This document shows, piece after piece, positions 1-64,000 of a stretch of DNA of 64,000 nucleotides; positions within the stretch are counted from its first letter, which is position 1; each line of letters opens with the position of its first letter. Under the pieces are notes generated by a model. It was not told the DNA's origin. It ran no database searches and saw only the letters and a program-made list of their open reading frames with translations. Origin of the DNA: Cymbomonas tetramitiformis (taxonomy: Eukaryota > Chlorophyta > Pyramimonadophyceae > Pyramimonadales > Pyramimonadaceae); the NCBI GenBank assembly GCA_001247695.2, contig LGRX02027218.1:1-64000 (forward strand). Reading direction: 5' to 3'. Position numbers and translations under genes: made by a program.

Positions 1-785
1 GAGATGTGCTTGGCACCGCCGGAGAGTGGCACCACGGGCGAGCGTACGCATGAGATGTGCTTGGCACCGGCGGAGAGTGGCACCACGGGCGAGCGTACGC
101 GTGAGATGTGCTTGGCAACGCCGGAGAGTGGCACCACGGGCGAGCGTACGTATGAGATGTGCTTGGCACCGTCGGAGAGTGCACGCGAAGACGCTGCGGA
201 CGCTGGCACCGGAGAGCACTAATGGCCAGCGACGCAGATGAGATGTGCTTAGGCACCGCCGGTGAGTGGCACCACGGGCGAGCGTACGCGTGAGATGTGC
301 TTGGGCACCGCCGGAGAGTGGTACCACGGGGGCGAGCGCACGCGTGAGATGCTTGGCACCGCTGGAGAGTGGCACCACGGGCGAGCGTACGCTGAGATGT
401 GCTGGCACTGCCGGTGAGTGGCACCACGGGCGAGCGTACGCATGAGATGTGCTTGGCACCGGGCCGGAGTGGCACCACGGGCGAGCGCATTTTACATTGA
501 GATGTGCCGGCACCGCCCCGGAGAGTGGCACCGCCGGGCTAGCCGACGCGTTGAGATAAAGCTTGGCACCGGAAAGAGCGGCACCACGGGCGCAGCCGTG
601 ACGTTATGAGATGTGCCATAATCGGAGAGTGGCACCACGGGCGAGCGTACGCATGAGATGTGCTTGGCACCGCCGGAGAGTGGCACCACGGGCGAGCGTA
701 CGCATGAGATGTGCTTGGCACCGCCGGAGAGTGGCACCACGGGCGAGCGTACGCATGAGATGTGCTTGGCGCTGCCGGTGTTCCG
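1..785. repeat. 51-bp satellite array
   Basis: A unit of about 51 bp, with the core GGAGAGTGGCACCACGGGCG followed by AGCGTACGCATGAG, is repeated about 14 times. Several units are diverged or of altered length (for example 180-240 and 490-610). The array runs off the left edge of the window. Because 51 is a multiple of three, a 17-residue periodic frame stays open over several units, but indels break it and I see no start context or composition that supports a protein. It is best read as satellite DNA next to the SEC10 remnant. Confidence 0.9.
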
Positions 786-1860
786 CTAATCTCTGTCACT
801 CGCAGTCCTGCAGGGGGCCCGCTTCAGCGTGCTGTCTTTGCCAGGATGAGCACACGCCGTGGGGTGTGGACAAGTGTGGGCGATCTCTGCGCGCGGAGCG
901 CTGAACTAACGGTGCCGATATTTGTGCAGAGGGATAAAGCGGCGGTGACGATCACTCCACGCAGTGATGGCGCCAATCCCGCGCGGAGGGATGGAGCGAC
1001 GGCGCCAATCCCTGCGCGGCACTGTGGAGCGACGCAGCGACGGCGCTGGTCCCTGCTTCTTCGAGCGATGCTGCCAAGTGCTTTCTCTGCAGCGCTGTTA
1101 GTGGATAGCTAGATCTCTGTTCTCGCTCGCTATCCTGCTCACCGCTCGCATTGCCCTGAGACATTCGGGTTGCTCCGCCCACGCCAAAGCCCCCACCATG
1201 GCTGCCAGGCGAGGCTGGGAGAGCTACAGCTTCTGACGTCCCAAGAGACTCGGGGACCAAAGACCAATTGTGTGCCACGCGGTGTGGAGGGTACAGGAGG
1301 ACCCAAATGAGATGCCGGATTACAGCCGGAGCACCCCGGCCTGCCTCACCGCAACGTCCATTCTGGTCAGGGCTTCCCGTCTCTGTTCCGCGTTGGCTGG
1401 CGTGGCCGCTCCAGTGAGGATGCATTCAATGAAATAGAGGCATTATTCCGCGGAGCCTTTTTTCCGATCCACGTCCACCCTCCTGTCAGCCTGTCCCCTC
1501 CTCGACCCTTTCCACCTCATTTTCTCCCTTCGCGGCTGCCCTGCCAGCTCTTATCACCTTCCCCGCCAGACACAATTTCCCCCTGTACCCCTATCACCCC
1601 TCCTGATCCCCCCTCCGACATGCACTCCATTTGCTCTCCCTCGTCACATTCCCCCTTTCATTCGTGTCTTTCTTTGTACTCGTGTTAAGTATCTTTCTAG
1701 TCTCCTCCCGGCAATCACTTCACGCACGGGTCCGTCCATGCCAGCTGGTCCACTGCCCGCGGCTCTGTCTTGAGTACATTCCTCGATGTAGACTACGACC
1801 CACTCTCAGTCACTCCTGCTATCTACGACTGACTGGTTGTCATGCTAATGACCTCCCCTT
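786..1860. other. No gene recognised; possible upstream part of SEC10
   Basis: This stretch is GC-rich at first (790-1430) and then pyrimidine-rich (1460-1700, long runs of C and T on the plus strand). Short open frames exist on both strands but none gives a protein I recognise. The amino-terminal exons of SEC10 would be expected here or further upstream and I could not find them. Confidence 0.5.
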
Positions 1861-1862
1861 AG

Positions 1863-2621
1863 AAAATGCGTGGAGGCTGAATGTGACCTATACGCCCCTC
1901 CCCCGCCCCGCATACCCTCCACTCCCCGTTCTGGAAGCGCAGAGAAATGCTGTGGAGGAAGTCAAGATGGCGCTGCATGACCCCAACCGGGCGCTTTTTC
2001 TAGGTCTCGCCCCAAATGCCTTACAGCAATGCCTCATCTCGGGCACGCACTGCACGCCTGCCTGGGATGAATCCGTTCCTCTCGCCTAGTAACCGGCGAT
2101 CCGAGCAATGCTCGCCATGGGACGATACCAAGAATCCTGCGGTTTGGGTGTCTGCAGGCCAGCTTGGGGTACAACTACATTCGTTGCTCCTCACACACAT
2201 CCAGCGATTTTCCTTCAACGATGCCGGCGGTCTCAGACTGAAACGTGACCTCACTGAGTATGCTGAGCTCGTGGCAAGCTTTCACCAGGCACGATTGGAC
2301 TCCAAGTTTGCTGCACTGGGGGCTCTCGCCAATCTCTTCATTGTCCCTCTCGCTAGGTGTGCCCTCGACAAGCTCTGCTACGCGGCTGTCTTTTCGAGTA
2401 TGACCTCGCATTGTTTGCGCTCGACTTTGATTTTTCACTGAGCTGTTGTTCCGGTGTTGCTGCCGTGTTTGGGTGTTGATGCGAGGCGAAGTCTGCCATC
2501 GTTAATGATGGACGGAAGCCTCCAACTTGCTCCAAAAGAAACGGAGAAGTTTATTGCACTTCGATCGGATTATCATACCATCACTGAACGAGCCATCGGA
2601 TTCACGTTCTTAGGATCATGA
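1863..2621 (+). CDS. SEC10: Exocyst subunit SEC10, C-terminal exons (partial)
   Basis: SEC10 is a subunit of the exocyst, the complex that tethers secretory vesicles to the plasma membrane. Three exons join in frame: one ending at 2003 (5' border uncertain, perhaps after the AG at 1861-1862), 2158-2356, and 2486-2621 with stop TGA at 2619-2621. The introns are 2004-2157 (154 nt) and 2357-2485 (129 nt), both GT..AG. The joined protein carries the family's C-terminal signature: LHSLLLTHIQRFSF, then GGLRLKRDLTEY, then ALANLFIV, and after the last intron KETEKFIALRSDY. I know these blocks from plant SEC10 proteins. The upstream exon contributes NRALFL, which also fits the family. N-terminal exons were not found between the satellite and this point, so the gene may be truncated. 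The assignment is firm; whether it is functional is unknown. Confidence 0.82.
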
Positions 2622-3872
2622 GCTCTGTTTATATCGAGGGTCGCTGACAGTGGATCATCGAAAGATCATTGTATTCTAGAGAAAAAGAGATGGTGCACAG
2701 CAAAGTTGAGGAAGCAAACAGTAGTCAAGAATAAGTTTGCCAAGCTGTCAAAGCACCTTATCCGCGTGCACAGAATCGAGATGCAAAATTCCTTTTGAAT
2801 CAGTCGCTCCCATGTGATTTCCGACGATGGTATGGTTTTGTGTCGGCATGGCTCTTCACCATGACGGCTCTTCGCAAATGACTGATTGCGTTTTTAATGG
2901 AGTGTACTTCTAACATACCAGCTATCAAGGGATCCAAAGTATGTACAAACTCTTGCAGCACGATAATTTAGACCAATGATTTTTAGTTGCTCCTGTGAGG
3001 TATTCATTTTGTATTGGAACAACATGTTTGAAGTATCACTAGACTAAGACTTACACAAACCATGCATCTACGTAGGCATATACATCATGATGTGGGTTAA
3101 GCGGTCATGAAGACAGATGCCGTCTCCCCAGCGGATCATCCACAGTTTAGTGGCCGCCATCACTATTCCAATATTTTTGTTGCTGCTGCGGCAGACTTGC
3201 ACATGACTGCTTACCGTCTGGTGTTGCGGCTACACATCACTCTATACTCAGTATTGATGCTAGCCAACGACACATGCGCCAAGGTCCCCTCAGTGGCGTT
3301 TTTAATGCCTACATGACTAAATGAGCGCTCAGCAACGCGCGCACTTGTCTAAAAATGCCACTTCCGAGGTTCCGCGCATATACGCTTATTGTTTAGTCTC
3401 TTAGTCCTACTCTCATAGTAGATAGACAGGTATTGCATTGTCTAATGAATTAATAAGACGCAATGTATTATTATTAACATTGTCAATCGATCGATGCCGA
3501 TATTTAGCGTGAGCATATATCGAATGATATATATATCTGACGCGCGATGGACAATCGACGAATGCATAGTGATAGCCATACTATAGAATAATGGTTAATT
3601 GAGGAATTGTGATAGTTTGGCAACATTTATCGATTGATATCGTGCGTGCACGGCCAGTATTGATTTTCAAAGAAATGATTCAAATGTCTAAAATTGATGC
3701 AATTTCTTTTTCAAAAGGAAGCGACGAAATATGACGGTGTGGATTCATATGGGCACATTGACTTTCATCTACGCCACCATAATGCGGGGGTATATGTCTG
3801 TGTGCCGTGTTGGCCCTCACTGCTGTGCTGTGTCACTTGTACCCCCCGTTATTCGCTCCGTTACCGACCGAT
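2622..3872. other. Intergenic, nothing recognised
   Basis: AT-rich sequence without a convincing coding region. A short open frame (3107-3316, plus) has no recognisable domain. The stretch 3440-3640 is dense in TA-rich words and CGATCGAT-like palindromes. Confidence 0.5.
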
Positions 3873-3877
3873 ATTAT

Positions 3878-4139
3878 TCATGGGAATAGTGACTTTAGCC
3901 CCCCCACTGTAAGGGGGTGGCAGCCCTGTCCGCCTGTGTCACCCCTCGACCCGCGGTGCCGTCTTGCCTGGCACGGTTCTGCTCAGCTCAGGGAATAAAA
4001 CACCTCCCGTATATTATTAAATTATCTTCGCACTGTGAAACCCCGAAGCGCCTGCTGTACAGCTTTGTTCTAGGTTTCTGTGATATATATATATACCCGA
4101 CTCCGTCAATTACATTTATATATATCACTGTTCCTGTCA
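3878..4139 (+). repeat. 5' LTR of gag-only element copy 1
   Basis: 262 bp, bounded by TCATGGGAA and CTGTCA. It contains a C-tract/G-tract hairpin (CCCCCCCACTGTAAGGGGGTGG), an AATAAA polyadenylation-type signal near 4005, and an AT-rich TATATATA stretch near 4085. Confidence 0.9.
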
Positions 4140-4385
4140 GGTTATCGGTTCACCACTCAGTGGGTGTTTCGATTTTCACTGCTCTTAGATCCCGCGGAAC
4201 CAGCGGCCACTTGCAGCGAAACAAGCTGCTGACACCTGGTTGCGCGCATTGCCAGCTTTTCATTCGCCACTTACCGCGTGTTTTTTACGGCACCGGCCCA
4301 TTTCCTTGAGCGGAACCAGCTCCCGGAATTCGTGCGGCATTCGCACACCCAACCCGACGTCATTCCGCACTACGTTCTTCCAGTG

Positions 4386-6081
4386 ATGAGCACGGACCGC
4401 GTCACCCTCGCCAGCCGCCTTCGTGCTGCGCGGGGTTCTCCTGGGGGGCATTCCCCTAGCCCTACTCCACCCGCTAGTCCCGACCGTGACGGCACTGGAG
4501 ACCCGATTGTGCGCATGTCACAATTGACCACTAAGCCGACCCCAGTCTCTCGGGCGGCCACCTCTGCTGAATTTTACGCTGATGCTACGGTCTGGGTCTC
4601 CACGCCTGTGAAGCCCTCCCAGCGTACCGAATTCGCGGACAAACTGGACTACGCCTTCTCCTACGGCGAGGAGTTGGCCAAGCTCCTTCGCACCCATGTA
4701 TGGCTTCAAGAGCAACGTCGGCCTCACCCTTGACGGACCTGAAGCTGAGTCGGACTTCGCGGTCTTGCTCGCCAACATGGCCCATGCATGTTTTCGGGCC
4801 CATTTCCCGTGATGACATCGCGCCAAGCTCCTGGACCTGGACAACGAGTACTCCGACTACCACATCATCCTCAACGAGCTCGTTTATGCCGTCCTCCCCA
4901 CGGTCCTCCGCTCGACTGCCCTCACCTTGTATGAGGAGTCTGCGGAGGTGCATCCCCGCGATGGCCGCTGCGCATTGCAGCGCCTTCGTTTCCATGTGGA
5001 GGGCATCGGAGACCCCGACGCGCATCGCTTCTGGGTCCGCCTCAGGGCGGTCATTCTCGACGAGACCGTCGACCCCGCCCCGCAACTCGCGGCTTTCCGC
5101 ACGCTGGCCGACAAGCACAAGAAGCTGCACCCGCAGTACACCGACGCCAACATGGTCGCGGACCTCTACAGCGTCCTTCGAGCTTCTGCGGCCGTCTCCC
5201 CCCACGTCGCACCACTTTACCTGGGGGTGTTGCGCGACCTTGGGGCCAATCTCCCCTTCACCTTCGCCGCCCTCACCTTGCGCATCACCAAGGTGTACCG
5301 CGACGAGTACCCCTTGGCCCGCCTCTCCACGCCTTCCCCTCCGGCATCTGGTGGTGGCGGGCGCGGTGGTGCTGGTGGCGGTGGTGGCAGGGGGAGTGGT
5401 GGCAGTGGTGGCGGTGGCAAGCCCACCGTCGGCTCCATGCATGCCCTCGGCTGGAAGAAATTGGCGCCCCCCGTCGGTGAGTGGAAGCCGGTGCGCAACG
5501 CCCGCTACCTGCAGTGGGAGGGCACCGGCCTGGTTTGTGTCACCTGCTTCCGCCTGTGGGCGGTGCCCACGGGCCACCTCGACACCGATGGTGTGTGCCC
5601 TTATTCCTGTTCGGCATCCTTCGCTCCGGGGCGGGCGCCGGCAACCGCCCCCGCGCCGGCCCCTCCTCCTCCGATGTCTGCATGGCCGCCTGCGCCACCG
5701 CCGGCAGCCCGTGCCAACTCTTTGCAGGCATTGGAACCCCCACCGCTGGACGACGCCGCCCAGCAGGGTGCGGCGGCCATGATCGTCCGATTCTCGGCTG
5801 TTGACCTCCACGATGAACATTGCCCTCTGGACGAAGTGCAGCCTGATGCGACGCCGCCAACTTTCCTTGCCGCTCACGATGAGGAGGAAGACTGGCCGGC
5901 GTATCGCTCATCACCTGTCTGGATTCCGTCTTTCGCCGGCAGCACAGCTGCGGCCTTGTCGATCACCGACGTGACGCCGTCCGATGTGCCGGCAGAGGCC
6001 CCTTACAGTAGAGCATCGGAGCCCCTGCCCTTAGATCCTAGCACCGCTGTTGTAGGTCAGCTGATTAGCACCATCAGTTAG
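4386..6081 (+). pseudogene. Gag-like protein, copy 1 (frameshifted)
   Basis: Structural (capsid/nucleocapsid-like) gene of the gag-only element. It starts at the ATG that matches the intact start of copy 2 (31110) and ends at 6081. Compared with copy 2 it carries three small local duplications, near 4695-4702 (ATGT), 4783-4790 (GCAT) and 4819-4824 (CG), which shift the frame; reading is restored only from about 4830 on. The order is: a Ser/Pro-rich N-terminus, an alpha-helical capsid-like body (FADKLDYAFSYGEELAKLLR and onward), a Gly-rich linker (5350-5420), then a Cys/His cluster (CVTC...H...CPYSC, 5535-5615) that may be a variant zinc knuckle, and an acidic C-terminus. The capsid role is inferred from position and composition, not from a known family. 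Confidence 0.8.
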
Positions 6082-6194
6082 CTGGGCCTTACGGTCCCTT
6101 TGGACTTATAACATTTGTGTCTCTAGGGTTTGGGGTTGGGTGTCCTTTCTTGGGATGCTGCCTTGGCACCTCACCTCTTCGGGGTGAGGTGGTG

Positions 6195-6462
6195 TCATGG
6201 GAACAGTGACTTTAGCCCCCCCACTGTAAGGGGGTGGCAGCCCTGTCCGCCTGTGTCACCCCTCGACCCGCGGTGCCGTCTTGCCTGGCACGGTTCTGAT
6301 CAGCTCAGGGAATAAAACACCTCCCGTATATTATTCAATTATCTTCGCACTGTGAAACCCCGAAGCGCCTGCTGTACAGCTTTGTTCTAGGTTTCTGTGA
6401 TATATATATATATATATACCCGACTCCGTCAATTACATATATATATATCACTGTTCCTGTCA
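6195..6462 (+). repeat. 3' LTR of gag-only element copy 1
   Basis: 268 bp. It matches the 5' LTR apart from a few substitutions and a longer TATATA run near 6400. AATAAA lies at about 6310. Confidence 0.9.
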
Positions 6463-6467
6463 ATTAT

Positions 6468-6868
6468 AGTTGTTCCGCTAACGATGTTGTTTTATTTGTC
6501 ATATCTATATGTTTCAGTATGTCTTCAGTGAGTTGTGTGTTTCCACTGCTGTTATTTCTGCGTGTGTGGGTGGGTGGGTGGGTGTAAAGAGGTATCAGGC
6601 ACTTCATTGTAAGGTTCACATCTCACAATGGAAAGGTCAAAGGCACAGCACACAAACAAAATCATCCAAATGCCAAACCTACCACCTAGATAAACATCAT
6701 ACAGATTCCGAGCGTTCACTCATGCTGATAATCATGACTAGCCCTGCAAGCAATTCCGTAGCCCTGCGAGCCGTGCAAGGCAACCACCATCCGCTGCAAC
6801 CAACTGCATGCTCCATGTAGCATCCTCCTCCTCCTGAAACAATCGGTCTTGCCTGCGCTGTACACAAC
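6468..6868. other. Spacer, nothing recognised
   Basis: About 400 bp between two mobile elements. It contains a short GTGGGTGG run (6565-6585). No gene is seen. Confidence 0.5.
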
Positions 6869-6870
6869 TA

Positions 6871-7793
6871 CAGTAATCACCCACCTTTAAGAAAACCCGA
6901 CGTTAAGAAACTAGCCAGCGTTTGGGGGGTGGGGGGGTACCCAACTCGATGAGTACGGCTGGCTGGCTTTTTCGGCTAAGAAAATGACCGAAATAAGAGA
7001 TAACCGTGCTGGCTGACTACCGAGAATGCACTTTCTTAAATTTGAGAAAATTGGCTGGAAATTTAAGGAAATATAATAGAATTTAGGCAAAATTTAGCTG
7101 AAATTCAGCCTATATATCACCTGAAATTCAGCCTATATATGACCTAAAATTCAGATATAGGCTGAAATTCAGCCTATATATGAGCTGAAATTCAGCCTAT
7201 ATGTGAGGCCTAAATCCGAAATCAAAGAGACGAGACGCTTGTCGTTTTTGACCTGAAACGCGAACGACTGCAGAGCTAGAATTCGAGAAAGGTGTAGAGG
7301 ATTGAACGAGGGACATTGGGACTTCTACGGCTTGTACACTTTCCTCCACTGAAATGTTTTTGTCGGAAATATCACGAAGCTCTAGAACCTCCACGATCTC
7401 AGGGGACACTTCCCTCGGCTGCGTGGGCTGAGACGGAGGCTCACGGGGGGCTTCATTCTTGCTTGATACCTTAGATTTAACCGCGTTCAATACTATTTCT
7501 TTAAGCTGCAAGTAGTCTTCTTCAGAAATAATCTCGTCGACAAAATCCTGTTTCAGGTCACGCAGCTGCGCACGGCTCTCTGGGTCCATGTCGGGCGGTG
7601 TGAAAATTTTAAGAAAGTCGCTGGGCTGAGGTGAGTGTCCACGTCTTGAGTGAAGAAATAAGCTGGGTGGTTGAAAATGAGCGATCTACTATTCTTCGAG
7701 TTCTCTTATGACGCGACGGCGGGGGGTGCCCAACTCGATGAGTACGGCTGGCTGGCCCAAAATCCCTGTTTTCTTAAAGGTGGGTGATTACTG
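6871..7793 (-). mobile_element. TA-flanked Tc1/mariner (pogo-like) element, copy 1
   Basis: The ends are inverted repeats: CAGTAATCACCCACC at 6871 and its complement ending at 7793, preceded and followed by TA (6869-6870 and 7794-7795). TA duplication and CAGT termini are typical of the Tc1/mariner superfamily, including pogo. A second inner pair of repeats (CCCAACTCGATGAGTACGGC at about 6939 and 7728) is in direct orientation. The body holds a short minus-strand ORF and four copies of an about 21-bp CTGAAATTCAGCCTATATAT word (7090-7200). No DDE transposase is present, so it is non-autonomous. Confidence 0.85.
7197..7589 (-). CDS. Short ORF of the TA-flanked element (130 codons)
   Basis: An ATG-started frame beginning MDPESRAQLRDLKQDF. 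It is acidic at first and Ser/Val-rich later, with no recognised domain. Its first 35 residues are mirrored by a remnant in a second TA-flanked element at 60428-60529, with the shared pattern DPxSRxQLRxL..D....S...Y..L. That similarity suggests a conserved coding segment of the autonomous parent, perhaps an N- or C-terminal piece of its protein. Function unknown. Confidence 0.55.
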   Translation of the reverse strand: MDPESRAQLRDLKQDFVDEIISEEDYLQLKEIVLNAVKSKVSSKNEAPREPPSQPTQPREVSPEIVEVLELRDISDKNISVEESVQAVEVPMSLVQSSTPFSNSSSAVVRVSGQKRQASRLFDFGFRPHI

Positions 7794-7795
7794 TA

Positions 7796-9343
7796 TCGAA
7801 GAACTTGCGCGGCGATTTCCCCAAACCTCCAAAAGACTCCATCGGAAAATATATTGTATATATCGTGTATATATCGTTATGAATATAATAGGGTATTCGG
7901 TCTCAAGATCTCCACTAGGTATATAACCTTACGTGAGACATTCGCATCGCCCTTTCGATTTCGCTTTTCCGTTTTCGATTTGTTCTTGTTTTTTCTATTA
8001 TGTCCAATTCCGTCAAGCCTCAAGCGCAAGCGCAAGCGTCACTCGACAGCGACTGCGACTGCACAGGTAGACACGATCCGCTTCGTTCGCTAATCAAGTT
8101 TTATTGACACATGATGCCGTGGCACGACATTGATGTCATCATGCGATTGGTATTTTGGGGGTCGGGGTTTTTTTGGGACGACTTTTAGAGCCTTTTGGGA
8201 AAAAAAGTGGCATAGGCCCTTTTTGGGAAGAATTATGCCAGCTGACTCGTCATGCGTGCGTACTCATACGTACTGAGCTACTGACGCGCATGAGTCACCG
8301 CGTGTACGGTGGGCGTCGCCATGTCCTAAGGTGTGCCACACGCTTTCTTCTTGTAAAATATGAAGCGAGTTGCCTTTCCAACACAACTGACATGGCGCGA
8401 GAAATACAGCGCAGATGAATATGGCAGTCCGATCAAAACATTTGCTGCGGCTAAAATCGCTCGAAAATCCATCATGTGTTAAGTACGAGCGCCCGCCGCA
8501 TTAAGCTTCCCTTACATATTCTCTTTTCGCGATTATTGCTGATCATACCAGCCTGAAAATGTCCAACGTCCAACTCTATAGCCGATGTGGCGCAATGGCA
8601 TTCACATCTTGGATGCATTTATGTGATACATTAATCAAGAAAAATTCGGAAATGTAAATTAATTCATCTTAACCGTGCACTGAAAATGCTGCAGCAATAT
8701 CTGCATTCAATCGTGCATACCCGCGAAAAAGTTGAAGTGAGGTACGCCACAATTGGGTGTATGGCATATGACTGCTTTATTTTTGTACGGTATCGCATTT
8801 TGAGACGCAGAAGATTTGGTTTGGTTTTTGACAGACTCACCTCTCGCATACGGCATACGCGTATGATACTCGCAGTACTGTCCCATTTTACAGCAGATGT
8901 CGCTTTGAGCATTTTAAGATGTACAGATGCTATTTTTTAAGTATCTAATTTCAACTTAACGCGGAACGCACTCTCTCTCTCGCAGTGAGCCCCCGTACAG
9001 CCAGACGAAATTTTCTAAGAGTAGGTGTTCATCTAAGTAACTTATTCCTATATAGTATTATCACATATTTATACTGAGTCCGTGGGTATCCGCATCGCGG
9101 AGAATGATAACCGCTTTTGCTACTTTTGGAAGTCGCGACAGTCCTAAAATTCTGCTCACTATACCCACATGGACGCGCCGGCCCTTAGCGAGATTTGTGG
9201 TTGGCCGTTCAGACTGTACGATTTAATCCGGCTGAAAGATATAACACATATGAGATAGTGTTTTGGTAAACGGTTCCCTCATCCGCTGCACATGCATGCT
9301 TGCAAGCGAGCGCGCGGATGAGGGACGAAACCCGAGCGGGAAA
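7796..9343. other. Intergenic, nothing recognised
   Basis: Short open frames on both strands, none recognisable. Purine/pyrimidine composition is unremarkable. Confidence 0.45.
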
Positions 9344-9909
9344 CCTAGCTGCGGAAAATGCAAATTGCCGAGCGAGCCGCTCGGGATTTCCACCCCCCAA
9401 AAAAAAAAGCCTGCCGCAAGCGAAAATTTTGAAATTAGGGAATATTCCTTATTCGTGAAAAACGTACGATTTCTTCATAGAGAATTTCAATTTAACATGC
9501 TACAAGGAATATTCCTTTATCAAATCACGTTCAATATATAGAATAAGAATTATAATATTAGTCTTATTATGATTTGATTATGATATATATTCTATCTCGT
9601 TGATAATATGATCTTCTGGTGACTATATATTCTATCTCGTTGATAATATGATCTTCTGGTGACTATATATTCTATCTCGTTGATAATATGATCTTCTGGT
9701 GACCTTGGCTTCAAAAGCATGCCCTATATATTGAACGTGATTTGATAAAGGAATATTCCTTGTAGCATGTTAAATTGAAATTCTCTATGAAGAAATCGTA
9801 CGTTTTTCACGAAGGAATATTCCCTAATTTCAAAATTTTCGCCTGCGGCAGGCTTTTTTGTGGAAATTCCGAGCGGCTCGCTCGGCAATTTGCAGTTTCC
9901 GCAGCTAGG
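9344..9909. mobile_element. Foldback element with about 190-bp inverted arms
   Basis: The arm 9344-9541 begins CCTAGCTGCGGAAAATGC. It is the near-perfect complement of 9724-9909. Both arms include GGAATATTCC and CGTACGATTTCTTC words and a nested GAGCGAGCCGCTCG palindrome. The loop carries a 3 x 40-bp tandem repeat. There is no coding sequence. I could not find a clear target duplication, so the class (MITE or foldback) stays open. Confidence 0.8.
9584..9703. repeat. 3 x 40-bp tandem repeat in the foldback loop
   Basis: Three identical 40-bp units, each starting TATATATTCTATCTCG and ending TCTTCTGGTGAC, lie in the centre of the foldback element. Confidence 0.95.
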
Positions 9910-12651
9910 CCTGCTGATACGGAACGTTTTTATAATTGATTAATTGGTCGGCACGATTCGTCGACAAAGCGACAAATCAACAAATCAACAATTTTTGAAT
10001 AATCGTGCGCGATTCGTGGAGACGTGGACGCATCAACGAGCTCATATAACGAATGATTGGTTTTGAACCAGTGTCGCAGGGGTATATACGGTTCAGCCCA
10101 TACAATGGCTGCTGGTTTTGAGCCCATGTACAGGAGCTGGTTTTCAGCTCGCACCGGTCCCAACAAACACAAATCAACAACATACATCCTATTCGCCCCG
10201 CTGCCGCAAAACGCATGCGTTACCGAGCAACGACAATAAATAATTACGAAACTTTAAATGAACTATCCCCATAGGCCTGTAAAAGCAGGTTTGAAAAGAC
10301 TTTGTTGATGCCATTTTTGAATAACCAACGTAAGCACGTGCGCTGATGACCAAAATCCACAATGATCTAATTTATATAGCATTCGGCCTAATCGATACCA
10401 GTCCTTGACGAACTGTTTGGATATAGCCTCGTATATTAGCCGAATATATGTTATTTGATATTGTATATTATTAATCGTGGTGTGCGATTATTGTTTGCTA
10501 CCGGTATACGTACCTAAGCGTATGGAAGTTATCTCGGTTTGCTATATGCGGTGTGGCATGTTGGCATCAAACGTATGCTACCGTATAGCTCAGCCGACGA
10601 CCTATGGAGCATCGAAAAATGGGCGCGCGGGCATCTTTGAGCTACAGTATAGACCCCCCGTTATCGATTGTGGCTCCTCGCATGCCCGACCCAAGCTCCA
10701 TAGAATGTCGTCGTGCCACCAGTGCACGAAATTATTGGTCGTGCGCGCTACTCGTGCGCTCCCATAAGGCGGGTGCCAGAATGTTCGATCCCATGAACTT
10801 AGGCACTCACAAGGACTCGAGTGGCCAAGAAGACCTGCGACATCGCTATGCCAGTTTCACATGTAGCGCCAATTAGTCCGGTGCGGATCAATCCGCCGTT
10901 TGTATGCATCACAGATCGTGCATGGATAAAATGGGGCATCACCCGAAAATCGTGGGATAAGAAGACTCATGCTGATTTGTTTACAAACTCCCAGATTTTC
11001 AATTATCAAAAAACTGGATTAATGTCTGTCATATTTGATGGAAGTTAGGAAAGTGTTGGATACAATGAGGTACGGTAAGGGATTTGCGAAGGTTTGAACG
11101 GGGTATCAGTACCTCATATTTTACCTCATCGATATGTGCCTTAGAAACTTTTGGGTACATAGTGGCGGTATCGGTGCCTTATTTCCACATTTTGGATTTC
11201 AAGTGTCAAACGGCAACGAAAGACATCCAAATACAATATTAAGGTACATATGGTTTCTTCCGGATCGTCATTCGGGCCCCTCGTCCAAAGTAGTCCGTCT
11301 GCAAGACGGAAAATTTCCTTGGTGTGTTGTTAGCACGGCAAGTGTCGAAATGCAAGACTCCCCCCACTTATCGGTGATACCGTAGATAACCTCGTAGGCG
11401 TATGTTTTGCAAGTATATATCCCCTCCAGACATACTCCAATTTCACGGCAGTCGCATATACGACTGGATGCATGCTTGCATCATGCGGGTGCACTTTCGA
11501 AATCTAAAAGTAATCAACTTTTTCATTGGTCACGTTCCGCCCGATTTCTAAGTTTTGAGTTTGCTTAGTGCTGTGGAAAAATCTTGACTCGATGTCACAA
11601 CAGTCATGCTGACGAAAATTTCAAAGTTGAGAATTATGACAAATAATTAAGTACTATTAACAAGGGCTTGACTAAAATGTCACCTTGTAGGCACAATGTG
11701 CAGGTCTGCTATGAATCACATCAATACTCCACACATTTTCCAAGAGCATGCTCCCTTTACAGGAAACCGAGGATATTCCGCTGTTATGGCTTCCCACAAG
11801 GAGTACACTCATTCTGAAGAATTGCATATATGTTTTCTATGCCTATATGTTTAATTGTTTAAGAAAACTTTTACAGTCCAGTAAACCACCTTTCTTCCTG
11901 GCGGCATCTATCCATGTGTTGAAGTTCCCTGTTTCTAAATTTGTCTAAGGTTCCTCACAAGTTAGTGACAGGAACCAACGGATATTACCTAGTCCCCAAG
12001 TCTGTAAACTAACTTGAAAGCAGATGCAGATCCGAACGTCACTGTGAAGTGACTTCTTCGATGGAGTGGGGATGATAGCTCAACCGAAAATCCTCTGTTC
12101 CATCGTGCTGATATACTTTCCCACATCCAAAAACGTCTATCGAGCTGCTATACCACCACCTGCAAAGAACCAGCCCACAAGCCCGATTAGAACCAGAATT
12201 CCACTTAGGCACTCATTCACTTCACCTATTCACCAAACATCAGAAAACTAAGAATACAAAACGTAGGGTAGGTCGAAGCTCACTGAAGGGGCACAGCCCA
12301 TTAACCTAAGATACATTTTGAAATAGTTTCTTAAGTTGAAAAAAACCTGAGACTTTCACAGCTGCCTAGGCATGCCTTATGCCGTCCCTCGGACTCGCGC
12401 GTTTTTGCCCCAGGCCGCATACACAACATCCCGAACGGGAAGTCCGAGTGAAGGACTCGCAGTACCGGCTGATAATGTAACTAGTATTCAGCGAGTGAGC
12501 AAGACAGCTTACTACGCATTGCCCCCTCGCGCCCCCCCAAGGCTCCTCTCATGCGAGAGCTTCAACGTTTACCTCCCGTACACATCAACGAAGTGACGTA
12601 TCGTTGATGACACTCGACTTGAGGGGAAAGTTTTACTCTTTTCATTCGGGT
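9910..12651. other. Intergenic, nothing recognised
   Basis: 2.7 kb of mostly AT-rich DNA. The largest open frames (about 60-96 codons) overlap one another on different frames and give no recognisable protein. No tRNA or rRNA is seen. Confidence 0.45.
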
Positions 12652-13470
12652 TCATTGTGGCATCTCACGGGTGCATGAACGGTTTAAGAAGGCCGCCATG
12701 CTTGGGAGCTCCCTCTGGAACGCCTGTGGCTGCGCAGCCTCTTTTAAGGACCGCTCGGGGTCGACAAGCTCGAATGCTATTTGTCGCTTGTGGGATGCTA
12801 TAGCAGCCCGGCGCGAGCGTGCGCAAGATCTACCAGGGATAAGTGGGTGACGGGGCACAGAAACTCACGATATCATCGCATCGAACATGTCCTCCTGCAG
12901 CGGCTCGCTCTCTAACTCGAAGGAGCAGCACGGGGTACAGGACTCCCACACGGATAGCTCCTCGCGGCACTTCTTCACGTTCACCTGCTTGTGATAGGTC
13001 GATAGCTTCTCCTTCGACACGCCACCTTCCTTCGCCTTGAAGCCCTCCCCCGTAAGCAGTGCGCTCATCGCAGGGAAATATGCCTGTTGAAGCTCAGTCG
13101 TCAGCGACGAGCAGCCCTTGCTAAGCGCTGTAAGTTCCAGCTGCTTCATCAAAAAGCGCATGATACCCTTCCGTCGGTACTGTGCCGAGGTACCCGCCTG
13201 GAAGATGTACAGCTGCTTTACGCCGATCCCGTTCGTGCTCAAGTTGCGCTCGAGTGCGAACACGTAACCCAGGATTTCGGCGGTGCCCTCCTGGCTGGCG
13301 ACCAACATCACGCCGTTGTCGTCACTGTAGCGCTTATTCCACTCTTCAAGTCCGGGGTGCTGCACCGGCGGAGGGGACTCAAGCGCATCGAAGTTCTCGA
13401 CGGATGCTTTGTGTACGGTGGGGAGTTGCTCCTTTTCCAGAACGCATAAGGTGTATTTCAGCTCAATCAT
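12652..13470 (-). CDS. GNAT-family N-acetyltransferase
   Basis: An acetyl-CoA-dependent N-acetyltransferase; the substrate is unknown. Exon 1 is 13470-12869 and exon 2 is 12829-12652. The 39-nt intron (12868-12830, GTGAGT..TAG) keeps the frame and gives about 259 residues. I chose the ATG giving MIELKYTLC. The frame is open upstream as GTGTCGTATGCG, directly behind a TTTCCAG that could be a splice acceptor, so a further 5' exon is possible. The GNAT core is visible: a beta strand ILGYVFALER (about residues 66-75), KQLYIF (about 85-90), then the acetyl-CoA pyrophosphate-binding motif A as QYRRKGIMRFL (about 97-107), which matches Q/RxxGxG/A loosely. The C-terminal exon is basic and Ala-rich with no known domain. 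Confidence 0.78.
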
Positions 13471-16400
13471 CTTCGCATACGACACCTGGAAACAATTCGG
13501 CGGCGTAGTCGTGCATCAGTGCTTACATGGGCATGGGAACAAAAGTGACGTGCTAAGCGAGCTTCAGTTATGCGAATCGTCCATCAAGAACCACAAGAAG
13601 CCTGATCGTCGGACTGAGGCAACACATTATCTCTTTCACTGCTATCACCACAATACCGTTACCAGGAGGAGGTCTCGAAACCCCTCGCTACCATGACAGG
13701 GAGACTCCTCACACTGCAGAGGCGCTTCAGGCGTTATTGCTTTGCCATTCGGTTTTCACTGACGATCTCCCGTAGTCCTACAAACTCGGCGAAATCGGTG
13801 CAGAGAAGTAAGGTTGAGTGAAGATTAAGACGGCGTGCAAGGGGCCACAGCCAAGGAAAGGTAGCCGAGGACGCGAGACTTACTCGGAGCGGCTCAGGCC
13901 GTCGCGAAGACTTCCGGGTCTATCTGGCGAAAGTCGAGGAGTAACACCCAGAACAGCGAAAAAGCACGTGACAGAATTGGAGTATCGCGAGCACGATTAT
14001 TCAGCTTCCGGGGGCTCGTCCGGATTCAGCTGCTTTCAAAGCTGAACATCATCAGCGAAGTTTTGGCTTGGGTCGAAGCTACAGTGGCTCTTCGATATTC
14101 CAGGAGTGTTGGTATAAAATTCAGGTCACGCAAGCGACAGCGCTCCACAGCAGTGGACAGTGCAGCCACGAGCACTTTCGTGTTGCAACCCCTAACCTGG
14201 CTACTGTGATGCTGCGGTCGCACTTTCACAACTTGACGACCGCTGGCAACATGCACCTTATGGAAACAGCTTGTGTGCGCAAAAGGAGAGCGTAAAGTAG
14301 TTGCGTGCGACAATTAGGCTCACGATAATTTCAGCTGCTGCAATAACTGATGTTGAAGAGATGTGCGGTAATCTAGCAAAGTCTGCAAAATTGACGGGAA
14401 AGCTACGCAGGGACGTCCGGTGTCGAAAACTCGAGTGGCATCGGATGCCATTGCCGGATTTTGTACGGAAGCATTTTATGTTTGGGATGGAAGACGAAGT
14501 GTTTTATAGTGCCTTCATTTTCAATTTTGCTCTCAGTTTCGTCTTTGTAATATATACATACAAACTAGGAATATAGGATACTTATATACCTATATAAATA
14601 TATATATGCTGCACTCCGCCTATGATACCGCTTTATACAGCACACGGACTTTTTAGATGCGTTTGTGTGTCCAATTGAAGAAAAAAAAAGGATTTATTTT
14701 AGGTTTTATAGGCCTTCAGTGAAATAACGCACATCACTTCATCGACGGTTCAACACATGATGATGATGAGATGTGCCTCGTCAGATTCAACATTCAAGTG
14801 ATAAAATTTGACCAGACGTAGACGTCGCGTCGGAGGGGCCAATTGCAAATTTGCAATGCAGGCGTGATTTATACTATTAATAAAGTTGACTAGGTGTCAG
14901 CGTGTCACTGATTAGTAGTCCCAAGTGCACCCTAGAGGACGTGGACAGGATAGATGCAGACGCGGCGCGATATTGTGATATGAATATATATAACGTTATA
15001 ATGTAAATATATAGGAAACTAAATATTGTAAATAAGATTGCGGAAATATTATAATCAATAATGTATGTATAATTATATGATAGGATAAATTTGGATTTGA
15101 ACTTGAACTTGGATTTACATTTGGATTTGCAAGGAACCTCTGCTCCTTATAATTTGGAACCGGACCAAATTACCTTACTTACTTACTTACCTTACTTAAT
15201 CAGCAAAGCGCGAATCCCAACGGGCGACACAGACGAACTTCCGATCTCACGATCGCCAGACGCTAACGATGACAGTGCCACTGCAGTCGCGTGCATTTAT
15301 CGCGACGCCACCCTCGCGTTATGGCATGGCATGTTGGGAAGCAAAAAGCGAAGCACTGTCGCGCACATGATCCTACGGTCAGATGGCCTAGTGGAGATCT
15401 CTTTTTGAGATCGATCCGCCTAGTATGAAGACAAATTGCACTCAAACGTCAAATGTTGTCCAACATTTGGGAACATACTGTATTGGCCACAGCCTTTTCA
15501 CAGACAGACACTTATACTATAACTATAACTAGCAGATTTTAGATTCGCACGCCCCAACCGGCTCATCGTCGGAACCGGCCGGAGTTATCACAGACAAGGG
15601 AACGTATTCAATTGGCCGCCGGAGCATTTCCATTCACGGGCTACCCACGACCAATAGAACATTAACGATAAAAAAACCGTATCTGATCCGATTCCTCCGA
15701 ATATCCCTAATAATTATATTTTACACTGTTAAGATACAGGAAAGGTGTGCGCAAGCATCTTTTTAACTACCATCGTTTCACTGGCTCACCCCCATTTTCC
15801 ACTGTTTTCATTGGCCCCCCGCGGCCGTGAAGACATATAACAAAAAGAAAACGCGAAATTTGTCAGATTTCACGAAACCTTGGCTGGCGTGGGCCAATCC
15901 TCGCGAAATGTTTACGAACCGTTTCCGGGTTTCGCATTTCGTGAAATCTGTGTCGCTTGTATATAAAAGATATATAAAGTATATAAAACGCTTTTAAAAG
16001 GATACCCGTAATTTTAAGGGTATAAATGCTACTGACGCTGGAATTTCGTACATATTTTTACTTATACACGATTATATAAATCTGGGCACCTCGCGCGATC
16101 GAGCCTGCCTACGGCGTACTGTACGGCGTATTAAGAGTGTAATGAAAAGCGCGACGGATTCCTTTTCGATTCCTCAGATGCGAATTAAATTTTTCATTGT
16201 TTACAAATTCCGAACAGCCGTTCGATTAAATCAGAAGGACATCTAAACCGTTATCGAAATCGCACCGGTATCTTTCTGGAATCTGTCCGCTTCCGTTCGC
16301 GCTTCTTAAGCGCTTTACACTGTGAAAACCTAGTGCAGCAGGGTAGATTAATGAAGAGATTGATAACTCTTCGCGATATATTAGAAGCGAATAATGTTTG

Positions 16401-16980
16401 TTATAAGCTATTATGAACGCTAGGAAGCATCCCCGCACAGATTCGGTGACTGGAAGCAGATCCCGAAACTACTGGAAGCATTTCGGTGTTTCCATCAATT
16501 CCCCGCTTCGTGTGGCGGAAGCGGGAACCGGCATCCGCAAAACGGCATTCCCTTCGGTATCCTGCCGAAGGGAACGCTAAGAAATAGTAATAACAACGAC
16601 TGAAACATATTTTCAACGTTGTATGTGTGCATCTGTGTTTCATTTGGTCATTTGGTTCACACGCTTCGAGCCCCGCGGCACATCCGGGATGGCGCGTGTA
16701 AGTTACTAAATACGCAAATTAACGCAGCAAGTACGTCCATATGGGTTGTTGAACAAACGTTACTTGAGGCGTTGCGAGAAACCGATGGGAACAGCTGCAT
16801 TCGTACATCTCTAGAGATGATGTAAAGAAGTAGCATGCCGCCAAATCTTTGCGAGAAATTGGATTCACGCAAATCCCCAAAGTACCGGATTGTGAGGACC
16901 TAAGCCCTCGACTACCTCAAACCTTCAGAATGCCCTTTCGACAAAAAATGGTATGCTTTTTCTGCACCTGCACGTTCCGG
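13471..16980. other. Intergenic, small inverted repeats only
   Basis: No gene recognised in 3.5 kb. Visible structures are four TTAC words at 15173-15192, a perfect 14-bp inverted repeat (CAGATTTCACGAAA at 15864-15877 with its complement at 15937-15950), and two adjacent hairpins at 16502-16525 and 16548-16574. An open frame near 14301-14576 ends in a hydrophobic stretch (FIFNFALSFVFVIYTY) but has no recognisable family. Confidence 0.5.
16502..16574. repeat. Two adjacent small hairpins
   Basis: Hairpin 1 is CCCGCTTC (16502-16509) with GAAGCGGG (16518-16525). Hairpin 2 is TTCCCTTCGG (16548-16557) with CCGAAGGGAA (16565-16574), a perfect 10-bp stem with a 7-nt loop. The role is unknown. Confidence 0.7.
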
Positions 16981-16985
16981 GGCGA

Positions 16986-17246
16986 TCATGGGAACAGTGA
17001 CTTTAGCCCCCCCACTGTAAGGGGGTGGCAGTCCTGTCCGCCTGTGTCACCCCTCGACCCGCGGTGCCGTCTTGCCTGGCACGGTCATGCTCAGTTCAGG
17101 GAATAAAACACTCCCCGTATATTATTCAATCATCTTCGCACTGTGAAACCCGAAGCGCCTGCTTGACAGCTTTGTTCTAGGTTTCCGTGACATATATATA
17201 TACCCGACTCCGTCAACTACATATATATATTTCGCTGTTTCTGTCA
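16986..17246 (+). repeat. 5' LTR of gag-only element copy 2
   Basis: Starts TCATGGGAACAG and ends CTGTTTCTGTCA, with AATAAA near 17101. It is followed by the same primer-binding region as copy 1 (GGTTATCGGTTCACCAC). Confidence 0.9.
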
Positions 17247-17570
17247 GGTTATCGGTTCACCACTTAGTGGGTGTTTCGATTTTCACTGCTCTAAGATCCC
17301 GCGGAACCAGCGGCCGCTTGCAGCGAAACAAGCTGCTTGCATTTGGCTGAGCGCATTACAGTTATTGCATAACTTTTTTCCTCGTCGATTTGGCCAGATT
17401 CTATGAGGAGATTTGTCGCGCGCCGCGACTGCATAACTTGTCAAAACTCCTCATGAAACCATCGAGCGTGTTCAAAATGCGATATCGCGTGAAAATGAAA
17501 AGGTGAGGAGTGAGGAGTAAAAGGGTGGGGCTCCTCCAGAGGTGCCCGACAGAAAACTCCTCATGAAAGT

Positions 17571-18153
17571 TGTCAGGGTTATGACCGATGACATATGTGT
17601 CATACATGTCATACGTGTCATACCATGTCATGTCATGTCATGTCATATATTATTATGACATTCGACAGTATGGTCGATCATGACTGTACAGGTCGAGTCG
17701 CGTCATACATTTATGACAGTCGTGAGTACGGTCGACGATGACTGTACATGTCGCCAGATGATTATGTCACATCATCAGGCATCCCTGTCATCGAGAGTTC
17801 GTACTCCGAACTCGAAGATGACAGAGCAAAGATACATCTTGTCGATTCTTCAAGAACCATCTTTCGCTTTAGCATGCACGGAACATGCATGCGCAGCACG
17901 AACGAACTAGTCGTTTATACAATGCTGGTCGTTCAACCTACGTCTCGGGTTCACAACCCAATGGCGGTACCATCTAAGATGATGGGAGACGTAGGTACTT
18001 AAGTGAGGAAGCGTTGTGCTTCAGCAGCTCTGGATTCATAGACTGCACTCACAAACCCGCACATACGTTCACTTGTGTATGCTGTTCAACTGCACAGTGA
18101 TTATTGATAATATTGAATATTATAACAGGGCTTGCATACCTCAGCCCTTATCA
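17571..18153 (+). repeat. 5' LTR, LARD-like copy A
   Basis: 583 bp, TG..CA. The first 100 bp are full of TGACA/TGTCA words (direct and inverted), a likely dense binding or promoter motif. Confidence 0.93.
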
Positions 18154-18571
18154 GTGGTATTCTAAAAGTCGTCAAGGCGCGACACTCGAGAACTCAAGTG
18201 GGTGCAGTGATATACGCGTAGTATATTTAATATTGTTCGCAGGTTTGCAGGAGGGCGCATATACGACAGCGTTCGCAAATATTGAATATCTGCAGCCCGA
18301 ATAATAGTTCGCATATCGACAGCGCATAATTGTGCGAGGAGATTTTCCGCAGCGCACTTGCACAACAGCTGATCGCACATATACGCGATAAGGTGTGCAT
18401 ATGGCATATATCGGCGCAACAATGAAATGTATACGATAAACGGTTCACGGATATATGCATGTTCGCGGATGCGATGAATTGTTGGCGGAATCGTTTCCGC
18501 GCGGTAGAATCATCAGCGCAGTATCGCAATTTTATGATTGCACTGAATTGCTTTTATATGGCATCATACAC

Positions 18572-18725
18572 GCATACTGCGCGATTGTTACTAAATTGCA
18601 TATGGCAGCATGCGCTATGTTCGCATACTGCGCGATTGTTACTAAATTGCAGGTGGCAGCATGCGCGGTGGTTGCATACTGCGCGATGGTCACATATTTT
18701 GCAGAAGTTGATTGCAGCATGCGTG
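18572..18725 (+). repeat. 51-bp tandem repeat inside LARD-like copy A
   Basis: About three units beginning GCATACTGCGCGATTGTTAC at 18572, 18623 and 18674. The plus frame stays open and encodes a 17-residue unit (YCAIVTKL....AACA). Confidence 0.8.
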
Positions 18726-21700
18726 TGCCCGCATGAATCACGCTTGAAAAATATGCTGTATCATATACTAATGAATGGCGACGACAATTCATACTTGTCA
18801 TCAACAGCGCACTCGCATCAGTATACAACATACATCAGCTATTATTGCAAATCATCTCTACGCACTGTTTACAATCACTGCGTGCAATGATTTATGGCCT
18901 GTCAGCATACATACTGCTGTGAATGCATTATCATCATACTGCAGCAGATTCCAATGTTCTGATGACCACACAATACTTTTGATCATCAGCATTATACTAA
19001 GTGGCAGCACAATGATCTATGCACAACATGTGTGTGCAGATCAGCACACACACACATACAATTATTCCACTTGCAGCAATCATCAATATACAGTGCATGC
19101 ACTTCTATATCATGCACACATCTTATGACTGAATGATTGCAATGTTGTAAATAGTACATACTTATTATACTTTACAGCTTGAACACGTTAACAGCTGTAT
19201 TACATAGAGCACGAGCATATTTCAGTGAATGCTAATATATATTAGAATTCATGTTGCAAAGGGTGCCTGACAATAATCATAACACCATAATTACTTTGTC
19301 GTACCCTGGTGGAGCCGAGATGCTCTCCAGGTAACACGTACATTCTATGGTGGATTATTTGAAGGAATGCTCACCTGAGCTTCATGTAAAAATTTATCAT
19401 CAACTCATAATGAGATTATCATGGAATTACAACAATCCCTAAGCTATATATATCATGTTAGATATAAACAGTACGTGGTATACTGACTGTCTGCATGATT
19501 GTTAGGATATTGTGATATCCATAAAGATACTGCAAAGTGTGTGCAAACAAATACACACACACACACACTAGTACTAATCAGCAGTACTATACACTGCACA
19601 AACACTATCATTCATTATACATTGACATTCACTGACTCAGAGTGAATATATCAATAACAATGTATACAATAATGTGGATAACATCCAGTAAACACATGTG
19701 CGTACTGGATGTCAGCGATGGCGATAGTAATGGTAACAGGATTAAACAACATGCTGTAGGGCTGGATGGAGAATATCTCCAGACCCGAAGGCAGTATCAG
19801 TGCTCAATATGCAGCTGGTAACTGCTGAGCACTGCCCATGCCATATTCACTATCGCTGGAGCAACATCAAAATCTACATTGCATATGACAGTTGATTCAG
19901 AACTGATCACTCACATGCATGTACCAACTCAGATCAGCAACCATAAATGAACTGACAAAGGCTATGGACATACACACACAAACATGGTGTTGTGTAAATA
20001 CTGCTCAGATTATATCTAGCAGTGTCCAGATGTATTTGAACACAAAGATATCACTTGATATACTCGTTGTGTACATTCAAATATATCTTAGGATCTGACA
20101 CAACTGTGAATCCACTTGCAGTTGATTTATCTTTATGTCACCAGAGAGTGCAATAGCCTGTATGGGTTTCAATCAGAAAAACCCATATTTCATGTTCACC
20201 ATACATGTTGAATTTTTGAGATATTCACTATTGTGCCATGAAAAATATCATGTGCAAAAGTGAAGAAAGTTGCAGCATTTGTTTAGCTTGCAACTCACAC
20301 ACACACTGAGATGTGATATATATATATATATATATACGGCTGAAAAAGCTGTAAAATAGGTAAAAATGCTCCACGCATGATTTCAAAACGAAAAATGTGT
20401 GCCCATTTTATGTGAGATTATGATTTTATACCTATTAAGGTATCAGGAAATCATAATGACACATGTCATATCTCATGTAACACCCTAGATATTAGGTGTT
20501 GAATATATATGGGTAACGCTATTGCTATGGCAATAAATCTCTCAAAATGCTGTACGTAAAACACATTTTAAAAATTTCGGATTGATTTTTTTCGATAAAA
20601 TGGATGTTTATATATCAAATGTCAATCCCTGATTTATGCAGCATGTGTAACGCCCTGTAACAACCCTAAAATTAAATGTGTGTAACAGGGGTGTAACCTA
20701 CCTCCTAAAAAACACTTTACGTTTATATGGGTATTAAATGCAGTTTTGCTTAAAAAACTTTGCAAAAACGTTATGCTGCTTATTTTTTACCTGTATTAGG
20801 GTTACTGATATCAAGTAACACCCTAATCACCATATTGAGTAACAGGGCCACTGTAACCACATATGCCAGTTTTATTTCGAAAAACTTCGTTTTTTGGCAT
20901 TATTATATCATGCTGAATCAGCACGGACATGATAATACTACGGGCAACAACCCAAGAACTGTCGGGCAGCAACCCAAGAACTGTTGGGCAACAACCCTAA
21001 ACTGTAAGCTATAAACTATAAGCTATAAGCTGCTATATGCTATGGAATATATAAGCAGCTGACTGCCTATGAGTTTACACTTCCTCAAGGGGGGAAGAAG
21101 GTGGATAGGATTACACATATATCCATTTTATATTCCGATCTGATGATTTCTGATGGATTGCTTTTGATAAAACCACTGCATCCACAAGTAACGTTGAAAT
21201 CTGTACAACGTTAAATCCACCATCACTAATAAAGTGTAAACTCGGATGGGAAACTATATTCCAATGACTATAAGTTGACTCTTGCTCAGCATTTACACTC
21301 TCGAGTAAGTTTGGAATGCTGAACTATATACATAACATATAACCTGATACCATGCTTAATTGCATTTCCTGGGTCAGAAGATGATAGTTATATAATGTAT
21401 ATATATATATATATATGTCCCACCTGATACACTTTGGCACTATAGCCGTACATAAGAGTGGGAAGGACAAGTGCATCGCTGTAAAACTGGTTGATGTAGT
21501 CCCAGTGCTGAAGGCAGAATTTGGCACCTGAATAACAGCTGATAACTGTTGGTGACCATCATGCAAGACCTTTTAAGCGTAACTCCTTTGATCCTAAGAT
21601 GCAAGTGAATTGTTCATAATATGTTGACATCACATAAAAGCATTCTGATAAAAATCCTATATATTCATATGAGCTGTCATCACTACAATGACACGGGTTT

Positions 21701-22346
21701 TTGAATCGTCGAAATAAGTATAACTTCGATGAATTCATTAGTACAGAATAAGCTGTTGAGATTATTCTCCGGCTGGATTGCAATCATTCACAATCCCTGT
21801 ACATTCCGGTGACAAAATATTGCACTGGACTGATCACCACATTGGTATAATCTGTGATATATAAGTCACCAGAGAAAGCATTGCAATCAGCACAATGTTA
21901 TCTAGACTCACAAAGATGAGTAACATATATTATCAGATGTAATAAACAGAGGCACAATGTGACCTACGCTAAAATCGCGTATGCTCGGGCACTGTATTGT
22001 GACCTGCGCTAAGATCGTGTATGCATGGACACAACATGACTCGTGCCAATGACGTGGACATATTTTTTGCCACGACATCACATCTGAAATCAATGAATCA
22101 CTCAGAGAGAAGGTGTTGACATCAGTATACCACCATTATATATATAGTCATGAGGATTTTAAAGAAGACATAGTCTCTCCGATATTGACAAACATGGTAC
22201 ATATATATATATATATCCATGCTCTCTGATCATATATTGACATCCCACAGCATACGATAATGGTAATAGCAAACCACTTCGCTGCTGGAGGGTAGTGTTG
22301 TATTTTATACAGCACATGCATGGGCACTATATGACCCACGCTGATG

Positions 22347-25300
22347 ACGTGAATTCGGGCTGCATCCCAAGAACTGCAATGCACCTTCGGTGCAATGGGC
22401 TGCAACCCGAGAACTGCTATCCAGCTTCATAAAAGCTTCCACGTCATCACATAGAGGTCGGACCTCTGTTGTATTTGAACGGCGCTTGACAACCGCCTAG
22501 CAATACACTTCCTTGAGGGGGGAAGATGGTAAGCTAGAAATACAACTAAAAACCAAATAATAATAAAGACAAATAATAAAACAAGTAAGTTGCATCATTG
22601 TTTTTGTTTTGGTAAGCCTGACTGTATACAGTCAAACCATGCAGAACTCCATGAAGTTGACACATACATCAGCCATGACATACATATGAGCTTGATTTTG
22701 AAGACCTAAGACATTGTATACATCTGATCTAGCATGTATCCAGATTAGAATTGTATATTGACACGGCGCAAGCACTATAGCCTCTGCCACCGATGATCAT
22801 TGAAAAGGGCAACCATTCCTGATATTTCATACACATCATCTAATTGTATCATTAAAGGTGTCAAGAGTACTCAATGCAATATGCAGGCTACAGCCTGAGT
22901 ACAACACCTAAAAAGGTCAAAGCCACTGAGCTGCCCAATGCAGCATAAATGCTAGCTACCTTGAAGGCTATACAATAAGCCTATTGCCCTTATGTCTTGA
23001 TATGTATCCGTGTATTGGCATCTCTTTGAGGTAATTATACCTACTGAATGAGCCATACCAACCATCTTGTCTTCACTGATCATTACATATCTGATCATAT
23101 CGCCATTGAGCAATGCCTATTCTGTGAAATTATATATCACGAGGCATTTCATTAGTGCACATTAAACAATTATAGTGCAACAAAGATCATCAGCTCTTCA
23201 TCCTACCAAAAGGTTGAGTTGTTGTCAAAAGTATTGGATTTTCAGACACCATTTCTCAGAGGTCTATTCATCATGAAAGACAGAGTTTGTGCAATCATGG
23301 CTATTCAGCCTCCGACATAGCTGACATAGCTATTTAGCTTATGACCCAACCGTTGTTAAGCAGCCTCCACGCTATATGTCTAAAAAAATAGCAAGCAATC
23401 TCTTCGGTCATTCTTGGGCATAGGGCAACCAAGCACAGCCAATCCAGGATGTTTTTCCCGAAACTCTCCAAGAGTTATTCATGTTTTTCATGTGTCATAT
23501 GAAAACAGCTATTATACCGCCCTATGATGGGAGTCATCTCCTTAAAAGGGGAAGTGGTTATGCTGTAAAGTTGACCAATCTGATCATCATAAAAATGACA
23601 GATTTGAAAAAATCTATTGAAAATGACTATTCCTTAAGATAAGGTATTGCACCTAAGGGAATAAAGGTTTCATCCTCTGAAATAGGAAAGGAGTTTTTCA
23701 TTGACTCTAGTTCCTGAATCCAGAATCGCATAGAAAAATTGTTCTATCCTGTGCATATAGAAAGCACATTAGATTCAGATTCTGAGCATACAAATGGACT
23801 TGAATGCACTCGGGTTTGTACTAAGTTGCAACTGTCCAAAGTTTTCATTCTGACATCACTATCTTATTTGTGGAATAGCATATAATGGTATAAACCATCC
23901 ACATATAGATTGACATCATACATGTGGTTCATATCATTCTGGCACAAAAGACACGCATGCTTCATTGAGGAATCATGACTCTCTGAAAGTTCATTCTGGA
24001 ATGTTTAGAAATTTGTTGCCTCGACCATTAGGCCACGAAGTCTTGGAAAAAGCCAGACTACCGCAATCTGCAGCTGGTTTCCAAGCGCAGTTCATCCTCA
24101 TTCTGGAAAATGACAGAAATTTTATAGTCATAAAACAAGTTACAACTCTATCGGATTAAAATGACACATTCATCATTCATACTTCTTTATTATGATAAAT
24201 CTCTGAATAGTGTTTGCCCAAAAATAAAATGGGTACCATTGAGATAAGTGATCATGTGCTGAGGAATATACACATATCACTAGGCAATGCCATGTTCTTT
24301 CATAATAAATGACATGTCAGCCATCCATCAACTACGAAAATACAACTCGTAGTAAGTTGTTGTCATTACGGACACTTCTTGATTGACTCTCCATTAGCTT
24401 CGATACCAAAGTTAACTTCGGTACCATCACTGATTTCTTTGTTCATCATGACAATCATTTTCCAGAATCATTGTCTAAGTTGGGTACACTATAGTGACCC
24501 TGAACTGACAAAGTATGTGGGCTGCAATCCAGCATTTGACATCATCTGGCATTAGCCACATTCAAAAACGTCAAACATATTGCCAGTATGACGTAGAAAG
24601 ACTCAATGTTCAGATTGACATTGTTACCTCTAAATCATTCGATGAGTAATCTCAATCTGATTCTCTATCAAACCATTTTTTCACATAACATGATGATTGA
24701 ATAATATCCTCCATCACCATCTGATTGGTTTGATACATCTCTTTTTGCGAGGGGGAGAAAGAGTATAGATTCATTCATTTTCATACAGCTGCCACAAATT
24801 GATTCACATCATTGTGATTTTGCTTGGAAGATTAAAAATCTTATCAAAAGTCCCAGCATCCGTGTCTAGCAGCCATAAAGTTGATGACACGGTACATCAT
24901 GCCGATTGAAACATCAAATGAAGTCTTATTTGACTTATTGACACATCAAGTTCATTATGAAGAAATCATAGATGCATATTTCTCCGGCTCTATCATATTA
25001 TATGAAAGGCACTGACATAGGAGAACGATGGTTTTTCAAATGTGAATAAGCTATATTGTAAGCTTACGACCATCACTTTGACGTCAACAGCCTGAGATGC
25101 TGATTGTCGAAATTCAAGAGTTGAAGGATTCATTGAATCAACCTTGATACATGTGTTTTGATTCATAAATTGTTGATCCATGATTTCTCCCCAAATCTTG
25201 AGAAGCTGGCACACAAGTTGTTGCCAATGTCTTGAGGAAAGCATCTGAGAGCAAAGGATTGCCAGTTGTGCCATCAGGCATCGAATTCCATAAACAGCAA

Positions 25301-26020
25301 AGCCGAGTGAGTAAATCCGCCACTCTAGCTAAATTGCCCGTCATTCCTTCCAGGTTCATGACAAGAGACAATTCATCAAAGTCATACACCAATGCATAAG
25401 TCACATGCATGGTTGCACAGTTTGTATCCGAATGCCATTCCATCAAGGCTAAGCATCTTGACAGTAACTCTGGCCAACCAAAAGCCTTCCTGTCTTCGGA
25501 TATCTTGAGCATTCTCATTTCCAGCTCCATTATGGACTAGGAAGCATCATAACTGTGCCTCGCCAGGACGCTAATCCTCAAAGCCGCACACTTGAGGCGA
25601 GCCTTATGAGACAGTGACCTTTGGCTTGTGGGGCGTCAACCCCTTATCAAATCCTGAACACTTGTTAACACCTGGATAAATTTATCATGATGCAACTTAA
25701 GTGGGATTATAAGTTCCATATAATCATATTGTCTACGTATGCTGAAGGCATAACTGCCGCATATGATCACAATAGGTCGCAGCTTCTATAACATTGTGGC
25801 TTCTAAGTCAAAAGCTGATAGCCAATGACTTTTTGCCAAAAATTGCCGACCATATAAAAATCAGGCCATGGAAACATGTACCCAAGAGGTTTTCGTCCAT
25901 CGGTCACATATATATATCAGGGCTGCATCCCAAGAACTGCAGGGCTGCATCCCAAGAACTGCACTGCGATGCACCTTCGGTGCAATGGGCTGCAACCCGA
26001 GAACTGCAGGGTTATATCCC
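22347..26020 (+). repeat. Dispersed 22-bp word in the LARD-like element
   Basis: The word GGGCTGCATCCCAAGAACTG and variants occur at about 22347-22410 and 25918-26012. A related form (GGGCAACAACCCAAGAACTG) lies at 20941-21000. The minus-strand copy has four tandem units at 58620-58712. Confidence 0.7.
25138..25530 (-). CDS. Antisense ORF near the 3' end of LARD-like copy A (130 codons)
   Basis: An ATG-started frame (MELEMRMLKISEDRKAFGWP) running opposite to the element. Its first 50 or so residues are conserved in the other copy (plus strand from about 59092), where the frame then ends early. No domain is recognised. Antisense ORFs between the coding region and the 3' LTR are known in some plant LTR elements, but here this may equally be a decayed sequence. 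Confidence 0.35.
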   Translation of the reverse strand: MELEMRMLKISEDRKAFGWPELLSRCLALMEWHSDTNCATMHVTYALVYDFDELSLVMNLEGMTGNLARVADLLTRLCCLWNSMPDGTTGNPLLSDAFLKTLATTCVPASQDLGRNHGSTIYESKHMYQG

Positions 26021-26987
26021 TAACATTTTTTACCCTGCATCAAATTGATATGACAGGAGCAGGAATTGATCCTTCCTTGCTAAGGTGTAGTGAGCCTTGT
26101 ATAAATCATACCCTTACACAGATACGCATATGCGGGTACCAATATCTGTGAAAAACTGCTAATGCTACCTTTGCCAAAGCCGTGGTTTGTCATCGGATTC
26201 TTGGCCAGTCATCCGAAGCTACCGGAGATATCGACTGAGGTAGACGGAGTTGTGATCCTAAGTTGTGCTTGACAAACATAACTAAAGAAATTTCACATTA
26301 GTACGTGGCGAATCCATTCTCACTCATCGCGACAGATGTTCGTCAAAGCGCGCGTACCGGACCAAATATTGAGGAGTTGAGCAGACCGGGTAAAGGATTA
26401 TAAGTCCAATCCCGTTAAGCAGGGCCACTCCGTTTGCATTAAAAACAAGCCCCAAAAATCGGGCTCCCCATCGCCACCTATGATCCTCCAAAGTAGCTTA
26501 AGGAGGGGAGGAAGGGTTGGGTGCACTATATATAACTGTGGAAACATGTACCCAAGGGTTTTCGTCGATCAGTCATATATATAAGGCCGAGAATCGTGCG
26601 ATTATAAATCGTTAAATCGTGGGATCATCGTTCGCTAAAGCGACGACGGCTAGCGCAAATAATCCGTAACGTAGACTTCGGATGCTTTGAATCGTCTAGC
26701 ACATACATGATAACGTGTGGATCAATCAGTAATCCAGCGTAGGATTGTATCGCGAAAACGCTCTTCATTGAACCTTGGAACGTCACTCAACGATACGATG
26801 TCCGGAAAGGTGGGCTACATCCTAAGGACTGTAAGGTGAGGGACTAAAGTGGACTCAGTTCCCCCCAATAACCTAAAAACACCATGAGGGACGCCTCAAA
26901 TCGGTGTAAGAAGACTGGTACCAGCAAGAAGCGACAACAACAAAGACATCAAAGACATATACAAAGGTATGCCCGTTGTGAGGTCAC

Positions 26988-27009
26988 AACTCTCTTAAGA
27001 GGGGAGATC
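26988..27009 (+). promoter_or_regulatory. Polypurine tract of LARD-like copy A
   Basis: AAGAGGGGAGATC lies immediately upstream of the 3' LTR, the position needed to prime plus-strand DNA synthesis. It is conserved in the minus-strand copy next to 57625. Confidence 0.8.
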
Positions 27010-27592
27010 TGTCAGGGTTATGACCGATGACATATGTGTCATACATGTCATACGTGTCATACCATGTCATGTCATGTCATGTCATATATTATTATGACAT
27101 TCGACAGTATGGTCGATCATGACTGTACAGGTCGAGTCGCGTCATACATTTATGACAGTCGTCAGTACGGTCGACGATGACTGTACATGTCGCCAGATGA
27201 TTATGTCACATCATCAGGCATCCCTGTCATCGAGAGTTCGTACTCCGAACTCGAAGATGACAGAGCAAAGATACATCTTGTCGATTCTTCAAGAACCATC
27301 TTTCGCTTTAGCATGCACGGAACATGCATGCGCAGCACGAACGAACTAGTCGTTTATACAATGCTGGTCGTTCAACCTACGTCTCGGGTTCACAACCCAA
27401 TGGCGGTACCATCTAAGATGATGGGAGACGTAGGTACTTAAGTGAGGAAGCGTTGTGCTTCAGCAGCTCTAGATTCATAGACTGCACTCACAAACCCGCA
27501 CATACGTTCACTTGTGTATGCTGTTCAACTGCACAGTGATTATTGATAATATTGAATATTATAACAGGGCTTGCATACCTCAGCCCTTATCA
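27010..27592 (+). repeat. 3' LTR, LARD-like copy A
   Basis: Same length as the 5' LTR, with about two substitutions between them. Confidence 0.93.
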
Positions 27593-27805
27593 AAAGTTGT
27601 CCATGGTGGCATCTGAAAATTTTAGACCAATAAAAATACACAGCGTGGATCTCTTTCTGAGCATGAAATCTGGTTTTTCTTCGCATCGTTAGCGTTTATT
27701 GCTGTTCTGCGGAACTTACGGGAGAAGTCTCACTGCCTGTTTGACCGTGTATATTGCACAAAAAAAATGATACTAAGCACGCGCATGCACAGAATCATGT
27801 TCTTA

Positions 27806-28074
27806 AGACTGTTGGTACCAAGTAGGTACCAACAGTCTGAGGATCCGCTAACGCATTCTTCACATTTTCAGATTCCACTCAAGCGGGCAACTTGCGCCCG
27901 GTTTCGGGAGTATGTGTTTTCACGCAAAAGCGAATTCGCCTCCAAATTCGCCGCGATAACTTTCGCCTCGCTGACCGCGTTAACAAAAGTAAAACAGAAA
28001 TGGAATGCTGAGACTCTTGCGCATCGATTGCACTCATCCGATATACCCCAAGAGCGAGTGGGGTATAGCGGATG
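27806..28074. repeat. Compact hairpins in the Tc1/mariner-like element
   Basis: One perfect 14-bp stem with a 5-nt loop (AGACTGTTGGTACC at 27806-27819 with its complement at 27825-27838) and one 16-bp stem with a single mismatch (28035-28050 with 28059-28074). Shorter hairpins follow near 28183 and 28211. Confidence 0.8.
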
Positions 28075-28585
28075 CTCGATTGAGCGTTCGGTTCGGAGGG
28101 TAGAGCGAGCCAAATCACACCCGATGCGAAGATTTGCTTCAGTTCTTGTAACTTAACAACAACTGGACAGCATGGAACCACCGGTATGCTTCCTTAGACG
28201 CATACCAGTAGGTCTGAAAAGACCTGGGGCGCAAATTTTCATTTTTGCGGCCACGAAAATTAATACCCTGACGCCGAAACCCTGAATTTTCGATCCCGCG
28301 GCACCGTTACTATCTTTTCTGACGTGTCGACGGCCATCACAGCTCTTCGCGAGGAGTTATCTGAAGTTATGCAACCCAGGCGGCTCCTGACTCCTGTTCG
28401 ATTTGCTGAGAATCCATGAGGACCGCAAACTTTTCGACTCCTCGCGCGATGGCTTTTTTCAGTCGCGGTCCTCACGGATTTCTGATGGATTTTCGTGAGG
28501 AAAAAAAGTTATGCAATAACTGTATTGCCAGCCTCTTCGTTAATCACAACCGCGTGTTTTTTACGGCACCGGTCCATTTCCTCGA

Positions 28586-31031
28586 CACATCATGATGATG
28601 ACACTATGACGCCTGGACGCTAATTCATTTACCGATCCGCTATTTACGTTGTTAGTTCTCCTATTTTTCCGAGCGTCGCGCACCTCACCGAAAATTCCAG
28701 AAAACATCGCTGCCAAAAAAAATAGAGGCTGTTACTTCAATATTTTTTGTAAAACATGTGTTTTGATAGCTCTGAGAAGTGGCGAGACGCGGGATGGCGT
28801 TGAGGCTGAGATAACCGCGGGAGTATGCCGTTGGTTTGCTAGTTTTCCGAGCGCCGGCTGAGTCTCACCTTCGCGAGAAAAAGCAAATAATCATTTTCAA
28901 GGGCCTAGAGCGGTTGCAAGTTTGTTTAGACTTTTGTTTACGAGATTTTTGAGGATCGTATGATTTCTGATTTCTCCTTTTCGGCAAAATATGTCGGGAA
29001 GAGAGTCTTTTTTCGTCGTCAGTCGATTTCCCGCTGATCGACCCGGTTTTGGGTTTCAAACGTTTTCCATGGCTAGGCATTATGAGACTCTCGATGCGCC
29101 CAGAATTTAGTGAAAATATTATGTTGGAACACTTTTATTTTTGTCGCAGGCATATCCGTGGGGCTACGAAGACGCTTTTCGACCGGACAGCCGAATTCTC
29201 CGATTTTCGGGTCTGGCGGCAGTGCGTGCCTCTTACGAAAGGATTTCGTCTCTTGTCAAGGTGAGTACACTTTATCAGCCTCTAACCTTATCTGAGGAAC
29301 GAATATTTTGGCTTGGTTGGGAGTTTATATGCGCTTAGTTGTTATTTGCTGCATTGTACAACTTATGTTTTGCAGGGATATTTCGCCTTCGCCGATTACA
29401 GTAGAAACGGCCAAATGAAAACGTTTCTATACGTGGGTGTGGCAGTATAAAAGTTCCCAAATGCCAGAATATCTTGGAGTTCGCCCCGAACAACTCTAGC
29501 TTTACTGAGTATCTCACCACTTGTGACACGGAACCGATAAATCTATCCCACCGCACTGACCAGAAAGTTCGGGTATGCAGCCTCTTTGGTGTGACAGTCT
29601 GGAAGTTTGGCGAATGCCACTCCAGCTTGGGCTTAAACCCAATCACGCCTAGCTTTCTCGAGTCCTTCGCCATATGTGGTGAAGGGTTCGAGAAAGCTAC
29701 TCGACAGAACTGCGCGGACCACACAGTTCAGGTGTCATCAGCACATTTGGTGTGGTAGTCTGGAGGATTGGCAAAAGCCACCCCAGCTTGGGATTGACCC
29801 CAATCACGCCTGGCTTACTCGAGTTCTTCGTCACGAAGGATGAAGAACTCGAGTAAGCCACCCATTGGAGCTGTAGAATCGTGCAGCTCCGTCGGTTTCC
29901 AACTCCCCGGAATTTCAGAACCCTACGAACCCTGAGCACTTCACAAGTCTGCATTCCTTGCATCTGCATCCCTTAACGTGTAGCTAGGCACGCAGCTGTA
30001 TTTCCGTCCTCTACTGCACAATGATACTTTGTTGCATGTTAATGTTTGGAAATTGCACATGTGTGTGTTCGCGAATATCACAGGTATTCATTCTCCATAG
30101 CACGGCTTGATCGAGACGAAGCTTTGTAGCACGGCCGCATTCGAACGAACAGAAAACTGTATTATGTGTGGGTGTGTTATGTATTAAAAGCAAAAGGTTA
30201 TATTTGACTAAATATGCTTCATGGAAAACTAAGTGAAATAGCTAGTTAGCGCACGAGCATACAGTACAGGGCACTCTGAGGAGTGATAATTTGGAAAGGC
30301 TATGGCCCGCCCCAAAGGTTAGAGGTGGCTTTCATAGAAATGCAACACACCGTCGTTGCTGAAATACGCCTAGGCTGAATTTAGGAAGCCAAATATACTA
30401 TCCCATATGGGTGGATTCTCATCTTACACCACACGTACACGCATACGCATATATACCCTATATACGATATGTCATTATGGGAATATGAGCGATTTGTATT
30501 GTGATGCGACGCCCTTGAAATATTGGGAATCATGCACAATCGAGGTTACCATCAACTTTTTAGCATCGAAGTACGTTAGTAACATCGTACTATATGCATA
30601 TAAATGTAACGATTGCATCGGAATTCGAAACCCAAACCCTTATTGGCCTTTTCCCCCCGCGAACTCTAGCGTGTGTTCAAAATATGCCATGCTTGCACCA
30701 CAAGGCATGATTTCTTGTGAAGCAAGGCATCAAACTTGCTAAAACGATATCCGAACTGAAGTCATATGATACCAATGTCACCCTGAAACGATATTTGCGC
30801 AATAAATACTATGTGCGCACAAACCCTATGAATTCGGGTTGTATAGGGGGATTTCAGGCAGCTGTAACACCCCTAATTACCGAGAACCAATAAATTTTGA
30901 GGTCACCATCGTTTTCCTCAACATCGAAATGGGTTATAACCATTGAATTTTGAATCTAAATGCAATACTAGCATCAGAATTCAAAACCCAAACCCTTATC
31001 GTCCTCATTTTTGGCATTTCGTGGTGATGTG
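28586..31031. mobile_element. Unclassified 2.4-kb insertion in gag-only copy 2
   Basis: Comparison with copy 1 shows exactly where foreign DNA starts and stops. The ends are CACATCATGATG (28586) and the complement of CACATCACCACG (ending 31031), a short imperfect inverted repeat, with GA duplicated at the site (28584-28585 and 31032-31033). The interior has no recognisable transposase. It holds two related long hairpins (29651-29861) and a degenerate direct repeat of about 110 bp (about 30540-30650 and 30900-31010, sharing ATCGGAATTCGAAACCCAAA-like words). The superfamily is unknown. Confidence 0.65.
29588..29861. repeat. Duplicated unit with two long hairpins
   Basis: Two related units (about 29588-29700 and 29749-29861) each end in a hairpin. 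The first stem is 29651-29671 with 29678-29698 (21 bp, three mismatches). The second is 29814-29831 with 29844-29861 (18 bp, perfect, 12-nt loop). The shared sequence before each stem includes CCAATCACGCCT. Confidence 0.85.
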
Positions 31032-31109
31032 GAGCGGAACCAGCTCCCGGATTTCGTGCGGCATTCGCACTCCCAACCCGACGCCATTCCACACTACGTT
31101 CTTCCAGAG

Positions 31110-32454
31110 ATGAGCGCGGACCGCGTCTCCCTCGGCAGCCGCCTTCGTGCTGCGAGGGGTTCTCCTGGAGGGCATTCCTCCGCCAGCCCCACTTCATCGG
31201 CTAGCCCTGACCGTGGCGGCGCTGGAGGCTCGATTGTACGCATGTCGCAATTGACCGCCAAGCCAACGCCAGTCTCTCGGGCGGCCACCTCTGCGGAATT
31301 TCACGCTGACCCTTCGGTTTGGGTCTCCACGCCTGTGAAGCCCTCTCAGCGTACGGAATTCGCGGACAAACTCGACTACGCCTTCTCCTACGGCGAGGAG
31401 TTGGCCAAGCTCTTACGGACACATGGCTTCAAGAGCTCCGTCGGCCTTACCCTTGATGGGCCTGAAGCTGAGTCGGACTTCGCGGTCTTGCTCGCCAACA
31501 TGGCCCATGTTTTCGGGCTTGTTTCCCGTGATGACATCGCCAAGCTTCTGGATCTGGACGACGAGTACTCCGACTACCACATCGTCCTCAACGAGCTCGT
31601 GTATGCCGTCCTCCCCACGGTCCTCCGCTCCACTGCCCTCACCCTGTATGAGGAGTCCGTGGAGGTGCATCCCCGCGATGGCCGCTGCGCATTGCAGCGC
31701 CTTCGTTTCCATGTGGAGGGCATCGGGGACCCCGACACGCATCGCTTCTGGGTCCGCCTCAGGGCAATCATTCTCGACGAGACCGTCGACCCCGCCCCGC
31801 AGCTCGCGGCCTTCCGCACGTTGGCCGACAAGCACAAGAAGATCCACCCCCAGTACGGCGACACTGACATGGTCGCGGACCTCTACAGCGTCCTTCGTAC
31901 TTCTGCGGCCGTCTCCCCCCACGTCGCGCCACTTTACCTGGTGGTGTTGCGCGACCTTGGGGCCAACGTCCCCTTCACCTTCGCCGCCCTCACCTTGCGC
32001 ATCGCCAAGGTGTTCCGTGACGAGTACACCTTGGCCCGCCTGTCCGCGCCTTCCCCTCCGACATCTGGTGGTGCTGGGCGCGGTGGTGCTGGCGGCGGTG
32101 GTGGCAGGGGCGGTGGCGGCAGTGGTGGCGGTGGCAAGCCCACCGTCGGCTCCATGCATGCCCTCGGCTGGAAGAAATTGGCGCCCCCCGTCGGTGAGTG
32201 GAAACCCGTCCGCAATGCCCGCTACCTGCAGTGGGAGGGCACCGGGCTCGTTTGTGTCACCTGCTTCCGCCTGTGGGCGGTGACTACGGGCCACCTTGAC
32301 ACCGATGGCGTGTGCCCCTACTCCTGTTTGGCATCCTTCGCTCCGGGACGGGCGCCAGCGACCGCCCCCACGGCGGCCCCTCCTCCTCCGATGTCGGCGT
32401 GGCCGCCTGCGCCACCGCCGGCAGCCCGTGCCAACTCACTGCAAGCATTGGAGC
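31110..32454 (+). pseudogene. Gag-like protein, copy 2, N-terminal part
   Basis: The reading frame lacks the frameshifts of copy 1. From the ATG (MSADRVSLGSRL) it runs through the capsid-like helical region, the Gly-rich linker (32065-32135) and the Cys/His cluster (CVTC...CPYSC, about 32255-32330). It is cut at 32454 by the hAT-like insertion and reads on into it to a stop at 32559-32561. Removing 32455-34197 and one 8-bp duplication would restore continuity with 34206-34474. Confidence 0.85.
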
Positions 32455-34197
32455 TAATAAATTCCCCAAATTTCGCTAAAATTCACCTAAATTTATTTCG
32501 CAAATTTCGCATGGAGGCCCCTAAATTTCTCGCGAATTTCTCCGAAAATTTGCCCCTCTAAAATAACTGCCCAAATTTCGCATAAATTTCCCAAAGTTTT
32601 AAAGGGGGTTTACAACTTATATCTGATACGTTTGATAACTTGAAATGACGACATTGAACTCCTCTACACGCGACACGAAATTACGCGACGAAATTGCGCG
32701 AAATAAGGTATTTATGCATGGTTTGAGGCTTCTAGCATGCATGCACAATGAATGTGGCTGTAGTGGGAACGGTATGTGCGACAGTAGGCCGAGGACAATA
32801 GGTACTAGTGGGAATAGTAGGTACCACAAGAAATGGGTATCGGATTTTGGGTTTTACTAATCCTATCACAACAAACAATATTGTTGGATTTGGCACGCCG
32901 ACAGTGTCATCATCATCTGTGTCATCACCGATATGGTTCGACTACTATGACTTCTTCACTGTCATCAGCGCCATCTCCGATATCGACTTCGGTAGTCAGA
33001 CAGTTCATAGCATCTGTCATTTCCACATCTGACACCTTAGGGGCTGTCATCACATTCTTTCGGCGGAAGCTATAACACTTCGTATTATCTTGTGTATAGC
33101 TTCACAGTTTCACGGTTGACATATGCGAGCGTAGCACCTTGTCTTGTAGTGCTTCACTGTGTGTTTGTTTTCACAGGTTTGCGCCCACCACCGGCCTAAG
33201 GTGGTTATTTAAAACCGCCAATTATGGCTGGCTAAAGCCTTTATAGGGGCTCGGGGCTGAAGATCGGGGCATGAGGTTCTAGGACGCACTAGTCACGAAA
33301 GGGGTAGAGTGAGAGAGAGGATGATTTTCCGTACGTGAGCACAATTGCCTAGGACTAAGATGGACCGGTCTAGCTAGCCGCAGTCTCCGAAGCAGCACGC
33401 GCGTCAACATCAAGCCTCACGACACGATCGCCACCCTCTCTTACCCTATCCTATTTCGCGGCTGTAAATATATCGTAATTTCGCTTCGTGGCTGTAAATG
33501 TATCGTAAAATATATCGTCGTGTTTGTCTATAAACGATCGGTACGTATGCCAAGTTTCAGCCGGAAAGACCCCGTGACTCAAAAGTTATTCAAGGTCAGG
33601 AAACCCTATTATTTACGGTTAGTATATAGCCACAAGAAATGGGTATCAGATTTTGGGTTTTACTAATCCTATCACAACAAACAATATATCGTTGTGTTTG
33701 TCTATAAACGATCGGTATGTGTGCCAAGTTTCAACCGGAAACTCTTCAGTTTCTTCTTCCTCAACTTCACTCTCGAATCCATCATCGTTATCCGCATAGC
33801 AACTAGCTAGTTGACTAGCCCAGCCTTCATCCCCCATTTCGACTGTTCCTTGGTGCGGTCGGGTGCGCTGCGTGTCAAGTCCTGCTTCTTTGTTGATATG
33901 CGAACTCCAAGACCTTACGAGCACAACGAAACCGTGCAGAACTGTGGTTTCATGTTGTGGGCGCGATCAGACGATTGTACAAACGGAGTGTAAGCCGTAG
34001 GATTGCGGGGGATCGCGTAAAAAGTCGCGAAATTCGTCGATCGCGTGGGTTTCGTCAAATTTCGCGACTCGTTGAAGATTCCGCGGTCAAATTTCGCGAT
34101 TTTACCCCCCAAATTTCGCGAAATTTCAAAAAAATTTGACCGGAGAAAAAGCACCCAAATTTCGCAAAAAAATTCGCGAAATGTGGGGAAGGGGCTA
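32455..34197. mobile_element. hAT-like non-autonomous element
   Basis: The 8-bp duplication ATTGGAGC lies at 32447-32454 and 34198-34205; an 8-bp duplication is the hAT hallmark. The ends TAATAAATTCCCC and the complement of TAGCCCCTTCCCC are imperfect inverted repeats. Both ends are packed with the word AAATTTCGC(G), typical of hAT subterminal transposase sites. The interior has two pairs of direct repeats (about 32823-32880 with 33631-33690, and 33512-33568 with 33688-33745) but no recognisable transposase. Confidence 0.85.
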
Positions 34198-34205
34198 ATT
34201 GGAGC

Positions 34206-34474
34206 CCCCGCCGCTGGACGACTCCACTCAGCCGGGTGCGGCAGCCATGACCGTCCGATTCTCGGGCGTTGACCTCTGCGATGAGCAATCCGACGAGGAA
34301 GTGCCTGATGCCACGCCGCCGGCTTTCCATGCCGTCCACGGTGACGACGACGAGGAAGACTGGCCGGCATTCCGCTCGTCTCCTGTGTGGATTCGGTCTT
34401 TCTCTGGCGGCACGGCTGCAACGGTGTCGATCACCGACGTGACACCGTCCGGTGCATCGGCAAAGACCCCTTAG
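34206..34474 (+). pseudogene. Gag-like protein, copy 2, C-terminal part
   Basis: Continuation of the gag frame after the hAT-like element, ending with TAG at 34472-34474. It is acidic (DDDEEDWPAFRSSPVW) and matches the C-terminus of copy 1. Confidence 0.8.
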
Positions 34475-34643
34475 AGCATCGGGACCCATGCCCTGCAATC
34501 CTACGTAGAGCCACTGTTGTGAGTCAGCTACTTGGCATTCTCGTTAGCTGGACCTTAAAGTCCCCTGGACTTATAACATTTGTATCTCTAGGGTTTAGGG
34601 TTGGGTACTGCCTTGGCACCTCACCTCTTCGGGGTGGGTGGTG

Positions 34644-34904
34644 TCATGGGAACAGTGACTTTAGCCCCCCCACTGTAAGGGGGTGGCAGTCCTGTCCGCC
34701 TGTGTCACCCCTCGACCCGCGGTGCCGTCTTGCCTGGCACGGTCATGCTCAGTTCAGGGAATAAAACACTCCCCGTATATTATTCAATCATCTTCGCACT
34801 GTGAAACCCGAAGCGCCTGCTTGACAACTTTGTTCTAGGTTTCCGTGACATATATATATACCCGACTCCGTCAACTACATATATATATTTCACTGTTTCT
34901 GTCA
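34644..34904 (+). repeat. 3' LTR of gag-only element copy 2
   Basis: 261 bp. A G-rich tract (CGGGGTGGGTGGTG) precedes it as polypurine tract. Confidence 0.9.
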
Positions 34905-35042
34905 GGCGGCTACATATAAGCAATCCCAATATTAACGCTATAAGTATTTAATCTTGGAATTTATCTCCGTCGCGTTTTTAAATATGGTCTTAATACGCGG
35001 TACTGCCCACCATCGTCCTCAACCTACTCTTGTCCCCAGAGC

Positions 35043-35220
35043 TTATGGATGAAAATAGACATTTAGGGTTTGTAACTCTGTGGGGTCCATAAGCTCTGGC
35101 ATGACTCGGCAGGCCTCCAAATCGATGTCCTCCAAAGTGCACACCACTTCAGGGGCTTCAGCAGGAGGGCCAAACAAACAGAAGTTCTGCTCAACACATG
35201 CCCAGAAATTGACCTGATCT
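35043..35220 (-). pseudogene. Orphan exon-like fragment
   Basis: About 59 open codons with protein-like composition (VNFWACVEQNFCLFGPP, then LEDIDLEACRVMPELMDPTE). They follow a possible splice acceptor (TAG, plus positions 35221-35223) and end with TAA at 35043-35045. No family is recognised. The rest of 34910-35759 shows nothing. Confidence 0.35.
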
Positions 35221-35759
35221 CTAGTTATGGTCTTATGGAGGTAAACGTCCTGAAAACTGCCCGGTTTTCAGTGAGCTGCAAAAGTCTGGCACCAAAATCA
35301 TTCAAAATTACATAACTTTAGCGTACTCTATCCAACTTCAACAAAGTATATAGAAAACTTCATTAGTTTTTCACGACTTACGCACTCCAACCATTTGTTT
35401 GTACAAATAAATGGGCTAAATCTCCATATTGTGACTTGGCCGACCTAGATGTTGATTCATAAGGGAGGGTATCGAGTCGTTAATCTTCCGTATTAATGCT
35501 CTTTCCGCATGATTTCGAGTATTCTATCAGTATGCTACCTTTCGATGTTTGGCCATTACAATATGGTTGATCACATTATCCTACTGAAACACCTTTGAAT
35601 AACGTTGATACATATAATGCCACATTATTGATTATTCGTACGAGGTGTTACGCTCTGAGAAGTCGATGACTATAATCATATCAAATTTTAATTTACCATG
35701 ATATCGGAGTCTTTATCTGGGCATAACACAATGACACAAGGAGCCGATGTTTCGTTATC

Positions 35760-36153
35760 TTAAGCAGGGGCGGATTTCCGCCTTCGACGAGCATTTGCCA
35801 GTGGAGGTGAGGAAGCAGCTCTCTTCCCAGCGATTCCCGCGCTCGCTGCTCGCCGTGGCCTTGTTGATTTTTTGGGGATTGAGGATCTTGATTCGCGGCA
35901 AGCATCGCACAAATTGCTACACAACTTTGTGTCACCTTCCTCCGCGAAGTGCTCCATAAGTAAGCGATGTCTGCATATTTCCTTCACATTTTGAGAAAAT
36001 TGTTCTATTTCGACCAATTTGCGCCTCCGTGCCTCCTTCGTGACCAAATCCTTTTGAAAGTTTTTCCTAATCACTTGAACAGTTTTTGCTGAGAACAACA
36101 TCAGGCACTTGGCAATTGCCCCATCTCTGCCGGCCCTGCCAACCTCTTGGACA
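35760..36153 (-). pseudogene. RecQ helicase, C-terminal part (split by an LTR element)
   Basis: RecQ proteins are 3'-5' DNA helicases acting in recombination and fork repair. This part starts at helicase motif VI (QEVGRAGRDG). It continues through the RecQ zinc-binding region, visible as ICRHRLLMEHF followed by CSNLCDAC, and ends in a basic Arg/Lys/Ala tail with stop at 35760. It joins in frame with 39719-39933 once the LTR element and one copy of the 5-bp duplication are removed (203 open codons). The N-terminal helicase exons (ATP-binding motifs, DEAH box) are not seen in the window, so only the 3' portion of the gene is here. Confidence 0.88.
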
Positions 36154-36158
36154 TACGC

Positions 36159-36413
36159 TACCGGAATATCCAAGTACACTAGATATCAGAAAGTCCCGTA
36201 CTCGTGTGGATAAACTGTATAAGATAAATAAACCCTAAGCTAGATATACCCGGAACGGTCTCGGACGGTCTCGGTGTCTAGCCTACCTGTGACACAGCGT
36301 GTGTCACAGTACGAACCTACAGATCAGTCAGTAGTCCAGTGTTGGTCCTAGGAATCTGTCATAGGGGCCTGCACCGGGACTCCCAGTCAGGGCTGCCTAT
36401 ACAGATTTCAGCA
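36159..36413 (-). repeat. 3' LTR (minus strand) of RecQ-inserted element
   Basis: 255 bp, identical by eye to the 5' LTR. It contains a palindrome TGTGACACAGCGTGTGTCACA. Confidence 0.9.
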
Positions 36414-36740
36414 CACCACCCCAGCACTGTGGGTGGTGACTGGCTAGGAGAGTCAGAAAATGTAAGATACTAGTGTTAGGGCAGAAGCTAGGTGACAAGT
36501 CTAACTGCCAATCCAACTGTGCTATTCTGATACACAAATTGGAAACCTCTAGGTAGCACGTGAACAAAAGCATACGGGCAATTAAGGCACCGCTAAACAA
36601 GTGAAAAGAACCGTGCTAGCAAGTCAGTTTGAAGATTATAAAGGTGTCAAAGCAAAACATAAACCAGATTGAAGAAGTCCTTAAGGTCACGGGAGTTCTG
36701 CACACCACCATGTCGGTGTGCCTCCAGAGTGAGCAAGAAG

Positions 36741-39326
36741 TCAATCGACAGTACCAAAGTAGTCAGCGGTGGCCTCACGGAAGTCCATCCCATAGTAGGA
36801 AGTAAAGTAACCAGCTCCATAATAGTGCCCCGCATCAAGAGGACCGCTCTCATGTAAGGCCATGCCGTAGTAGAATGCCATGTCAATACCCAAATCCGCT
36901 TGAGCTGCCTGAAATGCTAAAAAGCTCAAAGTGTCAGGAGGCTCGGGCGGCTGAAGCTGTGGCACATCGCCAGCTAACAAGAGATCCCGAGCTGGCATCA
37001 CCGAGTCAATAAAATCATTCGTAGAGTAAAATGACGGAGCCTCCCAACCGAGATCACCACCAGGCGAAGGCATCTCCGTAGCCGGTGCACATGCCGACAC
37101 AGCAGAAGCTGTGGACGCCGAAACAGACACACCTGCAAAAGAAATGCACAACAGAGAGAGCACCGCGAGAGCGCCGATCGCCGGCGTGCCAAAGCCGAAA
37201 GGCGGCACACCGCATCCGATAGCACCGGACGGAGCCCGCGGCTTCACCGCGAAAGTACCGTCGGCGTAATCCTCGTAGTCGTCCGTGTCATAGCCCGTCA
37301 GGTCAGACGGGTGGACGGCGGCGTGATTCACCGTCTGCACGAAGCCTCCGAACTCACCGCATGTCGCCTCTGTGGTGGTCACCCGCGCCGATTGAACTGG
37401 CGCGGGCCGTACATCCTTCGCCTGCGAAACAGGCATAGCAGGGGCCGGCACGGCGGACGCCGATGCCGCCGCACCACCTGCCGGAACCTGCCCCTCCGGT
37501 GTGATCCCCGCCGCAGCGGCAGGGCCACACACCAGAGCCGACGCATGCTCCTCAACCGCACTCCCAGGAACAAAGGATGCGTGAGTGTAATGTACCTTCT
37601 CTTGGGCGGCCTGAACCTCAGTGGTGAGGGCATCAAGCCGCCGCAAGATGTCCTCGTCGTCCGCGCCGTCGGCCGCAGGCTGCACGCTGAAGCCGTAGGC
37701 CGACACGTCGATGCCGCCAACACCGCCCGCGGAAAGCACAGCGGGAGGACCGTAAGCCGACGCCGCACGGGCGAAGGCCTCCGGACCATCATCCGCAGCC
37801 TCCTGGAAGACCTGCACAAGCGCCAAGGTGTGGAGGCCCTCCGCATCCTCCTCCTCAATAGGAATGCAGAAGGCCGCTGCCGTGGCCGACGAATGCTGGC
37901 GCCCACCAAGAGGGCAGTCGCGGTACGCGTGATAGGTGTCACCTTTGCCCGCTTTCCGGCAGCGGTGGCAGAGGGGTTTCGCCTTCATGTTGTCCCTGTC
38001 GAACCCCACAGACGGTGCCGGGTGCACACCCACCCGATGGCCTCGCGGATGCTGCTTACCGCGCGGCTGCGGCTGCGGCTGTCGCTGAACCGCACCCGTG
38101 CGATTGCCTTGCACGAGCGCCTTCAAGGCGGCGATCTCCTCGAGCAGAACGGCGTACTCAGACGACGTGATAAGCGCAGAGGGCTTACCGCTCGCCCCCA
38201 GTGTCTGCTTCTCACGCGCTGACGCCCCCTCGTCCGACTGTGCCCATGCCTGGAAGATGGCCACGACGAGGGCCTGGAGCGAGCGGAGAGTCACCCCGCT
38301 GAGGTCACCCGCAAGCGGATAACGCACCTTCACCGCCGCGTAGAAGACCGGGTCGAGGCGGTTGTACAATGAGAGCTTGCGGGTCTCGTCGGTGGGTTGC
38401 CAGTCAGGAGCGCGGTTATCCCGCACCAGACGTTGCTCGCGAGCCAAGATCGGCTGCGGGTCAACGCCCGCGGGATAACGAAGAGCCGCGTGCTCCTGCT
38501 GGTGACTCTCGCGTAGGGCTGCCGGTACGCTCCCCTTGATGATGTCGATAAGGGCACGACGTCCATCTCGGTCAGCCGAAGAGTCCGTACCCCGAAGCCA
38601 AGTGTCGGCCACAGAGTTGCGCTCCACGACGAGGGCCAAGACGTCATAGAGCAGTCCATTAACCTTCTCGATAACCAAAGAGGTGGGGTCGTCGAGGTCA
38701 AAGGGGGTCAAGTCCAGCCCAGCGGACTCAAACTCGGTACGAAGCTGCACCACCAGCTCGGAGAGGCGGTCCGCGTCGTCAGTGCCACGATAATGATGTT
38801 TCTTGGAACCAAGGATATCCTCGCGGATACCCTTGGCCCAAGCCCGATGTAAACGCCCCTTGTACACCGCGTCAACCGTGGCATGTTGGTCGACTAGGTG
38901 CTTCCGCAACGCGACAGCGGTGTCGGAGTTGCTGGAAGCAGCAGGGGGCACCACAGGTGGGGTGCCAGCGGTCGGAGTGTCCCGAACCGCATCCAAAAGC
39001 CGTATTGAGGCGTCCAAATCGGAGTCCTTCAATAGGCGTTTGCGAGCTCGAGTAGATGTTGCCATACTGTTGAAAGCCAGAGAAAAGATGATGCGCGGCA
39101 GCACGTTTGGGTGTTGTGGCGGAAATGGAATGAAGACGTAACGGCAGAACGTGCGGAGCGGCGAAAAGAGCGTGGGGCACTTGCAAATGTCGATGTGGTC
39201 GAAGGTGTCCGGAGCACCAGCCCAAAATACGTAAACCAGCGGGATCAGTGCAGGCAGAACAACGCAAATGAACATTGCCACAACCGAGCAATAGCAACGC
39301 GCGGTGCCCATGACTCGCAGCCGCAA
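36741..39326 (-). CDS. Gag-like protein with zinc knuckle and two hydrophobic segments
   Basis: 861 codons from the first ATG. An inner ATG at 39065-39063 (MATSTRARKRLL, codon 88) is an equally plausible start. The upstream 87 codons include a clear hydrophobic segment (VVAMFICVVLPALIPLVYVF). The body is helical and capsid-like. Near residue 455 there is a variant zinc knuckle, CHRCRKAGKGDTYHAYRDC (C-x2-C-x9-H-x4-C), preceded by an Arg/Gly/Pro-rich basic stretch, as in nucleocapsids. Near residue 715-735 a second hydrophobic segment (AIGALAVLSLLCISFAG) appears, then an acidic, Tyr-rich tail. No protease, RT or integrase is present. It is the only gene of its element. A truncated paralogue is at 40559-41253. 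Confidence 0.82.
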   Translation of the reverse strand: MRLRVMGTARCYCSVVAMFICVVLPALIPLVYVFWAGAPDTFDHIDICKCPTLFSPLRTFCRYVFIPFPPQHPNVLPRIIFSLAFNSMATSTRARKRLLKDSDLDASIRLLDAVRDTPTAGTPPVVPPAASSNSDTAVALRKHLVDQHATVDAVYKGRLHRAWAKGIREDILGSKKHHYRGTDDADRLSELVVQLRTEFESAGLDLTPFDLDDPTSLVIEKVNGLLYDVLALVVERNSVADTWLRGTDSSADRDGRRALIDIIKGSVPAALRESHQQEHAALRYPAGVDPQPILAREQRLVRDNRAPDWQPTDETRKLSLYNRLDPVFYAAVKVRYPLAGDLSGVTLRSLQALVVAIFQAWAQSDEGASAREKQTLGASGKPSALITSSEYAVLLEEIAALKALVQGNRTGAVQRQPQPQPRGKQHPRGHRVGVHPAPSVGFDRDNMKAKPLCHRCRKAGKGDTYHAYRDCPLGGRQHSSATAAAFCIPIEEEDAEGLHTLALVQVFQEAADDGPEAFARAASAYGPPAVLSAGGVGGIDVSAYGFSVQPAADGADDEDILRRLDALTTEVQAAQEKVHYTHASFVPGSAVEEHASALVCGPAAAAGITPEGQVPAGGAAASASAVPAPAMPVSQAKDVRPAPVQSARVTTTEATCGEFGGFVQTVNHAAVHPSDLTGYDTDDYEDYADGTFAVKPRAPSGAIGCGVPPFGFGTPAIGALAVLSLLCISFAGVSVSASTASAVSACAPATEMPSPGGDLGWEAPSFYSTNDFIDSVMPARDLLLAGDVPQLQPPEPPDTLSFLAFQAAQADLGIDMAFYYGMALHESGPLDAGHYYGAGYFTSYYGMDFREATADYFGTVD

Positions 39327-39463
39327 AAGACGTCTACCGTAAAATCATGTCCAAATCCTAGTCGCACCCAAACGCGCAAGTGCGCACCACCTCTTCAAGC
39401 GGCTGCTTAGCCAATCATGGCCAAGATAGCAAGTGGAATGAAAACGTGGATGGGGCCACGACC

Positions 39464-39718
39464 TACCGGAATATCCAAGTACACTAGATATCAGAAAGTC
39501 CCGTACTCGTGTGGATAAACTGTATAAGATAAATAAACCCTAAGCTAGATATACCCGGAACGGTCTCGGACGGTCTCGGTGTCTAGCCTACCTGTGACAC
39601 AGCGTGTGTCACAGTACGAACCTACAGATCAGTCAGTAGTCCAGTGTTGGTCCTAGGAATCTGTCATAGGGGCCTGCACCGGGACTCCCAGTCAGGGCTG
39701 CCTATACAGATTTCAGCA
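39464..39718 (-). repeat. 5' LTR (minus strand) of RecQ-inserted element
   Basis: 255 bp. It lies directly beside the split RecQ codon. Confidence 0.9.
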
Positions 39719-39933
39719 TACGCTTCCATGGATTGTGGCATGTTGTGATGCACGATCCAGCGAACATCGCCCTTGTCCACCCCCATCCCAAATGCAGTGG
39801 TTGCTACCACTATTCTAGTTTCTCCTCGCATCCAAGCATTGTACACTTGCGATCGTTGTGCCGTATTCAATTCTCCATGATAGTGAGCTGCTTTAATACT
39901 GTCACCGCCACGGCATTTAAGCGCGTCTGCCAA
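39719..39933 (-). pseudogene. RecQ helicase, helicase C-domain exon
   Basis: The exon begins after a splice acceptor (TAG, plus 39934-39936). It encodes helicase motifs IV-V: AAHYHGELNTAQRSQVYNAW, then TRIVVATTAFGMGVDKGDVR and HHNMPQSMEAY, where the LTR element interrupts it. The frame is intact. Confidence 0.9.
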
Positions 39934-39939
39934 CTAATG

Positions 39940-40025
39940 CCAGAGTTTCTCCGTGCCTCTTCGATCAATAGTAACGTCGACCCTCACTCGCGGCCGCGCA
40001 GCGGCCGCGCTCGGAGAAACTCTGG
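39940..40025. repeat. 14-bp inverted repeat with GC-palindromic core
   Basis: CCAGAGTTTCTCCG (39940-39953) and its exact complement (40012-40025) enclose two GCGGCCGC palindromes. It sits in what would be the intron upstream of the RecQ exon. Confidence 0.75.
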
Positions 40026-40167
40026 GAACAAGAGTAGTCCTCAACCGGATTTACCGTCGCAAGTCACTCGTAGCCGACGCGGACACGCTCGTGACAAAAT
40101 CTGTGAATCAGGTTCGCGAGTGACAAATTTTTAAACAAACGCCGCCGTGTGTATTAACAAATGATTT

Positions 40168-41253
40168 TGCTGAAATCTGTATAGGCAGCCCTGACTGGGA
40201 GTCCCGGTCAGGCCCCTATGACAGATTCCTAGGACCAACACTGGACTACTGACTGATCTGTAGGTTCGTACTGTGACACACGCTGTGTCACAGGTAGGCT
40301 AGACACCGAGACCGTCCGAGACCGTTCCGGGTGTATCTAGCTTAGGGTTTATTTATCTGACACAGTTTATCCACAAGAGTACGGGACTATCTGATATCTG
40401 GTGTACTAGGATATTCCGGTAGGTCGTGGCCCCATCCACGTTTTCATTCCACTTGCTATCTTGGCCATGATTGGCTAAGCAGCCGCTTGAAGAGGTGGTG
40501 CGCACTTGCGCGTTTGGGTGCGACTAGGATTTGGAGATGATTTTACGGTAGACGTCTTTTGCGGCTGCGAGTCATGGGCACCGCGCGTTGCTATTGCTCG
40601 GTTGTGGCAATGTTCATTTGCGTTGTTTTACCTGCCCTGATCCCGCTGGTTTACGTATTTTGGGCTGGTGCTCCGGACGCCTTCGACCACATCGACATTT
40701 GCAAGTGCCCCACGCTCTTTTCGCCGCTCCGCACGTTCTGCCGTTACGTCTTCGTTCCATTTCCGCCACAACACCCAAACGTGCTGCCGCGCATCATCTT
40801 TTCTCTGGCTTTCAAAAGTATGGCAACATCTACTCGAGCTCGCAAACGCCTATTGAAGGACTCCGATTTGGACGCCTCGATACGGCTTTTGGATGCGGTT
40901 CGGGACACTCCGACCGCTAGCACCCCACCTGTGGTGCCCCCTGCTGTTTCCAGCAACTCCGACACCGCTGTCGCGTTGCGGAAACATCTTGTTGACCAGC
41001 ACGCCGCTGTTGACGTGGTCTACAAGGGGAGGTTGCATCGGGCTTGGGCCAAGGGTGTCCGCGAGGATATCCTTGGTTCCAAGAAACATCATTATCGTGG
41101 CACTGACGACACCGACCGTCTCTCCGAGTTGGTGGTGCAGCTTCGGACCGAGTTTGAGTCCGCTGGGCTGGACTTGACCCCCTTTGACCTCGACGACCCC
41201 GCCTCTCTGGTTATCGAGAAGGTGAATGGGCTCCTCTATGACGTCTTGGCCCT
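40168..41253 (+). mobile_element. Truncated second copy of the RecQ-inserted LTR family
   Basis: The 5' LTR at 40168-40421 is followed by the 5' end of the same gag gene (frame open from 40559, inner ATG about 40820). The match ends abruptly near 41253, within the capsid region. It lies head-to-head with the minus-strand copy, 449 bp apart. Scattered substitutions show it is older. Confidence 0.88.
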
Positions 41254-41450
41254 CGGGGCATGACGTCTTGACTCCTCTATGACGTCATGCCCCGAGGCGT
41301 ATGCCCCATGGGGAAGTGGAAGCGTGGTGGTCCTACGCCGGTCCACTGCGCCTCGGCCTACGGTCCACTGCGCCTCGGCCCATACGCCTCGGGGCATGAC
41401 GTCTTGACCCATGGGGCATACGCCTCGGGGCATGATGGACCTGTGCCAAC
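41254..41450. repeat. Cluster of short direct and inverted repeats with TGACGTCA palindromes
   Basis: The words CCTCGGGGCATGACGTC, its complement, GGCGTATGCCCCATGGGG and GGTCCACTGCGCCTCGGCC recur several times on both strands. TGACGTCA is an ATF/CREB-type palindrome; any function here is speculative. Confidence 0.7.
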
Positions 41451-42103
41451 TCAGCTGGGAGATACGAGAGTGGAGGGGGTCATCACGGGTTCCCGGACGA
41501 CTCCGGCTTCCTCTTTAACTATTTGTGGGGTAAAACACTCCGTTCCGGGGATGAACATGTCTTTTTGGCATCAGAAGGCTTTCCGATAAGTCTCGTTAGT
41601 GCCCCATATCGGCATTGGAGGACTATCTTTTGATCATGAGGATTTTGAAGCTGGATATTGCACGAGGTTTTTTGTCCAGACCTGCCAGATTAGGCGTGAT
41701 ACAAAACATCCCGATTAACAGGAGGCCGATGAATTCGAACCTGAAGTATTGGTTAAAGCAGGGTTGTTCAATGGTGAGCCATTCTTTAGCATCCGGACTG
41801 CGGGAGCGATTGAGCTCTTTCTGGAAGGGTCCGATTTCGCGATTTGCGGCAGGTCATGGGGCAGGCATATTGGAAAAACGAGAGGATTGCAAGGCATTAT
41901 ATGAAAGTTCGGCAGGTTTTAGGGATGTCATCCTCGGGGAAGATAGAGAAACATCTCAGCGAAGAATTATCTGGAACTTAATGCGGCACAAGCCTTTGTG
42001 CGAGTATTTTTGTAATTTGTAGTATCTTTGATGGCTCGCTCGAGTTGAGAGTTGGGTGGAAAGGCGTCAAGAGGCGGAGCTTTGAGGTTTGGGCGGAGAG
42101 GCG
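41451..42103. other. No gene recognised
   Basis: An open frame at 41615-42022 (plus) and an overlapping one beginning EFEPEVLVKAGLF (about 41732-41902) have protein-like composition but match no family I know. They may be part of a decayed transposon. Confidence 0.35.
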
Positions 42104-42496
42104 ATGTTGGGGTGGTGCCTTGTTGTTTCGCCTTACTTTCCGCTCTTTTTCTCACAATTCCTAACCAACGGGAGCGGATCGGATAGACGATTGGACGGCT
42201 TACCCGTTTGCGGCGAATCCGCATAACCAACATCACGGGGAAGCCGCGATTTCCCCCCCATTGTATGGGGGCCTGCGTCTCCTTGTTATTCACCCCTCGC
42301 CCTGAGTGCCTGTCATCTTGTCATCTGTCACCGCTCCGACCGTTCCGCACCGCTCTCGATAAAACACCTACAACGTTGTAAGTATTTTATCTTATGCAGT
42401 TTTTAGACCGACCGGATCACCACCTGTGTTTGATGTGTTTCGGCGATATATATCCCTTATATATATATCACTCCTTTCATCACAACAGCATCACTG
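42104..42496. repeat. Duplicated segment, filled copy (interrupted by a solo LTR)
   Basis: 42104-42232 and 42483-42496 match 42794-42940, sharing TGGGGTGGTGCCTTGTTG and ACGGGAGCGGATCGGATAG. The match is broken only by the solo LTR. Confidence 0.85.
42233..42482 (+). repeat. Solo LTR of a relative of the gag-only family
   Basis: 250 bp from TCACGGGGAAG to CCTTTCATCA. The layout is the same as in the LTRs at 3878 and 16986: a C-tract/G-tract hairpin, a CCCCTCGCCC region, AATAAAA (near 42360), then ATATATAT stretches. The 5-bp duplication CAACA lies on both sides (42228-42232 and 42483-42487). Confidence 0.87.
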
Positions 42497-42793
42497 TTGG
42501 TCGTCGTCAAGATTCCCCCCATCATCGGCGATGACCGTCATTCACGAGGCGGATCGGCCGATTTCGCTTCCCGGATCGGGGAGATGAAGGATCACGGTGT
42601 GGTTGTTCACCTCCAACTTCGAAGTCGAAGTGCCGCATATGTGTCGCTATTCGTAGTTTGAAAATTGTGCGGTAAATCCTCATTTTTTCCTGCCTGCTGA
42701 CGACTCTGCGTTTTATCCTGCGTTTCTAACACATTTTTTCCTTCCCTGCCCACCCACCCTGGAAAATATGTTCTCCAACTCAGGCTCCGATCT

Positions 42794-42940
42794 GATGCTG
42801 GGGTGGTGCCTTGTTGTTTCGCCTTACTTTCCGCTCTTTTTCTCGCCATTTCTAACCAACGGGAGCGGATCGGATAGACGGTTGGACGGTCATGGGTCAT
42901 CATCCCGTTTGCGGCGAATCCGCATGACCAACAGCATCAC
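42794..42940. repeat. Duplicated segment, empty-site copy
   Basis: Paralogue of 42104-42496 with an uninterrupted CCGCATGACCAACAGCATC. It shows the pre-insertion state of the solo LTR. Confidence 0.85.
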
Positions 42941-43161
42941 TGTCATTCAGCACCCCTTGCCCTTCAAACAGAAACTTGCCCTTCAAGGCTTTATGATCGG
43001 TCGAGTGTCACTGTTCCGGAACATGGAATTTCTATTTGAACGACGGATGCTTGACGCGGAACGAGATCGGGTGTTCTCTGTTGTGCTATCGCTCTTTCTG
43101 AACGTAATTGTTGGCCTTCCGAGACCGTCAACTTTTGAAAATTGGAAATCCCCGCAAAGAT

Positions 43162-45624
43162 ATGGAGCCACAACCGTCCGAACTGGAGCCCTTAAGCTGC
43201 GATATCGAAAAAAATATGCTTACAGAAGGGGAAGCTGCTATTCCGAGAACAAAAGGTAGTGTGGATTTGCTTTAGACTTTTCGATGCCAGGAAAACCTGA
43301 GATGTTTTCTAGCTGTCCCAACAGATTCTGATCCCGCTTAAAGGCTTTTCCCTATAACGTTTGAGGGCTAGCAGGTAAAGAGGAGCAAGAAGGCCTTCGT
43401 GAGATCATAGCAGCGCTTTTGAAAACCGAGCTGTCCTCTTTCAAAAGAGAGCAGGATGATAAGCTGCAAGCCAGCCTCGCAGTACTGCAAGTCAGCCTTA
43501 ACGAAGCGCGTGATCAGGCAAAATTTAAACAAAGCTTCGGTGATCGCAAGGTATAGCTCTCTGCAAAATTGGTGTCTTATTTCCATATCGCAAGCGCGAA
43601 CTTTGTCCGTGGTCTGCGCAGCCCTTTGTTGAGCTGAGACGAGCGGCAGTTGTCTGCGCGGCCCTTTGTTGAGCTGAGACGAGCGGCAGTCGTCTGCGCG
43701 GCCCTCTGTTGAGCTGAGACGAGCGGCAGTCGTCTGCACGGCCCTCTGTTGAGCTGAGACGAGCGGCAGTCGTCTGCGCGGCCCTCTGTTGAGCTGAGAC
43801 GAGCAGCAGTTGTCTGCGCGGCCCTCTGTTGAGCTGATACGAGCGGCAGTTGTCTGCGCGGCCCTCTGTTGAGCTCAGACGAGCGGCAGTTGTCTGCGCG
43901 GCCCTCTGTTGAGCTGATACGAGCGGCAGTTGTCTGCGCGGCCCTCTGTTGAGCTCAGACGAGCGGCAGTTGTCTGCGCGGCCCTCTGTTGAGCTGAGAC
44001 GAGCGGCAGTTGTCTGCGCGGCCCTCTGTTGAGCTGAGACAAGCGGCAGTTGTCCGAGTATGGGCTTCACTGTATGTTCAATCACTTGCAGCTCGATCCC
44101 AAGCACTATGTCTATTTTTATCCTCTGGAATTACGTTTATGAAGCCATGACAACCCGTTTATGAAGTCAAGCCTTACCCCAACCCCATCCTCCACTTGCC
44201 GGGTCATCCAAATGCAGTAACTGCGCCATGCCTCTCACTGTCGCGCCGTTCGCCTGCAGGCCATATCGGACCTTCTGCTCCCAGCAGCTCTGAAGCAGAG
44301 TTGCCCACGCGCCCTGAACCTTGTTGCATGGTGGAGAAAGCCTGGCTCTACAAGGGTCCTGGTGGGGCGCGCGTTTGGACTCCCCGGCGTAATATACTGA
44401 CAGGCGCTCGAGGAGCTCGTGAAAACCGAGGTGGCCACCAAGTTCCACCGGCTCGACGGATTACAGAAGCGCGAGGAAGGTATCATGTCGGCAAAGGACA
44501 AGCTCGAGGTGAAGGAAATGATCCTCATGAAGCGCGAGATCCGGGAAGAGCTGGCGACCCTCAAGCGACTTCGAACATCCGTTACAGGACTGCAAGTAAG
44601 TCACGTGGAATGCTCGTGAAAGTTACCACTCCTCATTTTTTTAAAGTAAAAAACGCATATTTAGCTGAAGCAGATGAGCAGGTTTCCAGTGTTTTCAGCT
44701 TCAAGTGAGATCTGTGGGATTCGCGCAAGGCCTCCACTCCAAGTCTAAAGACGGAATTGAGTCCTCGCTCGATATTCGAACCTTTGTGGGTGCCAACCAT
44801 TTGTATCTCACGAGTGTGAGGAGTTTTCGTGCCAGGAGAGAGTGGTGAACCTGGAGCAGAAGCAGGGGCTCCTCAAGCAGGCGCTGGAGGTTGCGACGAG
44901 CGCCATGCAGAAGCAGGTGGTTGAAGCTGTCTCCAAGTGCCAGATCGACATGCAACCCTTCGCGGCACAGCACGAAACGGATACGCACAATCTGAGCCAA
45001 GCGCTCTCTGTGGCGGTGGCCTCCCTGAGTGATGAAATCAACTCCACGAAGACCACAATGAATCATATGCTCAAAGCTCACATGCCGGAAATAAACGGCA
45101 AGGTTAGGGAAGTTGAGCAAGCGGTGAAGAACGTACAGCAGGAGGTCGCAGATGACATCCAGAGCATTCGACAGCAGGTTCGCGGGAACTTGAAAGCGAT
45201 AGGGGTGGAAGTAAAAGAGTCCCAAAAGCACGTCGATGAATTGGGAGATGAGATCCTAGACAGACTTCAGGACGGCACCGTGAGCGGTGGCGGGGCCGAT
45301 GGCGATGCGCTACTACAAAAAGCCAAACAAGACATGGACACTGTGAATCGCACTTTAACCTTGAACATCACGGCAGTGAGTGACAGCGTCACCTGGTTGC
45401 ACGACCGCGTCGCTGGGATGGAGAGCAAAAGCTCCGACAGCACAATGATAGTGGAAGAGATTAATGCTAAGCTCATCGACGTGCAGCCGAAGATTCAACT
45501 GCTTTCCTCAGGCATGCAGGACGTGAGGATGCAGGTAGAATCTATTCAGAGTAGACTTGCCGCTGTGGAGCGCATGGAGAAACTTGAAAAACTGGAGAAA
45601 ATGGAACAACTGTTTAGCGATTAA
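43162..45624 (+). CDS. Predicted coiled-coil protein, four exons
   Basis: Exons are 43162-43255 (ATG, MEPQPSELEPLSCDIEKNM), 43375-43550, 44404-44595 and 44836-45624 (stop TAA). All introns are GT..AG and all phases agree, giving about 416 residues. The sequence is rich in Glu, Lys, Gln and Leu with heptad-like spacing throughout (REIIAALLKTELSSFKREQ, REIREELATLKRL, KVREVEQAVKNVQQEV) and ends in KLEKLEKMEQLF. Long coiled coil is therefore likely, suggesting a structural or tethering role. I recognise no family. Intron 2 (853 bp) contains the 40-bp minisatellite. Additional small exons inside introns 2 and 3 cannot be excluded. Confidence 0.72.
43608..44052. repeat. 40-bp minisatellite, about 11 copies
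   Basis: The unit, with core GAGCTGAGACGAGCGGCAGT then TGTCTGCGCGGCCCTCTGTT, is repeated head to tail with few substitutions. It lies in intron 2 of the coiled-coil gene. On the minus strand all three phases are open, giving a 40-residue periodic frame over 120 bp; this is a by-product of the unit and not evidence of a protein. Confidence 0.93.
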
Positions 45625-48562
45625 GTTTTTTGAGTCTGCTGTCACGATGATGTTGCTGGCGACAAGCTGATAACATTGGCAACGTGTCTTGTAAATACAG
45701 TTTACAAAAACGGTGCAGCACATCGATACAGACCTTCCTTATTTCATGACACCCTTCCGCATCATATTCTTCATAATCAAGAAGATTATGGTGACTAGAT
45801 GATTCTCTATCCACCATCCTAAAGTTGCCGACTGGACAGTCCACCCTAACACCTGAATTCCTGTCTCTACTTCCTTTGAGGGTCAAATATGAAGTCCTCC
45901 TTAAAATTTTCACGCATGGCTCTTCCTGGACATTAATTTATGATGTGCATCATAACATTATGCAGAACATGTCATAATGGCATGAAGTAAAATCATAAAC
46001 AGCGGTGAGATAAGGGCATGAATGTGCCCCCAAAATCAATACCTATCAATCGGGGGTATTGGAAATAAAATACTTTGGGGTGTTGTGCGCTTACTTTATC
46101 TGCATGTGCCTTATTGTGCTTTGCACTCGTTCTGCTGTCGTACAACATGAGAAGGCCCACGGAAACTTTCCCACTTCCGCTCATGTGGGTGCAGTGTGAT
46201 GCGATATGTTCTTCGCGCTGGAGCAGAGTAAATAATTCATTCCATGAATGTGCAACAACACTTGCCTATGTGACCAACGAAGCATGCAGTCAAGAGCGCA
46301 CTTCAAAAAAAAAAAATCTCTCGGGAAGGCCAACGGACCATTCATATCTGCTCTCTCGGCATATTTGATATTACCGGGTCTTTAGAAAATTACAAAAATT
46401 TAATTGGTTTGCTCGATTCCCAGTGGTGAAAAAAAACAAAAGTCAATTAATTAATTAATTAATTGTAGGAGTCGGCCGTAACACTCATACTTAACAACTA
46501 TGCGAGACTACGGATGGGTCATATACGGAGCTGCATATATGACTAACTGCCTAGGTACGACTGCTAGGTCAGCTCTTCAGGCATAGAAACTGCTATGCCC
46601 AGACTCAATGCACATATTTGCAATAAGAATTAGGTTATACTACACAAGTGACCTGGGACAGGTGGTGATGGATCCCTTCATGGAGTTGCGGGGTGGCGGC
46701 GATAGGGAAGGGGCGATGCTTCTACGGGTTAGAGCAGAAGCAAACCAACTTCTTTGCAGCATTGTTGCATCTCTGGAAGCGCCTTTTTTGTGTCGCGAGG
46801 TGTATTTTTTTTGTCGTGTCGCAAACAGATCCGATTATACTCAACATTATACACCGACGGTTCGCAGCTTTTTCAAAAAAAAGCTGCAAGGCCCTGCGTT
46901 TCCCTTATAGGAGCGAAACAGGTTTTCCTGGAAAAAGTGACATCGACGCACACGATACTACCAGAACTGTCCACCTTTGGGGCCCTTTTTTACGGAAACA
47001 GTGTGATTTCCCTGTCAGATCGGGAGTAACCGCCCATATATAATTATATTGCAGTCCACACCGGTCACCTTAAGATGGCAAGCAGGAGAGTTATACAAAT
47101 CGGTGGAGCATTGCCGCCAATCAGAGACGCATAGAATATTCCTGGGCGTAGTATCGAATTATGGATATTCATGCAGAAGTTATCAGCGCGACAGATTTCA
47201 GATGGCGTATAAAAGAGATTTCCGACTGATCGCCAATCAGAGGAGCCATGAGATTAGATAAACTCCATGAATATGGGTCACACGCGAAATACCATAAGCT
47301 GACTGTGCACGTACAAGGAGCACGTTTTTTTTGTATAATTATAGAAGGCGCACGTGCTACAGATTTCAGGGTGTTTTACATGAGATGTTTTGGACTGATC
47401 GCCCATAACCGCCAATAAGAAGTGCGAGCGCCTGAGATAGGCACCATGAATATGGGACGACAAGGGAAAGGGATCACACGACAAAAACGAGATGGTTTGC
47501 AGACGATGGATAAGCCAATCAGCGACGCGATCAGTTTCGATTTATATATTGGTAAATTAAAAAACTGCACCACAAAAAGCCCTTAAGTGTGGCTCCCTCG
47601 CGACAAATGCGATGCGACAGGTTCCAGACTTTCGCAACATGCTGACATGGCATGGGTTTGCGACACGACAAAAAAAATTCACCTGGCAGACATGCTGACG
47701 TGGCATGGGTTTGCGACGAAGATTACAGTGTCACAGTTGAATGACACACCCGAAACACTGTGTCTGTCATCAACTTTCATTCTGAATTTTCGCTACAGGT
47801 ATCTCCATCCGCTATCTTCATCCAGACATGAGACCCACGCGGGCCGCGGCTGGCTGATTTCACATATCAGATATTGACTCACACGTTAATTCATTAAGCT
47901 TTCGTTTTGCGGCGCACCTGACACCGTTGCCTGCTGTGTCCCGTTTTGTTCTGCTGAATGTATCGTGCATACTAACTATTTCCCGGTTAAATCCCATCAT
48001 CCTTGCTGAGTAGCGTTTCCTTGTTTTACAAGTCACGTTCGTTGTTGCGCTTTGTCCGATGCCGCCAGCAACATTCGGTTGCTGGCGCCCCTTGCATGTC
48101 TTCGTAGAGGGCAATCTTGTAGCGAGGCTGACTGACGGGCTGTACTGCTGCCCAACGGATTTGTTGTTGTTACAAGCCCTCACTGACTGATATTCTTCAG
48201 GAATTTGCTATTTGTTTTCAAGCGCCTGTTTTGTGTTCGTTCTGCGTGTTTCTCGTATGGTGTTTTTTTTTCGAGGGCGATATCTGCACAGATTGTGCAG
48301 CGTGGGTTCGAGTCCCACCACTCTCACTGACTTTGCTCTCTGTAATTTTGCAGGATATCCTGAATGCCTGTTTCGCATTCCTGAATTCCTGGCCTGTTTC
48401 GCATTCCTGAATGCCTGTTTCGCGTGTGTGCTGTTTCTCGTTGCGTGTGCGGTTGGTTTGTCGTTCATCTTATTTCTGACATGTTTGCGTTTACCGTGTG
48501 CAGGTATTTCAACTATTTCATGCTCGTTGGCGATACGCATGTTGCTGTGTGGAATTAGAAAA
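45625..48562. other. No gene recognised; short repeats and a tRNA-like arm
   Basis: A minus-strand open frame (45614-45913, MKILRRTSYLTLKGSRDRN) ends convergent with the coiled-coil gene but has no recognised domain. Visible repeats are TTAATTAA at 46442-46465, a degenerate pair at about 47185-47280 and 47355-47460 (both with ACTGATCGCC and CATGAATATGGG), and a 27-bp pair (CATGCTGACATGGCATGGG) near 47639 and 47690. Confidence 0.45.
48279..48331 (+). other. tRNA-like 3' fragment (variable arm and T arm)
   Basis: CTGCACA-GAT-TGTGCAG forms a 7-bp hairpin. It is followed by a T arm GTGGG-TTCGAGT-CCCAC containing a perfect pol III B-box (GGTTCGAGTCC) and a possible acceptor strand CACTCTC plus A. 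This is how the 3' half of a class II (Ser/Leu/Sec-like) tRNA looks. No matching 5' half (GAGAGTG...) was found upstream or downstream, so I call it a fragment only. Confidence 0.4.
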
Positions 48563-48651
48563 ATAATTAAATTAGATTATTTCTTTGTGATTTTAGATTA
48601 ACTCAATTTCTTGTGAATTTAGATTAAGTTTTCTTTATGTCATCCGGCTAT
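48563..48651 (+). repeat. Left terminal inverted repeat of the MULE-type element
   Basis: It pairs with 53525-53613. The innermost 28 bp (ending TTTATGTCATCCGGCTAT) are identical; the outer part is about 75% identical. Three TTTAGATTA-type words occur at regular spacing, which is what repeated transposase-binding sites look like. Confidence 0.88.
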
Positions 48652-48736
48652 TACCGGTGGTCCTTTTCACGACTCGTGTTCAAAGTGTTCAAATAATGTG
48701 CACACAGGTCAAACGCTGTAGTTCCCGCTTGCCATC

Positions 48737-49477
48737 ATGAGGAAGCCTCCAAAAAGCTTCAAGAAGGTTTGTCTCACTTGTGATAATGGTGGGCGCCGTT
48801 GTAATAGACACTCCCGGCGTGTTCTGCTTGAAAATAAGGCCCCCCACTATCAACCCACAGCTTTCAAAGGCACTGTATTCGACGCGTATGTCCAAACTGG
48901 CTTCCGGCTAAAGTATACAGACACTGTGAACCTATGGGAGAGTGACGATAGTGACGGTAACCCTATATGGGACTTTCGTAACCGCTATGTGTATCTCGAA
49001 TACACGGAGGGTATGCCTTGGGGAGGGGTTGTACCTTCACGTGGGAACTGGGGATATTCACCGTGCCAGCGACACTTGTTCTCTGGGTCGTTTCCCTTGT
49101 TTCACTACACTAACCATGTTGCAGGGTGGCAACTCGACGATATTTTGCAAACTTTCTTATCGGTGTTATACAACCGGGAAAGAAACATGTCATACATGGC
49201 TCGATTCTTGTATTGGTTATCACTATTAGCTACTAGGGAGCACCGTAGCGTCCACCATTGCTCAGCGGGCGCTATGCTTACAATTAGGCAATGTGGAAAC
49301 ACTATTGGCAAACTTTGTGCAAGTTGTGCTTCAGAACTAACTGTGCACAATAGGGGGTACGATTTAAGGCACGAATGGTGTGCTTCATCACCTACGGGGG
49401 TGAGTCTATGCAAATACGTTATGGTTGACTCTCCTGATTTCGCAGAGGAGTTCTTACCTTGCACTGTTGTACGTTAA
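48737..49477 (+). CDS. Unknown Cys-rich protein of the MULE-type element
   Basis: 246 residues from ATG (MRKPPKSFKKVCLTCDNGG), 85 bp inside the left inverted repeat. The N-terminus is basic with a possible zinc-binding cluster CLTC...CNRH (residues 12-24). The middle is rich in aromatic residues (WGYSPCQRHLFSGSFPLFHY). A second CxxC occurs as LCASCASE near residue 195. There is no signal peptide, membrane segment or known domain. Its stop TAA (49475-49477) overlaps the stop of the opposing gene in the palindrome TTAA. Its position suggests an accessory factor for transposition or for the modification modules; that is inference only. Confidence 0.7.
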   Translation: MRKPPKSFKKVCLTCDNGGRRCNRHSRRVLLENKAPHYQPTAFKGTVFDAYVQTGFRLKYTDTVNLWESDDSDGNPIWDFRNRYVYLEYTEGMPWGGVVPSRGNWGYSPCQRHLFSGSFPLFHYTNHVAGWQLDDILQTFLSVLYNRERNMSYMARFLYWLSLLATREHRSVHHCSAGAMLTIRQCGNTIGKLCASCASELTVHNRGYDLRHEWCASSPTGVSLCKYVMVDSPDFAEEFLPCTVVR

Positions 49478-50235
49478 ATATAATGTGGTGGCCAATACAC
49501 CGGGGCTGGTTTGCTTAGACGCCTATCATACATTTTGTATAAAGTAACGCAATAGCGCACTCCCTCAAAACCTTCAGAAGCTACTCTATGTTTGCACCGC
49601 GCATCGCACTTTAAAACCTTATGGCTTTCGGAGAATTGGAGAAGGGTGCCCTTGCTATCCTCTCTAGGCGACTCCATCTCCAGAACCGCGTTCTTGTAGT
49701 TTCCAAGAAAAATTATGTATTCATGTGACACATCTTTTCTGTCCTCGTGTCGCTTCACTTCGCACTTCCCGGCTAGCATGCACGACACATACAAGCACCA
49801 ATCGCCGTCTCGCTTGTAATCCGCGTCTATTATTTCTAAGATTTGACCTGCTAGGATGTAAAGCTCTTTCTTCCAATACGGCTTGCTTGCACTTGTTAGC
49901 GGATCGTCCATGTAAACTCCTTTTTTCTTGTGCCAAGGGTGGGGCGTCCCGAAAGCACATGTGCCATCTAGCTTAGGGGCAAACCCCTCTTGCTGCACTG
50001 TTCTCCCCATGTTAAACCACCACCCAACATTCCATCCCTCCTTCCCTCCTTTCTTGCCTTTTGCCTCGTTTGCGCAGCCACGCTCTATTATCTTGCACGT
50101 TTGTGCATGCAACGTTGCTTCAAATTCCGTGAGTAGCACCTTTAGCCTTTGGTTATCACTTATGAGCACCGGCCGCCTGTTTCCGCGAATCCCACAAAAT
50201 AAGTCCTCGATCCTTGAAAGATGCAACGTTGTGCT
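49474..50235 (-). CDS. 2-oxoglutarate/Fe(II) oxygenase-like module (TET/JBP-like)
   Basis: Same frame as the transposase, open from 50235 (after a TAG at 50236-50238) to the stop at 49474. There is no good ATG at its start, so it is probably translated as part of a longer product. Counted from the TTG at 50226, the region near residues 157-182 reads EVKRHEDRKDVSHEYIIFLG, giving the HxD iron-binding pair (H160, D162). The distal histidine lies in CKHRV (H213), and the 2OG-binding arginine follows in GVRYCVTLY (R224). The order and spacing HxD...about 50...H...about 11...R fit 2OG-Fe(II) oxygenases. The closest match I know is the TET/JBP group, which oxidises DNA bases and is found with transposons in fungi. 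AlkB-like or prolyl-hydroxylase-like enzymes are alternatives. Confidence 0.62.
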   Translation of the reverse strand, partial: STTLHLSRIEDLFCGIRGNRRPVLISDNQRLKVLLTEFEATLHAQTCKIIERGCANEAKGKKGGKEGWNVGWWFNMGRTVQQEGFAPKLDGTCAFGTPHPWHKKKGVYMDDPLTSASKPYWKKELYILAGQILEIIDADYKRDGDWCLYVSCMLAGKCEVKRHEDRKDVSHEYIIFLGNYKNAVLEMESPREDSKGTLLQFSESHKVLKCDARCKHRVASEGFEGVRYCVTLYKMYDRRLSKPAPVYWPPHYI

Positions 50236-50830
50236 CTACGCCATCATAAATAAAAGGTACGCTCCCAGCACTTTCCGGGTATCCTCTGTCTTTGTACAGC
50301 AATTTGTGAAACTCACTAACACTTTTCTTTAGTAAAACTTTTGTTGTCGCTGAGTTGAAAAATATATACCAGGCTTCAACTTCTCCTAAACTACGGTCGA
50401 ACCCCGGATACTTTGCAGGCGGTAGCAAAATCTTTAAGCCAAGTCTTTGGAACGCACTAGCTCTACTATCCCCAACCACAGGACGTTCGAACGAATGCAA
50501 TAGCTTCAAACACACGATCGAGGCGTTGGATTGAAGACACGCAGCTAACAAAGGTTCGCACTTCCCTCTTGCATATGGCAAGGACGATATTATGATGTCT
50601 ACTTGCGGGTTGAATTCTGCCCACTTGATTTTCTCTAAGTCTAGGCGTCTTATGCCTTGCGCAGGATGCTTATCGCTCAGAAAGATCGTCTTCGGTTTGA
50701 ACCGAACTAGGTTGTTGTAAACGTAGCGAGGTCCCTTACCACAGCAAAAATCCCCAATTTTTTTCCGTGAAACAAACTGCCAATAACTGCTAATAGAGGC
50801 GTGTATTGTTGTGCGATTGTGGGATAAAAA
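50156..50830 (-). CDS. DNA methyltransferase-like module (ATG-less frame)
   Basis: A frame of about 225 codons without a single methionine, in the -1 frame relative to the transposase and overlapping its C-terminus. Class I methyltransferase motifs can be read in order. The SAM-binding motif I is IGDFCCGKGPRYVYN. An acidic residue after strand 2 appears in TIFLSDKHP. The catalytic motif IV appears as VDIIISSLPYA, in the place of (D/N/S)PPY. A block LKLLHSFERP...SR...FQRLGLKILLPP...EAWYIFF then resembles phage-type adenine methylases (LL..FL.S..R...VL..R...AWFVW). The first proline of PPY is replaced by leucine (SLPY), so activity is uncertain. Translation would need a frameshift from the transposase at the A-heptamer (plus 50758-50764), or the frame change is a mutation or sequence error. 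Confidence 0.6.
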   Translation of the reverse strand, partial: FLSHNRTTIHASISSYWQFVSRKKIGDFCCGKGPRYVYNNLVRFKPKTIFLSDKHPAQGIRRLDLEKIKWAEFNPQVDIIISSLPYARGKCEPLLAACLQSNASIVCLKLLHSFERPVVGDSRASAFQRLGLKILLPPAKYPGFDRSLGEVEAWYIFFNSATTKVLLKKSVSEFHKLLYKDRGYPESAGSVPFIYDGVEHNVASFKDRGLILWDSRKQAAGAHK

Positions 50831-53433
50831 CTAGTGCCTTTATCACATACCCTTGGTATCGTTATTTTAAATGGTAAATTTTTCATAGGAGCACACCTCG
50901 TTGACAACGCACTCCGTTTTCGTTTCGGAATCAACTTCCTCGCGTTGTCGTCGTTTGCATTGTCGTTCGCATTGTTGTCCACAACGCGCTCCGTTGTTTC
51001 ATACGGTTCAATCTCGTCGCATGTCGCAATCTCCGCGTTCACATTGTTTTGCCCTATGGGTTCAGTATGTTGGCATACATCGGAGAGTGTTGGCGACTGG
51101 TTTGAAAAAAAGATTTCGTCCACCCATGCGTCGTAAGCTACCATTGTATTATGCCTATCACAGCACACTTCGAGCCCGCTGTTCGTAGGCCGGATTGAAG
51201 CTAACGCGGAAAAAAATAAAGCAAGTTGACCTTCTTTAATTGCATTCTCACTCCCTAAGATATGTACGAAATATGATTTCAACAAAATCAAGAGCTCTCC
51301 AACTTTATATTGCGAATACCCATCGCTGATACCCGTCGCTGGAGGGTGTTCAGGGTCGCGCATAAGGGCGAGGAACTTTACCACAAGGGGAGCAATCTCT
51401 TTCCTTTTATCCGCGATAGTGGAAGCACTCAACTTCTCGAAGGTCTTAAGGGAGGGAACGACATAGGAAGGACTGTCTGTAACCCCCAAGACGCCGGTCG
51501 TGCGCGTCATAAGCTCGAGCATGTTGTTGTCAATCATAAGTAGCGCCTCCCGCCAAATAGCTTGTGTAATAACTGGAGTCGTAGGTATTGGGTGTTGCCC
51601 GTCGTAGATCGTCTCCTCGTGCATGTATTTTAGCGCAGAAGGATGGAATACCTCGAGTTGGAGTTGCTTACGCAGGGTCATCTCGTCTTTCACGTGTCTA
51701 TTCACGCACTCGGGACTATTCTGCGTAGATTGGATCCCTTCTGGCATGAAGCCGAGAACCCACCCACCCCACTTGCCCCACCAAGTCTCCACGAACCAGT
51801 TGCAAATATACTCTTCATCACGCTTGTATAGTTCGATGAAGAGCTTGAATGCACTATCACGAGCACCAACGATGGTGATGTTGTGTATTTCCGTAACGCC
51901 ATGCTTGAAGCCGTTAACGTTATGAGCGTCGTTGAATAGCGCGGTCTTCTCGTTAAGCTTCATCATGCAATGCGACCAACATATCCCTTGCGTAATCTCT
52001 TCCGCGACAAGTGTACAGAGGTTCGTAGGTAACCTCAAATGCTCTAGGACATGCGTGATGGTTTCCGGAAGCTTGGCGTTAGCGTTGAAGAAAGCGAGGG
52101 AGTGATCCAAAGTATGATAACGAGGTTCCCACACTTTCTGGAAACCAAGTTGCATAGCCGCGATCAAGCAAAAGTCCACTATTTGCGAAGCATAGGCGTC
52201 CTCGTGCGATTTGATGGCGAGCGCCCCGAGACGAAAACGCTTATCCAAGTAGGAAGACCCGTTGCATTCAAGGGGTAAGCCTTGCCAGTTCGTCTTGTAC
52301 GTGTCGTCGCGTGAGCGGTGATCCTTTGCGAGAAGTACCTCGAGTTTCCCCCAAGTGGTGTAAATCACGCACCACCTTTTGCGTTTCTGCGCTGCGACAT
52401 AATCCTTGACGAGTTCGGTGTAGTTCTTGTAAAGGGCACGCAAGTTCAACTTCCCTTTGTAAAACCGTTTCGAACGCGTACTCCACCCTTGGACGACAAG
52501 CATGTTCTCTAAGATATGCACGAAGTACTCAGCAGACTCGCAAGCAAGAATTGAGTTGAAATGTGCTTGAAGGTTCCGTTCATAAACGGAAAAGTCTTCA
52601 TTCCAACCCGCCAGCTTCCAAGTAGTAAGCTCATCTTGGGTTGCTTGGGCTTCGAAAGGAATAGGAGGCAGGGTGTTCGCGGAATTCTCGGCGTAATGTT
52701 CCACGGTTTCGAAGCCGCTCGGTTGGAGTACTTGTCCTTCAAACATGCAAAGCGTCCCCGCCGTTTTGCGATCGGTCACGGGGATGGCCAACAAGTTGGA
52801 GGTCTGGCAAACCTCCATGAACTGACCGCAAGTCTTTATGGTTTTAAGCCCCAAGATTTGTTTGCGATTGTTGTACACAAAGTTCTTTATGACCTTGTAC
52901 TCAACGTCGTCATCGGCTTCCATGGCTGTGGTGACTGCGGTACTAAGCTTCTTAAAAATGGCTTTAGGCGGAAGCTTTTCGTGGATCGCCTCCTTACACT
53001 TGTCCTTTACAACTTTCGACATACCCTTTCCTATGAAATTAGTATGGTCGTGTGTCCCACGGGAGTACAAGTTGCATGTAACAGTAGGGCCTAAGGTCGT
53101 CCCCTTGACAATTTTATAGTGAACTCCACAACCGTGAGTAAAGTTTAAAGAACACTTGAAGTTTTGAGTCACGGCAGAGGTTTTTTTCGATTTATATTGC
53201 TTGTTAGCCATGGTCACACCCTCAGGGCTCAAGGTTGCCATCATGTCTTGGCACTCTACAAAAGATACACCGTTCAAGACCGTACTCCACACTATGGGGA
53301 CACGGCTACGCTTCCCCTTCCCCTTTGGTGCAACGAGGAAGTCCTCTTCTTCCTCTTCTTCTCCCTCCGAAGGATATATATCGTCCACATTTTTGCCCGG
53401 GCTTGTGAACTCAAAGCCGTCGGGCTCAGCCAT
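50707..53433 (-). CDS. MULE (Mutator-like) DDE transposase
   Basis: I chose the ATG at 53433 (MAEPDGFEFTSPGKN); the frame is also open from an ATG at 53526, inside the inverted repeat. Numbered from that upstream ATG, there is an acidic N-terminus (residues 47-62), then a WRKY/GCM1/FLYWCH-like zinc finger (C125, C133, then HDH at 159-161), the usual DNA-binding domain of MULE transposases. The RNase H-like core follows: first Asp in DDTYKTNWQGLPL (about 407), second Asp in TLDHSLAFFNA (474), the family's CWSHCMMKL (516-524, C-x2-H), and the Glu in TQNSPECVNRHVK (606). The zero frame ends at 50707 after an A-heptamer. The core is complete, so catalytic activity is plausible. Confidence 0.9.
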   Translation of the reverse strand: MAEPDGFEFTSPGKNVDDIYPSEGEEEEEEDFLVAPKGKGKRSRVPIVWSTVLNGVSFVECQDMMATLSPEGVTMANKQYKSKKTSAVTQNFKCSLNFTHGCGVHYKIVKGTTLGPTVTCNLYSRGTHDHTNFIGKGMSKVVKDKCKEAIHEKLPPKAIFKKLSTAVTTAMEADDDVEYKVIKNFVYNNRKQILGLKTIKTCGQFMEVCQTSNLLAIPVTDRKTAGTLCMFEGQVLQPSGFETVEHYAENSANTLPPIPFEAQATQDELTTWKLAGWNEDFSVYERNLQAHFNSILACESAEYFVHILENMLVVQGWSTRSKRFYKGKLNLRALYKNYTELVKDYVAAQKRKRWCVIYTTWGKLEVLLAKDHRSRDDTYKTNWQGLPLECNGSSYLDKRFRLGALAIKSHEDAYASQIVDFCLIAAMQLGFQKVWEPRYHTLDHSLAFFNANAKLPETITHVLEHLRLPTNLCTLVAEEITQGICWSHCMMKLNEKTALFNDAHNVNGFKHGVTEIHNITIVGARDSAFKLFIELYKRDEEYICNWFVETWWGKWGGWVLGFMPEGIQSTQNSPECVNRHVKDEMTLRKQLQLEVFHPSALKYMHEETIYDGQHPIPTTPVITQAIWREALLMIDNNMLELMTRTTGVLGVTDSPSYVVPSLKTFEKLSASTIADKRKEIAPLVVKFLALMRDPEHPPATGISDGYSQYKVGELLILLKSYFVHILGSENAIKEGQLALFFSALASIRPTNSGLEVCCDRHNTMVAYDAWVDEIFFSNQSPTLSDVCQHTEPIGQNNVNAEIATCDEIEPYETTERVVDNNANDNANDDNARKLIPKRKRSALSTRCAPMKNLPFKITIPRVCDKGTSFYPTIAQQYTPLLAVIGSLFHGKKLGIFAVVRDLATFTTT
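50758..50764 (-). promoter_or_regulatory. Candidate -1 ribosomal frameshift heptamer
   Basis: In the transposase frame the mRNA reads GGA AAA AAA UUG, so A AAA AAA is in the X XXY YYZ register. A -1 slip continues as AUU GGG GAU UUU UGC, which is motif I of the methyltransferase-like module. I did not find an obvious strong downstream pseudoknot by eye. Confidence 0.5.
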
Positions 53434-53524
53434 GTTATTTTCCTCTCGTTTGGCTACGCGACAACTCTTCGCATGGCATGGCGATAGCTCAACAGGTACA
53501 ACGTCATGGATGCATGCACCGGTC

Positions 53525-53613
53525 ATAGCCGGATGACATAAAGAAAACTTATTCTAAATTAACGATGAAAATGGGGTATTCTAAACTTATGAAAAAATAT
53601 TCTAAATTAAATA
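53525..53613 (-). repeat. Right terminal inverted repeat of the MULE-type element
   Basis: Complement of the left repeat, with the same three spaced TTTAGAATA-type words. The first ATG of the transposase frame (53526) lies at its inner edge. Confidence 0.88.
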
Positions 53614-55139
53614 GCCTACCGTTGTTACAGTTCTAGGGTTGCTGCCCGAAATATTATCATGTCCGTGGTGATTACAGCATGATATATTTATGCCAAACAT
53701 GAAGTGTATCCAATATTTATGTGGCATTTTAGGGCATATCACGTTACAGTGGCCCATATCCCCTACAGTGTATTTAGGGTGTTACTTGGCATCAGTAACC
53801 CTGACATAGGTAAAATTAAAGCAGTATAAATATTTTGCAAACATTTTTTAGCAAAACTGCATTTAATTGCACACTGTACGTTACGTGGTTTGCAGGAGGC
53901 ATTTTATACCCCTGACACACACATTTAATTTTAGGGGTGTTACAGGGTGTTACAAGTGCTGCATGAATCAGGGAATATTTGTTGATAGATAAATAATCAC
54001 ATCAGCAAAATAAATTAACCTGATTTTTTCATTTTGAAATCATGCGTGGAGCATTTTTACGCATGGTTTTACAGCCAATATGCACACCCCTATATATTAC
54101 ACACCTAATTGCTCCAACGATATCTGAGAGTGGATGGACTGTGCTCAACAGTTACCAGCTGTTATAATGAGCACAGTATTCTGCCTTCGGGTCTGGAGAT
54201 ATCTCCATCCAGCCCTACAGCATGTTGTCTTATCCTGTTCCCATATCTATCGCCATCTTTGACATTCCACACGCACATGTGTTTGTGGAATGTTATCCAT
54301 ATTATCATGCACACAACGGACAATATAGATGATCAATTCACTCTGAGTCAGTGAATGTCATCACATACAGTAAATGTCGTGTAGTGCAATGTGCAGTACT
54401 TATTGATTAGTACTTTTGCCAGTGTGTGTGTGTGTGTTCACTTTTCACACTTACAGGAAGATAACTTCTGGTATTACAATATTCCCAGATAGTGTTCATG
54501 CAGGATGGTTTCAGCATACCATGTGCTGAATGAATCTAGCATGATATATATCAGGTTAAGAGTTATTGTAATCCTGGTATAATCTCATTCACAATAATGA
54601 GTTGCTGATTGATTTTACATGTAGCTCTGGTGAGTATTCCTTCCAGTAATCCACCATAGAACGATATGTGATCCGAAGAGCATCTCGGCTCCACCGGGAC
54701 ATAACGAGCTAATTATGATGTTAAGACTACTTTCAGGCACCTTATGCTAACATGGTTCTAATATAACCTAGCATTCACTGCAATATGCTCGTGCAATGTT
54801 CAATGTACTGCAATATGATGCTAGTGTACCAGTTGCTAACGTGATCAAACTGGTATATATATACTACAGCTGATATCGTGATCAAGCTGCTTTTGTGATG
54901 CATGCATAGTTTACAATATTGCCTCACTCAGTATAAAATGTATACATGGTGTAATGCTGCATGTATTCACTATGTGCTGCATGTCGGTGAATGCTGCAAG
55001 TGGAGTATTAGTGTGTGTGCATGTGTGTGTTGCAATCATCGCAATCTCAGTACACACATATCTTGCACACTATATTGCATATAAGCATACAATTCTGATG
55101 ATTAGAAATATCTCTGCAGTCACCAGGACATAGTGTGAA

Positions 55140-55240
55140 CTGCTGCAGTATGGTGATCATGCGTCCACTGCAGTATGGTGATCATGCGTCCACTGCAGTA
55201 TGGTGATCATGCGTCCATCATGCGTCCATCATGCGTCCAT
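55140..55240. repeat. 25-bp and 11-bp tandem repeats
   Basis: CTGCAGTATGGTGATCATGCGTCCA occurs three times, followed by extra TCATGCGTCCA units. It lies within copy D. Confidence 0.9.
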
Positions 55241-55949
55241 CCAAAGTATCCCTGCGAGTATACAATTATTCTGCAGAGGATATTGACGCGCGTAACACAT
55301 ATTGTATGTCTCGCTGCATGTAGACGCGTCAGGAATCATGCGCCCTAAAATCGTGCGTCCATTGCATCCGATGAAATCATGACAGGTGCACATCGCGCTG
55401 ACGAGCTAAAATCATCGTAAGTGCGCTTTATTGTGAACGATTCGTGCGGATCATTAGCGAAAATCGATGTCGCCAATTATTTTGCAAAGTATATCATTGT
55501 CGCTGGTGTACGTCGCATGAATGAATGCGAGCGCGCTGTTAAACGAAATTTCGTGCGTCCAGTCTCAGTTGATATGTATCATAAGTACTGACGAGCATTT
55601 TTCGTTCGCGCATCTGCATCTCACATATCGTACCAACCCTGCGAATTTTGACATCATATGTATGCGATCCGTTCACTGTGCGCACACCTTGTCGCTTATA
55701 GTATTAAGACGATTTCTCTGCGAATGTTGTCAGCTGCGAATATGTTCGCGATGATAAATCCTCGCGCAATCCGTGTGCTGTCGATATTCAAGCGTATGTT
55801 ATTATTCGATTTGCAGATATTCAATATCACTGCGAGCGCTGTCGCTTATGCGCAAACCTGCAACCTGCGAACAATACAATATATAGTATGTCTGACACTG
55901 CACTCACTTGAGTTCTCGTTATCGTGCCTTGACGAGTTTAGAATACCAT

Positions 55950-56579
55950 CTATTAGGGCTGATTAGCGAGCCCTTAGTATATCAATGATAAGCTGGTGTT
56001 TATTGAACAGTAAACACGCATGCAACGTATGAGCGGGTGATGAGTGCAGGCTTCAACAGAAGATACTGCTCTAGCTCAATGCTAGCTCATATACCAGATG
56101 TCTCCTATCGCATAGATAGTACCGCCATTGGGTTGTGAACCCGAGACATTGGTTGAACGACCAGTATAGGCAGAACGAATGATGCGTTCGCCCTAATATA
56201 CTGCGCATGCTTGTTCCGCACATGCTAGAAGCGAAGATGATTTCTTGTTTGTACTTCAACATTGTATCTTGCTTTGCCATCTTCGAGTTCGACGTACGAA
56301 CTCTCGATGACAGGTATCATTCAAGTCTTTCCTTGAATAAATGACAGATGATGTGACGTATCATCTCGATGACATGTACAGTCATAGTCGACCGTACTGA
56401 CGACTGCTTGACGACTGTCTGACGACTGTCTGTCATTATAATATATGACATGACATGACATGACATGACATGACATGACATGACATGACATGACATGACA
56501 TGACATGACATGACATGACATGACATGTCTGACAGGTATGACACGTATGACACATGTGTCATCGGTCATAACCCTGACA
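55950..56579 (-). repeat. 5' LTR of LARD-like copy D
   Basis: 630 bp, ending (plus strand) in CATAACCCTGACA. It contains an expanded TGACA pentanucleotide run (about 17 units, 56443-56530). Confidence 0.85.
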
Positions 56580-56977
56580 AAGCGAAACTTTCCTGCCTTT
56601 TTGACGAACACCTTCGGAATATGTGTTAAACATCTTATCCACTTTTGGATGCCCCATACTACAAGGCGAGTAACGCAGCGGATCAAAGAGAACCCTGAGC
56701 GATAAGCGGGGGACCCAACGTAGTGGAATGTTAACGATACGTTCGGGAGTGACACTTAAAGTATTTTGGAAAGAAACCTTCAGTTTGAAAGATTCATCGG
56801 AAGGAAATCTTTCAAATCTCAGGCATCATGCGCCAAATTGGAAGGCGGAAACGATCGGGCGGGAACCCCTACCCTAGGGCTCTCGTTAGCAGGCGGGAAT
56901 CCTGCGAACGAGAAGAAACCCTCCCGATAGATCGAACCGCCGTGAAAAGTTGACCTTAGCACAGCTTTGACCGGAAG
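56580..56977. other. Spacer between LARD-like copies D and C
   Basis: About 400 bp not related to the LTR family, with no recognisable gene. It contains a short imperfect repeat around GAAAGATTC and GGGCGGGAA words. Confidence 0.5.
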
Positions 56978-57625
56978 TGATACGGGCTGATATGCGAGCC
57001 CTTAGTATATCATATAATATAATAGAAAGGACGGTGTTATGGGACGGTAACACACGTGCAAGTTATTAGCGGGGATGAGTGCAGACTTCTGACAGAAGAT
57101 ACTGCTCTAGCACAACGCTAGTTCATCTATACCAAATGTCTCCCATCGCATAGATGGTACCGCCATTGGGTTGTGAACCCGAGACATTGGTTGAACGACC
57201 AGTATCGGCTAAACGAATAATGCGTTTGCCATATGATACTGCGCATGCTTATTCAGAACATGCTAGAAGCGAAGATGCATGCTTGTCCGAACCATTTCGG
57301 TTCTTCAAGATGGATCTTGCTTTGCCATCTCGAGCCCGCGACATACGGCCTCTCGATGACATGTGCCATTCAAGTCTTACCTTGAATGAATGACAGATGA
57401 TGTGACTTATCATCTCGATGACGACATGTACAGTCATAGTCGACCGTACTGACGATTGTCTGACGAATGTCCGACGAATGTCTGACGACTGTCTGTCATT
57501 ATAATATATGACATGACTCGACATGACATGACATGACATGACATGGTATGACATGTCTGACAGGTATGACACGTATGACATGTATGACATGTATGACACA
57601 TGTGTCATCGGTCATAACCCTGACA
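56978..57625 (-). repeat. 3' LTR of LARD-like copy C
   Basis: 648 bp, TG..CA on the minus strand. It shares the ATGGTACCGCCATTGGGTTG region with copies A and D. Confidence 0.87.
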
Positions 57626-60201
57626 GATCTCCCCTCTTAAAAGAGTTGTGACCTCACAACGGGCATACCTTTGTATATGTCTTTGATGTCTTTGATGTCT
57701 TTGTTGTTGTTGCTTCTTGCTGGTACCAGTCTTCTTACACCGATTTGAGGCGTCCCTCGTGGTGTTTTTAGGATATTGGGGGGAACTGAGTCCACTTTAG
57801 TCCCTCACCTTAGGCATTAGCCTTACAGTTCTTAGGATGTAGCCCCCTTTGAATTGCGTATCGTATTTCAGAGTGACGATTCAAGGTTCAATGAATTGCG
57901 TTTCGTGATACAGATTGACGCTGGATTACTGATTGATCCACACGTATCGTGCGTCAGAGTGACGATTCAAAGTATCCGAGGTTTACGTTACGGATTATTT
58001 GCGCTAGCCGTCGACGCCTTTGCGAACGATGATCCCACGATTTAACGATTTATAATCGAACGATTCTCGGCCTGATATAGTGCACCCAACCCTTCCTCCC
58101 CTCCTTAAGCTACTTTGGAGGATCATAGGCGGCAACGGGGAGCCCGTGTTTGTTTCCGGAGTTATTTCACCGGGGGCTTGTTTTAATGCAAACGGAGAAG
58201 GCCCTGCTTACGAGATATCGGAGGGTCTTTATAAGTCCACTTTAAATCCTCACCCGTCTGCCAAACTCCTTTTTTCGGTCCGGTACGCGCGCTTTGACGA
58301 ACATTTCATAGGGTGGATTCGTCACGTACTAATGTGAATTTTATTTTAGTTATGTGTGTCAGGCATAACTTAGGATCACAACTCCGTCTACCTCAGTCGA
58401 TATCTCCGGTAGCTTCGGATGACTGGCCACAGAATCCGATGACGAACCACGGTCTTGGCAAAGGTAGCATTAGCAGTTTTTCACAGATATTGGTACCCGC
58501 ATATGCGTATTTGTGTAAGGGTATGATTTATACAAGGCTCACTACACCTCAGCAAGGAAGGATCAATTCCTGCTCCTGTCATATCAATTTGATGCAGGGT
58601 AAAAATGTTAGGGATGTGACCCTGCAGTTCTCGGGATGCAGCCCTGCAGTTCTTGGGATGCAGCCCTGCAGTTCTTGGGATGCAGCCCTGCAGTTCTTGG
58701 GATGCAGCCCTGATATATATATATATACGACCGATGGACGAAAACCTCTTGGGTACATGTTTCCACGGCCTGATTATTATTCGGTCGGCAATTATTATTG
58801 GCAAAAGTCATCGGCTATCAGCTTTTGACTCAGAAGCCACAATGTTATAGAAGCTGCGACCATATGCGGCAGTTATGCCTTCAGCATACATAGACAATAT
58901 GATTATGTGGAACTTATAACCCCACTTAAGTTGCATCATGATAAATTTATCCAGGTGTTGACAAGTGTTCAGGATTTGATAAGGGTTTGATGCCCCACAG
59001 GCCAAAGATCACTATCTCGTAAAGCTCGCCTCAAGTGTGCGGCTTTGTTCAGTGTCCCGGCGAGGCACAGTTATGATGCTTCCTAGTCCATAATGGAGCT
59101 GGAAATGAGAATGCTCAAGATATCCGAAGACAGGAAGGCTTTTGGTTGGCCAGAGTTGCTGTCTAGATGCTTAATCTCGATGGGGTTGCATTCGGATACA
59201 AACTGTGCAACCATCAATACATATGACTTATGCATTGGTGTATGACTTTGATGAATTGTCTCTTGTCATGAACCTGGAAGGAATGACGGGCAAATAGCTA
59301 GAGTGGCGGATCTCACTCACTCGGCTTTGCTGTTACTGTATGGAATTCGATGCCTGATGGCACAACTGGCAATCCTTTGCTCAGATGCTTTACTTAAGAC
59401 ATTGGCAACAACTTGTGTGCCAGCTTCTCTAGATTTGGGAAGAAAATATGGATCAACAATTCATCAATCAAAACACATGTTATCAAGGCTGATTCAACGA
59501 ATCCTTCAACTCTTGAATTTCGAAAATCAGCATCTTAGGCTGTTGACGTCAAAGTGATGGTCGTAAGCTTTCAATATAGCTTATTCACATTTGAAGAACC
59601 ATCGTTCTCCTATGTCAGTGCCTTTCATATAATATGATAGAGCCGGAGAAATATGCATCTATGATTTCTTCATAATGAACTTCATGTGTCAGTAAGTCAA
59701 ATAAGACTTCATTTGATGCTTCAATCGGCATGATGTACCGTGTCGTCAAACTTTATGACTGCTATGCACAGATGCTGGAACTTTTCATAAGATTTTTGAT
59801 TTTCCAAGCAAAATTACACTGATGTAAAATCAATTTGTGGCAGCTGTATGAATGAATCTATACTCCTTCCTCCCCCTTTTAAAAAGAGGTGTATCAAACC
59901 AATTAGATGGTGATGGAGAATGTTATTCAATCATTATGTTATGTGAAAATGGTTTGATAGAAAATCGTACTGAGATTACCCATCGAATGCTTTCGAGGTA
60001 ACAATGTCAATATGAACACCGATTCTCTCTACGTCATACCGGCAATATGCCTGACGTTTTTTTGAATGTGGCAAATGCCAGATGATGTCAAATGTCTAAT
60101 GTCAATATGCAGTTTTTGGGTTGCAGCCCACATACTTTGTCAGTTCAGGGTCACTATAGTGTGCCCAACTTAGACAATGCTTCTGGATAATGATTGTCAT
60201 A

Positions 60202-60740
60202 CAGTAAACACTCAGTATTAAGGAATTCACCGTTAAGGAATCAGCCAGCGTTTGGGGAGGGGGGGTCACGATTTTAGTGATTTGGCTGGCTGGACCAAAA
60301 AAAATAAGGAAGAGGTCCGAAATAAGGAAGGCCGTCGCTGGCTGACATGCTTTCGGCAATCTTAAAATAAGGAATTGACGCTGGCATAGCTTGACGCGGT
60401 GCACATGGCTAATTATTGCACATGGCATTAGGCAATTGCAGGCAGTTCTTCGTAGTGAGACTGTGATAGTATGCCGTCCTTCATGTCCGTGTGAAGCTCT
60501 CTAAGCTGTTGCCTACTCACTGGGTCAATTTTATCACTTCGAAAAATCAGCACACAGTTTTCTCGAAAATTTCAGTTTGTAAGGCTGAGGAAGATAACGA
60601 ATGGCGCTGGCTGGCTCATGAATCGCGTTCCTTCTAATGAACGAATTCATTAGCACGCTGGCGCTGGCCGGGGGGGGTCACGATTTTAGTGATTTGGCTG
60701 GCTGGAGCCACTTTGTTTCATTAAATATGAGTGTTTACTG
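60202..60740 (-). mobile_element. TA-flanked Tc1/mariner (pogo-like) element, copy 2
   Basis: 539 bp with inverted ends CAGTAAACACTCA and its complement, TA at 60200-60201 and 60741-60742. The internal words GCCAGCGTTTGGGG and GGCTGGCTGGA are shared with the element at 6871-7793. The same position in copy A (about 24450, TGACAATCATTTT context) lacks it, giving a natural empty site. Confidence 0.87.
60428..60529 (-). pseudogene. Coding remnant shared with the first TA-flanked element
   Basis: Thirty-three codons plus stop reading IDPVSRQQLRELHTDMKDG and on to HYEELPAIA. The pattern matches residues 2-34 of the ORF at 7197-7589. It lacks an ATG at the aligned start (ATT instead). Confidence 0.6.
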
Positions 60741-63700
60741 TAATGAACAATGAAATCAGTGATGGTACCGAAGTTGACTTTGGTATCGAAGCTAATGGAG
60801 AATCAATCAAGAAGTGTCTGTAATGACAACAACTTAGTACACGCTGCATTTTCGTACTTGATGAATGGCTGGTATGTTATTTCATTATGACTAGAACATG
60901 GCATTGCCTAGTGATATGTGTATCTTCTTCAGTACATGATCACTTATCTCAATTGTGCCCATTTTATTTTTGGGCGCACACTATTCAGAGACTTGTCGTG
61001 GTAAGGAAGTATGAAGGATGAATGTGTCATTTCAATCCGATAGAATTGTGACTTGTTGATGACTATAAAATTTCTGTCACTTTCTAGAATGAGGATGAAC
61101 TACGCTTGGAAACTATCTGCAGATTGCGGGTTCAAGTTCTGCCATGGCTTTTCCCAAGACTTCGTGGTCTAATGATCGAGGCAACAAATTTCTAAACATT
61201 CCAGAATGAGTTTTCAGAGAGTCATAATTCCTCAATGAAGCATGTGTGTCTTATGTGCCAAAATGATATGAAACCACAAGTATGATGTCAATCTATATGT
61301 GGATGGTTTATACCATTGTATGCTATTCCACAAATATATAATGATGTCAGTATAAAACTTTGGACAATTGCAACTCAGTACAAACTTGAGTGCATTCAAG
61401 TCCACTTGTATGCTCAGAATCTGAATCTAATGTACTTTCTATATGCACAGGATGTAAAACTCTTTTCCTATTTCAGATGATGAAACCTTTATTCCCTTAT
61501 TAGGTGCAATACCTTGTCTTAAGGAATAGTCATTTTCAATACAAGTTTCAATCGATTTTTTCAAATCTGTCACTTTTATGATGATCAGATTGGTCAACTT
61601 TACAGCATAACCACTTCCCTTCGCTGAAGGAGATGACTCCCATCATAGGGTGGTATATTGGCTGTTTTCATATGACACATGGAAAACATGAGTAACTCTT
61701 GGAGAATTTCGGGATAAACATCCTGAATTGGCTGTGCTTGATTGCTCTATGCCCAAGAATGATCGAAGAGATTGCTTGCCATCTTTTAGCCATATGGCGT
61801 AGAGGCTGTTTAACAACGGTTGGGTCATAAGCTGGATAGCTATGTTAGCTATGTTGGAGGCTGAATAGCCATGATTTGCACAGATTCTGTCTTCCATGAT
61901 GAACAGACCTTTGAGATATGGTGTCTGATGAATCAATACTTTTGACAACAACTCAACCTTTAGGTATGATGAAGAGCTGATAATCTTTGCTGCACTACAA
62001 TTGTTTAATGTGCACTACTGAAATGCCTCGTGATATAATAATATCACAGGATAGGCATTGCTCAATGGCGGTATGATCAGATATGTAATGATTAATGACG
62101 ACAAGATGGTTGGTATGGCTCATTCAGTAGGCATGATTACCTTAAAGAGATGCCAATACACGGATACATTTCAAGACATAAGGGCAATAGGCTTATTGTA
62201 TAGTCTTCAAAGGCAGCTAGCATTTATGCTGCATTGGTCAGCTCAGTGGCTTTGACCTATCTAGGTGTTGTACTCAGGCCGTAGCCTGCATATTGCATTG
62301 AGTAATCTTGACACCTTTAGTGATCTAATCAGATGATATGTATGAAATATCAAGAATGGTTGCCCTTTTTCAATGATCATCGGTGGCAGAGGCTATGGTG
62401 CTTGCACCGTGTCAATATACAATTCTAGTCTGAATATGTGCTAGACCAGATGAATACAATGTCTAGGTCTTCAAAATCAAGCTCATATGTATGTCATGGC
62501 TGATGACCTTAGAAATGTTTGATACATATATGTGTCAACTTCATGGAGTTCTGCATGGTTTGACTGTATATAGTCGGGCTTACCAAAACAAAAACAATGA
62601 TGCAACTTACTTGTTTTATTATTTGTCTTTATTATTTACGTTTTGGTTTTTAGTTGTATTTTTAGCTTATCATCTTCCCCCCTCAAGGAAGTGTATTGCT
62701 AGGCGGTTGTCAAGCGCCGTTTAAATACAACAGAGGTCCGACCTCTATGTGATGACGTGATAGCTTTCTATGAAGCTGGATAGCAGTTCTCGGGATGCAG
62801 CCCAAATCAACGTCATCAGCGTGGGTCATATAGTGCCCATGCTTGTGTTGTATAAAATACAACACTACCCTCCAGCGAAGTGGTTTGCTATTACCATCAT
62901 CGTATGCTGTGGGATATCAAATATGTGATTAGAGAGCATGGATATATATATACCATGTTTGTCAATATCGGAGAGACTGTGTCTTCTTTAAAATCCTCAT
63001 GATTATATGTATAATGGTGCTACACTGATGTCAACACCTTCTCTCTGAGTGATTTATTGATTTCAGATGTGATGTCGTGGCATAAAACATGCCCACGTCA
63101 TTGGCACGAGTCATGTTGTGTCCATGCATACGCGATCATAGCACAGGTCACAATACAGTGCCCGAGCATACGTGATTTTAGCGTAGGTCACATTGTGCCT
63201 CATTTATTACATCTGAGAATATCTGTTACTTATCTTTGTGAGTCTAGACAACATTGTGCTGATTGCAATGCTTTTTCTGATGATTTATTTATCACAGGTT
63301 ATACCAATTGTGATGATCAGTCCAGTGCAAAATATGTCACCGGAATGTACAGGGATTGTGAATGATTGCAATCCAGCCGGAGGAATAGTCTCAACAGCTA
63401 TTCTGTACTAATGAATTCATCGGAGTTATACTCATTTCGATGATTCGAAACCCATGTCATTTGTAGTAATGACAACTCACATGGATATATAGGGTTTTTA
63501 CCAGAATGCCTTTATGTGATGTCAACATATTATGAACAATTCACTTGCATCTTAGGACAAAGGAGTTACGCTTGGAAGGTCTTGCATGGTGGTCTCCCAA
63601 CAGTTATCAGCTGTTATTCAGGTGCCACATTCTGCCTTCAGTACTGGGACTATATCAACCAGTCCTACAGCGATGCACCTGTCCTTCCCACTCTTATGTA

Positions 63701-64000
63701 CGGCTATAGTGCCAAGTGTATCAGGTGGGAAATGTATATATATATACATTATATAACTATCATCTTCTGATCCAGGATATGCAATTAAGCATGGTATCAG
63801 GTTATATGTTATGTATATAGTTCAGGATTCCGAACTTACTCGAGGATGTAGATGCTGAGCAATAGTCAACTTATAGTGATTGGGATGTAGTTTCCCATCC
63901 GATTTTACACTTGGTTAGTGATGGTGGATTTAATGTTGTACAGATTTCAACGTTACTTGTGGATGCAGTGGTTTTATCTAAAGCAATCCATCAGTAATCA

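Follow-up and report, generated by a model that had tools for sequence, protein, structure and literature searches.

Does a DNA transposon of the alga Cymbomonas tetramitiformis carry, beside its transposase, its own enzymes for marking nucleic acid? The question is raised by a locus in the 64,000 nucleotides of contig LGRX02027218.1 analysed here (the window), where the original prediction described a single minus-strand series combining a MULE transposase, a DNA methylase and a 2OG-Fe(II) oxygenase. Minus-strand open frames, a DDE/CxxH-like pattern, the motifs DFCCGKG and IISSLPY, and HxD...H...R are indeed present between inverted repeats, but the series is not the whole content of the locus, as a plus-strand gene at 48737-49477 had been overlooked. 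The locus comprises:

About 48551..53620: window copy, an element of family 1 shortened by an internal deletion to about 5.07 kb, 8,787 bp being the whole length (blastn against the whole copy L015; ends from comparison with other copies)
53517..53620, minus strand: terminal inverted repeat on the transposase side; TTAGAATA occurs three times, 16, 37 and 64 from the end
51327..53553, minus strand: transposase remnant of MULE type, ending before the SWIM-like and PHD parts
51323..51327: junction of an internal deletion of 3,753 bp (blastn against L015)
50159..51323, minus strand: remnant of a methyltransferase-like (MTase) gene, lacking the first ~52 residues and frameshifted, with DFCCGKG at about 50732-50752 and IISSLPY downstream
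50177..50369, minus strand: predicted GT-AG intron of 193 nt; its removal would link MTase and 2OG1 in one reading frame, and gene model P0002/CYMTET_30269 has the same junction
49477..50235, minus strand: 2OG1, a dioxygenase-like frame with HxD...H...R, open in this copy
48737..49477, plus strand: ORF6, a Cys-rich protein of 246 aa, 56% identical in family 2
48551..48659, plus strand: terminal inverted repeat on the opposite side; TTAGATTA occurs three times, and the outermost bases are unlike those of other copies

This arrangement is best explained by a composite MULE that was active recently, of which the window holds a dead copy with an internal deletion. According to blastn, the window copy consists of positions 1-2272 (94.8% identical) and 6026-8786 (99.4%) of L015, and the deletion has taken away the part of the transposase with the SWIM-like and PHD regions, both ORF2 and ORF3, and ~52 residues from the start of MTase. 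The three modules originally proposed are real, but this copy has lost 3.75 kb of the element and its MTase frame is broken by a one-base frameshift near 50758-50764. A 939-aa ORF (948-aa frame, 50710-53553) was considered as a natural transposase-MTase fusion and rejected, as it spans the deletion junction. The inverted arms at 48613-48659 and 53517-53563 (47 nt) are 94% complementary, and no clean target-site duplication (TSD) was found with both ends read. Neither Rfam (46000-56000) nor ARAGORN reported RNA genes.

Whole relatives are found in the same genome and fall into family 1 (8,787 bp) and family 2 (9,747 bp), which share a gene set encoding a MULE-type transposase, the MTase-like protein, 2OG1, another protein bearing HxD...H...R (ORF3) and Cys-rich proteins. 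Identity between families is about 49-50% for the transposase, 52% for MTase, 61% for 2OG1 and 74% for ORF3. Perfect 9-bp TSDs flank five of the six family-1 copies with both ends read (L009, L010, L011, L014 and L015) as well as L032, the sole family-2 element read. The terminal inverted repeats have 97-nt matching arms that are 82-90% identical. Each end of L015 carries three TTAGA[AT]TA motifs, at 16/37/64 and 16/37/63, and those of family 2 carry three GGAATAG[AG] motifs each, at 18/40/67; neither motif occurs inside its respective element. The cassette lies downstream on the same strand at no fewer than 46 of 94 transposase matches, and the right flanks of the copies are of 21 different kinds. 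Three TSD-flanked copies (L009, L010, L014) have neither ORF2 nor ORF3, so ORF3 at least is dispensable in cis. A truncated copy, L031, adjoins another element's genes. In a third transposase family (69% identical), no module was present in the 1 kb probed, a result that applies to that stretch only. The search for full copies yielded TSD-flanked relatives of two families that carry the MTase-like and HxD...H...R genes, and neither of the two whole elements read is an intact relative lacking the modules. Recurrence in two TSD-flanked families, under purifying selection, bears out the proposal that the modules belong to a MULE-type DNA transposon. At the level of sequence, the ends, the TSDs, the gene content, the recurrence in two families, the constraint on accessory genes and the shared GT-AG pair are all documented.

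MULE transposases are characterized by a DDE domain with CxxH and by WRKY/GCM-like and SWIM zinc fingers. The motifs D, D, CW.HC and STQNSPE, judged by eye, are kept in the transposases of both families. No Pfam MULE match was obtained, and pieces of the transposase gave no matches or weak, implausible ones. The family-1 transposase of the whole copy L015 contains a PHD finger (PF00628, E=5.3e-12), and pN/pS values for the transposase were 0.60 and 1.38.

For the MTase-like protein, which has 441 aa in a whole copy, structure prediction agrees with the methyltransferase module proposed initially: SAM methyltransferases account for 49 of the 50 Foldseek matches listed for a low-confidence model (the exception being 4nal; complex chains were judged by title and length). 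The assignment to a class I SAM-dependent methyltransferase with a Rossmann-like SAM-binding fold is supported by this model. The best among these 50 matches are the RNA adenine methyltransferases KsgA, Erm, RlmJ and METTL5, whereas the best ranks in VIA include spermidine synthases and the DNA C5-methyltransferase M.HhaI, so that the model does not choose the nearest family. METT-10 and CAPAM also appear in the VIA list, in which two of 50 entries are aminotransferases and 9hcg_t has no name. DNA amino-methyltransferases (N6A/N4C) carry a motif IV of the form [DNS]PP[YFW]; here it reads SSLPY in six aligned MTases and in family 2, with L034 as a degenerate exception. SSLPY is similar to KsgA's NLPY, which was seen in L039; homology to KsgA was sought with hhalign against 20 KsgA sequences and not found (probability 0.7%, with shallow alignments). 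Among 102 MTase matches, 37 are full length without a stop, and pN/pS was 0.41-0.62 in seven comparisons.

In 2OG1 the residues H163, D165, H216 and R227 are invariant in three lineages, and in ORF3 the residues H214, D216, H313 and R324 are invariant in five sequences; the H-to-R spacing is 11 residues in both, which is typical. No such pattern was seen in MTase, ORF2 or ORF6. The transposase also conserves a loose HxD...H...R/K, and by itself the pattern is therefore not specific. With pN/pS of 0.07-0.16 in five comparisons having at least 12 synonymous changes, 2OG1 is, by this measure, strongly constrained; the corresponding value for ORF3 is 0.29 between families. Searches of Pfam, PHROG, NCBIfam and PDB gave no usable match to 2OG1, neither Tet_JBP nor any other Pfam family matched four of its members at E up to 10, and ORF3 had no profile match. 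AlphaFold2 gave a model of 2OG1 with a pLDDT of 37, and the 50 Foldseek matches listed for it include no oxygenase. From motif and constraint, 2OG1 is probably a 2OG-Fe(II) dioxygenase: the predicted HxD...H...R proved present and invariant, and the fold was not confirmed by the model or the profile searches. Homology was looked for between 2OG1 and ORF3, and between ORF2 and ORF6, and not found. ORF6 had pN/pS of 0.77-1.41 within family 1. When the accessory proteins were compared with family collections and PDB sequences, either nothing matched or the matches were weak and implausible; three scans of viral contigs confirmed no viral relatives, and tblastn against phages yielded eight records at E=8 for P0007 and nothing for P0003.

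Both families have the same predicted GT-AG pair, whose use would put MTase and 2OG1 into one continuous frame; the predicted intron measures 193 or 184 nt. The junction predicted in L015 and L036 is identical, and gene model P0002/CYMTET_30269 uses it. As in-frame GT-AG fusions are common by chance (179 of 571 pairs), the reading frame alone is weak support. Places labelled 'open_frame 671' were considered as natural single frames; L032, one such place, has separate overlapping frames, and the idea was dropped.

Taken together, these data suggest that the element places chemical marks on nucleic acid for its own protection or control, and we lean slightly towards a composite MULE whose MTase and dioxygenase act on nucleic acid, most likely its own DNA. 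As to the mark, the CpG ratio is 1.09 in the element and 0.97 in the rest of the window, and none of 47 singleton changes is a CpG transition. With no CpG depletion and no such transitions, nothing points to 5mC, and a CpG-deamination signature was rejected for the element.

Other readings compete with this one. The enzymes may instead target RNA, writing and erasing an m6A-like mark, or proteins of chromatin, and might for example stabilise the element's transcripts or alter histones at its copies: the RNA adenine methyltransferases among the best listed Foldseek matches, METT-10 and CAPAM in VIA, the likeness of SSLPY to NLPY and the PHD finger of the family-1 transposase all point that way. 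VIA, however, places spermidine synthases and M.HhaI among its best and the KsgA profile comparison found nothing, and we regard this alternative as serious though rather improbable. It is unlikely that 2OG1 and ORF3 have another fold (e.g., DNA-binding or cupin-like) with HxD...H...R arising by chance; the pLDDT of 37, the lack of an oxygenase among the listed Foldseek matches, the lack of a family match and the pattern in the transposase would fit this, but invariance across three 2OG1 lineages and five ORF3 sequences at typical spacing, and the failure to find the pattern in MTase, ORF2 and ORF6, speak against it.

Pack-MULEs capture host genes, and the cassette might similarly consist of captured host or viral genes useless to the element. 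The ORF2-ORF3 block is inverted and swapped between families, and copies that lost it by deletion have transposed, as expected of passengers; yet the gene set and the MTase-2OG1 frame relation are common to two families only ~50% identical, 2OG1 is strongly constrained and over a third of MTase matches are full length and stop-free, making this quite unlikely. That unrelated elements were nested by chance or misassembled is suggested by the window's fused frame, a deletion product, and by truncated L031 beside foreign genes, and is opposed by whole elements in two families and by the diversity of right flanks. Since L015 and L032 are TSD-flanked whole copies, it is refuted for the family, and we give it an extremely low probability overall.

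If the preferred reading of a self-marking MULE holds, retention of the intron would yield free MTase and its removal an MTase-dioxygenase fusion. MTase would methylate a base in nucleic acid, most likely in DNA of the element itself, and the methyl mark would be oxidised or removed by the dioxygenase. The transposase, the Cys-rich proteins or both, bound to the terminal arrays of three sites, would do the targeting. The likely benefit would be escape from host silencing, or ends licensed for transposition. A more specific version is possible though doubtful: regulated splicing would produce a single MTase-dioxygenase polypeptide that methylates then oxidises, leaving a hypermodified or self-erased base on the element's own DNA, in an element-encoded, phage-like system aimed by the family-specific three-site arrays; ORF3 would add a second oxidation step. 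For the self-marking reading in general, the role, not the protein, would be analogous to what VANC does for the VANDAL MULEs of Arabidopsis; neither methyltransferase nor oxygenase activity is known for VANC.

Several known elements offer partial parallels. Arabidopsis VANDAL/VANC elements are likewise MULEs with an accessory gene, which counters silencing and is tied to short motifs in their own non-coding DNA (PMC5735166, PMC10398659). Fungal DNA transposons of lineages other than MULE encode a TET/JBP dioxygenase thought to aid escape from methylation silencing (Kojima, 2025, PMC12730594); the host here is an alga, Tet_JBP is unmatched, and the passages concerned describe no fungal MTase partner. 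Phytophthora MuDR families also pair a MuDR/MULE with an epigenetic enzyme gene, but theirs is a histone methyltransferase of the SET fold, and the passage on them mentions no MTase-dioxygenase pair (PMC12730594). Dinoflagellate and charophyte retrotransposons, algal transposable elements too, carry C5 DNA methyltransferases (PMC5890265), whereas the present element is a DNA transposon, and its MTase, which is of another family, is accompanied by oxygenase-like genes. Our literature search turned up no MULE carrying such a conserved and possibly splice-fused cassette.

Should the cassette prove to modify DNA, this prasinophyte alga, with its many recent copies, would provide a directly testable example of a eukaryotic transposon that carries a writer as well as an oxidiser of base marks. 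Self recognition could readily be assayed on the end motifs, which are family-specific and conserved in their geometry, and the finding, if true, would bear on the origin of eukaryotic base-modification enzymes and on the escape of transposons from silencing.

The minus-strand frames between inverted arms described in the original prediction were found on reading the window. Compared by blastn with its own genome (851.7 Mb, 25,745 contigs; a version different from the 2023 C. tetramitiformis assembly, given as 914.3 Mb and 35,945 scaffolds in the accessible part of PMC10675990), the region gave 87 matches with 40 of 2,523 candidates scored; one of these is the window itself, and the others fall on the right part (39), the left part (3) and the terminal repeats (44). 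Aligned to L015, a whole element of the same transposon family (family 1), the window copy corresponds to positions 1-2272 plus 6026-8786 of 8,787, and lacks the SWIM-like and PHD end of the transposase (TPase), ORF2, ORF3 and the first ~52 codons of the methyltransferase-like (MTase) gene, whose frame additionally carries a one-base frameshift. Since this internal deletion joins what are two separate stretches in L015, the long open frame of the window copy is an artefact and was rejected as a natural TPase-MTase fusion. The genes of L015 are as follows.

TPase, MULE-type; 905-aa frame; PHD (PF00628, E=5.3e-12)
ORF2, Cys-rich; 171-178 aa in copies other than L015
ORF3, opposite strand, a second HxD...H...R protein; broken in L015; 417-aa frame in copies L013 and L021
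MTase-like gene; 441-aa frame
2OG1, dioxygenase-like, HxD...H...R; 253-aa frame, overlapping the MTase by 77 nt in a different frame
ORF6, opposite strand, Cys-rich

As ORF3 is broken, even L015 is without a full set of intact genes. Between ORF3 and the MTase gene (oriented 5422-5802) lies a 138-bp direct repeat, 95% alike, that differs among copies.

A perfect 9-bp target-site duplication (TSD) flanks five of the six family-1 copies with both ends read (L009, L010, L011, L014, L015), the exception being the window copy. Large internal deletions affect L009, L010 and L014, and a smaller one lies within the TPase of L011. The former three retained MTase, 2OG1 and ORF6 and lost other genes, a pattern that may reflect search bias, these copies having been found via the right part. 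All 21 right flanks read are different. TTAGA[AT]TA occurs at exactly six sites in L015, 16/37/64 and 16/37/63 from the ends. The whole family-2 element L032 (9,747 bp, TSD GGCGTAGCG) has exactly six GGAATAG[AG] sites, 18/40/67 from both ends; the geometry is that of family 1, the sequence different.

Splicing is predicted to join MTase and 2OG1. In L015, removal of a 193-nt intron (GTATATTT...GCGGAAACAG, between CCTG and GCGG) would give a 604-residue MTase-2OG1 reading (603 aa + stop), and in L036, of family 2, loss of a 184-nt intron (GTACGTTT...GCGGAAACAG, between CGTG and GCGC) would join them likewise. The Cymbomonas tetramitiformis gene model CYMTET_30269 (P0002) has the same junction, ...GDVEAW followed by RKRLPISD. 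Further in-frame splice pairs are present in both copies and chance pairs are frequent (179/571), so that the weight of the case lies on the shared junction position. Because the unspliced MTase end is kept in the alignment of proteins P0005-P0007, both forms may be in use.

The 2OG1 pN/pS was 0.16, 0.07, 0.14, 0.16 and 0.12 in the five comparisons with at least 12 synonymous changes, three more showing 1-3 synonymous and zero nonsynonymous changes. Values for the MTase were 0.46, 0.62, 0.44, 0.46, 0.60, 0.41 and 0.43 (an eighth, 0.27, on 2 changes), for ORF3 0.29 between families 1 and 2, for ORF6 0.77, 1.41 and 1.06 within family 1 (with one further comparison undefined) and 0.19, 0.21 and 0.19 in family 2 (a fourth, 0.69, on 2 changes), and for the TPase 0.60 and 1.38; these ratios are raised by the degeneracy of several compared copies, and near-identical copies yield change counts too small for pN/pS. 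MTase matches spanning 1-441 without a stop numbered 37/102 (95 of 723 candidates scored). The accessory cassette lies on the same strand within 9 kb downstream of at least 46 of 94 TPase hits, a lower bound since contig C568 was scored as unlinked yet carries it. Copy counts are likewise lower bounds and may include alleles, the alga being reported as tetraploid (PMC10675990, accessible part).

The CpG observed/expected ratio of the element (1.09) is no lower than that of the remaining window sequence (0.97), and none of 47 singleton changes was a CpG transition, which speaks against a simple 5mC story, though just five of the 47 were C>T or G>A of any kind.

Elsewhere in the window, the ORF groups at 4585-6081 and 31011-32561 resemble each other, show a zinc-knuckle-like Cys pattern and are probably retroelement copies, and oppositely oriented ORFs with near-identical N-terminal sequence (36741-39326, minus; 40559-41263, plus) are perhaps copies of one repeat. 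A 40-bp unit is repeated in tandem at 43612-44054 (11.1 copies, 95% matches), and a perfect ATGAC repeat at 56445-56527 (16.6 copies). The tRNA-like B-box stretch adjoining the element end (~48300-48330), where neither ARAGORN nor Rfam (scan of 46000-56000) found a tRNA, is perhaps a SINE. The right-half copy L031 (G000:C16379:18900-28400, reversed, 2-3280) adjoins other ORFs with DNA-methyltransferase-like motifs (WCNPPS; GSGKT and SDVPWG), perhaps another methylase-carrying mobile element.

We found no description of a MULE combining MTase and dioxygenase-like genes in the literature within reach, most subscription papers and bioRxiv lying outside it. In its accessible part, Kojima 2025 (PMC12730594) names TET/JBP-bearing fungal transposon lineages, MULE not among them, and mentions that MuDR carries a SET gene in Phytophthora; the accessible parts of the VANDAL/VANC papers (PMC5735166, PMC10398659) indicate that MULEs are able to carry anti-silencing genes.

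With P0002 as query, 140 matches were obtained (105 of 1,265 candidates scored). A third TPase family (69%; C17475, C25394) had no credible module match in the 1 kb probed. L032 has the family-1 gene set, but with the ORF3-ORF2 block inverted and one extra ORF2-like gene; no PHD was found in the TPase frame read. The MTase frame of L032 itself is broken, but L036 has a whole one (442 aa). Between L013 and L032, the inverted block is yet more alike than the remaining genes. Identity between the two families is 49% for TPase, 52% for MTase, 61% for 2OG1 and 56% for ORF6, but higher for ORF3 (74%) and ORF2 (88%). Such uneven identities point to cassette exchange between elements of the two families, and the mosaic ORF3 of L030, within family 1, points in the same direction.
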